A DNA stretch of 64,000 bases from Pseudomonas promysalinigenes (GTDB lineage Bacteria > Pseudomonadota > Gammaproteobacteria > Pseudomonadales > Pseudomonadaceae): assembly GCF_014269025.2 (NCBI RefSeq), contig NZ_CP077094.1, positions 1,736,001 through 1,800,000 of the forward strand, given 5' to 3'. Numbering within the stretch: the first letter of the stretch is position 1; every line of letters begins with the position of its first letter. The translations under genes and the position numbers were made by a program. Shown here piece after piece: positions 1-64,000 of this stretch. The notes beneath the pieces are model-generated. The model was not told where the DNA came from. It searched no databases and worked only from the letters and a program-made list of their open reading frames with translations.

Positions 1-82
1 TCTGCCGGTAGCTCTTGGAAATCTCGTCGGCATTCTTGACCGCCAGGTTCCTGCGAAACTGCTCAAATAGCTCTTTACTCAT
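1..82 (-). CDS. CD-NTase (SMODS nucleotidyltransferase) N-terminus, partial
   Basis: This is the first 27 codons of a minus-strand gene that runs off the left edge. It begins MSKELFEQFRRNLAV and continues KNADEISKSYRQ, which resembles the N-terminal helix of CD-NTases, the enzymes that make cyclic nucleotide signals in CBASS anti-phage systems. The catalytic GS...D.D motifs lie outside the window, so the call rests on this short stretch plus context. Its ATG overlaps the end of the upstream SLATT gene by 8 nt (ATGAGTAA), so the two are translationally coupled. SLATT membrane effectors are known partners of CD-NTases. The sequence to the left of the window would decide. Confidence 0.6.
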   Translation of the reverse strand, partial: MSKELFEQFRRNLAVKNADEISKSYRQ

Positions 83-695
83 GAGTGCAGACTTCCTTCA
101 GGGAGAGTAGAAGTTCGGGGTGCGTGGCAAGCCATGAACCGCCGGCTACAGCGATCAGGATCACTACCAGCAGGGCGTAGACAGAAAAGGGGATCTTGTC
201 TCTAAAGAACGAGAACTCACGATGCTCAGCGATCCAGCCGATCTGGTGATCCCAGAAGAATTTTTTGTGGGCAAGCCAGCCCGAGAACAGAATGTGCTTT
301 CTCTGGCAGGCTGGCCCGAAGTCCGCGGTGATCCGATCCAGTTCAGCTTGATCTGCGGGAGTGAATTGCTGGTCGGATTTGCAGCGTGCCGACATGTCCT
401 TCAGTTGATTAAGCAAACCCGTCAGTTTTTCACCAGACTGAAAGTACCGTTCTTTGGAGTCGGCGTAATAGGTGATGTAAAGGCTGCAGATACCGATCAC
501 CGTGATGAGCGCCGAGACGTGTTTAGCAGCCAAGAAATCGATGTAGAGTGCTAGCACGCCAATCACCAATGAGATCAGGCCGATCCATCCTGGGGCTTTC
601 TCCACAATGTCGTAGGTGGAGAAATGAAGCTTGGCGGTGTAACCAATGTCGTAAGCCTTTTCGGCGATCAGCTTCAGCGCTACCTGATGATCCAT
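75..695 (-). CDS. SLATT-domain membrane effector (CBASS-like)
   Basis: A 206-residue membrane protein with two adjacent hydrophobic helices near the N-terminus (about residues 36-56 and 62-80, containing GLISLVIGVLALYIDF and ALITVIGICSLYIT), a charged cytoplasmic stretch, and a third helix near the C-terminus (SVYALLVVILIAVAGG). This layout fits the SLATT family, proposed pore-forming effectors that respond to nucleotide signals made by a neighbouring CD-NTase and kill or arrest infected cells. The start at 695 (MDHQVALKLIAEKAYD) is preferred because the next in-frame start upstream adds only a short non-conserved leader. The gene is first in a coupled pair with the CD-NTase. Family assignment is from sequence character and context; no search was run. 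Confidence 0.72.
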   Translation of the reverse strand: MDHQVALKLIAEKAYDIGYTAKLHFSTYDIVEKAPGWIGLISLVIGVLALYIDFLAAKHVSALITVIGICSLYITYYADSKERYFQSGEKLTGLLNQLKDMSARCKSDQQFTPADQAELDRITADFGPACQRKHILFSGWLAHKKFFWDHQIGWIAEHREFSFFRDKIPFSVYALLVVILIAVAGGSWLATHPELLLSLKEVCTHE

Positions 696-819
696 GAATC
701 TACCTGCAGTAAGTCTCATGATTTGGCCGCGCTGGCGGGGCTAGCGCCGTCTAGGCAGCCTTCGCACTGCAGGAGGCGAGAGTACAGCGTATTTCCCTCA
801 AGCCTCCTGAACGGAAAAC

Positions 820-1098
820 CTAGAACTTTCGTAGGTTTCTAAGATTGTCCTTAGCGTTATGGTTCGGGTTTGCCCGGAGGTAAATATTTTCAAATACATC
901 CACATCCGCTCCGGTCTGCCACTCCTTGCCGTCATGGTAACGGGACTTGAAGGCCACGCCGGATTGGATAAGTTGTACCACAAACTGCCTTGGGATAATG
1001 AACTGCACTTTTGAAGTCGACTTTCGAACACGCACGTATTCGATATGCTCGTCATCTTCGTCGAGTTTGATCCCGTTGATGTAGTAAACGTCTGTCAT
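820..1098 (-). CDS. DUF3892-like small protein
   Basis: A 92-residue soluble protein beginning MTDVYYINGIKLDEDDEHI. A short beta-rich N-terminal part with a conserved-looking HIEYVRVR segment is followed by a predicted basic region. It resembles DUF3892 proteins, whose function is unknown. It lies 124 bp upstream of the SLATT gene on the same strand, so it could be the first gene of a three-gene transcript with SLATT and the CD-NTase, or an unrelated neighbour. The alternative minus-strand frame across 798-1055 is a shadow. The DUF assignment is by eye and moderate. Confidence 0.55.
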   Translation of the reverse strand: MTDVYYINGIKLDEDDEHIEYVRVRKSTSKVQFIIPRQFVVQLIQSGVAFKSRYHDGKEWQTGADVDVFENIYLRANPNHNAKDNLRNLRKF

Positions 1099-1415
1099 GG
1101 CGGCTCCAGCGTGGGTGAGGGCATGTTACATATATCGGGGCGGAAGTTGGTAGTTCAAGGCAGATCTTTAATTTATTTTATTTGGCGGAAGCTTGACGGT
1201 TAATAAAGTCAATAGCCGGCATCTACACATGTGCTTGAATATGTTTGTGCCAATTTTCTATCCAAATGGATGTTTTTTATTGGCTGTAAGGCTCTTTTAG
1301 GTCGCAGCGCTTTATGAGCCATTGGGATTTGATCTCATTTTGCGGTATCTATGCCTACCTCACAGATCACGAGCAGTTTCCCGCTCGCGTATGACCACCG
1401 TGATGGAGGTAGTTT
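1099..1415. promoter_or_regulatory. Divergent intergenic region
   Basis: An AT-rich stretch between the minus-strand DUF3892/SLATT/CD-NTase genes and the plus-strand helicase. It must hold promoters for both directions. The only site I can place is the helicase ribosome binding site, GGAGG at 1405-1409, six bases before a TTG start at 1416. I see no ORF or RNA gene here. Confidence 0.5.
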
Positions 1416-4262
1416 TTGAGTAAGGAATACGTTTGGGGCCCGTCTTTCTTTGGCAGGGTTCTGACCGGGTCTTCACCTTGGTTGCTGCGACTCACGAATG
1501 GGTGTTTTCACCTGACTGTAGGTTATGAAAGCGTAGCGATCAGCTTGAGTGGTCGTGATCGGATAGTAGCGACGAGAGGTATGCTGTGGGGTAGCCTGAG
1601 ATACGCGGGAGGTATCCTCGGCGGGCTGCCAAACTCATCTGTAGCTGGGGTCAATGACGTCATTGCAGACGTTATCAAGGCACAGGAGCGACAGGAGGCA
1701 GAAAATCTCCTGCAGGCCCAGAGTCAGAAAGACGAGCGAATTGCGCGCTTTAGAACATCGCACGCTCTTCTACGTTCGTGGTTGTCCGACGCTAACCGGC
1801 TTTTGAATGATTCAAGAAGCCAGCGCCGATGGGTCACACACGAGCAACAGGTCGCGTTGCAAGCAGCTAGGCCGAGCTTGCCGATTGCTGATAATGAGCT
1901 GGATGTCTTGCTGCAAGACGAAGCGCTTAGGGATGCTCTGGGTGTTTCCCTCATCGACGTGCAACGTGCGCTGGCCATCTGGCGTGGCGATTGGATCGCG
2001 CTCTGGAAAAAGATCAACAAAGAGCACACTGAAAGCGAGCTGGTGGCCTCGAAATGGCTGCTCTCTAATGTGGAAAAGTTGCCGCTGAATGACGAGCAGG
2101 CGAGGGCGGTTATCTGTTTCGACAACCGCGTGCAAGTCGCAGCTTCAGCAGGTTCTGGCAAGACCTCCACCATGGTAGCCAAGGCTGCTTACGCGATCGA
2201 CCGTGGGTTCTTCCAGCCCAAAGAAATCGTGATGCTCGCGTTCAACAAGGACGCTGCTGAGGAACTCGCGCAGCGAGCAGAGCAGTCTTTTGCGCGACTG
2301 AAGATGGGCAACGTCAAGGTTAGGGCGAAGACATTTCACCGGCTTGGCCTTGCCATCATCGGCTATGCCACCAAGAAGAAGCCCAGGGTACCGGACTGGG
2401 TAGTCAAGGAGAAACTGGCCTTCGAGAAGTTGGAGGAATTGATCGATCAGCTGAAGTCGAACGAGGTCGGCTTTCGCAGTCGCTGGGATCTGTTCCGCCT
2501 TGTCTTTGGTCGCGATCTGCCCGCGTTCAAATCGATGAAGGTGCCCCCCAAGCAAAACTCCAAAGCAGGTCGCCTCATTCCGATTCAGGGCGATCCGGTC
2601 AAAAGCCTGGAAGAGTGCATGATCGCCAACTGGCTTCACTACAATGGAGTGGAGTACGTCTACGAGCGACCCTACGAGCATGACACCGCCACCGAGACTC
2701 ACAGTCAGTACCATCCTGATTTCTACTACCCCGCAATTGGTCTGTATCACGAGCACTTCGCGCTGAACGAGCATGGGCAGCCACCTGAGCACTTCGAAGG
2801 GTATCTGAAGGAAACGCTTTGGAAGCGCGCGCTCCATCGCGAGCACGGTACCCGGTTGATCGAAACGACCTCGCATCAAATCCGTGAAAACACCTGGGTT
2901 GAGCACCTTACGCGTGAGCTGACCAGTCGAGGGATCAAGCTGGATCCCAATCCTGATCGTCCAGTGCCACCGGGTCGTCAACCGCCTTTGTCGGCGATGA
3001 AGCTCATTGGACTAATCCGCACCTTCATCGCTCATGTGAAGAGCAACTGCCTGACGGAACAAGACCTGCTGGCCCGCGTTGATGAGTTACCTGCGAGCGT
3101 GTTCAAGCATCGCTACCGGATGTTTCTCGACATCCTCTGGCCTGTGATGAAGGCCTGGGATGCAGAACTTAAGCGCGTGGGTGGTCTCGATTTTGAAGAC
3201 ATGCTCGTTCAAGCCGCTGAGCATGTGGAACAAGGCCGATGCTTGCCTAAATTCCGCTTGGTCATGGCGGATGAATTCCAGGATGCTTCCAGGGCCAGGG
3301 CGCGCCTGTGCAGAGCGCTGGTGAGCGCACCAGGGCGTCACTTCTTTGCGGTAGGCGATGACTGGCAGTCGATCAACAGGTTTGCCGGGGCCGACGTCTC
3401 GGTGATGACGGATTTCACAACATTCTTCGGCTCCGGGCAGTTGCTGAAATTGGAGCAGACATTCAGATGCCCTCAAGCCCTCTGTGATGTATCCAGTCGA
3501 TTTGTGAGCAAGAATCCGGTGCAGCTGTCCAAAACGGTGTACTCGAAAACGCCCGCGGTTGGGCCGGCTGCGCAAGCAGTGATGCTGCCGCGTATGGACA
3601 GTGTTGGGCCTGCAATCGTGAAGTTCCTGGAAAGCCTCGTAGCAGGTTTGATAGATGGCTCGATCCCAAAAGCCAAGGATCGTTTAATCAAAGTCTGCAT
3701 CCTTGGGCGTTACAACGACGAAGAAAGCTTTGTGCCAACGGGTTGGCGGGCGAGGTTTGGGAGGTACATTCAAGTGTCGTTCTTGAGCGTCCACCGCTCG
3801 AAAGGAACGGAAGCTGACTATGTGATCTTGCCTGCGATGGTCAGCAAGAAACGAGGGCGTAGCTTCCCAAGTACCATGACTGATGATCCCGTGCTGAGCT
3901 TGGTCATGCCAAAAGGCGATGCGTATGAATTCGCAGAAGAGCGCAGGCTGTTCTACGTGGCGCTCACCCGAGCGCGGCGCACCGTGTTGATGTACACCGT
4001 TCAGAAGCAGGTGTCGGTGTTTCTCAAGGAGCTGGTGCAGGATGGTGCACTGCAAGTGGAGGACATCCATGGCACGACGGTCAGGCTGAATCCGTGTCCG
4101 AGCTGTACCATCGGTGACCTGGTGGTGAAAGACGGTACGAATGGTAAATTCGTAAAGTGCAATAACTTCCCAGAGTGCGACTACAAGCCGCCTGCGAAGA
4201 AGCCTGTCAAAAAAACTCGTTACTATGGCAAGCGTTACAGCAGGAAAAATTATCGGGCCTAA
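1416..4262 (+). CDS. UvrD/HelD-type SF1 helicase with inserted nuclease-like domain and C-terminal zinc ribbon
   Basis: A 948-residue superfamily 1 DNA helicase. The N-terminal part resembles helicase IV (HelD). Walker A (ASAGSGKT) is near residue 244, Walker B (ADEFQDAS) near 617, and motif VI (FYVALTRARR) near 846. Between the two halves of the motor, around residues 405-480, lies an insert with YERPYEH, HPDFYYP and YHEHFA. I read it as a PD-(D/E)XK-like nuclease fold. The C-terminus ends in a four-cysteine topoisomerase-type zinc ribbon (CPSC...C...C, about 894-915). It is much longer than HelD of E. coli (about 680). The start is TTG with GGAGG six bases upstream. It lies 404 bp before the Gabija-like pair on the same strand. 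A DNA-processing or anti-phage role is inferred. Confidence 0.85.
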   Translation: MSKEYVWGPSFFGRVLTGSSPWLLRLTNGCFHLTVGYESVAISLSGRDRIVATRGMLWGSLRYAGGILGGLPNSSVAGVNDVIADVIKAQERQEAENLLQAQSQKDERIARFRTSHALLRSWLSDANRLLNDSRSQRRWVTHEQQVALQAARPSLPIADNELDVLLQDEALRDALGVSLIDVQRALAIWRGDWIALWKKINKEHTESELVASKWLLSNVEKLPLNDEQARAVICFDNRVQVAASAGSGKTSTMVAKAAYAIDRGFFQPKEIVMLAFNKDAAEELAQRAEQSFARLKMGNVKVRAKTFHRLGLAIIGYATKKKPRVPDWVVKEKLAFEKLEELIDQLKSNEVGFRSRWDLFRLVFGRDLPAFKSMKVPPKQNSKAGRLIPIQGDPVKSLEECMIANWLHYNGVEYVYERPYEHDTATETHSQYHPDFYYPAIGLYHEHFALNEHGQPPEHFEGYLKETLWKRALHREHGTRLIETTSHQIRENTWVEHLTRELTSRGIKLDPNPDRPVPPGRQPPLSAMKLIGLIRTFIAHVKSNCLTEQDLLARVDELPASVFKHRYRMFLDILWPVMKAWDAELKRVGGLDFEDMLVQAAEHVEQGRCLPKFRLVMADEFQDASRARARLCRALVSAPGRHFFAVGDDWQSINRFAGADVSVMTDFTTFFGSGQLLKLEQTFRCPQALCDVSSRFVSKNPVQLSKTVYSKTPAVGPAAQAVMLPRMDSVGPAIVKFLESLVAGLIDGSIPKAKDRLIKVCILGRYNDEESFVPTGWRARFGRYIQVSFLSVHRSKGTEADYVILPAMVSKKRGRSFPSTMTDDPVLSLVMPKGDAYEFAEERRLFYVALTRARRTVLMYTVQKQVSVFLKELVQDGALQVEDIHGTTVRLNPCPSCTIGDLVVKDGTNGKFVKCNNFPECDYKPPAKKPVKKTRYYGKRYSRKNYRA

Positions 4263-4666
4263 GGTTCATGTCTGCCGCTAAATCCATACTACGGTCACGG
4301 GAAGCACTGGCCCATGACCGAGAGTCATTGTTGGAGAGAAAGCGCTTGACGCCGACTGGGCTTGCCAGGTGGCAGAGCGCAGGCTTTTTTTGGTGTTTAG
4401 TAGGTTTGATGGGGACGGCCCTGCTGCGATCGGCATGGTCGGTCTCCACACCTATCGGTGGGGTAAGTTGGCGATCTGATTTTGTTCGCTGAACTGCCCC
4501 GGCTGCCAACGATTGGTGAGTGTGATGGCTGAAATTTTCTGAGCCACTATTTGGCTACCACGTAACGATGGGCTGGGCTAGGATTGGCCAGCTGCAGCGT
4601 TATTCAATCAGAGCGTGCCTGAGTGCGTGGGCCGCCGGTCATGGTTAGCCAGAAGGGATTCGAGCG
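4263..4666. other. Intergenic region before the Gabija-like pair
   Basis: About 400 bases with no supported gene. Short frames in both directions here lack ribosome binding sites or overlap the helicase end. The promoter of the following ATPase gene should lie here, but I cannot place it. An AAGGGA at 4653-4658 probably serves the TTG start at 4667. Confidence 0.5.
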
Positions 4667-6622
4667 TTGATACTCAAGCAGATGCGCGTGTGTGGTTTTC
4701 AATCGTTTGGTGCGAAACCGGTCACTGTCGATTTCAGAAAACTGACGTTCCTGATTGGCCCCAACGGTTCCGGTAAAACAGCAACGCTGCAGGCGCTCTG
4801 CCGACTGTTCTCGATTGATCCTAATCAGCGACGCCTGCGCAAGTCTGACTTCTTCGTTGCGCATGACGAAGAACATAGGCCGGATGAGCGCACGCTGTGG
4901 ATCGAGGCGGATTTCTACTTCCCAGAGATCGCCGATGAGACCCAGGAACACCCGACCATCCCGTGCAACTTTGGGCACATGCGGTTGGATAACATCAACG
5001 GTGTGCCCCGTGTGCGTTACCGCCTGGATGCCTCGCTCGGGCTCGACGATGAGATCGAGCAGAGCCTGCGCTACGTGTCGGAAGTCGACGAAGACGGCAA
5101 TCCAGTAGCTACTTCCCCGGTACCGCGCGATGAACGTAATCAGATCCAGGTGCACTACCTGCCCGCGCGACGTGATCCGGCTGAACACATCACCTACGGG
5201 ACAAATGCGCTTCTTGGTCGCTTACTCCGGGCTGTGAACTGGGCGGAGCAGCGCGAAAAGATCAGCCAGCTGTCTGCCGATATTTCCGAGAGCCTCAGCA
5301 CCAACCCATCAGTGATCAACCTCGGTGATGGGATCGCCAATGCCTGGGGCAGGCTACACAAAGGTAAGTTTTTTAAAGACCCAAGCCTGACGTTCGTCAC
5401 TCATGAAATCGAGGCATTGCTTAGGCATCTCTCCGTATCCTTTACCCCCGGTCACGGCGAGCAGCAAGTCGACTTCTCTCGTCTGAGCGATGGGCAAAAA
5501 TCGATGCTCTATCTGACCTTGGTGCTCACCTCCCAGGCCATCGGAAGGGCAGTGCTTAAAGGCGATGATGACTCATTCGACATGGATAAGCTTAAGCCTG
5601 CCGTGTTCACCCTCATCGCTCTGGAAGAGCCCGAGAACAGCCTGTCCCCACATTATCTGGGCCGGATCGTATCTTCACTGAAGGAACTGGTGCTCGGTAG
5701 AGGAAATTCAGACGCTCAGGCAATGATCGCTACGCACGCTCCATCCATGCTGCGACGCGTCGAGCCTGAGCAGATCCGTTACCTCAGACTTGATGAGTCA
5801 CGCTGCACGGTCGTGACCAAGATCAAGATGCCACCAGACAAGCATGGCGAAGCCTACAAATTCGTCAGAGAAGCCGTTCAGGCATTTCCCGAAATTTATT
5901 TCTCAAGGTTAGTGGTGCTAGGAGAGGGTGATAGCGAGGAGATTGTATTGCCTCGTTTACTCGCTGCAGAGGGACTTATGGTGGATGAGGCCGCGGTGTG
6001 CATTGCACCGCTAGGTGGCCGCCACGTGAACCACTTCTGGCGTCTCCTGAGCGAGCTGAAAATTCCTTACGTGACATTGCTGGATCTCGACGTGGCGCGG
6101 CATGGCGGAGGGTGGGGGAGGATCAAATATGTGGCAACACAGCTCAATCTCCATCAGCCCAACCAGAGCTACATCCCGGCGGAAAAGCTGGATAAAATTC
6201 CCGCGTGGAACAGCAAGGACTACAAGATTCTCAAGGTTGAGAAGAGCCGTGACTACAGGTCATACATCGCAGGGCTGGAACCTTTTAACGTGTTCTTCTC
6301 CAGTCCTATGGACTTGGATTTCGCCATGCTCTGCGCTTTTCCAGAAGCGTTCGGTATCGAGGCCAAGCACCTTGTGACACCGAAGGTCGGTCAACTCAGG
6401 TCTGTATTAGGCGAAAGCTTCTACGATGAGAAGCAGTACAGCGTTTCTGAGCGAGAGTACTTCGCTGCCTACCACAAGCTCTTCAAGGTAGATAGCAAGC
6501 CTAAATCGCACATTGAGGCGCTCTCAAGGCTCACGGATGAAGACCTGCGGCAAGGCATGCCGTCATCTCTCAAACGGCTCGTCAAGCATGTGATCAAAAT
6601 GGCTGGGGAGCTCCACGAATGA
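4667..6622 (+). CDS. gajA: Gabija-like GajA: OLD-family ATPase with TOPRIM nuclease domain
   Basis: A 651-residue protein with an ABC-type ATPase head and a C-terminal TOPRIM nuclease. Visible motifs are Walker A (GPNGSGKT, about residue 31), an ABC-signature-like LSDGQKS (about 272), Walker B (LEEPENS, about 319), the H-loop THAPSM, then TOPRIM residues GEGDSEE (about 419) and LLDLD (about 470). This is the GajA / class 2 OLD architecture, in which the ATPase controls a DNA-cleaving TOPRIM centre that is active during phage infection. It is somewhat longer than the best-known GajA (just under 600). The start is TTG. The stop overlaps the next gene's ATG by 4 nt, and the partner is a UvrD helicase, which is the Gabija arrangement. 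The pair could instead be called a class 2 OLD-helicase unit. Confidence 0.78.
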   Translation: MILKQMRVCGFQSFGAKPVTVDFRKLTFLIGPNGSGKTATLQALCRLFSIDPNQRRLRKSDFFVAHDEEHRPDERTLWIEADFYFPEIADETQEHPTIPCNFGHMRLDNINGVPRVRYRLDASLGLDDEIEQSLRYVSEVDEDGNPVATSPVPRDERNQIQVHYLPARRDPAEHITYGTNALLGRLLRAVNWAEQREKISQLSADISESLSTNPSVINLGDGIANAWGRLHKGKFFKDPSLTFVTHEIEALLRHLSVSFTPGHGEQQVDFSRLSDGQKSMLYLTLVLTSQAIGRAVLKGDDDSFDMDKLKPAVFTLIALEEPENSLSPHYLGRIVSSLKELVLGRGNSDAQAMIATHAPSMLRRVEPEQIRYLRLDESRCTVVTKIKMPPDKHGEAYKFVREAVQAFPEIYFSRLVVLGEGDSEEIVLPRLLAAEGLMVDEAAVCIAPLGGRHVNHFWRLLSELKIPYVTLLDLDVARHGGGWGRIKYVATQLNLHQPNQSYIPAEKLDKIPAWNSKDYKILKVEKSRDYRSYIAGLEPFNVFFSSPMDLDFAMLCAFPEAFGIEAKHLVTPKVGQLRSVLGESFYDEKQYSVSEREYFAAYHKLFKVDSKPKSHIEALSRLTDEDLRQGMPSSLKRLVKHVIKMAGELHE

Positions 6623-8283
6623 TCAGGGTCGAGGAGTGGACGCCATCGGACGGAATCGTGCTTGAGCCTAATGCAGATACCGCAGCAAGGGAGCAGATAC
6701 GCTGTGTAGCGTTGACGGCAGGCCCAGGCTCAGGGAAGTCCGAACTTCTCGCTCAGCGGGCCGACTTCCTGCTCACAACCGGTGTATGCCGTTATCCAAA
6801 GCGTATCTTGGCAATCGCCTTCAAAGTTGATGCCAGCAATAACCTGAAGGAACGTGTTTGGCGTCGGTGCGGCGCCGCTTATGCGGGTCGCTTCGACAGC
6901 TATACCTTCCATGGTTTGGCCAAGAGAATTGTCGAGCGGTTCCGACCCGTGTTGACAGGCACCGATGCGCTGAACCCGAACTTCAAGGTTGTTGCCAAGG
7001 GCAAGGCTCATCCCGTGCAGACCGAGTTCAAAGAACTCATCCCACTCGCCATCAAGATTCTTGACGCCTATCCGCCGGCGATCAACGCGATACGCCAAAC
7101 GTACAGCGATGTCTTCCTGGACGAATTCCAGGACTGCACGGATGAACAATACAAGCTCGTGACTAGGCTCTTCGTAGGGGCTGGTCGCCGCGTGACTGCG
7201 GTAGGGGATGTGAAGCAGAAGATCATGGGATGGGCGGGTGCCTTGGATGGTGTGTTCGCTAGGTTCGTCGAAGACTTCGATGCGCGACACCTCAATATCT
7301 ACCGCAACTTTCGGTCACTGCCTCACCTGCTTAGGCTTCAGAACGACATCATCAAAGTGCTCGATCCTGCATCGGAAATGCCTGGGAATTTGCTCAGTGG
7401 CCAAGGGGGTGAGATTCATTTGCTGCGCTATGCCGATTGCGAAGATGAGGCCCGTGACCTCGCCGAGCGAATTTCGCATTGGGTCAACGTTGAGGGAATC
7501 GCACCCGCAAAGATCGCGATACTCACGCGTGCTCAGCCCGAGGCCTACTGCGTGCGTTTGACTTCCGAGCTGGAGAGCTGGGGTATCAGCTATCGGAACG
7601 AAAACAAGGCACAGGACATCTCCACTGAGCCTATTGCCCAGGTCATCGTGGATTACCTGCTTTGTATCTATGGCCTGCGAGAGCCCAAGGCTTGGACGCG
7701 TCTAACTCGCCGGATCATTCCTTCGGAGGACGACGCCGACGGTAAGCTCAAGAGCAATTGGAGTCGTTATGTCAAAGAGGCGCGCAAGTCGGCCGCGGCT
7801 GATATGGTTGGCAAGACGTATGCTCAGCGGTGGGAGCTCCTGGAAGAGTTTCTGAGCATGGTGGGGCAGACGTTACTGGCCGGCCTGTCTCATGATTACC
7901 AGTCCCGAGAGCATCTACGCGAGCTCATCGAGAGCGTCAAAACCTACATTGACGAAGCCATGGTCAGAGAACCCGACCTTCTTCAAGCGCTGGCCCAGCT
8001 CTCAAATGACCAGTCGATACGTATACTCACCGTGCACAAGAGCAAGGGCTTGGAGTTCGACACAGTCGTATTGCTTGGCGTAGAAAGTCAGGCCTACTTC
8101 GGTGACCTCCATGAGAGCCGATGCACATTTTTTGTTGGCGTATCACGTGCAGAGCGAAGACTCGTGGTGACAACGGCGGGGCATCGGGACAATCTCGGGC
8201 AGGTCAACCACTGGAAGGTATCCCGCACAGCCCAAGCTGAATTCCTAGAGTACGTTATCCCTTGGATTACTCATTCTAACTGA
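6619..8283 (+). CDS. gajB: Gabija-like GajB: UvrD-family helicase
   Basis: A 554-residue SF1A helicase coupled to the GajA-like gene by an ATGA overlap. Motifs in order: Walker A (AGPGSGKS, about residue 34), Walker B (FLDEFQDC, about 166), a motif III region GDVKQKIMGWAGA, motif V (VHKSKGLEF, about 471) and motif VI (FVGVSRAERR, about 504). In Gabija systems GajB joins GajA in a large complex and is thought to sense or process DNA ends during infection. The length is close to known GajB (about 500). Two different UvrD-type helicases therefore bracket the GajA-like gene. Confidence 0.8.
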   Translation: MIRVEEWTPSDGIVLEPNADTAAREQIRCVALTAGPGSGKSELLAQRADFLLTTGVCRYPKRILAIAFKVDASNNLKERVWRRCGAAYAGRFDSYTFHGLAKRIVERFRPVLTGTDALNPNFKVVAKGKAHPVQTEFKELIPLAIKILDAYPPAINAIRQTYSDVFLDEFQDCTDEQYKLVTRLFVGAGRRVTAVGDVKQKIMGWAGALDGVFARFVEDFDARHLNIYRNFRSLPHLLRLQNDIIKVLDPASEMPGNLLSGQGGEIHLLRYADCEDEARDLAERISHWVNVEGIAPAKIAILTRAQPEAYCVRLTSELESWGISYRNENKAQDISTEPIAQVIVDYLLCIYGLREPKAWTRLTRRIIPSEDDADGKLKSNWSRYVKEARKSAAADMVGKTYAQRWELLEEFLSMVGQTLLAGLSHDYQSREHLRELIESVKTYIDEAMVREPDLLQALAQLSNDQSIRILTVHKSKGLEFDTVVLLGVESQAYFGDLHESRCTFFVGVSRAERRLVVTTAGHRDNLGQVNHWKVSRTAQAEFLEYVIPWITHSN

Positions 8284-8435
8284 TCATGGGAAACGATCGG
8301 AAAACCGCGCAGCGCCATCCCAACCTACGCAGGTATTGGTTGATCGTTGCCGTGAAACGGCTAGCTGCCTGAAAATTCCGCCTGAGACAGATCCGGGGCT
8401 TTCAATTCCTACAAGCGCTTCTCAAGGTCTATGCC

Positions 8436-8807
8436 TCAACCCCAACATCCGGGCAGGTTTCGAGCGGCATCGGTACCTCTGTGATACTGGCCTGACCACT
8501 CGATGCCCCAGTCTTCAACTGCAGGCCGGAGGGCCATTGCACGGCAGTTCGGCACTTTCCAGTGCCACTTTTTGGCGTTCGTGTGTGCCAGGCCGGCAAG
8601 CATGGGTTCGCAGCTGTTCCGGTCGGCATCCATGGCTAATTGCTTGGCATCGTAATCACCCCAGGAGCACCACATTAGGGCTTCACCTTTGAACGGCGCG
8701 AGGTAGTCCTCCAGCGATTGCCGAACCTGGTCATAGGTGCCAGCACTGGGCGTGCTGGTAGGTGAGATCCTGCGAGCTGGCTGATCCGGTTGGGCTGGCA
8801 GTATCAT
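8436..8807 (-). pseudogene. Remnant of a DEDDh 3'-5' exonuclease
   Basis: The minus strand encodes the C-terminal half of a DEDDh exonuclease of the KapD/ERI-1-like type. Visible marks are SWGDYDAKQ, the third acidic centre, and the terminal signature HRGTDAARN with its catalytic His and Asp. The N-terminal half with the first DxE motif is missing. The frame ends shortly after the signature instead of continuing as the family does. The missing part would have lain towards 8,820, where an IS66 element now sits. I infer a gene broken by rearrangement around the insertion. The region from 8,284 to 8,436 holds nothing I can name. Confidence 0.6.
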
Positions 8808-8829
8808 GTCAGTTTGAGTGCAAATGGGC

Positions 8830-8859
8830 CCTGCGGGGTAAGCGTCCGGTGAACTCACC
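8830..8859. repeat. IS66 left end: target duplication plus terminal inverted repeat
   Basis: CCTGCGGG (8830-8837) is followed by the left terminal repeat GTAAGCGTCCGGTGAACTC. The first 11 bases are identical to the right end. Confidence 0.88.
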
Positions 8860-8937
8860 TTCCGAACGCCAGCTTTAAGGGCGATGGTGTCCGCGTATTT
8901 TTAAGCGGACGCGATCACCCTTATCGCCAGGATTTCC

Positions 8938-9258
8938 ATGCGCCAACGAAGCTCTTATCCGAAACCATTCAAAGCCCAGGTCGTTCAGGAATGCCTGCAA
9001 CCTGGCGCATCCATTTCCAGAGTCGCCATCAGCCACGGTATCAATGCCAACGTCATCCGCAAATGGCTGCCGCTCTACCGAGATCAGCCCGCAGCGACTT
9101 CACTACCGGAGTTCGTCCCGGTAAAAGCCGCACCTAAACGGCCAGCCGAAGCGTCAGTGATCATCGAGTTGCCCATGGCCGACCAAGTGATCACAGTGAA
9201 ATGGCCAACCTCAGATCCCGAGGGCTGCGCGCAATTTATCCGGGCTGTCGCTCAATGA
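8938..9258 (+). CDS. tnpA: IS66 TnpA (helix-turn-helix accessory protein)
   Basis: A 106-residue protein with an N-terminal helix-turn-helix (KPFKAQVVQECL...SRVAISHGINANVIRKW), as in IS66 TnpA and IS3 OrfA proteins. IS66 TnpA is an accessory protein probably needed for transposition. The gene starts 100 bp inside the left end and overlaps tnpB by ATGA. Length is normal for the family, so it looks intact. Confidence 0.93.
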   Translation: MRQRSSYPKPFKAQVVQECLQPGASISRVAISHGINANVIRKWLPLYRDQPAATSLPEFVPVKAAPKRPAEASVIIELPMADQVITVKWPTSDPEGCAQFIRAVAQ

Positions 9259-9590
9259 TCCGCATTGATGCAATCTGGCTGGCCACCGAGCCGATGGACA
9301 TGCGCGCCGGTACCGAAACGGCATTGGCCCGGGTGATCGCGGTGTTCGGTGCGGCGAAGCCGCACTGCGCTTATCTGTTCGCCAATCGCCGGGCTAACCG
9401 GATGAAAGTGCTGGTACACGATGGCGTGGGTGTCTGGCTTGCCGCGCGACGACTGAATCAAGGCAAGTTTCACTGGCCCGGCATTCGCCATGGCTGTGAG
9501 GTCGAACTCGACAGCGAGCAACTCCAGGCGTTGGTGCTGGGCCTGCCGTGGCAGCGGGTCGGCTCAGGCGGCGTGATCAGCATGCTGTAA
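9255..9590 (+). CDS. tnpB: IS66 TnpB (Orf2 accessory protein)
   Basis: A 111-residue IS66 Orf2-like protein beginning MIRIDAIWLATEPMDMRAG, with the family's KVLVHDG and FHWPG segments. The start at 9255 overlaps the tnpA stop (ATGA), which decides against a longer in-frame start at 9201. Its biochemical role is not settled, but it is needed for IS66 transposition in known members. Confidence 0.93.
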   Translation: MIRIDAIWLATEPMDMRAGTETALARVIAVFGAAKPHCAYLFANRRANRMKVLVHDGVGVWLAARRLNQGKFHWPGIRHGCEVELDSEQLQALVLGLPWQRVGSGGVISML

Positions 9591-9653
9591 CCGCCGGCCA
9601 TTTGGCCGGTCTGCTTGTCGTCGTATCAAGCTTGCTCTGGCACAATCGGCGGC

Positions 9654-11189
9654 ATGAGTTTCTCGCACAACCTCGACCAAATGACCCCGGAACAGCTTCG
9701 TGCTTTGGCGGCACAGGCGTTGCAGTTGCAGTCCCAAGTCGAGGCGATGAGCAGAAAGATCCAGAACGATGAAACCATCATCGAGCAGCTCACTTACGAA
9801 ATCGCCCTGCTCAAACGCCACAAGTTTGCCAAGCGCAGCGAGCAAATCAGCCCGGCGCAAGGCAGCTTGTTGGATGACCTGCTCGATACAGACCTTGAAG
9901 CTATCGAGGCCGAGCTGAAACAACTCCTCCCAGCCTCATCACAGGCCGAGCAACGACAATCGCCGAAACGTGCGCCATTGCCGCCGCAGTTTCCGCGTAC
10001 CGTGATTCGTCACGACCCCGAAAACACCCAGTGCGCCTGTGGCTGCTTACTTCAGCGCATCGGCGAAGATGTCAGCGAAAAGCTGGATTACACGCCCGGC
10101 GTGTTCACGGTCGAGCAACATGTGCGTGGCAAATGGGCCTGCCGTCAGTGCGAAATACTGATCCAGGCGCCGGTACCGGCCCAAGTAATCGACAAAGGCA
10201 TCCCGACCGCAGGCTTGCTGGCCCACGTCATGGTAGCCAAGTTCGCCGATCACTTGCCGCTGTACCGGCAGGAGAAAATCTTTGGCCGCGCCGGGTTGGC
10301 AATCGCTCGCTCGACCTTGGCCCAGTGGGTCGGACAAACCGGCGTGCGGCTCCAGCCGCTGGTCGATGCACTGCGTGAAGCGGTGCTGAACCAAGGTGTG
10401 ATTCACGCCGACGAAACACCGGTGCAAATGCTTGCGCCAGGCGAGAAGAAAACCCACCGGGCCTACGTCTGGGCGTACAGCACCACCCCGTTTTCAGCAC
10501 TGAAAGCCGTTGTGTATGACTTCAGCCCCAGTCGTGCCGGCGAACATGCGCGTAACTTCATGGGCGACTGGAGCGGCAAGTTGGTCTGCGACGACTTCGC
10601 AGGCTACAAAGCTGGTTTTGAGCAAGGCATCACTGAAATCGGCTGCATGGCCCACGCCCGGCGCAAGTTTTTCGATCTGCATGTCGCGAACAAAAGCCAG
10701 TTGGCCGAACAAGCGCTGCACTCGATCAGCGGCTTGTACGAGGTCGAACGCCAGGCGCGGGACATGAGTGATGAAGATCGGTGGCGAACACGTCAGAAGT
10801 TGGCGGTACCGATCAGCAAAAAACTGCATGACTGGATGCTGGCCCAGCGCGACATGGTGCCCAACGGATCAGCCACGGCCAAAGCCCTCGATTACAGCCT
10901 GAAACGCTGGGTAGCGCTGACGCGCTACCTGGACGATGGAGCTGTACCCATCGACAACAATCAGGTCGAGAACCAGATACGGCCATGGGCACTCGGGCGC
11001 TCGAACTGGCTGTTTGCCGGGTCGCTGCGCAGTGGTAAACGGGCGGCTGCAATCATGAGCCTGATCCAATCGGCGCGTATGAATGGGCATGATCCGTATG
11101 CCTATCTCAGAGATGTGCTGACCCGGCTGCCGACGCAGCGAGCCAGTGATATCGGGCAATTGCTACCCAATCAATGGATGCCGGCCTGA
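9654..11189 (+). CDS. tnpC: IS66 TnpC transposase (DDE)
   Basis: A 511-residue transposase. An N-terminal leucine-rich coiled coil (about residues 10-60) is followed by a zinc-binding region (CACGC...CRQC, about 120-165) and the DDE catalytic core. Acidic residues appear in HADETPVQM (about 250), CDDFAGYK (about 307) and NNQVENQIRP (about 430). The ATG at 9654 is chosen over an in-frame start at 9615 because the family begins close to the coiled coil. It is full length and appears functional. Confidence 0.94.
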   Translation: MSFSHNLDQMTPEQLRALAAQALQLQSQVEAMSRKIQNDETIIEQLTYEIALLKRHKFAKRSEQISPAQGSLLDDLLDTDLEAIEAELKQLLPASSQAEQRQSPKRAPLPPQFPRTVIRHDPENTQCACGCLLQRIGEDVSEKLDYTPGVFTVEQHVRGKWACRQCEILIQAPVPAQVIDKGIPTAGLLAHVMVAKFADHLPLYRQEKIFGRAGLAIARSTLAQWVGQTGVRLQPLVDALREAVLNQGVIHADETPVQMLAPGEKKTHRAYVWAYSTTPFSALKAVVYDFSPSRAGEHARNFMGDWSGKLVCDDFAGYKAGFEQGITEIGCMAHARRKFFDLHVANKSQLAEQALHSISGLYEVERQARDMSDEDRWRTRQKLAVPISKKLHDWMLAQRDMVPNGSATAKALDYSLKRWVALTRYLDDGAVPIDNNQVENQIRPWALGRSNWLFAGSLRSGKRAAAIMSLIQSARMNGHDPYAYLRDVLTRLPTQRASDIGQLLPNQWMPA

Positions 11190-11196
11190 TGAATAA

Positions 11197-11232
11197 TGAA
11201 TCGCCCCGAAGCAGAAGCTTAGGAGCGATTCA
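11197..11232. terminator. Hairpin after tnpC
   Basis: The arms TGAATCGC and GCGATTCA are perfect complements around a 20-base loop, just after the tnpC stop. There is no T-run, so termination is only a guess. The left arm with its next bases, TGAATCGCCCC, equals the terminal repeat of the IS3-family element at 12,151, so this could also be a trace of such an element. Confidence 0.35.
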
Positions 11233-11243
11233 CGATTACAGCC

Positions 11244-11681
11244 CTAGCCGGGCAGACTCAGGTGCAACAAGGGGAAGGGGCGGCCCTCGCCATCTAGCGG
11301 AGAACGACCTGTTTGAACAAACCCGTAATGTAAATAGAACCCTACCGCTTCAGGGTTCTGTTCATTCACATCAACACTCATCTGACTGCGCGAACTGCGG
11401 GCATGATCCAGCAGTGCGCGGCCAATCCCTTTCCCTCGCAGATCTGGTTCGATGAAGAGCATCTCTACGTGGTTTTCATTGAGCCCGATGAACCCTAGCG
11501 GGCAGTCCTCGGCATCTACCGAAACCCATAATTCAACAGCGGGTAGGTAAATATCGCGGAGCTGAGGAAGCAATGCCTCGATATCGGATTCTTGCAGGAA
11601 GTGATGTGTGGCGCGAACGGAGCGCAGCCAAATGTTGAGCAGTTGCGGATGGTCGGCGTTAGTAGCCTGACGAATGATCAT
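11244..11681 (-). CDS. GNAT N-acetyltransferase (IS66 passenger)
   Basis: A 145-residue GCN5-related acetyltransferase beginning MIIRQATNADHPQLLNIW. The acetyl-CoA loop motif appears as LRGKGIGRALLDHA (about residues 82-95), followed by an NPEAVGFYLHYGF segment. It resembles YjaB-type acetyltransferases, whose substrates are mostly unknown. It lies inside the IS66 ends, opposite to tnpC, so it is a passenger of the element. Family by motif; substrate unknown. Confidence 0.85.
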   Translation of the reverse strand: MIIRQATNADHPQLLNIWLRSVRATHHFLQESDIEALLPQLRDIYLPAVELWVSVDAEDCPLGFIGLNENHVEMLFIEPDLRGKGIGRALLDHARSSRSQMSVDVNEQNPEAVGFYLHYGFVQTGRSPLDGEGRPFPLLHLSLPG

Positions 11682-11957
11682 AGAATCATCCTTTACACTT
11701 GATATCGGAAATGAGGCGCGCTAGTAGATAGCGACCGTATAAGTGTCGGCAACGTGTATGACCGCTTCGCGAGTTAACGCCTGGGCGGTTCACGGCAGAG
11801 GTAGCCGGAAAGGAGGGAGGAAGGACGATACTGAGAGGCTTTGGGGGTGTCAAAAAAAATTACGGAAGGGAATGGTGGAAGCATACCTGACAGATGGTGG
11901 CCGGGCCGGTAGGGATCTCACGCCGGACGCTAGAACCGGATGATGTCAGGAGCTTAC

Positions 11958-11987
11958 GGTGACTTACTCGGACGCTTACCCTGCGGG
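11958..11987. repeat. IS66 right end: terminal inverted repeat plus target duplication
   Basis: Right terminal repeat ending CGGACGCTTAC at 11979, followed by the second copy of CCTGCGGG (11980-11987). About 280 bases between the acetyltransferase start and this repeat (11682-11957) hold no supported gene. Confidence 0.88.
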
Positions 11988-12019
11988 GCCCTTTTCTTTG
12001 GGTGAAGGAAGAAACGGCA

Positions 12020-12172
12020 ATGCTGGATTGGTGGGACAAATATCGGGACAAGGCATTGCTGGTCGCATTCGGGGTGGCTTTTGTACTGCTTGTGTTGGTG
12101 AAGGTGAAGCTGGACGTCCCGGCATTTATGAAAGGGCCGGGCTGGAAAACTGAATCGCCCCTGGTTTCGTAG
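12020..12172 (+). pseudogene. Truncated small membrane protein gene
   Basis: An ORF beginning MLDWWDKYRDKALLVAFG with one clear transmembrane helix (LLVAFGVAFVLLVLV) reads into the left end of the IS3-family element at 12151, where it meets a stop. The last residues are therefore IS-derived. A purine-rich GAAGGAAG lies upstream of the ATG. It is the only gene left between the two insertion sequences. I do not recognise the protein. Confidence 0.45.
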
Positions 12173-12213
12173 ACACCCCCAAGCCTCATAATGAGGCCCA
12201 AATAGGAGGTGCC

Positions 12214-12492
12214 ATGAGTCGTCAGCGTTACCCCGAAGAATTCAAGATCGAAGCGGTCAAGCAAGTGACCGAAAAAGGCAAACCTGTCGCCGAGGTCGCC
12301 CAGCGCCTGGGCATGTCCGTGCACAGCCTTTACGCCTGGATCAAGGTCTACAGCAAGCCCCAAGAGCAGCGTCAGCAAGACAATGATCAGCAGGCTGAAC
12401 TGCGCAAGCCGCGCGCTGAACTCAAGCGGGTGACAGAAGAGCGAGACATATTAAAGAAGGCCGCCGCGTACTTTGCCAAGGAGTGCGGCTGA
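12214..12492 (+). CDS. IS3-family OrfA
   Basis: A 92-residue protein with an N-terminal helix-turn-helix (YPEEFKIEAVKQV...VAQRLGMSVHSLYAWIK) and a C-terminal leucine zipper (QQAELRKPRAELKRV). A strong AGGAGG lies seven bases upstream of the ATG. A fused OrfAB transposase would need a -1 shift; A_AAG at 12453-12456 is a plausible slip site, and the -1 frame is open from there into orfB. Confidence 0.9.
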   Translation: MSRQRYPEEFKIEAVKQVTEKGKPVAEVAQRLGMSVHSLYAWIKVYSKPQEQRQQDNDQQAELRKPRAELKRVTEERDILKKAAAYFAKECG

Positions 12493-13364
12493 AGTACGCC
12501 TTCATCAACAAGCACTCGACGGATTACCCAGTGCGTCGCCTTTGCCAAACCCTCAAGGTGCATCCCAGCGGCTACTACGCTTGGCTGGCCGAGCCTCAAT
12601 CTGCCCGAGCCAAAGAAGATCAGCGCCTGCTTGGTTTGATCAAGCAGGCCTGGTTAGAAAGCGGCGGCGTGTATGGCTATCGCAAGATTCACGATGACCT
12701 GCGAGAGCTAGGAGAGATCTGTGGGCGAAATCGAGTCGGTCGCTTGATGCAGGCAGAGGGGCTGCGTTCTCAAACGGGCTATCGCCGTCGTACTGGGTTT
12801 TATGGCGGAAAACCAAAAGCGGCATCGCCCAACCATCTGGCCAGGCAGTTCAAGGTCAGTGAGCCGAATAAGGTCTGGGTGACCGATATCACCTACATCC
12901 GCACCTACGAAGGGTGGCTGTATCTGGCGGTAGTGCTGGATCTGTTCTCTCGCCAAGTCATTGGTTGGTCAATGAAGCCCAGGATGAGCAGCGACCTAGC
13001 CATCGACGCCATGCTGATGGCCGTGTGGCGACGCAAGCCACAGCAGCAAGTGATGATTCACTCAGACCAAGGCAGTCAGTTCAGTAGCTCAGATTGGCAA
13101 AGCTTCCTGAAAGCCAACAATGTGATCAGTAGCATGAGCCGAAGGGGAAACTGCCACGACAATGCCGTAGCCGAGAGCTTTTTCCAGCTTTTGAAGCGGG
13201 AGCGAATCCGACGAAAGATCTACGCAACGCGTGACGAAGCCCGAAGTGATATTTTCGATTACATCGAGATGTTCTATAACCCCAAGCGTCGACACAGCAG
13301 TGCTATGCAGCTGTCGCCAGTAGAGTATGAGAAACGCTATTTTCTGAGCTTGGAGAGTGTCTAG
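12483..13364 (+). CDS. IS3-family OrfB transposase (DDE integrase core)
   Basis: A 293-residue rve-type integrase core, with HTH_21-like sequence (YGYRKIHDDLRELG) followed by DDE residues in WVTDITYI (about 138), HSDQGSQFSS (about 198) and the late glutamate in DNAVAESFF (about 234). It starts with GTG if translated alone, but is normally made as a fusion with OrfA. Full length and apparently active. Confidence 0.92.
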   Translation: MRLKYAFINKHSTDYPVRRLCQTLKVHPSGYYAWLAEPQSARAKEDQRLLGLIKQAWLESGGVYGYRKIHDDLRELGEICGRNRVGRLMQAEGLRSQTGYRRRTGFYGGKPKAASPNHLARQFKVSEPNKVWVTDITYIRTYEGWLYLAVVLDLFSRQVIGWSMKPRMSSDLAIDAMLMAVWRRKPQQQVMIHSDQGSQFSSSDWQSFLKANNVISSMSRRGNCHDNAVAESFFQLLKRERIRRKIYATRDEARSDIFDYIEMFYNPKRRHSSAMQLSPVEYEKRYFLSLESV

Positions 13365-13390
13365 GGAACCCGGGGCGATTCACACAGTGC

Positions 13391-14128
13391 ATGAGCGTTG
13401 CGGGCGAAGAAGAGCTCATCACGCTCTACCAAACCAGCATGCACGAGGGGAAGCACACACTACCTCGTGATTTTCCCGCCTCAAGCATGATTGTGCTCGC
13501 CGAGGGCGATTGGGAAACTTTCAATTCAAGCGCCGAGCGGCTAGCCCGAAATGAAGCCAACCGTCTCAGTTACTTCTGGGACGAGATCATCGAGGTTCAA
13601 TCCAAATACATCCGCTCTGATGAAGCCGTTGCAGTGGACGGTGAAAACTACACAAATGATGAGAAGGAACAGCTCGTCAGGGCGCTTGCGATGGAGAATC
13701 GCTTTGCACGTCGGGTCTTGGGTGACGCGCTTCATGATCTGCTCCGGCAACCTGTGCCCCTGGGAAGTCAGTCGACTCGGATCATGCCAAGTCCAACGGT
13801 GAAAGGGCGGTTCTACGTGTTCACGATCGTGCCTCGTGACCAAGCAGTGGACTATCAGGTTTTCAGGGAGGATCGTGCCGATTTTCTCGCCACCTATTGT
13901 CACGGTCTACGGCTGAGGTATCCCGACATCGTTGAAGTGGTAGGGCTTACGTCTGAACCTTTCTCCTCCCGTGCTTCCTCACAGGATTTGCTCTACATGG
14001 CGTTCCCGGAGCCTGCGACCCAGGAAGAGCTGGATTTCCTTCGTGAGCAGTGCGACGAGCTTGGTATTCTCCAGGGGCACTCAATGCGGCCACAGGCGTT
14101 TGAAGCCTACGAGTATCCAAAAGAGTGA
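13391..14128 (+). CDS. Unrecognised protein, possibly 5'-truncated by the IS element
   Basis: A 245-residue soluble protein, rich in acidic and aromatic residues. I recognise no domain. Its ATG lies 9 bp beyond the IS3-family right end with no visible ribosome binding site, and the frame stays open back into the IS terminus. The gene may therefore have lost its original start. It is followed after 4 bp by the next gene, so the two form one unit. The same gene pair is familiar from Pseudomonas accessory DNA, but I can attach no function. Confidence 0.6.
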   Translation: MSVAGEEELITLYQTSMHEGKHTLPRDFPASSMIVLAEGDWETFNSSAERLARNEANRLSYFWDEIIEVQSKYIRSDEAVAVDGENYTNDEKEQLVRALAMENRFARRVLGDALHDLLRQPVPLGSQSTRIMPSPTVKGRFYVFTIVPRDQAVDYQVFREDRADFLATYCHGLRLRYPDIVEVVGLTSEPFSSRASSQDLLYMAFPEPATQEELDFLREQCDELGILQGHSMRPQAFEAYEYPKE

Positions 14129-14132
14129 GCGC

Positions 14133-15290
14133 ATGGGCGATAATTCGTTATCAGTCGCCTTAAGGTTATATGGGGAGTTGAAAGTTGGTAGTGAGTCTAT
14201 GAAGTCGCGTCAGCAGCAGCCCTTCCAATGGGTGGTACCGCACGATTATCCGATCGATGACTTGGAGCGGGTGATTCCACTGCTGCGGGATGCTGATTTC
14301 CTGTTGCCCAGTTTCATTCCACCTGAGGTCGGCTTGTACCACCCCGTCGGCTATGTTTACGCCCAACAGGAGGGCGTGAACACGTTCATCCTGCCGGATC
14401 GCAACATCGCCTCTCGTATGGCCCAGTTGGCCCAGGGTAGAAAAACAGTAAACGACAAGCAGCTTCGACACTGTGCTGCATTGCTGTCATTCGCTCACCT
14501 CTTGGAAATCCAGTTCGAGCCAGGCATTGCGTTCCACGAACTGGCCCATCGTGCCGGTAATGAGGAGGCGGAGCAGGAGCTGGGTTGGTTCAGGGCCGCT
14601 GATAATGCGCCGCCCCAAGACATGCTGAATGTAGCGCTAGGACGGTGCGATGGGGTATCGCGCACCTACGCGCCTCACCCGGTGCACCTGCCTGACATGG
14701 CCAGGCCGATAAAGCGGTGGAACAGGAATTACATCGCTGCGCTGAAGATCCTGGAACTCGATTATGCCAAGGGCAAAGCATTGGACAAGATGCTTCACCT
14801 TCTGGATTGGATGCGTGATGACTTTGTCTTCGCGGGGCCTGCGGTCATGCTGGCCTGCGTCTATCTGGGGACGCATTCACCCTCACGCAAGAATGTGTTC
14901 AAAGACAAGAACTCAAAGGATCGTGCGGCTGCAATTGCAGGCGTCAGGAATGCGGCCTGGGACATCACCCACCTGAGTGAATTCATTCGGCTGGTCAACC
15001 AGGATCCTGATCAGTTGCAGTCGCAGTATTTGTTCGCAAGCTTTGACAGCCACCTCAGGCTGACGACGAGGCTTTTGCTGGAGATCGCCAAGGTTGGCTA
15101 TGGGGCCGATCAAATTGCTGAGCAGCTCACTCAGTGGTGGTCAGCAAAAGACGCGGCGCGTATTGCTCATGAGATCAAGGCTCACTTGATGCGTATCAAC
15201 AGCTCATCACACGTGCCCAAGACATCTGACGATCCGGACTTCATCACCAAGATGATCGCGGCGGGAGAACGGCGGATCAGTGAGCTCTGA
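14133..15290 (+). CDS. Unrecognised protein with an HExxH-like motif
   Basis: A 385-residue soluble protein starting MGDNSLSVALRLYGELK. The start at 14133 lies 4 bp after the upstream stop; the longer frame from 13971 runs inside the upstream gene and is rejected. An N-terminal stretch has LPDRNIASRMAQL (about residue 88), and FHELAHRAGNEEAEQE (about 133) contains an HELAH that fits the HExxH pattern of zinc peptidases. No third zinc ligand is obvious, so this could be chance. Function unknown; it probably acts with its upstream neighbour. Confidence 0.68.
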   Translation: MGDNSLSVALRLYGELKVGSESMKSRQQQPFQWVVPHDYPIDDLERVIPLLRDADFLLPSFIPPEVGLYHPVGYVYAQQEGVNTFILPDRNIASRMAQLAQGRKTVNDKQLRHCAALLSFAHLLEIQFEPGIAFHELAHRAGNEEAEQELGWFRAADNAPPQDMLNVALGRCDGVSRTYAPHPVHLPDMARPIKRWNRNYIAALKILELDYAKGKALDKMLHLLDWMRDDFVFAGPAVMLACVYLGTHSPSRKNVFKDKNSKDRAAAIAGVRNAAWDITHLSEFIRLVNQDPDQLQSQYLFASFDSHLRLTTRLLLEIAKVGYGADQIAEQLTQWWSAKDAARIAHEIKAHLMRINSSSHVPKTSDDPDFITKMIAAGERRISEL

Positions 15291-15320
15291 ATTGACGGGC
15301 GAGGGAAGCTGACACGGGGT

Positions 15321-15338
15321 GGAGTACATGTGTACTCC
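15321..15338. terminator. Palindrome after the two-gene unit
   Basis: GGAGTACA-TG-TGTACTCC, followed by TTCCTGTTTTC. An 8-bp stem with a pyrimidine-rich tail, placed between convergent genes. It probably ends the plus-strand transcript. Confidence 0.45.
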
Positions 15339-15465
15339 TTCCTGTTTTCATGTTCGTGAAGGGCTCAATGAGCGCCAGGATTTCTTCTGTGCTCAGCAAG
15401 CCTGCTGGGTAGCGGCGCTCACGCGCCCCCTGCACCTGAGCGGAGGTTGCAGGTGGAGGAGGCCG

Positions 15466-17024
15466 CTATGCAGGTAGGTCGAGATTAAGCATCGCAGGAA
15501 TGAGATTCACGACGGGTAGCGGAGCCGCGTAGCGTTCAGTGATCACCCCTATTTGCTGCAAGACCTTTTCCCTGCTCAGTTCCTGCGCACGCAGCACGGT
15601 TTTGTAAAGAATTTCATAGTGGCTCGAAAACACGTGATATCGGCCATCTTCTGCACGGCCCAATTCGCCCGATACAGCAACCACTGCGATGTAATAGCGA
15701 GTACCTACCTTCAGGGAGAGTGGAACCAGGCACGTGGCTTCGTTCAGGTCGGGCTGTTCATCAATCAGAAATTTAAGGTCGAGGGTCGCCTCTTTATGCA
15801 GATACGCTGTCAACCCTCGCACCTCGGTGTGCAGTTGCATTAGTTCGGTTACCGATACCTCAAGTGCTCCTCGATCCTGGAAAAAGCCCTTGGTCTTCGC
15901 CAGAAGGTCAGCTGCCTCAAGCAGGGAAGAGAAGTTCATCACCCCTGTGCCATTTCTGATGGTGGCTGAATGATGGAAGCCCGGAATGTCGAGCTCCACG
16001 ATGAGGTTCTCTGGCTCGTGGATCAGGCTCATGACTTGGAGGAAATTACAGAGATCATCGAGCAGGACAGGTCGATTTGGATCGAGCGTCGTTTGAAATC
16101 GCGCGTCGGATCCATCCTCGTTGATTAGCCAGTCAAACATTCCACAGTCAAAGCGGATCTTTCTGAGGTGTTTAGGCAGCGCATGATGTAATGGACTCAT
16201 GTATGCCGAAGCCGCCACCTGCGTACTTGCCCCGGTAGCCGGGTCACGAAAGGTCAGTGTTCCCTGGGCGGTAGGTGCTATTGGGCCGAGTTCCATCAGC
16301 CCTCCTTCATTCATGCTGCGACTGCCAGGATCCTCCATACCAAAGCGCTTTGTGGACATTTGCATGCTGTGCAGAGGGATCGTCCCCCCATGCCTAATGT
16401 CGCGTTGACCAGGGCCGTTAGACTTTTTATGCCTTGGATTTCGAAGCGCAGCAGGTGAGAGCCGTCGCTGTTACCAACGTCCCTCAAGAAAGCCGATTTC
16501 CGATCAGCATATCCAGATGCAGACCTACCAACAGCGGCAAGCACTGCGCGCTTAAAGGTGTCGGAATCATTAAGTGCAATTTCCCGACCCTGCTCGAAAT
16601 CGACGCGCATGGTGCTCTTATGCAGCTTGTGCGCGTTCCCCTCTACGAGCAGCGCATTGATTCTCTCAAGGGTCTCTTTGATCAACGCTTCATCCATGTG
16701 GCGCAGAAACGCTCGTCGAGGAGGGGCGCCCTCAGAAAAGTCCAGAAGCACGTAGAATGTTGGTAAGGGGCTCGTGGCCATCTTCCGCAGGTTGGACAGG
16801 GTGACGTCGACCTTCAGTGACTTCTTGCGAGTGGACTTGACCTGAACCTTCGCAGTGATGATCGGCTCATGCAGCGTATGCTGGCTGAGTTGGCGCGGAT
16901 CCTGGTCAACCTCCACGATGACGTCCCAACCATTCTTGTCTGCACCGCATTTGTTAGCGTTTACCCCATCGGCGAAGCAGAACCCCATGAAGAAATGTTC
17001 GCCCGCTGATCCAATATCGCTCAT
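15466..17024 (-). pseudogene. DUF4365-domain protein, frameshifted at a G6 tract
   Basis: Two overlapping minus-strand frames (17024-16311 and up to 15466) make sense only as one protein of about 519 residues. The N-terminal half starts MSDIGSAGEHFFMGFC and has GWDVIVEV and KVQVKST, the D...QxK-type signature of DUF4365, a PD-(D/E)XK-like nuclease fold. The C-terminal half carries LTFRDPATG and a long beta-rich region. The frames meet at six consecutive Gs (C6 on the plus strand, 16384-16389); one more G would join them as ...GMGGTIPLHSMQ. This may be a real mutation, slippage-based switching, or a sequencing error. DUF4365 genes are common in defence islands. Confidence 0.7.
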
Positions 17025-17346
17025 GCATCCCTCATGTCTGCCGCAAATGGGTCGTTGGTGCCATCGTAACCCTGATCGGGGAGAAGTGCATTTTGATCGC
17101 TACGACCTACCTCTGAGCATGGTTACGCGAAACTCAGCAATCGGCACTGAGCCTGGCGGATCTTGCTGTTCCGCAGGCCTGGAAGGAGTTGTCTGATCGC
17201 GGCTGGTCAGAAGCTGGGAATGAAGTGGCCCTGTTTGTCAGGAGCGAAATGAGAGCCCGCGGCAGGGTTATGATGCTGTCCGGATGGATAAGGTATGGGC
17301 TGCGAAAGGATAGAGGCGGGCGACCGACTGATCGCCCGCTGGAGGG

Positions 17347-17928
17347 TTAAATCAGGCCGCTCTTCTTCTGCGCGCGACGAATTCTGCGTTTGATTTTTTG
17401 AAGGGGAGGATCGGTGACGACCAAGTGCTCCTTCAGGAACAGTGAGGGGAAATTGGCTTTTGCTAGCGCCACTGGGACGGCTGCAAACGACCCCCAGTTC
17501 CACTGCCAGGCTGACAGCTCAGCGTCGGTCTCGATCACATAGAGCGGCTCTTCATAAAACGCGCGGAAGTCCATGATCGCCAGCTGCTCGTAACCAGGAT
17601 TGGGCATACGAACCTCCTTCCCGTTCCTATCCCATCCAATGAAGTAGGAGTCGTAGCCGATCGACTTGCCGTCAAAATGACTGAGCCGCACATGTGCGAT
17701 ACCCTCTTCGGGCACACGTAAGGCGCAGATTTTCTTCATGAGGGTTGTGTAAAAGTCACCGAGGCGGTCGGACGGCGCCGTCTTCAGGCAGCGCTTGAAG
17801 TGCTCATAATCTTGGTAGCCCAGGCGCTGAGCCAGGTAACGAAGGTACTGGGTGTGTTTGAGCTTTGGGGCATCCGCAACCTTGGTGGTTTTAAAGGTTT
17901 CCAGGATGGTTTCGGCGTTGAAACGCAT
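17347..17928 (-). CDS. Unrecognised soluble protein, 193 aa
   Basis: Starts MRFNAETILETFKTTKVAD. The N-terminal segment (about residues 20-50) resembles a small helical domain seen in several Pseudomonas hypothetical proteins (YLRYLAQRLGYQDYEHFKRCL). The C-terminus is strongly basic (KIKRRIRRAQKKSG). No catalytic motif is visible. The gene stands alone on the minus strand, with open spacing on both sides. Confidence 0.65.
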   Translation of the reverse strand: MRFNAETILETFKTTKVADAPKLKHTQYLRYLAQRLGYQDYEHFKRCLKTAPSDRLGDFYTTLMKKICALRVPEEGIAHVRLSHFDGKSIGYDSYFIGWDRNGKEVRMPNPGYEQLAIMDFRAFYEEPLYVIETDAELSAWQWNWGSFAAVPVALAKANFPSLFLKEHLVVTDPPLQKIKRRIRRAQKKSGLI

Positions 17929-18406
17929 GACATTGACTCCGGTGTCATGGCCGAAAAAGCACTCGTTAGACGAGATCTTTGCAGATCAGACGCGCTTTGC
18001 TGAGCTTGCTGCTAGCCGGGCTGGCCACGGGGAGTAATGTGGTAAGCACGTACAACACCGTACTCTCCCAACGCAGCGGGGCGGTATACGGCAACCTGGG
18101 CACTTGGCCCTGATCGGCAGCATAGCAAGGCTTCGAATTTGGGTGCAAGCGCTCTATCAGCGCCCCTACCTGCTCAACTGCTTTGGGGTAGGGATGCCAA
18201 ATTTAGCCAGGTTGCGGGGTGTGCTGGCCGCAGAGGCACGGGCCTGATCTTTGGCATCTGCTGCTGCAGAGGAGCTCGCCGGCAGGCGGAGTCTGGCTCT
18301 TTTCGGCATCAAAGCTTTGAGGATCGCAGGCTCACACCTCAGAGTGGCATCGATACCGCTACTACGTTTGGCAGGTCGTGCGTGAAGCGGGCAGGCCGTG
18401 AGAGGG
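17929..18406. other. Intergenic region without a supported gene
   Basis: About 480 bases between two minus-strand genes. Short frames in both directions lack ribosome binding sites and known motifs. I see no repeat or RNA structure I can name. Confidence 0.45.
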
Positions 18407-18859
18407 TTAGCATTTTCTCCAGTAACGGCTCAGAGTGGATCTAGGTAAGTCCAGCAACGCCATGGCCTCCGATTGAGTCTTGCCCTCAGCCTTCAGTGCC
18501 TGAACCTTCAACAAAACCGCCTCAGCGCTCCTGGTGCGAGGATGTGCTTGCTTGATTGGCTCGGCGGGGAGTGGCGCATCGATCAGCTCCATGCGCTCCA
18601 ACTGGTCGAGCGCTTGCTCCAGCATTTGCCTCGCTGTTTTCTGCTCATCAGCAGCGTGCACGAGCGCCAGGAAAGCGATCGGATGCAAGTTCAGCGCTTT
18701 GGCGAGCTCTTGGCTGGTTTCCAGAGTGGCATTAGATTTCAAGCCTTCCAGTCGACTGATGTGTGACTGGGTCACACCCCCAGCGACATCGTATTGCGAA
18801 AGCTGCTGCTGCTCTCGCAGAAGCTGGAGCACGGCCGCAAAGGCATCTCGAAGACTCAT
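18407..18859 (-). CDS. XRE-type transcriptional regulator with second C-terminal HTH
   Basis: A 150-residue DNA-binding protein. An N-terminal Cro/C1-type helix-turn-helix (LSQYDVAGGVTQSHISRLE, about residues 20-40) is followed by a linker. A second helix-turn-helix-like segment lies at the extreme C-terminus (KTQSEAMALLDLPRSTLSRY). The start at 18859 (MSLRDAFAAV) is chosen over 18910 because the extra residues look like leader sequence and the HTH domain fits better. It probably represses a nearby cargo gene or itself. Confidence 0.78.
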   Translation of the reverse strand: MSLRDAFAAVLQLLREQQQLSQYDVAGGVTQSHISRLEGLKSNATLETSQELAKALNLHPIAFLALVHAADEQKTARQMLEQALDQLERMELIDAPLPAEPIKQAHPRTRSAEAVLLKVQALKAEGKTQSEAMALLDLPRSTLSRYWRKC

Positions 18860-19180
18860 TTCATCCGCCCTGATAAAAGCGGAGGGTATGCCGCGTTTGC
18901 GTGCGCTCACTCAAATGTATATATTCATTATTGTGGGAGGCAGGTGGCTCTGTCGGCCTCGGGTGTATTTGGGGGTAGCCCCCTGACCGCAGGCCCTACC
19001 CGGAGGGGGCTCTCCAATATATCTCTAAATCGTAAATGAGTAGCGTCATGGAGTAGCAAGCTTCGGCCCGCTCTCTGCCTGGCCTGTTAGCTATCCATCA
19101 ACGATGAAAATTGATCATTTCTTGTCCGAATCATCATGTCGAGGCGGTTTGGCTGTGCGTTGGAGTAAGCGAGGAAGGCG

Positions 19181-19618
19181 GTGGAATCAGTTCTAATTGC
19201 AGACATCCTGTACGGGGAGGCACGGAATCTTAATGGGTCGAGCCTCAGCGATGGCGACCTCATTAGGATCGTTCAAGAGGACTTTTCCGACCGTGCAGTT
19301 TGTGTGGTGAGGCAGTGGTTGTTGCTGGATGTTTTGCTGGCCGAGGGCATGCGCGCTGAGATCGAAGGAGAGGGGCGTCAGCCCACCATTCTCTACGCCC
19401 ACAACGTGGTCTTTGATAACCGAGAATGCATTCCCGCGGGGGACGGTCTGGTGACCGATTACGAGCGGGAATTCTACGGCTGCCTGTTTGAAACCGGGGA
19501 TGTCTTGGTGGTGCTTGCCGGCCCTGGAGGACGCAAATATGTGAGTCAGCCCGCGGTGGCCGCGTTGAAAAATCCCGACATTCGAAGTGCCGCAGGATTG
19601 CTGGTGCACGATCTGTAA
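19181..19618 (+). CDS. DUF6957 family protein
   Basis: A 145-residue protein resembling DUF6957 proteins of Pseudomonas accessory regions. It has LYGEARNLNGSSLSDGDLIR near the N-terminus, then RQPTILYAHNVVFDN and a C-terminal VLVVLAGPGGRKYVS. The start is GTG, with a good AGGAAGG about eight bases upstream. Function unknown. Confidence 0.7.
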   Translation: MESVLIADILYGEARNLNGSSLSDGDLIRIVQEDFSDRAVCVVRQWLLLDVLLAEGMRAEIEGEGRQPTILYAHNVVFDNRECIPAGDGLVTDYEREFYGCLFETGDVLVVLAGPGGRKYVSQPAVAALKNPDIRSAAGLLVHDL

Positions 19619-19760
19619 CACCTGCAGGTGACGTTTTCCTCCCTGGTCATTCAACGGGGCAGCTAGCTCCAATAGTCGTTTCTCTGCGCTGAGAATCAGT
19701 GCTCAGTCGGGAGACCGGTTTTTGGCGTCGGGGCAGTAACTATTAAAGGAAATTTTCAGG

Positions 19761-20102
19761 GTGAGTAAGGTTAGAGTTCCGCCGTTTACTAATAAGCCGG
19801 CTTGGAGTGACTGCGCCGCGATACCGAGCAGTGTCGCGAAAGCCATGGACACGCAGTTCGACGTGACCGTAACGGCATACCTATCTTCTGTGCAGTACGG
19901 GGAGGGGGAGGCGTACATGATCGGCGTGATTTTTGGCGACGACCGTAAGCGGTTTGCTGATGGGTCGACAGTTTGCACATCAATAATTATGAAGACTGAA
20001 GAGCGGCGGGGTTACTTGGTCGTCCATACCATGAATAGCTGTTACGTCATATGCGACTGGGCGGCAAGCAATGGGAAGGAAAATCTAGGCTTTGTTCATT
20101 GA
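19761..20102 (+). CDS. Unrecognised 113-aa protein
   Basis: Starts MSKVRVPPFTNKPAWSDC from a GTG codon, with a weak AGGG just upstream. It appears beta-rich, with an even mix of charged and hydrophobic residues and no membrane segment. It lies 142 bp after the DUF6957 gene on the same strand and may share its transcript. No domain recognised. Confidence 0.55.
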   Translation: MSKVRVPPFTNKPAWSDCAAIPSSVAKAMDTQFDVTVTAYLSSVQYGEGEAYMIGVIFGDDRKRFADGSTVCTSIIMKTEERRGYLVVHTMNSCYVICDWAASNGKENLGFVH

Positions 20103-20255
20103 GGCTTCCCGCCGGAGCTGGAACTTAAAAGAGTGAGCTTCAGGGTGAGCGGGAAATGAGGAATTTCACTTCAGCCAGGCATCGCATGGCACGCTTCGCT
20201 AACTCGTGTTAGGCGATCCTGAACGACCGACACCCCCTGGGCTGGGAGATCACCT

Positions 20256-20447
20256 ATGGATTGGATTGAGCGCCTCTGGCTGCGGGCTGAGCAGGTGTTT
20301 GGTGACAGAGCCAAAGCTGCCGTTTGGTTGTCGCTACCCCGGGCAGCATTTGATGGCCGCTCGGCGCTGGAGCTTGCGCGTGAGGAGGCTGGCTATCGTC
20401 TGGTCATGCAGACCCTGGAGCGGATTGCTCACGGCTACTGCTGCTGA
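20256..20447 (+). CDS. Xre/MbcA/ParS-type antitoxin, toxin-binding domain only (orphan)
   Basis: A 63-residue protein beginning MDWIERLWLRAEQVFGDRAK. It ends with the helical toxin-binding signature of RES-Xre antitoxins (ALELAREEAGYRLVMQTLERI). Such antitoxins block RES toxins, which destroy NAD+. It lacks the usual N-terminal HTH, so it could bind a toxin but not DNA. Only the tail of a RES gene follows directly, so it looks like an orphan from a decayed toxin-antitoxin locus. A GGGAG lies upstream of the ATG. Confidence 0.72.
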   Translation: MDWIERLWLRAEQVFGDRAKAAVWLSLPRAAFDGRSALELAREEAGYRLVMQTLERIAHGYCC

Positions 20448-20452
20448 CCAGC

Positions 20453-20536
20453 ATGCATCACCGCATTGAGAATGTTCGCTATTGGGGTGCAGCGGAGAGG
20501 CGATCAGCGTCGAACAGGAACCTGCTGACCCGATGA
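20453..20536 (+). pseudogene. Residual C-terminal tail of a RES toxin gene
   Basis: The frame MHHRIENVRYWG... matches the C-terminus of the intact RES protein encoded at 22334-23578 (MHHRIEKVCYG). The match is 21 identical bases (20452-20472 against 23482-23502), continuing more weakly. It sits directly after the antitoxin gene, where a RES toxin would be expected. Its stop overlaps the next gene's ATG by 4 nt, as in an operon. I infer that the body of a RES gene was deleted here. Confidence 0.6.
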
Positions 20537-21261
20537 AAATTTTGATTTACTCAGATCTGCACCTGGAGTTCGCGGACTTCCAGCCTCCTATGACGCAATG
20601 CGATCTGGTGGTGCTGGCAGGCGACATCTCGGTACGTAGTCGCGGAGTCGCTTGGGCGAATGAGGCGTTCAAGTGCCCAGTGATCTACGTCAGTGGCAAC
20701 CATGAGTTCTACAAAGGCCACATTGATCGAACGTTGGCCAAGATGCGCGATGCGGCTGCAGAACATGTGCACATCCTGGACAACCAAACGTTGATCATCG
20801 GCGACACCAGATTTTTGGTAGCAACTGCTTGGACAGATTTCACCGCGACTGGGGACTACAGGGCTGCGATGAGGGTGTGTGCGGAGTGGATGAACGACTT
20901 CAAGCGCATTCGCATCGGTGAGAGCTACAGCAAGCTTCGCCCTGTTGATCTAATTGCACGGAATATCACCACTCGTGAATTCTTGGCGAATGAGTTAGCG
21001 AAGGAGTTCGACGGCAAGACGTTGGTAGTGACTCATCACTGCCCCATCCAGGAAGTGGCAGGCACCGATCATGAGGGGCACCTTGGTGCGGCTTACTTTA
21101 ACCAATGGCATGACCTGGTGGCTCAGGCTGACGCTTGGGTATTTGGCCACACGCATCATGCAGTCGATACCGTCGTATCTGGATGCCGATTGGTTTCGAA
21201 CCCACGTGGATACCCGGGTGAGCGTACGGGGTTCTTACCGGATTTCTGTATTGAATTTTGA
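20533..21261 (+). CDS. Metallophosphoesterase
   Basis: A 242-residue calcineurin-like phosphoesterase, with all metal-site motifs in order: SDLHLE (about residue 6), LAGDIS (about 35), GNHEFY (about 58), THHCP (about 175) and FGHTHH (about 213). It hydrolyses a phosphoester of unknown identity with a two-metal centre. The start at 20533 (MKILIYSDLHLEF) is the family's usual N-terminus and overlaps the RES remnant stop by 4 nt. It was therefore probably the third gene of an antitoxin-toxin-phosphoesterase operon. Confidence 0.88.
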   Translation: MKILIYSDLHLEFADFQPPMTQCDLVVLAGDISVRSRGVAWANEAFKCPVIYVSGNHEFYKGHIDRTLAKMRDAAAEHVHILDNQTLIIGDTRFLVATAWTDFTATGDYRAAMRVCAEWMNDFKRIRIGESYSKLRPVDLIARNITTREFLANELAKEFDGKTLVVTHHCPIQEVAGTDHEGHLGAAYFNQWHDLVAQADAWVFGHTHHAVDTVVSGCRLVSNPRGYPGERTGFLPDFCIEF

Positions 21262-21425
21262 TGAGGCGGTGAGCATGACGAATACATACGGAGTAGGAAG
21301 TTTATTTTGGGCATCACTCGGGAGGCCTTTGAGGGCGGCATCAACGGAAACGGCTGCTTCTCAGTAGGCTAAGCAGGTACTTTGGGGTTGCCGCCCCTAA
21401 GCGCGGAGGTTGCTTGAGTAAGCTA

Positions 21426-22190
21426 CTAAAAAGGTGAATCCTGCTGCTCCAGTTCATGAACTGCACTGTAGATTCGCCGCTTCAAATCCGTCGAAAAGTC
21501 CCGGATAGCCACGATGGCGTGGCGCACTTCGGCAGCACCAATTACAATCGGCTCATCGTCTACTGTTCGACCGTTGCGGTGCACGATGTCGTGGCGCTTG
21601 ATGCAGATAGGGCTGATGTCATCCAGCTTTAGCCCAGACATGTGCTTGCCAAACATTGCGTCCATCACGGTTTTGATGGTTGCTGGATTGTGGAAGGAAA
21701 GCTCTGTCAGCGTCTTCAGCACGATGCTTTCCACCCCTTTAGGCTGTAGCACAATCTCCTTGAGCGTGAATTTCTTCTTGCTCAGCTCTTCGTAGCGTGT
21801 CGCCACATTTATCATGAGCGGTTCATAGTGCACGATCAGCCTGCGAACGACCGAGCTAATCAGCGATTCGAGTAGCGTCACCGCATGGGCGTAGACGAGT
21901 TTGTAAACGGTCTGTGCTTTAGGGGCGTCCTGATTGAGTTCGAGGAGATCACTCGCGGTAGCCAGCTCCCTGGAGAATTCGCTGAAGAGTTCGTTATGCG
22001 AGTGTCGCCCGAGCCATCGGTACTCAGCCTCTTCAGCGTCAGCCTCCATCGCTGACGAGTATTCAGCGCTCAAGCGCTCCCAGGTCTCAGGATCCTCGGA
22101 GGGATCGATGTCCATGCCGTGTTGACGCTTGATCCAGGCCAGGCATCGTTCCTGTTCAACCTCGAATGCGTATTCTTTAGTGGAGCTCAT
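21426..22190 (-). CDS. HEPN-like domain protein, possible RNase toxin
   Basis: A 254-residue, mostly helical protein. Around residue 211 it has IKRHDIVHRNGR, which fits the R-x4-6-H motif of HEPN domains, many of which are RNases in toxin-antitoxin and abortive-infection systems. The preceding helices (VYAHAVTLLESLISSVVRRLI) suit a RiboL-PSP-HEPN type fold. The acidic N-terminal 70 residues are unassigned. It is divergent from the RES gene, with 143 bp between the starts. Confidence 0.65.
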   Translation of the reverse strand: MSSTKEYAFEVEQERCLAWIKRQHGMDIDPSEDPETWERLSAEYSSAMEADAEEAEYRWLGRHSHNELFSEFSRELATASDLLELNQDAPKAQTVYKLVYAHAVTLLESLISSVVRRLIVHYEPLMINVATRYEELSKKKFTLKEIVLQPKGVESIVLKTLTELSFHNPATIKTVMDAMFGKHMSGLKLDDISPICIKRHDIVHRNGRTVDDEPIVIGAAEVRHAIVAIRDFSTDLKRRIYSAVHELEQQDSPF

Positions 22191-22333
22191 TCGTTGTCCT
22201 ATACCCCCTGTGGGCTCGGGGCGTTCCGGCCCGCGAAGAAGCAGTAGTTGGATGGGCGGGAAACATCAGCGATCATGCGGGCCCTTGGAGGATGTACTTT
22301 GCCATCACTGTGCGAGAGGACGATAGGGGCACC
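22191..22333. promoter_or_regulatory. Divergent promoter region, HEPN-like and RES genes
   Basis: A 143-bp gap between divergent starts; it should hold both promoters. The RES gene has AGGGG five bases before its ATG at 22334. No clear palindrome seen. Confidence 0.4.
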
Positions 22334-23578
22334 ATGGGTGATTTGACGGTTTGTTATAAGTGCGTGATTGACCCGTTTCTCGGTGGGCAGATCAGACGCA
22401 ACGGCACCTCCACACAATGCAGCCTCTGCCAGTCAAAGCGTAGATGCGTACCGCTTGCGCAGATTGTTGATCGCGTCGAGTCCATTCTCAAACGCTACAT
22501 CCATGAAGGCGAATTTGTCCGTCGCTGGGGCCCGGACGGCGTTGTTGACTCTCAAGGGGGAGATTACGTCGAGTACTGGGTTAGTGAGCTTTTTGGGTGT
22601 GACAACATTGAGCGGATAGTCCAAGCCGTCTGCACCAATCTCAAAGACTTCCACGATGACATCAAGTATGAGCGGTCACCGTTCCGACCAGACCATTTCG
22701 GGCATGAGTGGGGCGCGTTTCAAGACGGTCTCAAGCATGGTAAGCGCTTCTTCAATGACAGCGCGAAGGCCTTCCTTGACTGGATTTTCAAAGACCTCGG
22801 CAGCTATTCAGCGTCGTCAGAGGAGCATGCGGTAGTTCGGGTTCTCAGTCCCGAAAACGTCCCGCCCATTTATCGCGCACGCACCTGCATGACGCCCGAG
22901 AGTGTTGCTGAAGTCACCGCAGACCCGGCGAGCAAACTCGCTGCGCCTCCCAAGGACAAAGCAGGTGAGGGCAGGATGAATCCAGCGGGCGTCCCTGCGT
23001 TCTATGGAGCGTTCGCTCGCAAAACCTGCGTGGCCGAGTTGCGGCCTCCGGTTGGCGGAGCGGTGGTGAGTGGGGAGTTCCGGTTGAATCAGTCTGTCAG
23101 GGTGTTGGACTTTGGGCGTTTTGAGACCGCCGATCTCGGGCCGGTACCCAGCTTCTTCGATCCAAAATACTTCCAGAAGAGCGGGCGGCAGGAATTTCTG
23201 AGGTATCTCCATGATGAGATGACGGTTCCTGTATTGCCAGGTATGGAGCGCAATTACCTCATCCCCCAAGTCATCGCCGAGTACCTCGCGACTTACTGCA
23301 AACCGCAACTGGATGGCGTGATCTTCAAGTCGGTGCAGGACAAGGGTGGCAGCAATATTGTCCTGTTTTCGCATGCGGCATGCTCGCCAGGCCCGACGAT
23401 TTGGAAGCTGAAGGGCACCATGGGGATCCTGGGGCCTAGGTCATCCAACGCACCGCGCATCGAGTACGTCGAAGGTAGCCTCATGCATCACCGCATTGAG
23501 AAGGTTTGCTATGGCACAAGCGACTTGGAGCTGGAGGATGATCGGCCTAAAGCGAAGGTTTTGGAGACGGAATGGTGA
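22334..23578 (+). CDS. RES-domain NAD+-degrading toxin with HEPN/RES N-terminal domain
   Basis: A 414-residue protein. Its N-terminal region carries two zinc-type CxxC pairs (CYKC and CSLC, residues 7-31) and a helical domain typical of the HEPN/RES N-terminal extension. The C-terminal half is a RES domain, with the conserved arginine in YRART, the glutamate in CVAELRP and a late serine in SNIVLFS. RES enzymes deplete NAD+ and arrest growth. The start at 22334 is favoured over 22292 by its ribosome binding site. No Xre antitoxin adjoins it; the neighbour is the divergent HEPN-like gene, which may regulate or partner it. Confidence 0.82.
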   Translation: MGDLTVCYKCVIDPFLGGQIRRNGTSTQCSLCQSKRRCVPLAQIVDRVESILKRYIHEGEFVRRWGPDGVVDSQGGDYVEYWVSELFGCDNIERIVQAVCTNLKDFHDDIKYERSPFRPDHFGHEWGAFQDGLKHGKRFFNDSAKAFLDWIFKDLGSYSASSEEHAVVRVLSPENVPPIYRARTCMTPESVAEVTADPASKLAAPPKDKAGEGRMNPAGVPAFYGAFARKTCVAELRPPVGGAVVSGEFRLNQSVRVLDFGRFETADLGPVPSFFDPKYFQKSGRQEFLRYLHDEMTVPVLPGMERNYLIPQVIAEYLATYCKPQLDGVIFKSVQDKGGSNIVLFSHAACSPGPTIWKLKGTMGILGPRSSNAPRIEYVEGSLMHHRIEKVCYGTSDLELEDDRPKAKVLETEW

Positions 23579-23725
23579 AGTGCAGGAGGCCGAGGAGCGC
23601 TTGTCTGGGGAAGGGGCCTGCGATGAGAGGGCCTGGAAGGCGCGCTTCGGGATGATCTACGTTGACGTACATTCGTCATCTCCGTTAGCATTACCGAAGG
23701 ACTGCACCTTCTGTGAGCATTAATT

Positions 23726-23935
23726 ATGCCTAGCACCTACAAGCCAAGTGTCGTGATCAGCGCTGCTCCGAGTTCCTGCGAGCTCCCTGCTTCGATGATC
23801 GCGTGGGTGAGTACGCCCGAGGCTAAATCTGGTATGCGGGAAGCGCTTCAGAGCACGCTCCGAAAGCTAGCTGAAATGGATAAGAGCCGCATGGTCTCCC
23901 GCGAATCGCTCGATAAACCTTTGAGCACCATCTGA
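23726..23935 (+). CDS. Possible small protein, 69 aa
   Basis: An open frame MPSTYKPSVVISAAPSSCEL... between the RES gene and the protease gene. Its C-terminal half is a plausible amphipathic helix (REALQSTLRKLAEMDKSRM). There is no convincing ribosome binding site and no homology I recognise. It is kept because it fills an otherwise empty 376-bp gap on the coding strand. Confidence 0.25.
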   Translation: MPSTYKPSVVISAAPSSCELPASMIAWVSTPEAKSGMREALQSTLRKLAEMDKSRMVSRESLDKPLSTI

Positions 23936-23954
23936 TTCAGTCGGCGTCAACCCT

Positions 23955-25529
23955 TTGGGATTTACTCTTCTTCCTTATTCTGCTGACAACCTACTCAAGT
24001 GCCTTGTTGGTGGGGGTGGGTTGGCATCTGCTGAGGATGTCGCCGCCAAAAGGCATGTCCAGTACTTCAGAGGGTATTTTGACACGCTGGGTGCGCAAAC
24101 CATCATCGTGGAAAAAGACTACGTAGACCGGGACTACCTGCAGGACTATGCAGCTTACTACGACAGATGCTTCCATAATTATGCCCGGCGCACCACACGT
24201 CTGCATTTTTTTAAATCGACATTTGGCGCGTGTGATTTAAAAGCGAAGATACTCTCGCGCCCAGGTGATGAATCGGAAATTGACCTGCAAGAAAGCTACC
24301 TCGGATTTATAGTAGTAAAGCCTTTACCGGTCACTATTATTGGTAGGACATGCCTGAAGACCTACGACAGTGATAATGGGCGGCGCTCATTCCCCAGTCT
24401 GCGCGCCTACGCTGTTAACCTGTTTGGCATTCAGCTTGAGGTTGTAAGTCTTGCCTATCAAGAGCAGGACACCGTTGTTGCTGCGTGCGCTACAAGTGCG
24501 TTATGGACATGCTTACAGGGCACAGGTAAACTTTTTCAGCATCACATACCTGCACCGGTAGAAATCACTCGCTGGGCAGGTGATCAGCTTCCTGAGAACT
24601 TGTTATCCGCCGGGGCTCGGGCATTCCCTAACAGCGGGCTGACAGCAAGACAAATGGCGCATGCCATTAAAGGCGTTGGATTGGAGCCTTTTGTCGTCAG
24701 CGCAGGTACCCCGTATCATTTAAATAGTATTGTGTACGCGTACCTGAAGGGGAAAATACCCTCTATCCTCGCGTTTAAGATGACTAGCTATGAGGATCAT
24801 GAAGATCGCATCATCGGTAATCATGCGGTTGCGGTCACTGGCTTTTCATTGAGTGCAGCCGATGCCAGGATTGAAAGTCCAATCGATTTCAATCTGCGAT
24901 CCAGCCGAATCGACAAGCTGTACGTCCATGATGATCAAACAGGCCCATTCTCCCGGATGGGCTGGGCAACTCTTCCTACTCCTTCACAAATGGGGGGAGA
25001 GTTCGCCCTTAAGGGGTTGACGAGTAGCTGGTCAGAACGCGCGTTTGCGACTCCGGATTTCATACTGTTTCCACTGTATGAAAAGATACGAATTCCCTTT
25101 TCTCTCATCCATGACTCGATGGCTGCGCTAAGCAGCGTGCTTGAGTTTATGCGTGAGATATCAGACTCCAAAGTCGAATGTGGCGAAGCGGAATGGGATA
25201 TTTTTCTCACCACCGCCGGAGATTACAAAACCTCTGTCCGAGATGAATACTTCGGTTCGGCAACAGAGTACTCGGCATGCTTCTTCGTGGATCTGCCTCG
25301 GTTTTTGTGGAGGGTTACAGTTCGGACTGATGAGAAGGTGCAGATGGATATACTTTTCGATGCTACTGGGATTGCTCAGCACGATCTGCTCGTGCATTTT
25401 TTCTCAGCGCGTCGCGAGTACTATCAGATGCTTTCTCAAATTCTGCTTCCAGAATATGAAGATCTCGTTGCGTTGTTGCCGCTCCAGGCGAGAGCTGTGA
25501 TTGCGGCAACGCGGGGGGCAGGCGCCTAG
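23955..25529 (+). CDS. Papain-like (C39-type) cysteine peptidase-like protein
   Basis: A 524-residue protein. The central part has a Cys-His-Asp order fitting a papain-like or C39 peptidase: the cysteine in AACATSALWTCL (about residue 178), the histidine in GNHAVAVTGF (about 295) and an acidic residue in LYVHDDQTGPF (about 327). The N-terminal 150 residues and the last 170 are unassigned. It starts at TTG with no strong ribosome binding site. Its stop lies 7 bp from the end of the convergent three-gene operon, so the two transcripts meet tail to tail. A protease within a defence cluster suggests a cleavage-activated or toxin role; this is inference. Confidence 0.6.
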   Translation: MGFTLLPYSADNLLKCLVGGGGLASAEDVAAKRHVQYFRGYFDTLGAQTIIVEKDYVDRDYLQDYAAYYDRCFHNYARRTTRLHFFKSTFGACDLKAKILSRPGDESEIDLQESYLGFIVVKPLPVTIIGRTCLKTYDSDNGRRSFPSLRAYAVNLFGIQLEVVSLAYQEQDTVVAACATSALWTCLQGTGKLFQHHIPAPVEITRWAGDQLPENLLSAGARAFPNSGLTARQMAHAIKGVGLEPFVVSAGTPYHLNSIVYAYLKGKIPSILAFKMTSYEDHEDRIIGNHAVAVTGFSLSAADARIESPIDFNLRSSRIDKLYVHDDQTGPFSRMGWATLPTPSQMGGEFALKGLTSSWSERAFATPDFILFPLYEKIRIPFSLIHDSMAALSSVLEFMREISDSKVECGEAEWDIFLTTAGDYKTSVRDEYFGSATEYSACFFVDLPRFLWRVTVRTDEKVQMDILFDATGIAQHDLLVHFFSARREYYQMLSQILLPEYEDLVALLPLQARAVIAATRGAGA

Positions 25530-25536
25530 TTTATCT

Positions 25537-26271
25537 TTACACCACCAATGCTGCTGGGTTCCAGAAATAGACCAGTGCAAAAACAGCGAGAGCGCCACCA
25601 GCACGCAAGAATCCTTTTGCCTTGACCTCAATGAAACCCGGCAACCTTGCGCCAACACCGGCGCCCGCCAAGGCCAGAACAGTCTGAAAAACCTTGTACT
25701 GGAAAGCAGTGGGATTGCTAACAAAGAGGGCGATCAGCAACATGATGCTGACAAAGATAACGCCAAATATGAACGCCCATAATTTATCTGAATTCATGAA
25801 ATCCTTTGCCTCATTCTCAAATCCGTACACCGGAAGCTTGTTATCTTTGAAGATCGTGTAGAGCTGGTCTTTCTTGTCGGGAAGGTAGAGGCCGACAATT
25901 CTTTGCATATTGGCAAATGCTGTCGAGCCAGGTTCGCAGCTTGCCGTGGGGGGCAACTCAAGATTTTTGAATTCTTCTCTTAGCAACTCAAAATGCTCGG
26001 GCATTGCCTCTAACAGCGCATAGCAATCTTCAGCGTATCCTTGCGCCCAATGGGGGCTTTTTCTTGCGCCAAGCAGCTCGCTGTTTCCCACAAAATTTTC
26101 AGCACTGTTGAAGCAATTTGTCGCTTTACTTTGGTAGTTGACCAAGGCCGCCAACTTGGCTGTTGGCTCGGCTGGAGGGGTCAAAGTGTAGTCCTTGAGC
26201 GCCATCTGCGCGGTGTTGTAGAGCTCCATTAGCTCACCGCGTATTTTGACTACCTCTTGCTCCGCATTCAT
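25537..26271 (-). CDS. Membrane protein, third gene of a coupled operon
   Basis: A 244-residue protein with a soluble helical N-terminal part (about 160 residues) and three C-terminal transmembrane helices (FGVIFVSIMLLIALFV, VFQTVLALAGAGVGA and GGALAVFALVYFW). The ATG overlaps the upstream stop (ATGA), so it is translationally coupled to the two small genes before it. The layout, a soluble sensor with a small membrane domain, recalls membrane-damaging effectors, but I recognise no family. Confidence 0.65.
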   Translation of the reverse strand: MNAEQEVVKIRGELMELYNTAQMALKDYTLTPPAEPTAKLAALVNYQSKATNCFNSAENFVGNSELLGARKSPHWAQGYAEDCYALLEAMPEHFELLREEFKNLELPPTASCEPGSTAFANMQRIVGLYLPDKKDQLYTIFKDNKLPVYGFENEAKDFMNSDKLWAFIFGVIFVSIMLLIALFVSNPTAFQYKVFQTVLALAGAGVGARLPGFIEVKAKGFLRAGGALAVFALVYFWNPAALVV

Positions 26272-26531
26272 TTAGCTTTAGGCTTTGCATTGGCCAGGGC
26301 AAGGCTCAGCAGCATCCGGTAGTTGGAGTTGTCAAGGCCTTCTAGGCCGACAAACGAGAGGCCTGGAAAATGGCGGGAAAAGATCTCGGACACATCTGGC
26401 GCGCTCAAGTCGTCGTGAGCGGCGAGCTCCCTTGCCAGATCCTCCAGTTGAGCTTGAGTAGGATTCCAGCCAATCGGCATGAGGGTGCTCTGGATGTATC
26501 CTTTGAGGGAAGTTAGCGGGTCTGTAGTCAT
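26268..26531 (-). CDS. Small helical protein, paralogue of its upstream neighbour
   Basis: An 87-residue helical protein ending GLDNSNYRMLLSLALANAK. The upstream protein ends almost identically (GIDNSSLRTLLAMAIANAK), and both have a TPSQL/NPTQAQ-type segment in the middle, so the two are paralogues. Both ends overlap neighbours by ATGA. It may be an adaptor or effector-associated domain that recruits the membrane protein. This is inference from size, duplication and coupling. Confidence 0.65.
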   Translation of the reverse strand: MTTDPLTSLKGYIQSTLMPIGWNPTQAQLEDLARELAAHDDLSAPDVSEIFSRHFPGLSFVGLEGLDNSNYRMLLSLALANAKPKAK

Positions 26532-26797
26532 TTTCTATTTTCCTTTGCGTTCGCTATCGCCATAGCGAGCAGTGTCCTTAGGGATGAATTGTCTATACCT
26601 GAGTAGCTGGCTTCACCAACGTGCCGGCAATTAGCCTGCACCGCTCGCTCCCAGTCCTCTTTGGTTGGGTTGCGGCCACTTTCTTGGATGCGCGCAATCG
26701 CAAGTTTTATGCTGGCCAGCTGCGACGGAGTAGGCTCCGCAGGTGGAAGCCCGAACAGCATTCTTAACGAGTGGGAGAGATCGTCATCTTGACTCAT
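26528..26797 (-). CDS. Small helical protein, first gene of the coupled operon
   Basis: An 89-residue protein beginning MSQDDDLSHSLRMLFGLP. The start at 26797 is chosen over 26926 because AAGGA lies seven bases upstream and the extra residues look non-conserved. Its C-terminal 20 residues match the next protein closely. It is the first of three overlapping genes (89 aa, 87 aa, membrane protein). No known domain recognised. Confidence 0.62.
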   Translation of the reverse strand: MSQDDDLSHSLRMLFGLPPAEPTPSQLASIKLAIARIQESGRNPTKEDWERAVQANCRHVGEASYSGIDNSSLRTLLAMAIANAKENRK

Positions 26798-27266
26798 GAG
26801 GTTATCCTTCAAATGTTCACTCGCCCTAGGGTCTGACTCAAAAATCTTGAGGCGAAGATCAGGCAAGGCACAAACAGCCGAGGCACGGTCGGAGTGGCGC
26901 TCGACTTCACGGATTGAAATGAGCATTCCGAGGCTGCTTTCAGCGCAGCATCACCGAGTCTCAAGGCTTTTCGTATAGAGCATGGCAAGGACTCAGTACT
27001 GAGCAGCAGGCAAGCTCAGCTGCCAGGATCGGCTTTGAGGGTGTCATTATGATGGCTCGGCAAACCGAATCAACGTTTTTTTGAGCAAAGAAGTGGACGA
27101 AAGGCCCGGAATAGAAGCTTTGCAAGCAATGCCAGCGATTCACCCCATTCCGACACTCGATCAGCTCTGCAGGGCGCTTTGAACTGTGGGAATCAGAAGG
27201 AGCTCGGTATCCCTGGATCATTTATTGCTGATCCAGGGTGATGGCCATCGGGCCACGGTGTTCGGG
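26798..27266. other. Intergenic region without a supported gene
   Basis: About 470 bases between minus-strand genes. It should contain the promoter of the coupled three-gene operon. Short frames here (for example 26961-27221) show no motif or ribosome binding site. Confidence 0.4.
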
Positions 27267-28715
27267 CTATGTGAGCTCCCAGTAACCTTCGTCTCGCTTA
27301 ATGATGCCCGCCCGCTGATCAGGCTTGTGCCGGTGCCTGACGACGTAGAACAAGTCTCGGAACACCTTTGATACCGTGGCGATGTAGCTGTGGCCTAAGC
27401 CAAACATGTCCCTGCCCGCAGCAGACACGTCTACAGTGGCCAAGGAATTCATGACCAGTGGGGGGCGGGCGTCCCCAGCCCGGGAGTAGCTGTGAACGAA
27501 TCTAGATGCCGCAATCGCTCTATCATGCCGGGAGGCGTAGAGCGTTACTTGCTCAAAGGTCTCAAAGGCCTGTCCAAATTGTTTGAACCGGCTGGTATCC
27601 ACGTCTGGCGCCGCTAGAATGACCTGGTGGATGGGTGTAGTGCCAGGCTCGTGCTTCCAGCTTTCTAGAACCGACAGGAGCGCTCGGTTACCCATGCTGT
27701 GTGCGACGATATGCAGAGCTGACAACCCAAGCTGCTCTGTCACATGCGTCAAATACTGCCTGAGATTGCCTGCTGACCAATCTACCGTCGCTTCATCAGT
27801 GGGGTAGCCGCCCGGCGTTCCCAGTGATGCCCACGAGAAGCACAGCATCAGGCCTGGGAATTTTAGGTCGTGACAGAGTTGCGCCGCACGCCAGAGCGCG
27901 GCATCGAAGCCGACGTTATACCCGTGGATGAAAAGGAGGCCTTCTTTCTTGGAGGGATCTTGACCTATACCCTGTTGGCTCAGGTAATCCTTGGCGCTTG
28001 TGAACCATGCGTCCAACGCCAGGAGCTCATTGCTGTGGATGACGATGTGTTTGTTGGGATTGCCCTTGGTCTGGGTAGGCCACAACCATGGTCGTTCAAG
28101 CTTGCCCTCACGGTGGATATGAGGGACAGAGACCTCAGCGACGCCGTAGGCGATTGTGCCATCGCCTCTGAAGCCACCAAATTTCACGGTACGGCCAGGC
28201 TCCTGCAGACGATCCGTCCCGTAATAGATTGGATAGGTCGTGTAAATCTGTTGCGCAGGTTCCCGGCGGTAGGAAATTGAGGCGCTGTAGTCGTACAACG
28301 AGTCGTCTTTTACCCCTCTGGAGGTCATCCCACGTTCCTGGGGCGGGTGAAGCTCCTGTGGAATATTGACAGCTTCCTCCAGAGCCCTCTTGTACTCAGT
28401 ATTTCTGACTGCTGACGAAATACTGGCTGCGCTGGGCAGCCGGGCGCTCAGAAATGCCTCTACATCAGCGGCACTTCGTCCAATGCTGATGTCATCAACC
28501 CTTTTCAGGAGGCCTTCAAAGGTGTTCTGTGCGTATCGTCCAGTGATACGGGCCCGGAGCACCTCAACCAGGGTGTCAGATGGGCTGTTCCTCCAGCAGA
28601 GAAACAGCGCACTTGAGCTGATCACCCGATAGCGGGAAGACCCAGCAATTGCGTTTATTCGAAGGATGGCAAGTGCAATCTTGAGCTCGTGTAAAGTCCG
28701 TTTTGGCTGTTCCAT
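27267..28715 (-). CDS. DUF900-type alpha/beta hydrolase with long N-terminal extension
   Basis: A 482-residue protein. The C-terminal half is an alpha/beta hydrolase of the DUF900 type: an oxyanion region LLFIHGYNVGFDAAL (about 260), the nucleophile elbow AHSMGN (about 336), DVDTSRF, and a late histidine in GLGHSYI. It begins with YPIYYGTDR, typical of this family. About 165 residues precede the domain and are unassigned, largely helical. The start at 28715 (MEQPKRTLHELK) is preferred. A lipase or esterase role is likely; the substrate is unknown. Placed beside AbiH, it may be defence cargo. Confidence 0.72.
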   Translation of the reverse strand: MEQPKRTLHELKIALAILRINAIAGSSRYRVISSSALFLCWRNSPSDTLVEVLRARITGRYAQNTFEGLLKRVDDISIGRSAADVEAFLSARLPSAASISSAVRNTEYKRALEEAVNIPQELHPPQERGMTSRGVKDDSLYDYSASISYRREPAQQIYTTYPIYYGTDRLQEPGRTVKFGGFRGDGTIAYGVAEVSVPHIHREGKLERPWLWPTQTKGNPNKHIVIHSNELLALDAWFTSAKDYLSQQGIGQDPSKKEGLLFIHGYNVGFDAALWRAAQLCHDLKFPGLMLCFSWASLGTPGGYPTDEATVDWSAGNLRQYLTHVTEQLGLSALHIVAHSMGNRALLSVLESWKHEPGTTPIHQVILAAPDVDTSRFKQFGQAFETFEQVTLYASRHDRAIAASRFVHSYSRAGDARPPLVMNSLATVDVSAAGRDMFGLGHSYIATVSKVFRDLFYVVRHRHKPDQRAGIIKRDEGYWELT

Positions 28716-28809
28716 GATCCAAGCCTTGGTGAGCGAAGCGGTCACTGTAAAGCGCAATTCTCACTGTTGGCAACCTTGCTCCAGACCTGCCTGACGCTAG
28801 TCTTGCCCG

Positions 28810-29743
28810 TCATGCAGTAGCATGAAGATCGCTCCAGAAACGATAGCGGATCTGCGCAGAGGACACGCCAAACACCTCAAGGCGGGCTATTTTTTCCTCT
28901 ATGTCATCATCAGGCAACACTGCAATTGTCCAGGGTACTGACCTGCCTTTCAGCGCACCCACCACGGCAGCAAAGTAAGGGCCATCCACAGGATCAAGAG
29001 AATGGCCGAGTACCACGACCTGCTGGATATCGCTCAAGCTTGCGAAAAAATTGGCATTGCGTTCGATGATTTCTCTCGAAGGCTTAAAGGTCGCAGAAAA
29101 ATAGTCGTCCAAGGACTGCATGGCTTCAATAATGCGGTGATCTGAGTCTTCATGATCAACTGCCTTGAATAGAGAAGTCCGATCGTCTGGGCCCCAGCCA
29201 TGACCCAGGATGAGGTCAGAGTCATCATCTGCCGATTCGCCATGGATGTGTAAAATGTTGGAGCCAGGCACGCGATAGACGCTACTCAATGTACCTGTGT
29301 AATTGAAGGTCAGGTAGGTTGCATGGATGTCCAGCTCTGCTAGGCGATTCTGCGCACTGAGTGCATCTGGAATCTCGATAGTCCTGACCCATTGGGCGAA
29401 GAGTGTTTGGAGCGTTCCCGACAATCCCTGGGCCACTCGGTCGACTTCGTATTGAAAGTCGTGATTACCCGCGTCGCTCCAGTTCTCGTCAGCGTACGAT
29501 CCCATGAAATGTTCGAGGCTGTTGATGATGTGGTCGGTGTCTAGGTCAGCCAGGGCCGCCTCCAGGTCGGCCCAATGCTCCCCCCGCTGGCACGTAGTCC
29601 TCCATCCAGTCGTAGACGTCACGGTCATGTGACTTCACATAGGCTTTGAAATGCCTGTATCCGGTAGGCATGCGGTGGTTCAAATCGAAGCCGTTCCCGA
29701 TGATGTAAAGAGTCTGGGGGAGGGTGGGTAACTCGACGGTCAT
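28810..29743 (-). pseudogene. AbiH-family abortive infection protein, frameshifted at a G6 tract
   Basis: The two frames join as one AbiH-like protein of about 310 residues. The N-terminus has the family's LYIIGNGFDLNHRMPTGY nucleotide-binding-like motif (about residue 11). The rest includes LTFNYTGTLSSVY, ILHIHGES, LGHGWG and VVVLGHSLD, all AbiH hallmarks. The frames meet at six Gs (C6 on the plus strand, 29580-29585); removing one G gives ...VPAGEHWADLE. AbiH aborts phage infection in other bacteria by an unknown mechanism. As sequenced the protein is cut at about 65 residues. It could be a true mutation, slippage switching or a read error. Confidence 0.75.
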
Positions 29744-29834
29744 GGCGTGTACTCCAACATCCTATTGGTGTATCGAAGATGTCGGGCTCCGTGCTGCGAG
29801 CCCGAACTGTGCTTTCAGGGGTAAATTGACTGAG

Positions 29835-30296
29835 TTACTTGAACTTGCCGCGTATCCAGCCCAGTACTCGAATCAAAACGGTAAGCCTGCGATAGAAACT
29901 ATCCGCATCGACCAAGAAACCCAGTTTCTTACGCAGCTGGGCCATCTCCATCGCCACGACCGTTTGCGCATCGGTGCCAGCCAGGCCTGCCGCAACCATA
30001 TCCTGGTTAACCTGTTGAAGCCGGCGGTACCAGCCAATATCGATCGTATGGCGCTCGAAGAAGCGGTTGTTGAGCATACGGTGTTTCCCGAGAAGGAACA
30101 GGTAAGCGCCAAGGCCTGCCAGAAAGACCTGCAACATGCTAATTCCAACGCCTTGGGCGTTCAGAAACTGCGCGATCTGTGGTGTTCGCCAGCAGCCGAG
30201 CGCGAACAGCACGGGCCAGAGGGCAATGGCGAATAGAGCTTCGTTCGTGCATGGGAAGCGTGTCAGTTCAGTGGGGATAAAGCGGAGACGGGTCAT
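29835..30296 (-). CDS. Small membrane protein, unrecognised
   Basis: A 153-residue protein beginning MTRLRFIPTELTRFPCTN (start at 30296 preferred over 30344). It has two transmembrane helices (LFAIALWPVLFALGCW and MLQVFLAGLGAYLFLLG) followed by a basic cytoplasmic C-terminal half ending GWIRGKFK. No family recognised. It stands between AbiH and greB on the same strand. Confidence 0.6.
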   Translation of the reverse strand: MTRLRFIPTELTRFPCTNEALFAIALWPVLFALGCWRTPQIAQFLNAQGVGISMLQVFLAGLGAYLFLLGKHRMLNNRFFERHTIDIGWYRRLQQVNQDMVAAGLAGTDAQTVVAMEMAQLRKKLGFLVDADSFYRRLTVLIRVLGWIRGKFK

Positions 30297-30451
30297 AGCA
30301 ACTCCTGTTGGAAGGCTGTCCAGGCACGAGAGGCCTGGACTCACTCAAGCTTCCAGTGGCGCCTAGGTTCGTTGCAACTCAAGTCGATGCATTCCCGATT
30401 ACCTGGCTGAGTGAAGTCAGGAGAGCGGATGAGTAATGGTCGTTACGGTTG

Positions 30452-30934
30452 TTAGGACGTGCGCTGTTCATACGATATGCTTGCGATATACCAGGTTGCT
30501 TCGCCTGTAGGCGTCTGCACCACCACCTCATCGCCTTCTTCTTTTTTCAAAAGCGCACGAGCCATGGGGGAGTCAATTGAGATGTAGTCATTTCGCCCAT
30601 AGATCTCATCGTAGCCGACAACCCTGAATCGTTTGCTCTCACCGCCCTCATTTTCGATTTCGACCCAGGCGCCAAAAAATACTTTTCCTTCTTGCTCCGG
30701 GGAGTAGTCAACGACGCGAATATCCTCAAGCCGCTTTCTCAGATAGCGAATGCGTCGATCAATTTCGCGCAGCAATTTTTTATTGTACTGATAATCAGCG
30801 TTCTCGCTCCGATCGCCAAGAGAGGCGGCCCAAGTCACCTTTTGAGTGATCTCGGGGCGATAGGTGTGCCAGAGATGGTCAAGCTCTGCCTTCAGGGCGT
30901 TATGGCCTGCGCGGGTGATGATGTTGGTGGCCAA
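30452..30934 (-). CDS. greB: Transcription elongation factor GreB, island copy
   Basis: A complete 160-residue GreB: an N-terminal coiled coil (about residues 1-75, with SLGDRSENADYQYNKK) whose acidic tip reaches the RNA polymerase channel, and a C-terminal FKBP-like domain (GRNDYISIDSPMARALL). It stimulates cleavage of backtracked transcripts. It starts at TTG with AGGAG six bases upstream. It lies just downstream of gmtX, on the opposite strand to the interrupted chromosomal greB at 39790. The two differ at many synonymous positions and several residues, so this is a foreign copy, not a duplication. It probably replaces the disrupted gene. Confidence 0.9.
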   Translation of the reverse strand: MATNIITRAGHNALKAELDHLWHTYRPEITQKVTWAASLGDRSENADYQYNKKLLREIDRRIRYLRKRLEDIRVVDYSPEQEGKVFFGAWVEIENEGGESKRFRVVGYDEIYGRNDYISIDSPMARALLKKEEGDEVVVQTPTGEATWYIASISYEQRTS

Positions 30935-31230
30935 TCTCGGCTCCTATGGTTAATCGGGGCGCCGAGCGCTCCTCTATCGGACGCTCGACAACTGCATGAT
31001 GATGGTGACCTCTGTACTCATTCAGCTGAGAGCATTGAGCCACCATTTATCCTCCGTACGAGCCTATCATGCTGAAGAGGACAGAGTGCGATGAGCAAAG
31101 GTGGCTCTTCACGCAGTGCTCATGATCGATCTCTAACTCGGTGGCGAGGGGGGAGGTCAACTGCACCACAGTCAATGGCGCAGTCTTGGGGGGCAAGCTG
31201 GGAAACTCGCAAGCGCGGCGGGGCGGAAGG
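30935..31230. other. Spacer between greB and gmtX
   Basis: About 300 bases. It should carry the island greB promoter. I see no ORF or clear terminator. Confidence 0.35.
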
Positions 31231-31824
31231 CTAGAGATGCTTCAAGGCCTTATCAATCGCATTCATCGTACCTGGTCGGAAGAGCTCCTCGTTGTTTGGC
31301 CCGCAGACCTCGCCTCGTGGCCCCCGCGTGAGTGAGCGCTTGGTGAAAAAGGCTTCAGAACTGATGTATTCCAACGCTCGTCGCTCTCCAGGTAGTAGCT
31401 TGAACTGTGCTGCCGGCTGTTGCCTTAGGTCGATTTCAAACACACGATCACTTGGCAGCACCTCTTTGATTATCCGTTGTGCTGCCTTGAGCTCCGCCAG
31501 CAGCATCTTGGCCAAGAGCTTCGTTTCCCCCGCTGGTAGCGCTTCAATCCAGCCGTACGGGCCGGTAGCTTTGGGCTCTTTAGGCCCTACTTTGGGTGCA
31601 AACGAGTCGATCAATGCGCGGTAGTTGGCTCCGCTGGCATTATGCAAGCTCTGTGTTGCCGGGACGCCGTATGCCTTGCCAACGCGAGAAATCATCGCGT
31701 AGCTGAAATCGGTGCTGCCGCGCTCGCGTTGCTCCTTGCATGCCATGTAAACAGCATCGAGCGTTTTGTGCGTGCGGGGTTTGCTGGTGGCTTTAAGCTC
31801 TGCCAAGAGCTCTTCGGGAGTCAT
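31231..31824 (-). CDS. gmtX: Gamma-mobile-trio protein GmtX
   Basis: A 197-residue protein beginning MTPEELLAELKATSKPRTHKT. The N-terminal half looks helical and DNA-binding-like (VYMACKEQRERG...YAMISRVGKAYGVPATQS); the rest is unassigned. It is called GmtX mainly because it directly follows gmtZ with a 1-nt overlap (TGATG) and has the size and place of the third protein of gamma-mobile-trio elements. In such elements the three proteins are thought to mobilise islands rich in defence and toxin cargo. Its own role is unknown. Confidence 0.7.
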   Translation of the reverse strand: MTPEELLAELKATSKPRTHKTLDAVYMACKEQRERGSTDFSYAMISRVGKAYGVPATQSLHNASGANYRALIDSFAPKVGPKEPKATGPYGWIEALPAGETKLLAKMLLAELKAAQRIIKEVLPSDRVFEIDLRQQPAAQFKLLPGERRALEYISSEAFFTKRSLTRGPRGEVCGPNNEELFRPGTMNAIDKALKHL

Positions 31825-34800
31825 CAGGCATACTCCTCATGCGATTGCAGAACTACCGATTTGTCCACCTGCTCGAACGTATATTCGATCACACCCGCGT
31901 CTTGGGTATTGCGTGCTCGTTGAGCGCTATCATTTTCGAGAGCGTAGGTGAGCACCGCGCTGGCTTTCTCCCCCTTCAGTAGCATTTCGAAGGATTGCGT
32001 GGTGAGCCTTTGGTTTTCTGGAAGATCGCGCATCAGCAATCGTCCATCTACAACTGCGTCCAGGTTGTCCCATGATCCCAGGCGTGAAAGCAGGAACTGG
32101 GTAGCCTGATTGCCGATGACCAATTGCTGCCGCTTGTCCAGCCGGAAGAATGTCGGCTGAAGCTCGTTCAGTTGCAGAAGTCGATCCAAGTGCTGAGAGC
32201 GTGTCGTGAGCGCCAGGTCGGCTTTGGCTGAGACGTAGATCTGAGCATTTTCGCAGACCTCGCTCAACTGTTGGAAAAAGGATGTTTCCTCAAAGGCAAA
32301 AATTACCTCATGTTCTTCTTGAATGATAAGTTGAGTGGCGTTCGAAGCATGGTCGTTGTCAACCTGTTCGTTGAGGGCGGCTTGGCACTGTTCCACTAGT
32401 CGCTTGATTCCATTCATGTCCGACAGATACATGTCCGCCGTCCGGGAAGCAGTGGAAATTTGTCCATAGTTGCCATTGATCTGAGATTCAAGTTCATCTA
32501 GCTCTGTGGTATCGTAAGTCCCACCCGCATTTTCAATGTCACTCTGCTCTTCCCTGCATTTTTTGGCGCGCTGCTCCAAATCGTAGTTGAGCTCTTCCAT
32601 ATCATGGATGTGGTCAAACTGGAACTTTGCCGCAAGCGAGATCTCATTGCTCAGAGATAGCAGGCCGCCCAAGAAAACTGGCCCAGTAATGAAATGTCTA
32701 CAGCGAATGCAGTTCTCACTTCCAAGGTAGCCCGCAGGCACGTATGTCCACTTTCCGACTTCTGCCAAGAAGCCGTCATGGCAACGATCAGCAGCATAGG
32801 GACATAGTCCGTAATCTCTGAACAATGTACTGCCTGGCGCTAAACTTCCTACAAATCGAGTAATGGCTTCAGAATTGTTTGTGATCAATGCATGGCGCAC
32901 CTGCTCGGTGCGACCCTGTTGGATTTTCTGCCAGTCCTCTTTAGCTTGGGAGGACAGAGCCCGCTTCTCTGCCTCCGTAAATTTCAGCCGCATCATTTTT
33001 TCATTGATTTTCACGTAGTACATAGTCATGACAACAGAGCTGTGGCCTACGATCTTAACGATCATTTCCATAGGAATACGCTCGTCCATAACATAGGCGG
33101 TAATCAGGCTGACCCTCATGGTGTGAGGAGTATAAATAGATGTGTAGGAAGTGACTCCGTTCGGGTTGCCGTTTAGTGTTGCCAGTTCGACACTTTGAGG
33201 CTGTGAGTTATAAAGAGCGATGGCGATACGATTGTGAAGCCTAGGGGAGAAGCTCCCGCTGCATTCTTCTGCTCCAAGCTCCCGGAATAGGAAGCAATTG
33301 CTCCCCTTGGCTAGAAGATCATTTTCTGAGTAGTTTGTATGACGGCACTCAATCCAAGGCATAGCCCTGTGTATTGGATTGTACTTTGTTTGCCATTCCC
33401 TTAACCGGATACACCACAAGCCGAGTGCTGCTGGCATCCAGGGGACGTTATAGGTTGGGCGCTTGCGTGAAGTTTTGTTAGTTGTGATATACATGCCAAT
33501 TTCATCGTCTTCATATCTCTTGATGAATCCCTGTGGCTTGGGCTTACCCTTGATCCGGTTGGTGTTGTTAATCCATTCAATTTTACCATCACGAATGACA
33601 GGGATTTCTTGGTCACCCTCCCCGGAGTCAACGTAGGCAATCTGAAAACCGCGCAACGGGACTGAGGCAAGGGCGTAAGTATGCATCCAGGCGCCCGGGA
33701 ACCAGATACGGCACTTTCCGTTGACGAACTTGTAGACGCAGTTAGGGTCGTCAGGATCAATCAGGTTCTCCTCGATTTCATACCAGTCAGCCTCAAACTC
33801 ATGCAGGTGGGTGAGGTCTGAGAAACTCTGAGCAGTAGGGGGAATAATCCAGTCTCGCAACCCTGCTACGTGGTGGAACGCCAGGCAAGGTTTGACGGTT
33901 TCACTTGGCTGGAAACTAGGTGCGATTGCCGGGTTGATTACCATGAATGGATCCCGGGCTCCCTCAATCATGATACGTTCGCGGGTATCTTCGCACTCAA
34001 TGCTCAAATTGCTACTAATATAGTGTTCAGAAAATTCCTTGAGCGCGTTAACCACCTTGCGCTGCAGCGTTTCCTTTAGGGTGGTGATATAGAATTTAAA
34101 TTCATCGGTGTTGAAGCGGTCTGATGTGAAAATGTCCGTTGGATGGCGACCGATTTTCCTGGGGGCGAGAAAGTCGCGAACGTAGCGGACAATGTAGTTC
34201 TCTTTGGTCGAAGCGCCCCTGACACTGCGTAAGAACTTTACGATTGCCGGTTGCCACTGCTCATAAGGCGCACGCAAGGTCGAAATAGTATAAGGCTCTG
34301 TTTTTCCAAGGAAAGAAGTCCAGTTGATCCACGCATCATCATATACCTTGTCAGGTGCGAGTGGAAAACGATTGTCGCCAGTTTCAATAATGTGGGCCTT
34401 GTACTCTAGTGCAGAGTTAAGGCCGAGCGGCTGAAGTTTTACAACGACTTCCTCGTAAGAGTATGGCTTGATCATGTCGCATAGATCAAACCAGTCTATC
34501 CAGTCGTGAGGGAAACTCCGATCCGGGTTCGCAGGAAGGCACGGGTGTTTCGGTTGTTTTTCTCGATACTCTTTGCTGTCTTTGATGCCAAGATACTTTA
34601 CAGCAAATTTGGTTTCCTCAAGGGTGGAGCATTTCTCGGGCAAGATAAAATCGGCCCAAGTGGTGTAATCCTTATACACGTCATGTGGAGCGCCGGGAAG
34701 TTTTGGGTCTCCGTGCCGAAGCCGCGCATAATCGGTAATTAAAACAACGCCCAGGCCACGTGCGGCGGCCGCTGCCGCGCGCATCGTTGGGTAGAATGCG

Positions 34801-35831
34801 CCAAAAAGGAAAGCGCGCCAGCCGGTCTTAGGCCATGCTCGCTGATAAAAGATGTCTGGCCTTTTGGGGAGCATGGGGTCTTCGCTGAAGCGGGTCAGAT
34901 AATCATTTTTGACATCGATCCCGAGCTTGCGAACGGCAGCAGTGGCTTCTTCGATAGTGGGATACTTTGGTTGCCCGGCCAGGAAGTCTTCCCAGTCTTT
35001 CCAGTTGGAATACGTTCTATCTGGCGATGGGGGGAGGCGAGTATCTTCAGAGAAACATGCATGATATTCGCCTTTAGTGGCAATACCGAGCGCCCGCACG
35101 GCAGCCTGGGCTTCATGATAGTGTTCGTAGGGTTTTCGAGCCAGCCCCAGAAAATGCAACCACCCGTGCCACATTTTCTTGTAGGTAGACTCAGGGCCCG
35201 CAGGGAGCCGAGGATTCTCTGCTCTCAATTTAATGTAGGCCGCCCGAGTTGTTATGCCTGCGTTTCGTACCAGGTCTCGCGCATCTTCGTATTTGAGGAG
35301 AGCTTCCTTGCCCAGTCCCAGGTAGTCGTTCCATCCATTCCATTCCTTATAGGCAAGCTGAGGAGCAGCATAGAAGCGTGGGTCAATATCGATGCAGGTG
35401 TCTCGATAGTCCGACGCAGTACGGAAATGGTAAGAGCGTGCGATTGCGCGTGCCTCATAATAATCTGAATATTTTTGCTCTTTGTCGAGAAAATCAATCC
35501 AGCCCTTCCAGTCAGAAATGTATGTTTGGTCTGGTCGAGAAGGGAGTTTGAAGTCTCTTTTGTAAAGTTTTGAATATTCAGCAGACGAGGTAATACCAAG
35601 TTTCAAGACTGCGCACTTGGCATCTTCAAAGGTGTGGGTTTCGGGTTCGGCTTGCCCGATGAAATGCAAATGGCCACGCCATTCTTCTGGATAGTATTCA
35701 TGAGGGGCGCTCGGCAGGCGAGGATCCTCCGTGCGGCGCTTTTTATAGTCTGCAACAGTTGTGATTTTCAAGCGAATGCAGGCTTCGCGTGCTTCTTCGA
35801 ATGTTGGGTAAAAATTCTTTTTCTTGGCCAT
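31824..35831 (-). CDS. gmtZ: Gamma-mobile-trio integrase GmtZ (VPA1269-like)
   Basis: A 1,335-residue protein. Residues 7 to about 520 are nine tandem repeats of about 55 residues, each following the pattern ...A...LGI....EY......D.RLP..P...Y...W..W.DFLG, matching the phage-integrase repeat unit. A core-binding region follows. Near residue 910 lies a tyrosine-recombinase-like centre with HTMRVSLITAYV, VGHSSVVMT and MYYVKI, supplying the HxxR, GH and Tyr residues. The last 300 residues include a CxxC-type cluster (CPYAADRC...CIRCRHF) and long coiled coils. Size, repeats and neighbours fit the GmtZ/VPA1269 family. The gene is AT-richer than the core genome, which suggests transfer. Confidence 0.85.
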   Translation of the reverse strand: MAKKKNFYPTFEEAREACIRLKITTVADYKKRRTEDPRLPSAPHEYYPEEWRGHLHFIGQAEPETHTFEDAKCAVLKLGITSSAEYSKLYKRDFKLPSRPDQTYISDWKGWIDFLDKEQKYSDYYEARAIARSYHFRTASDYRDTCIDIDPRFYAAPQLAYKEWNGWNDYLGLGKEALLKYEDARDLVRNAGITTRAAYIKLRAENPRLPAGPESTYKKMWHGWLHFLGLARKPYEHYHEAQAAVRALGIATKGEYHACFSEDTRLPPSPDRTYSNWKDWEDFLAGQPKYPTIEEATAAVRKLGIDVKNDYLTRFSEDPMLPKRPDIFYQRAWPKTGWRAFLFGAFYPTMRAAAAAARGLGVVLITDYARLRHGDPKLPGAPHDVYKDYTTWADFILPEKCSTLEETKFAVKYLGIKDSKEYREKQPKHPCLPANPDRSFPHDWIDWFDLCDMIKPYSYEEVVVKLQPLGLNSALEYKAHIIETGDNRFPLAPDKVYDDAWINWTSFLGKTEPYTISTLRAPYEQWQPAIVKFLRSVRGASTKENYIVRYVRDFLAPRKIGRHPTDIFTSDRFNTDEFKFYITTLKETLQRKVVNALKEFSEHYISSNLSIECEDTRERIMIEGARDPFMVINPAIAPSFQPSETVKPCLAFHHVAGLRDWIIPPTAQSFSDLTHLHEFEADWYEIEENLIDPDDPNCVYKFVNGKCRIWFPGAWMHTYALASVPLRGFQIAYVDSGEGDQEIPVIRDGKIEWINNTNRIKGKPKPQGFIKRYEDDEIGMYITTNKTSRKRPTYNVPWMPAALGLWCIRLREWQTKYNPIHRAMPWIECRHTNYSENDLLAKGSNCFLFRELGAEECSGSFSPRLHNRIAIALYNSQPQSVELATLNGNPNGVTSYTSIYTPHTMRVSLITAYVMDERIPMEMIVKIVGHSSVVMTMYYVKINEKMMRLKFTEAEKRALSSQAKEDWQKIQQGRTEQVRHALITNNSEAITRFVGSLAPGSTLFRDYGLCPYAADRCHDGFLAEVGKWTYVPAGYLGSENCIRCRHFITGPVFLGGLLSLSNEISLAAKFQFDHIHDMEELNYDLEQRAKKCREEQSDIENAGGTYDTTELDELESQINGNYGQISTASRTADMYLSDMNGIKRLVEQCQAALNEQVDNDHASNATQLIIQEEHEVIFAFEETSFFQQLSEVCENAQIYVSAKADLALTTRSQHLDRLLQLNELQPTFFRLDKRQQLVIGNQATQFLLSRLGSWDNLDAVVDGRLLMRDLPENQRLTTQSFEMLLKGEKASAVLTYALENDSAQRARNTQDAGVIEYTFEQVDKSVVLQSHEEYA

Positions 35832-35960
35832 TTGAGGTGCTCCGGTAAATTGCTATACAGTCAGTTTTTAATCAGGTAGTGCTTTGTAAGTTGAATTCAT
35901 TCACCAAGTTTCTGCTTTCCTATTTAAATTTTTCAAGTTGAAATCTTCTTTCTCTGAATG

Positions 35961-36116
35961 TTAGGCGGAGTAAGCGTCTGACAGATGTCTCATTGGCTTC
36001 CTTGGTGGTTTTTTGCTGATGTTGTACAGGCCGGCCAGGAAGATGTTCAGGCTGTGTCCGATACAATGATCCCGGATATCGGTGGGGTGCTTGTATAGTG
36101 CTTGGTTGCTATTCAT
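35961..36116 (-). CDS. Undescribed 51-aa ORF between gmtZ and gmtY
   Basis: An open frame beginning MNSNQALYKHPTDIRDHC and ending HLSDAYSA. AGGAAG lies seven bases upstream of the ATG (minus strand), a good ribosome binding site. A hydrophobic-aromatic centre (SLNIFLAGLYNISK) could be an amphipathic helix. It lies in the 458-bp gap between gmtY and gmtZ, on their strand. I recognise no relative. It could be a regulator, a fourth trio component or a fragment of a longer gene. Confidence 0.5.
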   Translation of the reverse strand: MNSNQALYKHPTDIRDHCIGHSLNIFLAGLYNISKKPPRKPMRHLSDAYSA

Positions 36117-36289
36117 TTTCTACTTCCTGCTTCCTAATAACTAAGTTGACTGGCGAGTGTCTAGATTGCGCTTTATAGGACGAAGGCATTCGCCCATCGA
36201 GACTTTAGAGTCGTAGGTTTAGAGGCGTCCTCAGTAGGCCGATTGCACTTAGCTGATAAGCGTGCGAGTCCTTATGGGCCTAGATAAAT

Positions 36290-37663
36290 CTATGGTGATT
36301 GCCCTGCGTCCGAATTTGGGAGCCTGGCTATATGCGCGGCCTCAACTTGGCGCATTTTATTGCGAAGATCCGAGTTGGTCGGTTGGATATACACTTGGCA
36401 AGAAGTCACGCATTTATGGTGCATGGCTTTTTTGATCTCGACAGCACTGAATCCAGCCTCTGCAAGTCGATAGCCATAGGCATGTCGATGTCCATGCTCG
36501 GTAGTGCCATGGTACTTGGAAGATCTCAGATCAATTCTCTCTACGGCTGCACGATGCAGGCGCTGGAAGTTCTTGATGGTTTCAGGCTGGCCTTGGCTGT
36601 TGGTAAATGCATACGGGTGCCCTAGGCCTTTCGGTTCGACGCGCTGATAAAGTACGTAATTACGGAAAGCCAAGAGAAACTCTTGAGCTTTCGATGGCGG
36701 GAAGAACTGGACTTCAAAGTAACGTTGATTGTTAATGGCGGGCGCCTTCCAGCCCGCATGCTGTGATTCGGATTTCAAATATTCCGTGCGTGGCTTTAAG
36801 CGAAATTTCTTAAGTAGATACTCTCTGCGGTTTGCATAATTGTCGTCCTTTACTTTCCCCTCCGCTGGGTGGTGGATGGTCACGACTGCTTCCATTAGAT
36901 CTTCATCAATATCTATGTCGTCAAGGTAAATATGAAATGCCTCGCTTTTACGAATGCCGCCACTGTTCATCAGGATTGTTATGCACTGACTTTTCCAATC
37001 GGTACGCAGGTTTTTTTCCTCGTCTTGCTTGCCTGCAATCACGAAACCTTCATCAAGAAGCGTATGGAAGTGCTTTTCAGGAAAGCGCTTTACTTCATCG
37101 ACAATCACGCTTGATTGTTGCCGTCCCACCTCGCGGGTAAAGAAGTTCGCCTCCGCTTGCGCGTTGCTCGTCAAGTGATTCAAGAGCTTGTTGTCTTGGT
37201 GATGATGGTAGGCGCACCAATTCAGTCGTTCCTCGTAGCCAGTGGCGTCCCTGATCGGATTCATGACAACTCCACTGTGGCCTGGTTGACGAGTGAGCCA
37301 GTCGGTGTATCCCGTCAATAGGTTGATCAGGTCGTCGGCAGTCTCCGTCGTGCGGGGCGCCCAGTACAGGCCTGTCGGGTCTTCCAGGCGCTCGTCGACT
37401 GTTCCGTAATAGAGCGCATGCCGAAAACCTTTGAGTAGATCTGTGGGGGAGGTGAAAGGGATCCCGCCGTGGTCGACGAAGGTCAGCAACAGTCGGACGA
37501 CCAGGTTCACTTTCTGGTGCCATGATTGGCTGCGATGCTGCTCACTCTGATACTGCAGCAGGGAGGTCAGGATGCCCTTGTCGGTCAGCACAGCCGGCAA
37601 GCGAGTCGTCTTGACATTGGTCGGCCCCCGGTAGTCGACCTTGACCTTGATGACGGCGCTCAT
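36290..37663 (-). CDS. gmtY: Gamma-mobile-trio tyrosine recombinase GmtY
   Basis: A 457-residue protein with a tyrosine recombinase catalytic domain. The first arginine is in NSGGIRKSEAFHI (about residue 241), the HxxR in TEHGHRHAYGYRL (about 393), a histidine in MHHKCV and the tyrosine in CQVYIQP (about 428). The N-terminal 200 residues form the arm- or core-binding part (SWHQKVNLVVRLLLTF). It is the first of the trio on the minus strand and is upstream of gmtZ and gmtX. The start at 37663 is the first ATG after a long AT-rich leader. Confidence 0.83.
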   Translation of the reverse strand: MSAVIKVKVDYRGPTNVKTTRLPAVLTDKGILTSLLQYQSEQHRSQSWHQKVNLVVRLLLTFVDHGGIPFTSPTDLLKGFRHALYYGTVDERLEDPTGLYWAPRTTETADDLINLLTGYTDWLTRQPGHSGVVMNPIRDATGYEERLNWCAYHHHQDNKLLNHLTSNAQAEANFFTREVGRQQSSVIVDEVKRFPEKHFHTLLDEGFVIAGKQDEEKNLRTDWKSQCITILMNSGGIRKSEAFHIYLDDIDIDEDLMEAVVTIHHPAEGKVKDDNYANRREYLLKKFRLKPRTEYLKSESQHAGWKAPAINNQRYFEVQFFPPSKAQEFLLAFRNYVLYQRVEPKGLGHPYAFTNSQGQPETIKNFQRLHRAAVERIDLRSSKYHGTTEHGHRHAYGYRLAEAGFSAVEIKKAMHHKCVTSCQVYIQPTNSDLRNKMRQVEAAHIARLPNSDAGQSP

Positions 37664-38156
37664 CGATCGCGATCTCGGATGAGGTGGTGACGAAGGAGCT
37701 GAGAGCGCTTGTTGATGTGGGGCTCATTCGAAGGCGGGGCGACGGTGCCGATGTGGGTGGAGGTCTGATTGTCGAGGCGCATGCAAAATAGATCCTAGAT
37801 TTTGGAAGTGAGGGCTTGACGCGTTAGGTATACTCGGTATATATTGTTGATATCTATAAATCCATGTTATCACTGTTGCTTTTTCTTTAGGAAGCGCTTT
37901 TGCGTTTCTCCTACTATTTTGTGCCTGCCTGCCTGCCTGCCTGCCTGCCTCTGTCCCTCTGTCCCTCTGTCCCTCTGTCTCTCTGTCTCTCTGCTTGATC
38001 GACTCCTTGAGCTTTTCCATCTGTCGCTGCTTGGCTAGCAGATCTGGGGGGGGCGGCCGGGTGTCGGTATCCGTTGTGAGGGGGCGCACGGATTCCGCCC
38101 CTGGCGCCTTTATATAGAAGGACGCAGACTCAAGGTTTGGCGACCGTGTGGTCGGG
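37664..38156. promoter_or_regulatory. Divergent regulatory region upstream of gmtY
   Basis: A 493-bp gap between gmtY (minus) and the nuclease-like gene (plus). It includes an AT-rich block (about 37,825-37,870, with TATATATTG) suitable for a gmtY promoter, and a tandem-repeat tract described separately. A minus-strand frame across the repeats (37724-38089) is low-complexity and not supported. Confidence 0.4.
37923..37990. repeat. Tandem simple repeats: (GCCT)7 then five octamers
   Basis: Seven copies of GCCT (37923-37950) are followed by three CTGTCCCT and two CTGTCTCT units (37951-37990). Neither unit length is a multiple of three. Such tracts are rare in Pseudomonas chromosomes and prone to slippage. 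Confidence 0.92.
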
Positions 38157-39527
38157 ATGGTGATCGCAAGGAGTGTGGTGCGAGTGATTTCTGAGTTGAA
38201 GGATGATGATTTCCCAGCGATCTACGAGTCCCTGGTTGCCTTGCTCCCCGATAGGCCGTGGGTCAAAAGGGTGTTGAGCTTGGAGCATCAGGTTGGCGAG
38301 GCGCCCCTGATGCGTTCTTTTCTCTGGAGCCGGAACATCATTGCCTACGGGCTGAGGGAGTTTGATTGTCACGGGCTGCAGCCGCCAACCTCAGAGTCGT
38401 GGGGTGCCATCAAGAGTGCGCTGATTTTTGCGTCGCAGGTCTTGTTGCTCTGTCGACAACACTCATCTGGTGGTGACGAGGAAAGTCGGGGAAAGCTTTT
38501 GGGGCGAGTGCGGCATGCCATCAAGGATCCAGATGGTATGCGTGGGCTTCGCTTGGAGCTCATGGTGGCAACGCACCTGAGTCGGCAGGGTTGCGAAATT
38601 CAGTGGATGGAAGAAGACGTGGGGGTTGGTACCTTCGACTTGCTCGCCAAGCTTCCTGGTGGTGCTTCGGAGGAGCCGGGTGATGTTTGGGTGGAGGTCG
38701 AGTGCAAGAGTATTTCCGCTGATCGGGGAGAGCCGCTGACAGAGGAAGAATTCAACCTTCTGGTCGGCCCCATCCTTCAGCTCATTGAGCCGCGTTTGCT
38801 CCAAGTCGAGCGCCATTTTTTTGGCATCTCGGTTGTCTTTACAGGCAAGCTGCCCAAAGGGGCGGCGCAAGGGTCGGTCGTCGAGGCGGTAGCGAGTGCA
38901 GTTGGCAGAGCGAGATCCGGAGAGGAGGCATTTGAGGTGCCAGGCGTTTGCCTGGTGCGAGTAGTTCTCTCTGATCTCAGGGAGGTGGTAGTCAAGGGTG
39001 AGGGGCTTGCGAGGGAGGAGGCTTACGCGCTCGCCGACCATCTGATCGGAGCGGGGAACGGTTTTCGCGTCATCAAGGGATTTGGAGATGAGTGCTACCT
39101 TTCGATTGATTTTCAGGCCGCGCTCCCAAGCAATTTCGAGGCCGGGCTCGGCAATGTTGCAAAGCGGGCTGTTCGCAAGCAGATGACTGGTGCGCGCCCG
39201 GGCTGTTTGGTTGTCGGGGTTGAGCGTCACTCCGGGGCTTCGCTCGAAGAGGTGTCACGCCAAGAGTCTGATGAATTGGCGCAAAGGGCCGCCAAGCTGC
39301 TCCGTGAGAGCCCGCACCTTGCTTCAGTCGTGTATGTCAGTGCGCCGATCTTGGAGCGAGTTGAGGCTGCGGATGATGGTTGGAGGCGGGCAGGGGAAGC
39401 GGCAGTGCTTGAAGGTCAGGAGCAGGGGCTTGTTTCCGAGGGGGAGCTCAGTCGCACGTATGTGTTTGACAACCCGGCTGGTCATTACCCGCACCTTCGA
39501 CTCAGTCGGCTTTTCGGGGTTGGCTGA
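38157..39527 (+). CDS. PD-(D/E)XK nuclease-like protein
   Basis: A 456-residue protein. Around residues 128-185 it shows a restriction-endonuclease-like core: LRLELMVATHLSRQG (E), VGTFDLLAK (D) and WVEVECKSIS (ExK). The flanking regions are unassigned. The first helical 120 residues may bind DNA or a partner. The start is uncertain: GTG 38148, ATG 38157, or GTG 38178 behind AAGGAG. It is the only cargo gene between gmtY and the right end of the island, and it is transcribed towards that end. A defence nuclease is likely but unproven. Confidence 0.6.
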   Translation: MVIARSVVRVISELKDDDFPAIYESLVALLPDRPWVKRVLSLEHQVGEAPLMRSFLWSRNIIAYGLREFDCHGLQPPTSESWGAIKSALIFASQVLLLCRQHSSGGDEESRGKLLGRVRHAIKDPDGMRGLRLELMVATHLSRQGCEIQWMEEDVGVGTFDLLAKLPGGASEEPGDVWVEVECKSISADRGEPLTEEEFNLLVGPILQLIEPRLLQVERHFFGISVVFTGKLPKGAAQGSVVEAVASAVGRARSGEEAFEVPGVCLVRVVLSDLREVVVKGEGLAREEAYALADHLIGAGNGFRVIKGFGDECYLSIDFQAALPSNFEAGLGNVAKRAVRKQMTGARPGCLVVGVERHSGASLEEVSRQESDELAQRAAKLLRESPHLASVVYVSAPILERVEAADDGWRRAGEAAVLEGQEQGLVSEGELSRTYVFDNPAGHYPHLRLSRLFGVG

Positions 39528-39789
39528 GCATTGAGTTTGATTTGGGCTGCACCAAACTGGTGTCAATCGCGTCCGGGTCTCAGCACATCTTCAAGGGCGT
39601 GCGCCTCTCTAAGGTTTCCCCGATGAGTCCGCTGCTGCTATTTGGGGGAGGGCTTTGGGTGGGCGCTTACCGCGCCGGCGATTGATCCAGTCGAAGGTGC
39701 TCGGCCCAGTGTAGCCGTTGTGGTGCCGAGGCTTGGGGTGGCTGAGGGGCGGGTTGCTAGAAATAGTAGGTCGTGGGGTGGGGTGATAA
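39528..39789. other. Right end of the island, junction with greB
   Basis: No gene is supported here. Homology to greB begins abruptly at TACCAGTACAAC (39790). The island boundary is therefore within a few bases of 39,789, after GGGTGATAA. Confidence 0.6.
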
Positions 39790-40122
39790 TACCAGTACAA
39801 CAAGAAGCTGCTGCGCGAGATCGATCGTCGGGTCCGTTATCTGCGCAAGCGGCTGGAAGATGTCAAGGTTGTCGCTTACTCGCCTGAGCAGGAGGGCAAG
39901 GTATTTTTCGGCGCCTGGGTCGAGATCGAGAATGATGATGGCGAGGCCATGAGTTTTCGTATCGTGGGGTACGACGAGATCTATGGTCGCAACGACTATA
40001 TTTCGATCGACTCGCCCATGGCCCGCGCGTTGCTCAAGAAGGAGGAGGGCGATGAGGTGGTAGTCAATACGCCGACCGGCCCAGCCACGTGGTATGTCAA
40101 TAACATCCGCTATGGGCAATGA
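39790..40122 (+). pseudogene. greB: Chromosomal greB, 3' fragment cut by the island
   Basis: This is 110 codons plus stop, in one frame from YQYNKKLLREIDRR to the GreB C-terminus (ATWYVNNIRYGQ). It corresponds to residue 48 onward of the intact island GreB. The first 47 codons are absent here and should lie at the other island end, left of the window. Codon use is GC-rich like the core genome. It lacks a start and promoter, so it is not expressed as GreB. Confidence 0.92.
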
Positions 40123-40142
40123 GTTCAGTCCTCATGAGCGCG

Positions 40143-40168
40143 CCTGAGGCCAGGGCGTGCGCCTCAGG
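40143..40168. terminator. Hairpin between convergent greB fragment and permease gene
   Basis: CCTGAGGC and GCCTCAGG are separated by 10 bases, between two convergent genes. Only a short T-run follows, so this is moderate evidence. Confidence 0.4.
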
Positions 40169-40188
40169 TTTGCAGCAGTCTAGAGTTT

Positions 40189-42696
40189 TCAAGTTTCACG
40201 CAGCACTGCCAGGGGGCTGGCATTGAGCGCCCTGCGTGTTCCAAGCGTGCCTGCTCCGCCCACCAATATCGCCCCAAGCAATGGCAGCGCCAGCAGCCAC
40301 AGGTGCGGGCTCCATTGCAGGTCGAACGCATAACGGTACAGCACCAGCGTGATCAGTTCGCAGCCGAGCGCCGCTAACGTGCCACTGGCGGCACCCAGCA
40401 CACCGAACTCAATGCGCCGAGCCCTGACCAGTAACGGCCGCGAAGCCCCCAAGGCGCGGAGGAGGGCGCCCTGGCGAATCCGCTCATCCAGGGTTGCCTG
40501 CAAACCGGCGAACAGGACTGCAAGCCCTGCTGCGAGCACGAACAGCAATACATATTCGACGGCCAGGGTCACCTGGGCCAGGATGCTGCGCAGCTGCTCC
40601 AGAAGGGCGTCGACTTGCAGTATGGTCACGGCCGGGAAGGCCCGGGACAGTGCGACAACGTCCAGATCATGGCCGGCGGCCAGGTAGAAGCTGGTCAGGT
40701 AAGTAGTGGGCAGGCCCTGCAGGGTGCCAGGCTGGAAAATCATGTAGAAGTTTGGCTGAAAGCTGTCCCAATGGACGCTACGAAGGCTAGTGACCCGTGC
40801 CAGGCGTTGTTCGCCGCCTATATCGAAGGTCAGCAGGTCGTCCAGTTTCAGCTTGAGGCTGTTGGCCAGCTCGGCCTCGACCGATACCCCAGGGATTTCA
40901 TCGCCCACCGGCAGTGCTCCCCACCAGTTGCCCGCGCTCAAGCTATTGCCTGCGGGCAGGTCGGCCGCCCAAGTCAGGCTGAGATCGCGTTGTACCGCCC
41001 GCTCGCCCGCGGACTCCTTGCTGACGATCTGTTGCACGGGTTGATCGTTGATCAGAATGAGCCTGCCTGGCGTCACCGGATACAGCGGCGCCGAACTGGC
41101 GTTGACCCCACGCAGGTGTTGGGCGAAGGGTTCACGGTCGGCGGGCAGGATATTCAGGGCAAAGTAATTGGGCGCGTCTTTGGGTAACTGCGCCTGCCAG
41201 GTGTCGAGCAGTTCTGCCCGCAGCAGCGCAACGAGCGCCATGGCCAGCAGGATCAGGCCAAAGGCCAGAGCTTGCCCGGCGGCTGCGGTGGGGTGGCGTA
41301 GCAACTGGCCTAATCCCAGACGCCAGGTCAGCGGTGCTCCGCCAAGCGCCCTGCGCAGGCTTCGCAAGCCAAGCAAGAGCAGGCCCCCAAGCAGCAACGC
41401 CGCGATCAGACCGCCCCCTAGCAGGGCGAAGGTTAGCAGCAGATCAAGGCTAAGACGCCACATGATCAACCCCAAGGCGAGCAGCGCTGCACCATACACT
41501 AACCAACTGCTGGGTGGGACCGGGAGCAGGTCACGGCGCAGTACCCGCAGAGGTGGCACCTGCCCGAGCGCCGCCAGTGGCGGTAAGGCAAAACCGGCCA
41601 GGGCTACAAGGCCGGTGGCGATGCCCGCCACGGCCGGAAGTGCGCCCCCTGCTGGCACTACGCTGGGCAGCAGGCCGTGCAACAGGCGGAATAAGCCCAG
41701 TTGCGCAAGCCAGCCCAGGACAGCACCGGCTAATGCGGCTATCAGGCCAAGAATCGCCAACTGCAGGCAATACAGCCCCAGTGCCTGATGCCGCGACAGC
41801 CCCAAGCAGCGCAACAAGGCGCTGGCGTCCAGGCGGCGCGCTGCATATCGGCTGGCTGAAAGCGCCACTGCAACGCCCGCCAGCAGCACGGCAACCAGGC
41901 TGGCCATGTTCAGGTACCGCTCGGCCTTGCCCAAAGCTCCGCCGATTTGCCGGTTGCCGTCGCGTGTGTCGAGCAAGCGCTGGCTGGCCGCCAGGTTTGG
42001 CTCTACCGCCTGGCGGTATTGCGCAAGCGCTTGTGCATCACCGCGCCAGAGTTCGCGATAGGTAACCCGGCTGCCAGGCTGAATAACCCCAGTGGCCTGC
42101 AAGTCTGCCAGGTTCATCATCAGCCGCGGCGTGAGGCTGTAGAAGTTGTTGGCACGATCCGGTTCGTAGGTCAGGACCCGGCTGATGCTTAAAGTTTTCA
42201 TACCGACGTCAATGCTGTCGCCGATCTTGAGCCCCAGCGCCGCCAGCAGACGTGGCTCGACCCAGGCTTCACCGGGTGCTGGGCCGCCGCCCGCTGACTC
42301 CTCGGCGTATGGGGCGCCAGCGCTGCGCAGCTGGCCGCGCAGTGGATAGGCGCCGTCGGCTGCCTTGATACTCGAAAGCTGAATACCGGCATCGCCACCT
42401 ACCACACTGGTGAATTCCACGACCTGGGCGTGGCGCAAGCCCAATGCCTGCCCAGCGCTGAGCTGCTCGTCATTGGCAGGAGCACTGCCTTGCAGTACCA
42501 GGTCGGCGCCAAGAAACTCGCTGGCGCGCAATTGCATCGCGCCATTGAGGCGAGCGCCGAAATAGCCGATGGCGGTACTGGCGGCGACTGCTACCACCAG
42601 GGCGAAAAACAGCACCCGGACCTCGCTGGCGCGGACGTCGCGCAACAGCTGGCGAAAGGCCAGGCCACACAGACGGGGTAAGGGCATATGCTTCAT
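40189..42696 (-). CDS. ABC transporter permease, FtsX/YbbP type
   Basis: An 835-residue inner-membrane permease with duplicated FtsX-like halves. One helix lies near the N-terminus, a cluster of helices around 250-500 (LLAGVAVALSA, LLTFALLGGGLIAALLLGG), and four more near the C-terminus (YVLLFVLAAGLAVLFAG). Large periplasmic loops lie between. With the coupled ATPase it forms a YbbAP-like exporter or mechanotransmission pump; the cargo is unknown. The start at 42696 (MKHMPLPRLCG) overlaps the ATPase stop (TGATG). Confidence 0.87.
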   Translation of the reverse strand: MKHMPLPRLCGLAFRQLLRDVRASEVRVLFFALVVAVAASTAIGYFGARLNGAMQLRASEFLGADLVLQGSAPANDEQLSAGQALGLRHAQVVEFTSVVGGDAGIQLSSIKAADGAYPLRGQLRSAGAPYAEESAGGGPAPGEAWVEPRLLAALGLKIGDSIDVGMKTLSISRVLTYEPDRANNFYSLTPRLMMNLADLQATGVIQPGSRVTYRELWRGDAQALAQYRQAVEPNLAASQRLLDTRDGNRQIGGALGKAERYLNMASLVAVLLAGVAVALSASRYAARRLDASALLRCLGLSRHQALGLYCLQLAILGLIAALAGAVLGWLAQLGLFRLLHGLLPSVVPAGGALPAVAGIATGLVALAGFALPPLAALGQVPPLRVLRRDLLPVPPSSWLVYGAALLALGLIMWRLSLDLLLTFALLGGGLIAALLLGGLLLLGLRSLRRALGGAPLTWRLGLGQLLRHPTAAAGQALAFGLILLAMALVALLRAELLDTWQAQLPKDAPNYFALNILPADREPFAQHLRGVNASSAPLYPVTPGRLILINDQPVQQIVSKESAGERAVQRDLSLTWAADLPAGNSLSAGNWWGALPVGDEIPGVSVEAELANSLKLKLDDLLTFDIGGEQRLARVTSLRSVHWDSFQPNFYMIFQPGTLQGLPTTYLTSFYLAAGHDLDVVALSRAFPAVTILQVDALLEQLRSILAQVTLAVEYVLLFVLAAGLAVLFAGLQATLDERIRQGALLRALGASRPLLVRARRIEFGVLGAASGTLAALGCELITLVLYRYAFDLQWSPHLWLLALPLLGAILVGGAGTLGTRRALNASPLAVLRET

Positions 42697-43379
42697 CAGG
42701 CCTCCACCGGCGTTACCAAGTGGCCCGCCTCCAGGCGTATCTTGCGTCGGCAACGCCTGGCCAAGCGCTCGTCATGGGTGACCAGTACCAGTGTGGTGCC
42801 GCGTTCCTTGTTCAATTCGAACAATAGATCGCTGATGCGCTCTCCCGTATGGCTGTCGAGGTTGCCCGTGGGCTCGTCGGCGAACAGCACGGCCGGTTGT
42901 GCTGCAAACGCACGGGCGATGGCGACCCGTTGCTGTTCGCCGCCGGAAAGTTGCCGTGGAGTGTGGGTCAGGCGCTGACCAAGGCCCACCCGCTCCAGCA
43001 AGGTGCGCGCGTGGTCGCGGGCATCGCGCCGGCCGTCAAGCTCCAAGGGCAGCATCACATTCTCCAAAGCGTTGAGGCTGTCTAGCAATTGGAACGACTG
43101 GAAAACGAAGCCTACATGCTCGGCCCGCACCCTGGCGCGCTGGTCCTCGTCCAGGGGGCCGAGGTCTTGCCCAGCCAGGATCACCTGCCCGGCACTGGGC
43201 CGGTCCAGGCCGGCCAGCAGGCCGAGCAAAGTCGATTTGCCCGAACCCGAGGCGCCGACAATGGCCAGGCTGTCACCCTTGGCAAGGTTCAGGGACAAGG
43301 CATGCAGAATGGTCAGATCACCTTCCGCGCTGGGTACCACTTTGCTAAGGTTCTGAGCAACGAGAATACTGGGGCCCAT
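42696..43379 (-). CDS. ABC transporter ATP-binding protein, YbbA type
   Basis: A 227-residue LolD/MacB-class ATPase: Walker A GASGSGKST (about residue 42), Q-loop FVFQSFQLL, signature LSGGEQQRVAIARA (about 145), Walker B AVLFADEPTGNLD and H-loop LVTHDERLA. It powers the FtsX-type permease encoded next. The start at 43379 (MGPSILVAQNLSK) lies back to back with tesA, so the two promoters overlap; longer upstream starts read through tesA and are rejected. Confidence 0.9.
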   Translation of the reverse strand: MGPSILVAQNLSKVVPSAEGDLTILHALSLNLAKGDSLAIVGASGSGKSTLLGLLAGLDRPSAGQVILAGQDLGPLDEDQRARVRAEHVGFVFQSFQLLDSLNALENVMLPLELDGRRDARDHARTLLERVGLGQRLTHTPRQLSGGEQQRVAIARAFAAQPAVLFADEPTGNLDSHTGERISDLLFELNKERGTTLVLVTHDERLARRCRRKIRLEAGHLVTPVEA

Positions 43380-43389
43380 GGAGAATCCA

Positions 43390-43995
43390 ATGCGAATGTG
43401 GTGGTTGAGTGCCGGCTTGGCTCTGTATTGCCTGGGCCAAAGCGCGGCGGCGGGAACATTGCTGGTCGTCGGCGACAGTATAAGCGCCGGCGCTGGCCTG
43501 GATATCCGCCAGGGTTGGGTCTCTTTGTTGCAGACCCGGCTCAAGGCTGAAGGTTTCGACGATCAGGTGATCAATGCCTCGATCAGTGGCGACACCAGCG
43601 CAGGTGGTCAGGCGCGGCTGCCGGCGCTGCTTGCAGCCCACAAGCCTAACCTCGTGGTGCTAGAGCTGGGTGGCAACGATGGCTTGCGTGGGCAGCCTCC
43701 AGAGCAATTGCAACAAAATCTTGCCTCAATGATCGAAAGTGCCCGTCAGGCGGGTGCCAAGGTGGTGTTGCTGGGTATGCGCCTGCCCCCAAACTACGGC
43801 GTGCGTTACAACACCGCGTTTGCCAACGTGTATCAGCAACTGGCAACGCAAGAGCAGGTGGCCCTGGTGCCATTCTTCCTCGAAGGGGTGGGCGGTGTGC
43901 CGGGCATGATGCAGGCAGACGGCATCCATCCGGCGCAAGTGGCCCAGCAGCGCTTGCTGGAAAATGCCTGGCCGGTGATAAAACCCTTGCTGTGA
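43390..43995 (+). CDS. tesA: Multifunctional acyl-CoA thioesterase/arylesterase TesA
   Basis: A 201-residue SGNH hydrolase with a signal peptide (WWLSAGLALYCLGQSAAA). The catalytic serine is in GDSISAGAG (about residue 29), the oxyanion glycine region in ISGDTSAGG, the asparagine in LELGGNDGLRG, and the Asp-His pair in QADGIHPA (near 178). It hydrolyses thioesters and esters in the periplasm. The start at 43390 follows GGAG. It is divergent from the exporter ATPase, an arrangement kept in Pseudomonas. Confidence 0.92.
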   Translation: MRMWWLSAGLALYCLGQSAAAGTLLVVGDSISAGAGLDIRQGWVSLLQTRLKAEGFDDQVINASISGDTSAGGQARLPALLAAHKPNLVVLELGGNDGLRGQPPEQLQQNLASMIESARQAGAKVVLLGMRLPPNYGVRYNTAFANVYQQLATQEQVALVPFFLEGVGGVPGMMQADGIHPAQVAQQRLLENAWPVIKPLL

Positions 43996-44053
43996 CGCTT
44001 TAAACGGGGGCGGCTTTCGGCTAATGTTGCGCCCCCTGTTTCGAGAGCCCCCG

Positions 44054-44335
44054 ATGCCGCGTCCTGCCTGGTCCCTGTTCGCCTATCAACTGATCGAGCC
44101 AGATGAGCAGCTTGACCTGTTCGCTTGCCAGGAAGTTCGTGTTCACCTCGTGGCTCGTCAGCTCGAGCTTGGAGTGCCGGTCGACCGCACCTTGTGCGGT
44201 GGCTTGCTTCCTGCCCAACCACGGTGGTCTGGGGTGCCTCGCAGCATTTACCGTGACGGGCGTCTTTGCGATCTTTGCCGGGCCATCCTCGATGCCCAGC
44301 GCCGTGGCATGCGGCCGGTGTGGCCAGAGTTGTGA
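44054..44335 (+). CDS. Conserved hypothetical protein, 93 aa
   Basis: A small soluble protein beginning MPRPAWSLFAYQLIEP, with two cysteine spots (TLCGG and LCDLC). The start at 44054 is chosen over 44024. It resembles a short protein conserved between tesA and the transpeptidase gene in pseudomonads. Function unknown. Confidence 0.65.
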   Translation: MPRPAWSLFAYQLIEPDEQLDLFACQEVRVHLVARQLELGVPVDRTLCGGLLPAQPRWSGVPRSIYRDGRLCDLCRAILDAQRRGMRPVWPEL

Positions 44336-44465
44336 GTTGAACGGCTAGGCGTCACTGGCCACACCTTTCATCATTCGAAACGCTTGCAAGGCTCCAGCGC
44401 CTCCCGCTTGCAGCGAGGCGGGTGTACAATCGTGCCTCTTGATTACCTTTCGAAGGATTTACCGG

Positions 44466-45443
44466 ATGTTGCCGCGCTTTCCCGCCGTCACCCGTTGCCT
44501 GTCCCTGGCCGCCCTGCTGGTAGCGGGCCCCGCTGTTGCGCTGGAACTGCCACTGCCACCACCGGGTGAAGACGTCGTTGGCCAAGTCCAGACCATCAAG
44601 GCCAAGTACGAGGATACATTTGCGGACATCGGGACCGCCAACGACCTTGGCTACCTCGAGATGATCGCCGCCAATCCGGGTGTCGACCCATGGCTGCCTG
44701 GCGCAGGCACCGAGATCATTCTGCCTACCCGCTTCATCCTGCCGCCTGGGCCGCGTGAAGGCATCGTCATCAATCTGGCCGAGTATCGTATGTACTACTT
44801 CCCGAAAGGGCAGAACGTGGTGCATACCTATCCGCTGGGTATCGGTCGCGAAGGCTGGGGCTCGCCAATCGCGTTGACCAAGATCATCGCCAAGACTCCG
44901 AACCCGACCTGGACGCCACCGGCCTCGATTCGTGCCGAGCATGCCGCTGATGGCGACATTCTGCCCACCGTGGTGCCTGCCGGCCCTGACAACCCGCTAG
45001 GGCCCTTCAAGTTCACCCTAGGTGTACCGGGCTACCTGATCCATGGTTCGAACAAGAAGTTTGGTATCGGCATGCGTACCAGCCATGGCTGCTTCCGCAT
45101 GTTCAACAATAACGTACTGGAACTGTCGAAAATGGTGCCGGTGGGTACGCCAGTGCGCATTATCAACGAGCCCTACAAGTTCGGCATCAGTGCCGGCAAG
45201 GTTTATCTCGAAGCGCACACGCCATTGGATGATAAGGGCAACCCATCTGTGGTCGACAAGCACACGGCCGTTATCAATGCCTTGCTCAAGCGTGAAGACT
45301 TGGCCAACAACCTGCGTATGAATTGGGACATGGTGCGTGACGTGGTTGCCGCAGAAGATGGCATGCCAGTGGAAATTGCCGTTCCGGTCAACAATCAGGG
45401 TGGGGCGCCTATGGTCTCGAGCATCCCTCCTGAGTTGCAGTGA
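44466..45443 (+). CDS. L,D-transpeptidase (ErfK/YbiS type)
   Basis: A 325-residue periplasmic protein with a signal peptide (LSLAALLVAGPAVA), a LysM-like segment (GYLEMIAANPGVDPW) and a YkuD catalytic domain. The active site is IHGSNKK...SHGCFRM, with catalytic cysteine at about 223. Such enzymes form 3-3 cross-links in peptidoglycan or attach lipoproteins to it. The neighbouring convergent gene encodes OprI, whose C-terminus ends in RK, so attachment of OprI is a plausible job; that is inference. Confidence 0.88.
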   Translation: MLPRFPAVTRCLSLAALLVAGPAVALELPLPPPGEDVVGQVQTIKAKYEDTFADIGTANDLGYLEMIAANPGVDPWLPGAGTEIILPTRFILPPGPREGIVINLAEYRMYYFPKGQNVVHTYPLGIGREGWGSPIALTKIIAKTPNPTWTPPASIRAEHAADGDILPTVVPAGPDNPLGPFKFTLGVPGYLIHGSNKKFGIGMRTSHGCFRMFNNNVLELSKMVPVGTPVRIINEPYKFGISAGKVYLEAHTPLDDKGNPSVVDKHTAVINALLKREDLANNLRMNWDMVRDVVAAEDGMPVEIAVPVNNQGGAPMVSSIPPELQ

Positions 45444-45523
45444 TACGCTCTACGTTCGCGACCCGTTCAGGTGTAAGGCCTGGTCGGGTCTTTAGGTTTC
45501 TTGCTGGCGATCAGGCAACAAAA

Positions 45524-45549
45524 AAGCCGACCCACAAGTGGGTCGGCTT
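45524..45549 (-). terminator. Rho-independent terminator of oprI
   Basis: A 12-bp stem, AAGCCGACCCAC and GTGGGTCGGCTT, with a 2-base loop. Read on the minus strand it ends in a T-run (AAAAAA on the plus strand, 45519-45525). It also faces the end of the transpeptidase gene and may serve both. Confidence 0.88.
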
Positions 45550-45570
45550 CTGAACAATCCGTAAGGATTA

Positions 45571-45822
45571 TTACTTGCGGCTGGCTTTGTCCAGCATACG
45601 CAGAGCGCGCTCGTTGGCTTCGTCAGCGGTCTGCTGAGCCTTCTGAGCGGCAGCCATAGCGTCGTCAGCCTTACGGTAGGCTTCGTCAGCACGGGCTTGG
45701 GCGCGAGCTGCTGCGTCTTCAGTCGCAGTCAGACGAGCTTCGGTTTCTTTGGATACGCTGCTGCAACCGGTAGCCAGAACTGCGGCCAGAGCCAGAGCAG
45801 AGAATTTCAGAACGTTGTTCAT
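45571..45822 (-). CDS. oprI: Major outer membrane lipoprotein OprI
   Basis: An 83-residue Lpp-like lipoprotein: signal peptide and lipobox ([12 protein letters not shown], lipidated Cys about residue 20), then an alanine-rich heptad coiled coil ([16 protein letters not shown]...) ending DKASRK. It anchors the outer membrane to peptidoglycan and is among the most abundant Pseudomonas proteins. The start at 45822 follows AAGGGG (minus strand). The longer start at 45900 is in the untranslated leader. Confidence 0.95.
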
Positions 45823-45889
45823 CGTGTTCCCCTTCAAGGACTTTCTATTAAATAGCCATCTCTCGGAAAAGAGAAACTGGCCGGCGTAC

Positions 45890-45917
45890 ATAGTACCCAT
45901 TACTTGTAGTAAGTAAA
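45890..45917 (-). promoter_or_regulatory. Probable sigma70 promoter of oprI
   Basis: On the minus strand, TTTACT (45912-45917) and TACTAT (45890-45895) are spaced by 16 bases, about 70 bases before the oprI start. Confidence 0.45.
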
Positions 45918-46329
45918 CTGACCGAACGCAAGAACAGCAAAAAAAATGTTGCCTAGGGTGACGCCGTCAAGGTTTTCGAGCTGATTGTGAAAAAAACCTA
46001 TCGGGGCTGCAACCGGCTGTAGAGATGCAACTTTTTTGTTGAACTAGTGGTGACTTACAGTGTCACCAGGCGTCTTAAGCAGAACATCATCCGGCAGCTA
46101 TTGCGGGTTCTGTTACGCGGAGGTTCAGAGCAAACCTCTGCTACTTTTAAAGCGAACCACCTTGAGCATTTGCGCTTATGGTGCCTACTATTTGGAGTGG
46201 CCAGCTCGGACGAACCATTAGTAAATGCGTCGGGTCAAAGGCCCTAGAGGGTGGCGCTGAGGTTCCTCCGCCGGACAAGCCAACGCGGTTAAGGTTAAGG
46301 TCTGCCAGAAAGGCCTGCGAGGAGTAGTG
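45918..46329. other. Intergenic region upstream of oprI
   Basis: About 410 bases between divergent genes. No ORF with support; the 66-residue plus-strand frame from 46047 lacks a ribosome binding site. A regulatory RNA cannot be excluded, but I see no clear terminator for one. Confidence 0.35.
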
Positions 46330-46611
46330 ATGAGTGAAACGTTGACCATCCACCATGACCAGGCCGGTCATCAGTTCGAAACCAATGTGGACGGTCATCG
46401 TGCCTACCTGACGTACATGGACCTAGGCAAGCAGACGCTGGATATCTACCGCACATTCGTGCCCAATGCCTTGCGCGGTCGGGGTATTGCAGCTGCGCTG
46501 ACCGAGAAGGCTCTCGAGTACGCCGACCAGATGGGTTACACGGTGATCCCTTCCTGCTCATACGTTGAGCGTTACATGGAACGTCAGCAGCGCCATTCGA
46601 GCAAGGCATGA
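46330..46611 (+). CDS. Small GNAT-type acetyltransferase
   Basis: A 93-residue NATD1/YidJ-type acetyltransferase: TYMDLGKQTLDIYRTFVP then NALRGRGIAAALTEKALEYA, the acetyl-CoA loop, and a final beta strand VIPSCSYVERYMER. Start at 46330, with GGAG seven bases upstream. Its substrate is unknown; the family is widespread. Confidence 0.87.
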   Translation: MSETLTIHHDQAGHQFETNVDGHRAYLTYMDLGKQTLDIYRTFVPNALRGRGIAAALTEKALEYADQMGYTVIPSCSYVERYMERQQRHSSKA

Positions 46612-46618
46612 CACAACG

Positions 46619-46652
46619 AAAAAGCGGGGCCATGTCTGGCCCCGCTTTTTTT
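46619..46652. terminator. Bidirectional terminator
   Basis: AAAGCGGGGCCA and TGGCCCCGCTTT form a strong hairpin flanked by A- and T-runs. It lies between the convergent acetyltransferase and DAHP synthase genes, overlapping the end of the latter. Confidence 0.92.
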
Positions 46653-47727
46653 AGCCGCGGTTGCGCTGAGGAAGCACATCCTTGAGCTTGGCGCGCATGC
46701 TGCGCAGGGTCTTTTCAGTGGCTGCCCAATCGATGCACGCATCGGTTACCGACACACCGTACTGCAGTTCGTCGAGGTTTTTCGGGATCGACTGGCAGCC
46801 CCAGTTCAGATGGCTCTCGACCATCAGGCCGATGATCGACTGGTTGCCTTCGAGAATCTGATTGGCGACGTTTTCCATCACCAGCGGCTGCAGAGCCGGG
46901 TCCTTGTTGGAGTTGGCGTGGCTGCAGTCGACCATGATGTTGGCCTTGATCTTGGCCTTGGCCAAATCCTGTTCGCAGAGGGCGACGCTGACCGAGTCGT
47001 AGTTTGGTTTGCCATTACCGCCGCGCAGTACCACATGGCCATACGGATTGCCCTTGGTGGTGACGATAGAGACGCCACCTTCCTGGTTGATGCCAAGGAA
47101 ACGGTGCGGCTTGGACACCGACTGCAGGGCGTTGATGGCGACTGTCAGGCCACCATCGGTACCGTTTTTGAAACCGACGGCCGAGGACAGCCCGGAGGCC
47201 ATTTCGCGGTGAGTCTGCGATTCTGTGGTGCGAGCGCCGATAGCCGACCAGCTGATTAGGTCCTGCAGATACTGCGGGGAGATGGGGTCGAGCGCTTCCG
47301 TTGCGGTCGGCAGGCCCATTTCGGCTAGGTCCAGCAGCAGCTGGCGGCCGATATGCAACCCGTCCTGGATCTTGAACGAGTCATCCAGGTAAGGGTCGTT
47401 GATCAGGCCCTTCCAGCCCACAGTGGTGCGCGGCTTTTCAAAATACACCCGCATGACCAGGTACAGCGTATCGGACAGCTCCTCGGCCAACACCTTCAGG
47501 CGCTCGGCGTATTCATGGGCGGCCTTGATGTCATGGATGGAGCAGGGGCCGACCACCACGAACAGGCGATGGTCCTTGCCGTCGAGTATGTTGCGCACCA
47601 CTTCGCGGCCCGCAGTCACGGTCTGCAAAGCCTTGGCGCTGAGGGGGATTTCCTTCTTGAGCTGATCGGGGGTGATCAAGGTCTCGTTGGAGGCAACGTT
47701 AAGGTCGTCGATCGGTAAATCAGCCAT
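46651..47727 (-). CDS. 3-deoxy-7-phosphoheptulonate (DAHP) synthase, class I
   Basis: A 358-residue AroF/G/H-type enzyme joining phosphoenolpyruvate and erythrose 4-phosphate, the first step of aromatic amino acid synthesis. Visible family sequence: VVVGPCSIHDIKAA (about residue 58), MRVYFEKPRTT (about 90), GARTTESQ (about 160), GFKNGTDG (about 180) and VDCSHANSNKD (about 265). The metal ligands Cys, His, Glu and Asp are in place. Start at 47727 (MADLPIDDLNVAS). Which amino acid inhibits it cannot be read from the sequence. Confidence 0.93.
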   Translation of the reverse strand: MADLPIDDLNVASNETLITPDQLKKEIPLSAKALQTVTAGREVVRNILDGKDHRLFVVVGPCSIHDIKAAHEYAERLKVLAEELSDTLYLVMRVYFEKPRTTVGWKGLINDPYLDDSFKIQDGLHIGRQLLLDLAEMGLPTATEALDPISPQYLQDLISWSAIGARTTESQTHREMASGLSSAVGFKNGTDGGLTVAINALQSVSKPHRFLGINQEGGVSIVTTKGNPYGHVVLRGGNGKPNYDSVSVALCEQDLAKAKIKANIMVDCSHANSNKDPALQPLVMENVANQILEGNQSIIGLMVESHLNWGCQSIPKNLDELQYGVSVTDACIDWAATEKTLRSMRAKLKDVLPQRNRG

Positions 47728-47928
47728 CGTGTTACTCGTCAGGTCACGGGTGCCGGCCGCCAGCAATCCCCGTGCGGCCCAGCAGCAATAATGTTCGCAG
47801 CGGGGAGCCGAACCTTAGCGCGTTACAGAGGGCGCGACAATGGGATTTGGCAGGGCAAGCCGTGCTTGTGTGTGCCAGGCGACCTGAGAAGGTGTAAAAA
47901 AGCGCATCAACCCGTCCTGGAGAATCAC

Positions 47929-48876
47929 ATGGCTGCTCGCAACCTTCGTATCGGTATCATTGGCAGCGGTGCCATTGGTGGCTTCTATGGTCTGATGCTT
48001 GCCCGCGCCGGGTTCGATGTGCATTTCTTGTTGCGCAGCGAATATGAGGTGGTGCGCGAGCAGGGCCTCAAGCTCGAACACGCCGAGCTTGGCAGCTTGC
48101 ACATGCCAGTCAAGGCCTATGCTCGCGCTGCCGACATGCCACCCTGTGATTGGCTGTTGGTCGGTGCCAAGGCTACCAGTGGTGCCGGGCTCGCGGCGCT
48201 GATCGAACAGGCAGCCGCTGCCGATGCCAGGGTGGTGGTGCTGCAGAATGGCTTGGGTGTTGAAGACCTATTGAGGGCCAGCCTGCCTGGCAATTTGCAC
48301 TTATTGGGTGGCCTATGTTTCATCTGCGTCAATCGCCAAGCCCCGGGGATTATTCGTCACCAGGCGTTGGGTGCTGTCAACCTTGGTTATCACAGCGGGC
48401 CGGCCAATGATGGCGGCGCGGCGATAGTCGAAGCCGGCGCCGGGCTGTTCCGGGCGGCGGGCATCGATTCTCAGGCCATGGCTGACCTGGGCCAAGCACG
48501 TTGGCAAAAGCTGGTATGGAACGTGCCCTATAACGGCCTTTCGGTGTTGCTCGGCGCCAGCACTCAGCAGCTGATGGCCGATGCCGACAGTCGCGAGTTG
48601 ATCAAGTCATTGATGGCTGAAGTGGTGCAGGGGGCGGCGGCGTGCGGGTATGAGCTTCCAGAAGGTTATGCCGAGCAATTGCTGCTGATGACCGAGCGGA
48701 TGCCCGATTACTGGCCGAGCATGTACCACGATCATGTTCAGCGCCGCCCGCTGGAGCTGGATGCAATCTATGCCGAGCCTTTGGCTCGCGCGCAGGCGGC
48801 TGGGTGCAGCCTTGCGCGCATTCAGATGCTTCACCGGGCCCTGACCTTCATCGATCGGGCCAATCGTTCGTGCTGA
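47929..48876 (+). CDS. Ketopantoate reductase family protein (PanE-like)
   Basis: A 315-residue NADPH-dependent reductase. The N-terminal Rossmann motif is GIIGSGAIGGFYG (about residue 9). Further PanE features are LVGAKAT, VVLQNGLGVED (about 105) and the C-terminal helical domain with KLVWNVPYNGLSVLLG. It may convert ketopantoate to pantoate or act on another 2-ketoacid; pseudomonads often have several paralogues. The ATG at 47929 follows TGGAG. Confidence 0.87.
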   Translation: MAARNLRIGIIGSGAIGGFYGLMLARAGFDVHFLLRSEYEVVREQGLKLEHAELGSLHMPVKAYARAADMPPCDWLLVGAKATSGAGLAALIEQAAAADARVVVLQNGLGVEDLLRASLPGNLHLLGGLCFICVNRQAPGIIRHQALGAVNLGYHSGPANDGGAAIVEAGAGLFRAAGIDSQAMADLGQARWQKLVWNVPYNGLSVLLGASTQQLMADADSRELIKSLMAEVVQGAAACGYELPEGYAEQLLLMTERMPDYWPSMYHDHVQRRPLELDAIYAEPLARAQAAGCSLARIQMLHRALTFIDRANRSC

Positions 48877-48979
48877 TGCGCAGCAGGCCGCAGCGCCACC
48901 ACGCAGGATGGCAGAGCGCAGGGCCGGGGCGCTGCTAAGCTGAATCTTGCTCTGCCGCAACGGCAGTCGAGGAGGTCGA

Positions 48980-49477
48980 ATGATCCGCTCCATGCTGTAC
49001 GCCACTGACCTCGGTGTCTACGCCCCTTTTGTCATGCAGCACGCCCTGACCTTGGCTCGCGCCTTCGGTGCAGAGCTTTATGTGATTCACGCGGTGGAGC
49101 CCATGGGCCAGTTCGCCGAATCCTTGCTGCAAAGCTACCTTGATGAACAGACGCTCGATGCATTGCACAGCGAGGGTGTCAACACGGTGATGGCTAACAT
49201 CGAACAGCGGGTCCTTGAAAACTTTCGTGACGAATTGGGCGAGGACGCAGATTTGGCGTTGATCAAGGCAGTGCGCGTGCGTCAGGGTGACCCGGCGCAG
49301 GTCATTCTTGAGCAGGCGCAGCGACTGAGCGTCGATTTGCTGATCTTCGGCAGCCACAGTGCCGGGGCCGGTGTGGATGTGCCGATCGGTCGCACGGCGG
49401 TGCGCCTGCTCCAGTTATCACCAGTACCGGCCTACATGGTGCCGTTATCCCAACACCTTGGGCGTAGGAAATTGTGA
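48980..49477 (+). CDS. Universal stress protein (UspA family)
   Basis: A 165-residue Usp fold. The N-terminal strand MLYATDLGVYAPFVMQHAL and the C-terminal LIFGSHSAGAGVDVPIGRTA carry the family's G-2x-G-9x-G(S/T)-like ATP-binding region. Start at 48980, behind GAGGAGG. Role in stress survival is general to the family; the ligand state is not certain. Confidence 0.88.
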   Translation: MIRSMLYATDLGVYAPFVMQHALTLARAFGAELYVIHAVEPMGQFAESLLQSYLDEQTLDALHSEGVNTVMANIEQRVLENFRDELGEDADLALIKAVRVRQGDPAQVILEQAQRLSVDLLIFGSHSAGAGVDVPIGRTAVRLLQLSPVPAYMVPLSQHLGRRKL

Positions 49478-49546
49478 AGCAAACGGTCGGATGATTCCGT
49501 GGCGCGTGTAACAAAATAGTTCTAGTTTTATTTCGATAACCACTAA

Positions 49547-50581
<1,035 letters not shown>

Positions 50582-50716
50582 TTGGAGGCTCTCAGCGCAG
50601 CTGATCTTGATTGCGTGTGGGCGGTTTTAGGCGCGAAGAAGCCAGCGCAAGGCCATGAGGCAGTTGCTCCCGCGGTGGCTTCTCAGGCTTCAGACGAGCC
50701 CGCTGGCCTTTGCCGT

Positions 50717-51451
50717 CTATGCCTTGCTGATCAAATTGCCTGCGTGCAGCCCGCACTCTTTTTGAGTTGACTCTTCCCACCACCAGCGGCCTTCGCGTTC
50801 GTGCTGGTTTGGCAGAACCGGACGCGTGCAAGGCTCGCAGCCGATGCTGATGAACCCACGTTCGTGCAGGCTGTTGTAGGGCAGCTCCAGCATGCGGATG
50901 TAGCCCCATACCTCTTCACTGGTCATCTGCGCCAGAGGGTTGAATTTGTACAGGGTGCGCTCGGGCGTGGAGAAGGCGCTGTCGACTTCCAGAGCAGCCA
51001 CCTGGCTACGGGTGCCTGGGCTCTGATCGCGGCGCTGGCCGGTGGCCCAGGCGCTGACGGTCGCGAGCTTGCGCCGCAAGGGTTCGATCTTGCGGATACC
51101 ACAGCACTCGCCGTGGCCGTCCTTGTAGAAGCTGAACAGACCTTTTTCTTTCACGAACGGATCGAGCTTGGCGCGATCCGGGCTCAGGATTTCGATCGGT
51201 AGGTTGTAATGCTCGCGCACTTGGTCGATGAAGCGGTAGGTTTCAGGGTGCAGGCGGCCCGTGTCCAGGCTGAAGACCTTGACTTGTTTGTTCAGCTTCC
51301 AGGCCATGTCGACCAGCACCACGTCCTCGGCGCCGCTGAAGGAAATCCACAGGTCATCACCAAAGTGCTCGAAAGCGAGCTTGAGGATGTCTTGCGGGGA
51401 CTTGTTGGCATAGGTCGCGGCCAGGGCGGCGACGTCGAAAGGTTGGCTCAT
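50717..51451 (-). CDS. cysH: Assimilatory APS/PAPS reductase CysH
   Basis: A 244-residue PP-loop reductase: [14 protein letters not shown] (about residue 38), [10 protein letters not shown] (about 62), the [10 protein letters not shown] pair (about 138), and GCEPCTRP (about 208). The extra CC...CxxC cysteines indicate the [4Fe-4S] form that reduces APS directly, as is usual in Pseudomonas. It produces sulfite for cysteine synthesis. The start at 51451 is a clean ATG. Confidence 0.95.
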
Positions 51452-51541
51452 CAGGCGGTTTCCATCTTGGCTGTGGCGCTGTGCGCTCGTAGTGGGGTGA
51501 TGGTAACAAAAAATGACGTGCCAGACGCCTGGCCCTTGGCC

Positions 51542-52885
51542 TCAGAGGCTTTGTAGCGTCTGCATCAGTACCCGCACCTTAGCGATAGACTCTTCGTATT
51601 CGGCCTGCCAGTCGGAATCGGCCACCACCGCGCCGCCGCCCCAGCAACTGGCCTGGCCATCCTTGATCAGCAGGCTACGGATGGCGATGGAGCTGTCCAT
51701 CTCACCCCGTACGTCTACATACAGCAACGAGCCACAGTACAGCGCACGGCGGGTGGGCTCCAGCTCGTCGATGATCTGCATGGCGCGGATCTTCGGTGCG
51801 CCGGTTATCGAGCCGCCGGGGAAGCTGTCGCCAATCAGGTCCAGGGCGTCTTTGTCGCAGGCCAGCTGGCCAGTGATGCTGCTGACCAAGTGGTGCACGT
51901 TGGGGTAGCTTTCCAGGCTGAACAGCTCTGGCACCTTTACTGAGCCGATCTCGCAGGTACGCCCCAAATCGTTGCGCAACAGGTCGACGATCATCAGGTT
52001 CTCTGAGCGGTCTTTTGGGCTTTGGCGCAGCTCCTGGGCATTGCGTGCGTCCTCGGCGGGGTCGGCCGAGCGGGGCCGTGTGCCCTTGATGGGGCGGGTT
52101 TCCACCTGGCGTTGGCTGACGCGGATGAAACGCTCGGGTGAAAAACTCAGCAGGGCGCTGCCGTCAGCCAGTTGCTGATAGCCGGAAAATGGTGTCGGGC
52201 AAGCCTTGCGCAGCGCCTGATAAGCGCGCCAGGGGTCGCCTTGGCAGGGGGCGCGAAAACGTTGGGTGAGGTTGATCTGGTAACAGTCGCCGGCCTGTAT
52301 GTAGCGTTGCACCTGGTCGAAGGCCGCTTTGTATTGGGCAGGTTGCAGGTCGCCTTGCATGGCGGCGAGCAAGCGGAAGTCACCGCCAGGCGCCGGAGCT
52401 GCAGCTTCGAACAGGCAGATCAGCCGTTCCCGTTCAGCTTTGGCCAGGCTTGGGTGGAACACCAGTTGACTGGTGCCCATCTGGTGATCGCTGACCATGG
52501 CCCAGGCGTACAGGCCCAGTTGCGCGTCGGGCAGCTCAAGGTCGTCGGCCGCGAGGCTGGGCAGGTGCTCCAGCCGGCGACCGAAGTCGTAGCTCAGGTA
52601 GCCGATCAAGCCGCCTGCGAAGGGTAGCTGGAGGCCTTCGGGCAACGTGGCATCGCCTAGCTGGGCAAGGCTGTTGCGCAAACGCTCGAGAAACTCGCGG
52701 CCATGCTCGCTGGGTTGAGCTTGCAGCTGCTGTACGGGCCAGGCGCTTAGCAGGTCGAAACGGCCACGCTCGGCACCGGGGCGCGCACTGTCAAGCAGTA
52801 CCGCGCCGGGGGCCTCGCGCAAGGGGGCGAAGTAGGCGGCCGGGTCGGGCTGGTAGGGTAGGGGGTGAAGCGTACAGGTCGGCAT
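51542..52885 (-). CDS. pabB: Aminodeoxychorismate synthase component I (PabB)
   Basis: A 447-residue chorismate-utilising enzyme that makes 4-amino-4-deoxychorismate for folate. The PIKGTRPRS motif (about residue 266) has the lysine that distinguishes PabB from TrpE. Also present are SENLMIVDLLRNDLGR (about 290) and GSITGAPKIRAM (about 355). Start at 52885 (MPTCTLHPLPYQ) preferred. It stands alone between cysH and the peptide-modification operon. Confidence 0.93.
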   Translation of the reverse strand: MPTCTLHPLPYQPDPAAYFAPLREAPGAVLLDSARPGAERGRFDLLSAWPVQQLQAQPSEHGREFLERLRNSLAQLGDATLPEGLQLPFAGGLIGYLSYDFGRRLEHLPSLAADDLELPDAQLGLYAWAMVSDHQMGTSQLVFHPSLAKAERERLICLFEAAAPAPGGDFRLLAAMQGDLQPAQYKAAFDQVQRYIQAGDCYQINLTQRFRAPCQGDPWRAYQALRKACPTPFSGYQQLADGSALLSFSPERFIRVSQRQVETRPIKGTRPRSADPAEDARNAQELRQSPKDRSENLMIVDLLRNDLGRTCEIGSVKVPELFSLESYPNVHHLVSSITGQLACDKDALDLIGDSFPGGSITGAPKIRAMQIIDELEPTRRALYCGSLLYVDVRGEMDSSIAIRSLLIKDGQASCWGGGAVVADSDWQAEYEESIAKVRVLMQTLQSL

Positions 52886-53004
52886 CAGTGTGGGCGGCGA
52901 TGACAAAAGCGAGGCGGCGATTGTAGACCTGTGTAGGGAACGCGCCTAGCTTTGGGGCGACATAAAACAGCCTGTTTGAGCAAGGGCCGCTTTGCGGCCC
53001 CGAC

Positions 53005-53985
53005 TTACCGCGGATGCACGTGCCCGAACAGGTTCTGCGCCACCCGCACCCGCTCATCGGGCGTCTCGACGATACCGTCTTTGGCCAGTGCTTCGATGTG
53101 CGCTTCGATCGCATGGGTGCGTTGAGTCAGGCCAGTGTCGTTGGCGATTTGTATGTTCAGGCCAGGGCGTGCGTTGAGCTCGAGAATCAGCGGCCCTTTG
53201 TCTTGGTCCAAAACCATGTCCACACCGATATAGCCCAACCCGCACAGTTCATAGCAGCCAGCGGCCAGTTTCATGAACCCATCCCAGTTCGGCAGTTGTA
53301 CGCCGTCCACCGCGTTGGTGGTGTCCGGGTGCTTGCTGATGATGTTGTTCAGCCAGGTGCCTCGCAGGGTCACGCCAGTGGCCAGGTCCACGCCGACGCC
53401 GATGGCGCCCTGATGCAGGTTGGCCTTACCGCCGGACTGGCGCGTGGGTAGCCGCAGCATGGCCATGACCGGGTAACCCATCAGCACGATAATGCGGATG
53501 TCCGGCACGCCTTCGTAGCTGATGCTCTTGAAGATCTGGTCGGGCGTTACCCGGTACTCGATCAGCGCGCGGTCACGATGGCCGCCCAGCGAGTAAAGGC
53601 CGGTGAGGATGCTCGATACCTGGTGTTCGATTTCTTCATGGCTGATGATCCTGCCCGAGACGGTGCGGTAGCGGTCCTCGAAGCGGTCGGCAATCACCAG
53701 AATGCCGTCGCCGCCAGCACCTTGCGCCGGCTTGATGACGAAATCGCTGCGCCCACCAATGATCTCGTGAAGCTTGTCGATCTGCTTCTCGGTTTCGATG
53801 ATGCCGTACATTTCCGGCACGTGGATGCCGGCAGCCAGGGCCCGCTCCTTGGTGATGATCTTGTCGTCGACAATCGGGTAGAGGCTGCGCTTGTTGTACT
53901 TCAGTACATAGTCCGCGTTACGCCGGTTGATACCCATGATGCCCCGGGCCTCCAGGGCTTTCCATGTCTTGATCAAGCCAAACAT
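53005..53985 (-). CDS. Alpha-L-glutamate ligase-like ATP-grasp protein
   Basis: A 326-residue RimK-related ATP-grasp ligase: FVIKPAQGAGGDGILVI (about residue 83), ALIEYRVTPDQIF, and the metal-binding LILELNARPGLNIQI (about 265). It would ligate an amino acid to a protein or peptide acceptor. Its ATG overlaps the transglutaminase gene's stop region (53985). This three-gene set recurs in Pseudomonas and other Gammaproteobacteria; its substrate is unknown. Confidence 0.87.
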   Translation of the reverse strand: MFGLIKTWKALEARGIMGINRRNADYVLKYNKRSLYPIVDDKIITKERALAAGIHVPEMYGIIETEKQIDKLHEIIGGRSDFVIKPAQGAGGDGILVIADRFEDRYRTVSGRIISHEEIEHQVSSILTGLYSLGGHRDRALIEYRVTPDQIFKSISYEGVPDIRIIVLMGYPVMAMLRLPTRQSGGKANLHQGAIGVGVDLATGVTLRGTWLNNIISKHPDTTNAVDGVQLPNWDGFMKLAAGCYELCGLGYIGVDMVLDQDKGPLILELNARPGLNIQIANDTGLTQRTHAIEAHIEALAKDGIVETPDERVRVAQNLFGHVHPR

Positions 53986-55520
53986 CAGTGGTCAGCCTTG
54001 TTCAGGAATGCCTTGAAACGCACGAGCTCGGTCAGGCGGTAGCCGCGGTAGCGACCCATCGCCAGCATGAAGCCCACCAGAATCAGCAGCACAGCGGGGA
54101 AGGTGAAGACGAAGTACACCAGCTCCGGCACCATCATCAGCAGGTGTGCCAGGGACGCTGCAAACAGCGTGCCGATCGCCACTTTCATGGCATGGCCAGC
54201 GCCGCGTTCTTCCCAGGTGATCGACAGGCGTTCGATGGTCATGGTCAAAATCACCATCGGGAACAGCGCCACCGACAGGCCGCGCTCAAGGCCCAGCTTA
54301 TGGCTGAACAGGCTGATGGCAGCGATCAGTACCACCACGAACGTCAGTACCACCGAAAGGCGCGGTAGCATCTGCAGCTTCAGGTGTTCCAGGTAAGAGC
54401 GCAGCGACAAGCCCAGCGCCGTGATGACCGTGAACAGCACGATGCCGAAGCCCAGCTGGGTTTCGCGGAAGGCCAGCGCGATCAGCACCGGCGTGAAGGT
54501 TCCCAGGGTCTGGATGCCGATCAGGTTGCGCAAGATCAGAATGACCAGTACGCCAATCGGGATCATCACCATGATCATGAAGGTTTGCTGAGTTTGCAGC
54601 GGTAGGCCGTACAGAGAGTATTCCAGGAAGTCCGCGTCGGTGTTCTCGTCGGTCAGCTTGGCCAGGCGGATGGCATTCATCTCGCTGTTGTTCATGGTGA
54701 AGGTGACGTTGGCTTTCTTGCCGCCATCGACGGTGATCAGGTTGTCGTCACCGGTCCACCACAGCAGGCGGTCGGACGGCAGGCCCTGCTCGCCGGTATC
54801 CGGGTTGAAGTACAGCCAGTCGTTACCATTGAAGCTGCGCAGCCACAGCTCAGGCGTTTGCGGTGTATCGGCGATCAGGCGGATGGTGTGGACTTTTTCC
54901 ATCGGCACATGGGCGATCGACAGCAGCAAGTCGATGACCTGGGCCTTTTTCATTGGCGAGGTGTCGCCGCCAAGTAGCAGCTTGACGTTGTCGTCGTTGA
55001 GGTTGTTGACACGCTTGATGGTTTCGCTGACGAAGGTTTCGACGTCGGCCGAATGCTGGCGGATCGGGGCCATCAAGGCTTCGGCGGCGATCTTTTCCGG
55101 GCCATCGATGGCCAGGCTGTCGCGGAAAGTAGGCCCTTTGATCGTGGCTTTTTCGCTGCTGTAGCGCTTGGTCAGCACCAAGCGGTAGTACAGCGTCTGA
55201 TTGCCACTGACGCGCCGCGCCGACCAAGTCACCTTGCGGTTGCCGTCGACGCGATTGATGCTCACGCCGTAGTTGTTGGAGATGAAGCTCTCATTGAGGC
55301 TGACGTAGTCACGGTTCAAAGGCGGTACGAACATCTGGATCTTGACCGGGTCTTTGGCGCTGGCGACGAACTCAACCTTGGCGTCGATGTTCCACAAGTC
55401 GTCAGTTTCGTCTTCGGTCACTGGAATGCCGAGCACGAATATCTGATAGGCCGTGACCGCAACGCCGAGCAACACCAGTACGGTGATCAGGACTTTCAGA
55501 TGGAGGGTAAGAGAGCGCAT
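53985..55520 (-). CDS. Inactive transglutaminase fused to 7TM domain
   Basis: A 511-residue membrane protein. A signal-anchor helix (VLITVLVLLGVAVTAYQIF) is followed by a periplasmic transglutaminase-like domain without the catalytic cysteine (about 60-290). Seven transmembrane helices follow (from FMIMVMIPIGVLVILIL, about 317, to FPAVLLILVGFMLAMG). This is the inactive transglutaminase-7TM family found with ATP-grasp ligases. It probably presents a peptide substrate at the membrane; this is inference. Confidence 0.87.
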   Translation of the reverse strand: MRSLTLHLKVLITVLVLLGVAVTAYQIFVLGIPVTEDETDDLWNIDAKVEFVASAKDPVKIQMFVPPLNRDYVSLNESFISNNYGVSINRVDGNRKVTWSARRVSGNQTLYYRLVLTKRYSSEKATIKGPTFRDSLAIDGPEKIAAEALMAPIRQHSADVETFVSETIKRVNNLNDDNVKLLLGGDTSPMKKAQVIDLLLSIAHVPMEKVHTIRLIADTPQTPELWLRSFNGNDWLYFNPDTGEQGLPSDRLLWWTGDDNLITVDGGKKANVTFTMNNSEMNAIRLAKLTDENTDADFLEYSLYGLPLQTQQTFMIMVMIPIGVLVILILRNLIGIQTLGTFTPVLIALAFRETQLGFGIVLFTVITALGLSLRSYLEHLKLQMLPRLSVVLTFVVVLIAAISLFSHKLGLERGLSVALFPMVILTMTIERLSITWEERGAGHAMKVAIGTLFAASLAHLLMMVPELVYFVFTFPAVLLILVGFMLAMGRYRGYRLTELVRFKAFLNKADH

Positions 55521-55525
55521 CGGAA

Positions 55526-56062
55526 TTACTCTGCTTTGGGAGCGTCTTTGGCACAGGCAGGTTTGCCGGCCGCGTATTTAAGGCTAGGGTCGACCAGGGC
55601 GTCGAAGTGCTTGAGCGCCTCGGAGCCGATCAGCAGCGGGAACTGGAAAGCGCTACGGTCGGTGAGGTTGACTTCGATGGTGCGCCGGGCCTGGCCCATG
55701 CAAATTTCAAGTTCGATCACTGGGCGAGCCGTGTACGCCTTGCCGGATTCTGCATCATAGTCGCCGGCGCGGCGTTTGATCTTGCTGACACGCGCCAAGG
55801 GGCGCTCGATGGGATGCGAGTGGGCGGCATCGATGGCCAGATAGAAGCGTACCCAGCTCTCACCATTGCGCTTGAAGCGCTTGATGTCGCGGGCGCTGAG
55901 CGACGCGGTCTTGGCTCCGGTGTCGAGCTTGGCGGCTACTTCCAAGTCCAGATCGCCGAGCCGTGCATATTCGTTCAAACCATAAACGGTCTTGCCCGCG
56001 GCCTGGCCATAGGCCGGCAGCAAGGTGAGGCATAACAACAATAATACGGGTGTGAGTCTCAT
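55526..56062 (-). CDS. Retropepsin-like aspartic protease (DUF, RimB-like)
   Basis: A 178-residue secreted protein with a signal peptide (VLLLLCLTLLPAYGQAAG). It has a retropepsin-type motif AAKLDTGAKTASLSA (about residue 44), then RRTIEVNLTDR and FPLLIGSEAL. It is the first gene of the operon with the transglutaminase-7TM and ATP-grasp genes, and its likely job is peptide trimming. Start at 56062 chosen over 56140 by the signal peptide. Confidence 0.85.
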   Translation of the reverse strand: MRLTPVLLLLCLTLLPAYGQAAGKTVYGLNEYARLGDLDLEVAAKLDTGAKTASLSARDIKRFKRNGESWVRFYLAIDAAHSHPIERPLARVSKIKRRAGDYDAESGKAYTARPVIELEICMGQARRTIEVNLTDRSAFQFPLLIGSEALKHFDALVDPSLKYAAGKPACAKDAPKAE

Positions 56063-56276
56063 AATCCTGGCGCGGTGTTGAGCTGTGCAGAGTTCGGGGC
56101 AGAGGGGACTGGCGACGGCTGCGCAAGCTTCCTCGTTCATCTGTCAACAACATGAATTGATGACAAGCGCACTATCCATGCTCCATTGAAGGCGCGGCAT
56201 TCTACCATGCCGGCGTCTTGACGCCAGCGTGCCGCGATCTGACAACGCTATGGATGGGTAAGTTCTGCATTAGACG

Positions 56277-56288
56277 ATTGTCGACAAT
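56277..56288. promoter_or_regulatory. Operator candidate 1 of the prp regulator
   Basis: A perfect palindrome ATTGTCGACAAT, just upstream of the promoter. TGTCGACAATAT (56279-56290) recurs at 56352-56363. Confidence 0.62.
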
Positions 56289-56301
56289 ATTCTTTTGTGC
56301 T

Positions 56302-56330
56302 TTGACTCTTCGCCACTAATTCGCTAGTTT
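56302..56330 (+). promoter_or_regulatory. Probable sigma70 promoter of the prp operon
   Basis: TTGACT (56302-56307) and TAGTTT (56325-56330), with a 17-base spacer, between the two operator candidates. Repressor bound at either site could block it. Confidence 0.55.
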
Positions 56331-56351
56331 CTGCTCAGGCTATTCGAAAGG

Positions 56352-56363
56352 TGTCGACAATAT
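56352..56363. promoter_or_regulatory. Operator candidate 2, overlapping the regulator start
   Basis: TGTCGACAATAT, the same 12-mer as at 56279, ends on the first two bases of the ATG at 56362. Binding here would also hide the start codon region. Confidence 0.58.
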
Positions 56364-57078
56364 GCTGGACCTATCCACCCCGATTCCGGCTGACTCGGAC
56401 GAAACGGAAACCTTGTCGGAGAACGTCTTTCGGCGCATCCAGGCGGCTATCGTCAAAGGCGACATCGCCCCTGGCAGTAAAATTTCCGAACCTGAGCTGG
56501 CCCGTACCTATGGCATCAGCCGCGGCCCGCTGCGTGAAGCGATACACCGTCTGGAGGGCCAGCGCCTGCTGGTGCGTGTACCCCATGTGGGCGCGCGGGT
56601 AGTGTCGCTGAGCCACGTCGAGCTGATCGAGCTGTACGAAATCCGCGAGTCCCTCGAGGGCATGGCTTGCCGCCTGGCGGCCGAGCGCATGAGCCAGGCT
56701 GACATCGACGAGCTACGCCGGGTGCTCGATACCCACGAGCGCGATGCTGCCTTTCAGGCTGGGCTAGGCTATTACCAGCAAGAAGGCGACTACGACTTCC
56801 ACTACCGGATCATTCACGGCAGTGGCAACCAGACGTTGGTAAAGATGCTCTGCGGTGAGTTGTACCAACTGGTGCGCATGTACCGCATCCAGTTTTCCGC
56901 CACGCCCAACCGCCCCCACCAGGCTTTTGCCGAACATCACCGCATCCTCGATGCCATCGAAGGCCGCGACGGCGAGCTGGCCGAACTCCTGATGCGCCGC
57001 CACATCGGTGCGTCCAAGCGCAATATCGAGCGTCACTACCTGGACGCCAACGACAATAGCCCACGAGGTGAGAAATGA
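56362..57078 (+). CDS. GntR/FadR-type regulator of the 2-methylcitrate operon
   Basis: A 238-residue regulator with an N-terminal winged HTH ([24 protein letters not shown], about residues 40-65) and a C-terminal FCD ligand domain with metal-binding-like histidines ([25 protein letters not shown]). It overlaps prpB by ATGA, so it is the first gene of the operon and is probably autoregulated through the two TGTCGACAATAT sites. In Pseudomonas a GntR-type protein takes the place of the sigma54-dependent PrpR of enteric bacteria. 2-methylcitrate as ligand is inferred. Confidence 0.9.
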
Positions 57079-57965
57079 CTGTGAAGAGCACCCCCGGTCA
57101 GCGTTTTCGCGACGCCGTTGCCGCCGAGCACCCCTTGCAGGTGGTCGGTGCAATCAATGCCAACCATGCGTTGCTGGCCAAACGTGCCGGTTTCAAGGCC
57201 ATCTATCTGTCCGGAGGCGGGGTTGCCGCAGGCTCGCTCGGCCTACCAGACTTGGGTATCAGTGGGCTGGATGACGTGCTGACCGATGTACGCCGTATCA
57301 CCGACGTGTGCGATCTGCCCTTGCTGGTGGATGTCGACACCGGTTTCGGCGCTTCGGCCTTCAACGTTGCCCGCACCGTTCGGTCGATGTGCAAGTTCGG
57401 CGCGGCGGCCATTCATATCGAAGACCAGGTTGGCGCCAAGCGTTGCGGTCACCGGCCGAACAAGGAAATCGTCTCACAGCAGGAGATGGTCGACCGTATC
57501 AAGGCGGCGGTGGATGCGCGAAGCGACGACAGCTTTGTGATCATGGCGCGAACCGATGCCTTGGCAGTGGAAGGCCTGAACGCTGCGTTGGACCGCGCCG
57601 CTGCTTGCGTCGAAGCCGGGGCCGATATGATCTTCCCAGAGGCCATCACTGAGCTTTCGATGTACAAGACGTTCGCCGACCGAGTGAAGGCGCCGATTCT
57701 GGCCAACATCACCGAATTTGGCGCTACACCGCTTTACACCACCGAGGAACTGGCTTCGGTCGATGTATCGCTGGTGCTCTACCCGCTGTCGGCATTCCGC
57801 GCCATGAACAAGGCCGCCGAAAACGTTTACACCGCGCTGCGCCGCGATGGCACCCAGAAGAACGTGATCGACACCATGCAAACCCGCATGGAGCTCTACG
57901 ATGCCATCGGTTATCACGCCTTCGAACAGAGCCTCGATGCGTTGTTCGCCCAGAAAAAGGGCTGA
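57075..57965 (+). CDS. prpB: 2-methylisocitrate lyase PrpB
   Basis: A 296-residue isocitrate-lyase-type enzyme: [16 protein letters not shown] (about residue 41), DVDTGFG (about 83) and the KRCGH active-site loop (about 121). It splits 2-methylisocitrate into succinate and pyruvate, the last step of propionate catabolism. Length is normal. It is coupled to the regulator gene by a 4-nt overlap. Confidence 0.96.
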
Positions 57966-58023
57966 GCAGCACCTGCCCAATCAGCCAAGATTTCCATAAC
58001 AAATTCAAGAAAGGAGAAACACC

Positions 58024-59151
58024 ATGGCCGAAGCAAAAGTACTCAGTGGTGCTGGCCTGCGTGGTCAGGTGGCCGGTCAGACCGCCTTGTCGACCGTGGG
58101 TCAGGCCGGTGCCGGCCTGACCTACCGTGGCTATGACGTGCGTGACCTGGCCGCCACTGCCGAGTTCGAGGAAGTCGCCTACCTGCTGCTGTACGGCGAA
58201 CTGCCGAGCCAGGCGGAACTTGCCGACTACAAGCACAAGCTCAAGGGCCTGCGTGACCTGCCGCAAGCGCTCAAGGAAGTGCTGGAGCGCATCCCGCGTG
58301 ATGCACACCCGATGGATGTGATGCGCACCGGTTGCTCGATGCTGGGCACCTTGGAGCCCGAACTGACCTTCGAAGCTCAGCGCGAGAAGACCGACCGCCT
58401 GCTGGCTGTGTTCCCTGCGGTGATGTGCTACTGGTATCGCTTCAGCCATCACGGCGTGCGTATCGATTGCAACAGCGATGAAGACACGCTGGGTGGCCAT
58501 TTCCTGCACCTGCTGCACGGCAAGCAACCGAGCGAGCTGCACGTCAAGGTCATGAACGTTTCGCTGATTCTGTACGCCGAGCACGAGTTCAACGCCTCCA
58601 CCTTCACCGCCCGTGTATGTGCCTCGACCTTGTCCGATCTCTACTCCTGCATCACCGCCGCCATCGGCGCTTTGCGCGGCCCGCTGCACGGGGGCGCCAA
58701 CGAAGCGGCAATGGAGCTGATCGAGCGCTTCCAGAGCCCGCAAGAGGCAACGGCTGAACTGCTGCGCATGCTGGAGCGCAAGGACAAGATCATGGGCTTC
58801 GGTCATGCGATCTACAAAGAATCCGACCCGCGTAATGAGGTGATCAAGGGCTGGGCGAAACAGCTGGCCGACGAAGTGGGTGACAAGGTGCTCTACCCGG
58901 TATCCGAGGCCATCGACAAGACCATGTGGGAGCAGAAGCGCCTGTTCCCCAATGCCGACTTCTACCATGCTTCGGCGTACCACTTCATGGGCATTCCAAC
59001 GAAGCTGTTCACCCCGATCTTCGTCTGCTCGCGTTTGACGGGTTGGGCCGCTCATGTGTTCGAGCAGCGCGCCAACAACCGCATCATTCGCCCAAGCGCC
59101 GAGTACGTCGGCGTCGAGCAGCGCCAGTTCGTGCCGATCGAACAGCGCTGA
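58024..59151 (+). CDS. prpC: 2-methylcitrate synthase PrpC
   Basis: A 375-residue citrate-synthase-family enzyme joining propionyl-CoA and oxaloacetate. Motifs are GLTYRGYDVRDLAA (about residue 31), the catalytic histidine in LHGGANEAAM (about 221), GFGHAIYK (about 260) and the late aspartate region NADFYHASAYHF (about 310). AAGGAGA lies a few bases before the ATG. 58 bp after prpB. Confidence 0.96.
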   Translation: MAEAKVLSGAGLRGQVAGQTALSTVGQAGAGLTYRGYDVRDLAATAEFEEVAYLLLYGELPSQAELADYKHKLKGLRDLPQALKEVLERIPRDAHPMDVMRTGCSMLGTLEPELTFEAQREKTDRLLAVFPAVMCYWYRFSHHGVRIDCNSDEDTLGGHFLHLLHGKQPSELHVKVMNVSLILYAEHEFNASTFTARVCASTLSDLYSCITAAIGALRGPLHGGANEAAMELIERFQSPQEATAELLRMLERKDKIMGFGHAIYKESDPRNEVIKGWAKQLADEVGDKVLYPVSEAIDKTMWEQKRLFPNADFYHASAYHFMGIPTKLFTPIFVCSRLTGWAAHVFEQRANNRIIRPSAEYVGVEQRQFVPIEQR

Positions 59152-59227
59152 AATAGACAAAGAGAGCCGACCCGTTTCCCCAGTGGAGGCGGGCGAGCCT
59201 TGCGAACCCTGTGACCGAGCCCGAATG

Positions 59228-61816
59228 ATGAACACTGCATACCGCAAGAACCTGCCAGGCACAGCCCTGGACTACTTCGATGCCCGCGCTGCCGTCGAGG
59301 CCATCAAGCCCGGTGCTTACGACAGCCTGCCCTACACCTCCCGCGTACTTGCCGAAAACCTGGTGCGTCGCTGCGACCCGGCCACCCTCGATGCCTCCTT
59401 GGGCCAACTGATCGAGCGCAAGCGCGATCTGGACTTCCCTTGGTTCCCAGCCCGGGTGGTGTGCCATGACATCCTTGGCCAGACTGCCTTGGTCGACCTC
59501 GCGGGCCTGCGCGATGCCATCGCCGATAGAGGCGGTGACCCGGCCAAGGTCAACCCGGTGGTACCGGTGCAATTGATCGTCGACCACTCCTTGGCGGTCG
59601 AGTGCGGCGGGTATGTTCCAGAAGCGTTCGAAAAGAACCGCGCCATTGAAGACCGGCGCAACGAAGACCGCTTCCATTTCATCAACTGGACCAAGAAAGC
59701 CTTCAAGAACGTCGACGTGATCCAGCCCGGTAACGGCATCATGCACCAGATCAACCTGGAGAATATGTCGCCGGTGATCCACAGTGAAGGGGGCGTTGCC
59801 TACCCCGATACCTGTGTCGGCACCGACAGCCACACTCCGCATGTCGATGCCTTGGGGGTAATCGCCATCGGTGTGGGCGGCCTGGAAGCGGAAAACGTCA
59901 TGCTCGGCCGTGCCTCGTGGATGCGCCTGCCGGAAATCGTTGGCGTCGAGCTGACCGGCAGGCTGGCGCCTAGCATCACGGCCACTGACCTGGTGCTGGC
60001 TTTGACCGAATTCCTGCGTAAACAGAAAGTCGTCGGTGCTTACCTAGAATTCCATGGCGAGGGTGCGCGAGCCCTGACCTTGGGCGACCGCGCCACCATC
60101 TCCAACATGGCACCTGAGTACGGCGCTACGGCCGCGATGTTCGCCATCGATCAGCAAACCATCGACTACCTCAAGCTGACCGGTCGCGATGACCAGCAGG
60201 TACAGTTGGTGGAAACCTACGCCAAGGTCGCCGGCCTATGGGCTGACAGCCTGACCTGCGCGCAGTACGAACGCACGCTGAGCTTCGACCTGTCGAGCGT
60301 GGTCCGCAACATGGCCGGCCCGTCCAACCCCCATGCTCGTGTTGCTACCAGTGACCTGGCGGCCAAGGGCATCGCGGGTGCCTGGGAGCAAGTGCCTGGG
60401 CAAATGCCAGACGGCGCAGTGATCATCGCCGCCATTACCAGTTGCACCAACACCAGCAACCCGCGCAACGTGATCGCCGCAGGCCTGCTGGCGCGAAACG
60501 CCAACAGGCTCGGGCTCACTCGCAAGCCTTGGGTCAAATCGTCCCTGGCCCCGGGCTCCAAGGCCGTGCAGCTGTATCTGGAGGAGGCGGGGTTGGAGCG
60601 CGAACTGGAGCAGCTAGGGTTTGGGATCGTCGCCTTTGCCTGCACCACGTGCAACGGGATGTCCGGGGCGCTGGACCCGCTGATCCAGCAGGAGATCATC
60701 GACCGCGACCTGTACGCCACTGCTGTGCTGTCGGGTAACCGCAACTTCGATGGGCGTATCCACCCGTATGCCAAGCAGGCGTTCCTGGCTTCGCCCCCTC
60801 TGGTAGTGGCCTACGCGATTGCCGGCACCATTCGCTTCGACATCGAAAAGGATGTGTTGGGGGTGGTCGACGGCAAGCCAATCCGCCTCAAGGATATATG
60901 GCCCAGCGACGAAGAAATCGACGCCGTTGTGCGCGCGGCGGTCAAGCCTGAGCAATTTCGCAAGGTCTACATTCCGATGTTCGCCATCGAGGAGGACCGC
61001 GGGCCGAAAGTGGCCCCGCTTTACCAGTGGCGCCCTATGAGCACCTACATCCGTCGCCCGCCCTATTGGGAAGGTGCGCTGGCCGGTGAGCGCACCCTGC
61101 GCGGCATGCGCCCCCTGGCGGTACTGCCGGACAACATCACCACCGATCACCTGTCGCCATCCAACGCCATTCTGCTCGACAGCGCCGCGGGTGAATACCT
61201 GGCGAAGATGGGCTTGCCAGAGGAAGACTTCAACTCCTACGCCACGCATCGTGGCGACCATCTGACCGCCCAGCGGGCAACCTTCGCCAACCCCAAGCTG
61301 TTCAATGAGATGGTGCGCAACGACGACGGCAGCGTCAGGCAAGGTTCACTGGCGCGCATCGAGCCGGAAGGCAAGGTGACGCGTATGTGGGAGGCCATCG
61401 AAACCTACATGCAGCGCAAGCAGCCGTTGATCATCGTCGCCGGCGGCGATTATGGCCAAGGTTCGTCCCGTGACTGGGCGGCCAAGGGCGTGCGCCTGGC
61501 CGGTGTCGAAGCCATCGTCGCCGAGGGCTTCGAACGCATTCACCGTACCAACCTGGTGGGCATGGGCGTATTGCCGCTGGAATTCCAACCGGGCACCGAC
61601 CGTAAGACCCTTGGATTAGATGGTAGTGAAACCTACGACGTGCTCGGCCAGCGCACGCCGCGGGCGACGCTGACCCTGGTGGTGACGCGGCGTGATGGTG
61701 AGCGGGTCGAGGTGCCGGTGACCTGCCGCCTGGACACCGCTGAGGAAGTGTCGATCTACGAAGCCGGCGGGGTGCTTCAGCGCTTTGCCCAGGACTTCCT
61801 CGAAGCGACCGCTTGA
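59228..61816 (+). CDS. acnD: Fe/S-dependent 2-methylisocitrate dehydratase AcnD
   Basis: An 862-residue aconitase-like dehydratase beginning MNTAYRKNLPGTALDYFD. It has CVGTDSHTPH (about residue 196), cysteine ligands of the [4Fe-4S] cluster in TSCTNTSNP (about 410) and CTTCNGMSG (about 475), and the swivel domain DYGQGSSRDWAAKG (about 740). It converts 2-methylcitrate to 2-methyl-cis-aconitate and works with PrpF. An adjoining ATG at 59225 is an equal start; the open frame back to 59054 overlaps prpC and is rejected. Confidence 0.95.
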   Translation: MNTAYRKNLPGTALDYFDARAAVEAIKPGAYDSLPYTSRVLAENLVRRCDPATLDASLGQLIERKRDLDFPWFPARVVCHDILGQTALVDLAGLRDAIADRGGDPAKVNPVVPVQLIVDHSLAVECGGYVPEAFEKNRAIEDRRNEDRFHFINWTKKAFKNVDVIQPGNGIMHQINLENMSPVIHSEGGVAYPDTCVGTDSHTPHVDALGVIAIGVGGLEAENVMLGRASWMRLPEIVGVELTGRLAPSITATDLVLALTEFLRKQKVVGAYLEFHGEGARALTLGDRATISNMAPEYGATAAMFAIDQQTIDYLKLTGRDDQQVQLVETYAKVAGLWADSLTCAQYERTLSFDLSSVVRNMAGPSNPHARVATSDLAAKGIAGAWEQVPGQMPDGAVIIAAITSCTNTSNPRNVIAAGLLARNANRLGLTRKPWVKSSLAPGSKAVQLYLEEAGLERELEQLGFGIVAFACTTCNGMSGALDPLIQQEIIDRDLYATAVLSGNRNFDGRIHPYAKQAFLASPPLVVAYAIAGTIRFDIEKDVLGVVDGKPIRLKDIWPSDEEIDAVVRAAVKPEQFRKVYIPMFAIEEDRGPKVAPLYQWRPMSTYIRRPPYWEGALAGERTLRGMRPLAVLPDNITTDHLSPSNAILLDSAAGEYLAKMGLPEEDFNSYATHRGDHLTAQRATFANPKLFNEMVRNDDGSVRQGSLARIEPEGKVTRMWEAIETYMQRKQPLIIVAGGDYGQGSSRDWAAKGVRLAGVEAIVAEGFERIHRTNLVGMGVLPLEFQPGTDRKTLGLDGSETYDVLGQRTPRATLTLVVTRRDGERVEVPVTCRLDTAEEVSIYEAGGVLQRFAQDFLEATA

Positions 61817-61829
61817 ACAGGACATGAAT

Positions 61830-63020
61830 ATGGCACATCCAGCGCAAGTGAAGATTCCTGCTACTTACATTCGTGGCGGTACCAGCAAGGGCGTATTCTT
61901 CCGTCTGCAAGACCTTCCTGAGGTGGCTCAGGTCCCAGGCCCGGCCCGCGACGCGCTGCTGTTGCGGGTGATCGGCAGCCCCGACCCTTATGCCAAGCAG
62001 ATCGATGGCATGGGCGGCGCCACCTCCAGTACCAGCAAGACGGTGATCCTGTCCAAGAGCATCAAGCCTGGCCATGACGTCGACTATCTGTTCGGCCAGG
62101 TCGCTATCGACAAGGCCTTCGTCGACTGGAGCGGCAACTGTGGCAACCTCTCGGCGGCGGTGGGCTCGTTCGCCATCAGCAATGGGCTGGTCGACCCTGC
62201 GTGTGTTCCGCGCAATGGTCTGGCCACTGTGCGTATCTGGCAGGCTAACATCGGCAAGACCATCATCGCCCATGTGCCGATCACCGAAGGCCAAGTGCAG
62301 GAAACCGGTGATTTCGAGCTCGACGGGGTGACCTTTCCGGCGGCCGAAGTGCAGCTCGAGTTTCTTGACCCGGCCGCCGACGAGGAGGGTGACGCTGGTG
62401 CGATGTTTCCTACCGGCAACCTTGTGGACGATCTGGAGGTGCCCGGCGTCGGTACCTTCAAGGCAACCCTGATCAATGCCGGTATCCCAACCGTGTTCGT
62501 CAATGCCGCCGACATCGGTTACACCGGTACGGAATTGCAGGATGCGATCAACGGCGACCCTCAAGCGCTGCAGCGTTTCGAGACCATCCGCGCTTATGGC
62601 GCAGTGCGCATGGGCCTGATCGAGCACATTGACCAGGCAGCGGGGCGGCAGCACACCCCGAAGGTGGCCTTCGTCGCGCCCCCTGCCGCCTACATAGCCT
62701 CCAGTGGCAAGGCGGTTGAGGCCGGTGACATCGACTTGCTAGTGCGGGCGTTGTCCATGGGTAAGCTGCACCACGCGATGATGGGCACCGCAGCGGTTGC
62801 CATCGGTACTGCCGCCGCCATTCCAGGTACGCTGGTCAACCTCGCTGCAGGCGGCGGCGAGCGCAGCGCCGTGCGTTTCGGCCACCCGTCCGGCACCTTG
62901 CGGGTGGGGGCCCAAGCGCGCCAGGTAGATGGCCAGTGGACGGTGACCAAGGCGATCATGAGCCGCAGTGCTCGGGTGTTGATGGAGGGCTGGGTTCGCG
63001 TGCCTGGCGATAGCTTCTAA
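61830..63020 (+). CDS. prpF: 2-methylaconitate cis-trans isomerase PrpF
   Basis: A 396-residue PrpF with YIRGGTSKGVFF (about residue 11), SGNCGNLSAAVG (about 104, with the catalytic cysteine), and AGIPTVFVNA. It isomerises the AcnD product so it can be hydrated. AGGAC lies eight bases before the ATG at 61830; ATG 61824 is an alternative. Final gene of the operon, followed by a terminator. Confidence 0.95.
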   Translation: MAHPAQVKIPATYIRGGTSKGVFFRLQDLPEVAQVPGPARDALLLRVIGSPDPYAKQIDGMGGATSSTSKTVILSKSIKPGHDVDYLFGQVAIDKAFVDWSGNCGNLSAAVGSFAISNGLVDPACVPRNGLATVRIWQANIGKTIIAHVPITEGQVQETGDFELDGVTFPAAEVQLEFLDPAADEEGDAGAMFPTGNLVDDLEVPGVGTFKATLINAGIPTVFVNAADIGYTGTELQDAINGDPQALQRFETIRAYGAVRMGLIEHIDQAAGRQHTPKVAFVAPPAAYIASSGKAVEAGDIDLLVRALSMGKLHHAMMGTAAVAIGTAAAIPGTLVNLAAGGGERSAVRFGHPSGTLRVGAQARQVDGQWTVTKAIMSRSARVLMEGWVRVPGDSF

Positions 63021-63112
63021 GGGATCGCGGGTAAGCCGCGACCTGCCCTTGCCAAGCGTCAGCAATGCTGGTGCTTACGCGGGTGACCCGCGAAACGGGC
63101 AGGCTAAACGAA

Positions 63113-63139
63113 AAAACCCCGGCATTGCGCCGGGGTTTT
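63113..63139. terminator. Bidirectional terminator, prpF and acnB
   Basis: AAAACCCCGGC and GCCGGGGTTTT surround a 5-base loop, between the convergent prpF and acnB genes. T-runs on both strands. Confidence 0.92.
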
Positions 63140-63161
63140 CTTTTACAGCGTATTGCTCAGC

Positions 63162-64000
63162 TTATGCCTGGACCACCGGGATCTTGGCGTTGGCTGCTGC
63201 TTCGCGGAACTCGGCGATCTGGTCGAAGCTCAGGTAGCGGTACACGTCGGCAGCCATGCTGTCGATGTCTTTGGCGTACTGCATGTACTCTTCGACGGTA
63301 GGCAGTTTGCCGATGATCGAGGCGACCGCCGCCAGCTCGGCCGAGGCCAGGTACACGTTGGTAGCGTCACCCAGACGGTTCGGGAAGTTACGGGTCGAGG
63401 TGGATACCACGGTCGAACCGGTCTGCACACGTGCCTGGTTACCCATGCACAGCGAGCAGCCTGGCATTTCCATGCGCGCACCGGCCTTGCCGTAGATACC
63501 GTAGTAGCCTTCTTCGGTCAGCTGGTGAGCGTCCATCTTGGTTGGCGGGGCCAGCCACAGACGAGTGGGGATACCGCCCTTGACCTTCTCCAGCAGCTTG
63601 CCGGCAGCGCGGAAGTGGCCGATGTTGGTCATGCACGAGCCGATGAACACTTCGTCGATCTTCTCGCCCTGTACCGAAGACAGCAGACGGGCATCGTCCG
63701 GGTCGTTCGGCGCGCAGAGCACAGGCTCCTTGACGTCGGCCAGGTCGATTTCGATGATCTCGGCGTATTCGGCATCGGCATCTGCCGACAGCAGCTCTGG
63801 CTTGGCCAGCCAGGCTTCCATGGCCTGAGCGCGACGCTCAAGGGTGCGGGCATCGCCGTAGCCTTCGCCGATCATCCAGCGCAGCAGGGTGATGTTCGAC
63901 TGCAGGTACTCGGCGATGGCCTTCTCTGGCAGTTTGATGGTGCAGCCGGCAGCGGAGCGCTCAGCCGAAGCGTCGGACAGCTCGAAGGCTTGTTCGACGG
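63162..64000 (-). CDS. acnB: Aconitate hydratase B, C-terminal part (partial)
   Basis: The last 279 codons of AcnB; the gene continues past the right edge. It shows SNITLLRWMIGEGYGDART, the cluster cysteines in IGSCMTNIGHF and PGCSLCMGNQ, and the late STRNFPNRLGDATNVY region. AcnB is the main TCA-cycle aconitase and may also hydrate 2-methyl-cis-aconitate in the methylcitrate cycle. It is convergent with prpF. Confidence 0.96.
   Translation of the reverse strand, partial: VEQAFELSDASAERSAAGCTIKLPEKAIAEYLQSNITLLRWMIGEGYGDARTLERRAQAMEAWLAKPELLSADADAEYAEIIEIDLADVKEPVLCAPNDPDDARLLSSVQGEKIDEVFIGSCMTNIGHFRAAGKLLEKVKGGIPTRLWLAPPTKMDAHQLTEEGYYGIYGKAGARMEMPGCSLCMGNQARVQTGSTVVSTSTRNFPNRLGDATNVYLASAELAAVASIIGKLPTVEEYMQYAKDIDSMAADVYRYLSFDQIAEFREAAANAKIPVVQA

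Follow-up and report, generated by a model that had tools for sequence, protein, structure and literature searches.

The window, the whole 64,000-nucleotide stretch of Pseudomonas promysalinigenes DNA analyzed here, contains gmtY, gmtZ, and gmtX as adjacent genes in the order Y-Z-X, all on the minus strand and close to an island end at position 39789 (Table 1). GmtY, GmtZ, and GmtX all score above their NCBIfam cutoffs, and the element is a Gamma-Mobile-Trio (GMT) island. Such islands were described by Mahata et al. 2024, as cited in PMC12039261; in the portion of that article consulted, the gmtY-gmtZ-gmtX trio recognized by NCBIfam and the presence of defense cargo are features in common with the present element. 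The cargo here comprises GajA/GajB-like, AbiH, and CBASS cyclase genes, the last with a 2TM effector. The 459-aa open reading frame between gmtY and the island end had zero matches in Pfam, NCBIfam, and PADLOC; a counterpart (92%) in P. taiwanensis also adjoins the greB 3′ fragment of that genome.

The island additionally carries an intact greB, 296 bp after the gmtX stop codon, with a TTG start, an AGGAG-like ribosome site (by eye), and an unbroken GDRSENADY tip motif. A promoter and terminator scan around this gene returned nothing, including no sigma-70-like site. The native greB is divided between codons 47 and 48, as the initial annotation had proposed from the 3′ part alone: both fragments end there, and the 5′ piece that was expected to the left of the window lies at its predicted side, stopping at codon 47, so that zero greB bases are missing. 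With its leftward end at G000:C1:1730040, the island totals 45,750 bp without the 6-bp fingerprint.

Table 1. Features of the greB locus and its GMT island (positions are those of the window unless a contig or locus prefix is given)
Feature	Position	Strand	Remarks
GMT island, in-window part	1..39789	.	Junctions at both greB fragments
Island greB (rescue copy), 160 aa	30452..30934	-	TIGR01461 259 bits, cutoff 171
gmtX	31231..31824	-	NF040692 177 bits, cutoff 40
gmtZ, large recombinase, Integrase_2 and INT_rpt domains	31824..35831	-	NF047926 627 bits, cutoff 600; PF13009, PF14882
gmtY, tyrosine recombinase	36290..37663	-	NF040693 480 bits, cutoff 340; PF00589
459-aa ORF, between gmtY and island end	38148..39527	+	
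gmtY-proximal island end, ..AATAGTA..GGGGTGATAA	39759..39789	.	Resembles other greB-GMT ends read
6-bp target footprint TACCAG (greB codons 48-49), at gmtY-proximal end	39790..39795	+	
Native greB 3′ fragment, codons 48 to stop	39790..40122	+	Translates to GreB residues 48-end
FtsX-type permease, chromosomal	40189..42753	-	Flanks native greB locus; host marker; named by eye
Native greB 5′ fragment	G000:C1:1729893-1730033 (= L006:1893-2033)		6 kb left of window
6-bp fingerprint CTCGCT	L006:2034-2039		Distal end of the island

A search of the whole genome found no intact GreB besides the island copy; the two leftover matches (37% and 29% identical) are presumably GreA and a related paralogue. 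Island and native greB share 72% nucleotide identity, and the 3′ part is saturated at synonymous sites; the island gene is therefore no recent duplicate. The initial description of an intact, diverged greB beside gmtX, and its argument from synonymous differences against recent duplication, thus hold, and the intact native greB elsewhere that would have contradicted it did not appear.

The survey covered 30 genomes whose islands belong to the greB lineage; they represent 7 named genera, Pseudomonas among them, plus 3 further non-Pseudomonas genomes. greB was severed at codon 47/48 in 29 of the 30, a count that includes three genomes (G428, G924, and G741) in which the cut was counted from one side, the left end not being read. 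Both halves were read in 26 of the 29, on the same contig in 18 and on separate contigs in 8. Because the junction is identical in 29 genomes, chance is excluded. A complete homologue of the interrupted gene was assigned to the island in all 30 genomes, counting Ignatzschineria bin42, where greB occupies a separate contig, and Methyloprofundus, where neither junction is present and no interruption of greB was seen; the latter genome contains another full-length Gre-like gene (43%), possibly the native greB in intact form. In both Marinomonas genomes, tblastn with GmtZ and GmtX of the P. promysalinigenes island gave no match. The intact gene adjoins gmtX (≤0.51 kb) in 25 of the 30. The search for further GMT islands within greB that had been suggested for the single locus thus yielded many, and the cutting of greB together with an island greB is a trait of a lineage, not a single case.

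The position of greB within a few tens of bases after gmtX in many islands, and its retention on plasmid copies that showed no cut greB, would also suit an island GreB that assists recombination, replication, or transcription of the element itself, its identity with the target gene being secondary. A second greB was nevertheless absent from all 14 other Pseudomonas GMT genomes. One of these, G234, has a GmtY of the greB lineage, yet its island lies in a different gene; the stretch read has no greB, and the sole greB of the genome is on another contig. Furthermore, greB lies far from gmtY in G238, G273, and Marinomonas communis, and a decayed island in G041 has kept greB after loss of the trio. 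We therefore consider a helper role improbable. When up to 6.7 kb beside gmtY was compared by tblastx with the fetched rest of the 14 other Pseudomonas GMT islands, the far ends being unread, no target copy was detected, and weak scattered matches occurred in 2 of the 14 (L059, and L069 with 32% over 72 aa). The greB sublineage thus has a copy of its target, whereas the other Pseudomonas GMT islands have none in the parts read.

In a GmtY tree, which excludes 3 of the 30 greB islands because gmtY is broken or cut, the remaining 27 fall inside one 28-row clade with support of 100/100. In the GreB tree, the island GreBs of P. promysalinigenes, P. taiwanensis, G258, and G031 group together with support of 99/94, and their native GreBs lie elsewhere; on these alignments, the clustering of island GreBs follows the island rather than the host. 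The alignments are short, deep forks are unresolved, and several long branches meet; starred shallow forks were relied upon. Island greBs were not monophyletic, requiring 10 label changes, at least 5 of them forced by starred branches; exchange of the rescue gene has thus taken place over time. Mobile elements often acquire genes near their target, and several origins of the island greBs might be expected had greB been captured by chance as ordinary cargo, with no selection for replacement of function. Against such passive capture stand the presence of greB in 30 of 30 genomes, dN/dS values of 0.02-0.10 across 8 island greB pairs, which suggest purifying selection on the island gene, and the keeping of a sole greB after island decay. 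We regard it as very unlikely.

To describe the mode of insertion, the island ends were compared. In all 26 islands with both ends read, a 6-bp target footprint is recombinase proximal and six bases stand at the other end; one of these islands is inserted in the inverse sense. Proximal and distal 6-mers differ in 24 of the 26 and are identical in Acinetobacter ANC 3832 and A. haemolyticus. Judged by their bases, the island ends carry a 6-bp footprint and fingerprint like those of SE and Tn554 elements. The distal six bases are most likely a circle spacer from the previous address. In single cases they could be decayed copies of codons 48-49; as a rule this is unlikely, because the adjoining 5′ fragments are well kept. 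A circular "plasmid" record of 47,894 bp from Halomonas sp. THAF12, pTHAF12_b, matches a greB-lineage island as a circle, although it could instead be a collapsed tandem repeat. Its spacer, GGTGTA, matches the 6 bp at the distal end of the copy integrated in pTHAF12_a rather than those at the proximal end. In SE elements, the circle takes the flank beside the recombinase end of its donor; the GGTGTA match fits either integration of the circle in pTHAF12_a from another donor or a bias opposite to that of SE. Four plasmid records with a greB-lineage island have greB after gmtX, and each has a single greB place, so that no cut greB was seen in them.

Integrating elements that keep their target gene working include SXT in prfC and e14 in icd; unlike the greB islands, these supply the missing end only, not a whole second gene. 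Parallels also exist with SE-6283/Tn6283, strand-biased circularizing integrative elements (PMC9345347, PMC5991714, PMC10214605). As far as the consulted portions of these articles go, an SE sits in the conserved gene bcp and brings a bcp homologue as though complementing it; its fingerprint and footprint are each 6 bp long, the target bases adjoin the recombinase-operon end, and one copy occupies a plasmid site other than bcp. It differs in its core genes, intA-tfp-intB-srap, and in its target, and those portions compare five locations and do not mention lasting replacement of a host gene. Because the present trio matches GMT models, we did not class the element as an SE. Tn554 and Tn552-II likewise have three transposition genes and import donor-site bases (7 bp in Tn552-II), and Tn552-II has a target-gene-like gene aboard as a possible rescue mechanism; these elements are, however, staphylococcal, with tnpABC genes, and the part of the source consulted describes one element (PMC12486829). 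The WHO homing elements of yeast FBA1 also insert into a housekeeping gene and supply part of it, with HO as a domesticated relative, but, according to the sections consulted, they are eukaryotic, use endonuclease homing, replace the 3′ end only, and had their nuclease domesticated rather than a rescue gene (PMC7282813).

In the literature searched, a scope outside which the original Nat Microbiol 2024 GMT paper falls, no paper brought greB and GMT islands together. The initial annotation's remark that it knew of no description for GMT islands agrees with this outcome, but the same idea has been published for SE-6283 and bcp, as the parts of PMC9345347 and PMC5991714 consulted make clear. On the evidence of those parts, target rescue itself is already known, and the greB-GMT case is a further variant.

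It had also been proposed that the copy would protect the island's own integration site, a claim that the data do not support. At that site, the island gene differs from the native copy synonymously only, as a recoded, insertion-proof decoy shielding the occupied site against further islands might do. Naturally occurring greBs whose site sequences differ just as much are struck elsewhere, however, and the greB interrupted in Acinetobacter sp. S54 and in A. rudis is of island type, severed at codon 47/48. Immunity by recoding was thus rejected, and we find a decoy function barely credible.

Taken as a whole, the observations are very probably best explained by a GMT-island lineage that is specific for greB codons 47-49 and includes a complete greB among its own genes. 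As read from the sequences, the element enters in circular form, or by way of a circle, with 6 bp as spacer; the target 6 bp remain gmtY proximal, with six other bases placed distally, and the native greB is divided without loss. The sole intact greB is then the island copy, which in most cases immediately follows gmtX and is inverted relative to the native gene in most cases as well. Island GreB would take over the lost function, making insertion cheap and opening hosts with a very different GreB to invasion, and the host may grow dependent on part of the island. A fitness benefit of the spare greB is plausible; greB is non-essential in Escherichia coli, and the cost saved may therefore be small. 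Upon island decay, the rescue gene may persist as the host greB, available to the next island.

Consistent with this last step, the island greB appears, from sequence comparisons, to have become the only greB of the host in several lineages. The decayed island of G041 is such a fossil, G082 has a scar, the disrupted greBs of Acinetobacter sp. S54 and A. rudis are of island type, and the inverted greBs of G025, G041, and G037 are sisters of island greBs in a GreB tree whose bootstrap is not fully settled and from which 8 near-identical island rows of 68 were dropped. Orientation was then surveyed in 80 Pseudomonas genomes, taken in list order with known GMT carriers excluded. Type 2 GreB was inverted relative to FtsX in 41 of 41 genomes, and type 1 was forward in 33 of 39; of the 6 inverted type 1 genes, 3 are distant from FtsX (12 kb, 17 kb, and 390 kb). 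The nearby stretches fetched for G037, G025, G009, G051, G079, G088, and G234 yielded neither a greB fragment nor the trio, and G002 and G038 had no clear scar. A search for the GMT-end pattern in the surveyed loci gave zero matches and also missed the G041 end, hence was too narrow. On an FtsX tree of the 49 genomes for which sequence was available, of which just 9 were type 2, that type required 7 changes (shuffled mean, 8.5) and inverted type 1 required 8 (shuffled mean, 7.6). This scatter resembles that of shuffled labels and fits frequent switching, which is no proof of its cause.

These patterns raise the idea, on which we are evenly divided, that gene replacement is driven again and again by the rescue genes of GMT islands that seek greB, and that repeated rounds gave rise to the two Pseudomonas GreB types. 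Each insertion would bring in a new greB, as a rule inverted, next to the disrupted native copy, and decay would leave the newcomer as the greB of the host. If true, this would explain why Pseudomonas species have two deeply divergent GreBs that occupy one locus in opposite orientations and are scattered over the host tree, and it would mean that a mobile element periodically overwrites a core transcription factor.

Overall, target rescue emerges as a strategy that is stable across a whole lineage of a defense-carrying island family rather than a lone curiosity, and GMT islands gain a 6-bp record from which their previous address can be read. The lineage offers a route by which a mobile element may swap a conserved host gene for a foreign version and make the host dependent on island DNA, and its intermediates, namely intact islands, fossils, and scars, make gene replacement by mobile elements testable.

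The native greB of P. promysalinigenes, which the initial annotation described as split between codons 47 and 48 by a Gamma-Mobile-Trio (GMT) island, is cut exactly there. The missing 5' part was located left of the window by a whole-genome search of the source genome (5.05 Mb on a single contig, C1, of which the window spans 1736001-1800000), and the same search returned only one intact GreB, the island copy, with no intact native gene elsewhere. The island is 45.75 kb long, its gmtY, gmtZ, and gmtX genes score above NCBIfam cut-offs, and its greB is 72% identical to native greB at the DNA level. Outside Pseudomonas, the start of gmtY is ~100 bp from the island end in most greB islands.

Coordinates of greB and other features of the P. 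promysalinigenes GMT island (window positions, except C1, the contig, and L006, the stretch left of the window)
Feature	Position	Strand	Remarks
Native greB 5' part	C1:1729893-1730033		last codon 47; whole-genome search
CBASS-like pair	L006:6799-8719		near island left end; cyclase (575 bits) and 2TM effector (250 bits)
948-aa ORF	1416-4262		ahead of Gabija-like pair; UvrD-type helicase matches, best 131 bits
Gabija-like pair	4667-8283		GajA (1083 bits) and GajB (864 bits), 4-base overlap
AbiH-family protein	28810-29628		one gene from island greB; Pfam PF14253 170 bits, PADLOC AbiH 54 bits
Island greB	30452-30934	-	rescue copy
459-aa ORF	38148-39527		between gmtY and island end; no family match; counterpart in P. 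taiwanensis
Native greB 3' part	39790-40122	+	starts at codon 48

A scan of genome contigs with GmtY as query returned 19 loci, in P. taiwanensis (the closest GmtY, 95% identical), 11 Acinetobacter, 2 Ignatzschineria, 2 Marinomonas, Pseudoalteromonas, Wohlfahrtiimonas, and Methyloprofundus. All 19 genomes contain an intact greB, 18 a greB 3' fragment whose first residue is 44-48, and 18 a 5' fragment; neither fragment was seen in Methyloprofundus. Among 298 Pseudomonas genomes, 22 (own counted) exceeded the GmtY cut-off; 8 carry greB-sited islands, and all 8 have the two greB fragments as well as an island copy that is intact; the other 14 have no greB fragment and one GreB-type gene each. Samples of the class (3 of 369 genomes over the cut-off) and the order (9 of 390) added three greB islands (G428, G924, and G741). 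No greB lay within the 19-20 kb read in G683, G979, G914, G1006, G1035, and G925, all over the cut-off, and none was seen in G811, which falls below it.

Overall, greB-lineage islands occur in 30 genomes, with the cut seen in 29 and an intact greB in all 30. Both greB halves are present in 26, on one contig in 18 of these; G428, G924, and G741, each read at one island end, fall outside this count. The intact greB adjoins gmtX in 25 genomes; in 4 it sits at another place on the island, and in 1 it is on a different contig. The four are G238, G273, and both Marinomonas; M. piezotolerans has gmtY on one contig and greB on another. The expectation that other GMT islands would be found near greB was borne out in many genomes. 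In the GmtY tree, 27 of the 28 rows of one clade (100/100) are greB islands. The 28th, from the Pseudomonas genome G234, has no greB within the stretch read (L069, contig C21) and sits in a gene whose reading frame, judged by eye, resembles a mechanosensitive channel; a greB-lineage island in another gene suggests an occasional change of target. GreB might also act as a helper in the element's recombination, which is less likely because the 14 other Pseudomonas GMT genomes, G234 included, have no second greB.

Both ends were read in 26 islands. In every one, the gmtY-proximal end (..AATAGTA..GGGGTTATAA or a similar sequence) directly abuts greB codons 48-49, and six bases separate codon 47 from the element at the distal end; G145 has its island in the inverse orientation, with the ends swapped accordingly. 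The proximal 6-mer (footprint) and the distal one (fingerprint) differ in 24 of 26 islands and are identical in Acinetobacter ANC 3832 and A. haemolyticus. The same pattern is known for SEs and Tn554 (PMC10214605). Of 26 fingerprints, 24 are distinct. Six start with TAC or TAT, matching what codon 48 of greB would give, above 1 in 32 (p = 1.2e-4); the other 20 lack this start, which places the previous address mostly outside greB.

A plasmid is a likely candidate for this address. Among 133 plasmid records with GmtY, the four most similar (45%) all carry greB after gmtX, at one place each. The deposited plasmid pTHAF12_b (L248, NZ_CP045401.1; 47,894 bp), whose GMT island carries mercury and copper genes and for which the PLSDB table lists no replication gene, shows no mismatch over 47,888 bases compared with the island integrated in pTHAF12_a. 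Its joint reads GGTTCTTT-GGTGTA-AAAGAACC, where GGTGTA is the distal 6 bp of that integrated copy, and pTHAF12_b is either a free circle of the island or a collapsed tandem repeat.

In a GreB tree (residues 48 to end, 69 rows), the island GreBs of P. promysalinigenes, P. taiwanensis, G258, and G031 form one clade (99/94), apart from which the native GreBs of P. promysalinigenes and G258 group with G275 (99/92); native GreB of G031 falls with G004 and G196 (weak fork). Island GreBs of Acinetobacter, Ignatzschineria, and Wohlfahrtiimonas form another clade (100/100), separate from that of nine Acinetobacter native GreBs (100/100). In G238 and G273, native GreB is of a second type (52-55% to the query) and the island copy of type 1 (81-85%). 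Eight island greB pairs gave dN/dS of 0.02-0.10, indicating purifying selection. In A. junii (L176), an in-frame stop inside the native 5' fragment points to decay once the gene had been interrupted.

The sequences themselves show the site and the precision of the cut, the intact copy, the polarity of the 6-bp marks, a record resembling a circle, and the survival of the copy where the island has decayed. The island copy is probably functional; a working copy would make insertion into greB cheap, and host dependence on it may help retain island DNA. Like greB-GMT islands, SE-6283 carries a homologue of the gene it interrupts, bcp (PMC9345347 and PMC5991714), and the target-rescue principle is therefore already known. 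The initial statement that no description was known for GMT islands agrees with a literature search, with the main GMT paper outside its coverage, in which no paper joined gamma-mobile-trio and greB. As far as such searches show, the GMT/greB case is new, as are its fixity throughout the lineage, the 6-bp marks at GMT island ends, and a replacement series.

The island-cut gene of Acinetobacter sp. S54 and of A. rudis is itself of island type, which contradicts the earlier proposal that the island copy protects its integration site. This cut greB reads toward an mltF-like neighbor, the reverse of the direction that native greB takes in three further Acinetobacter used for comparison; neither genome yielded another greB, nor a trio relic beside the cut gene. 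In the Pseudomonas genome G041, a worn type 2 greB 5' fragment stops at the insertion point; next come an end resembling that of GMT islands, an intact type 1 greB, further genes, and a type 2 C-terminal stub, with no trio. In G082, a 31-base relic with one mismatch to type 2 greB of G005 stops after codon 49 and adjoins an intact type 1 greB of opposite direction. G025, G041, and G037 each have a single greB, which is inverted and branches as sister to island greBs (99/97, 99/95, and 99/88, respectively).

Different Pseudomonas species have one or the other of the two GreB types (~54% identical) at a single chromosomal locus, and the two types point in opposite directions. In a set of 80 Pseudomonas genomes, all 41 type 2 greBs are inverted relative to the FtsX neighbor; type 1 is forward in 33/39, inverted and adjacent in 3, and inverted and distant in 3. 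The types are scattered over an FtsX tree of 49 genomes, type 2 requiring 7 changes for 9 rows and inverted type 1 8 for 8. For S54/A. rudis, G041, G082, and G025/G037, there is good support for rescue genes having replaced native greB, and we propose that such replacement may lie behind the whole pattern of type and orientation in the 80 Pseudomonas genomes.
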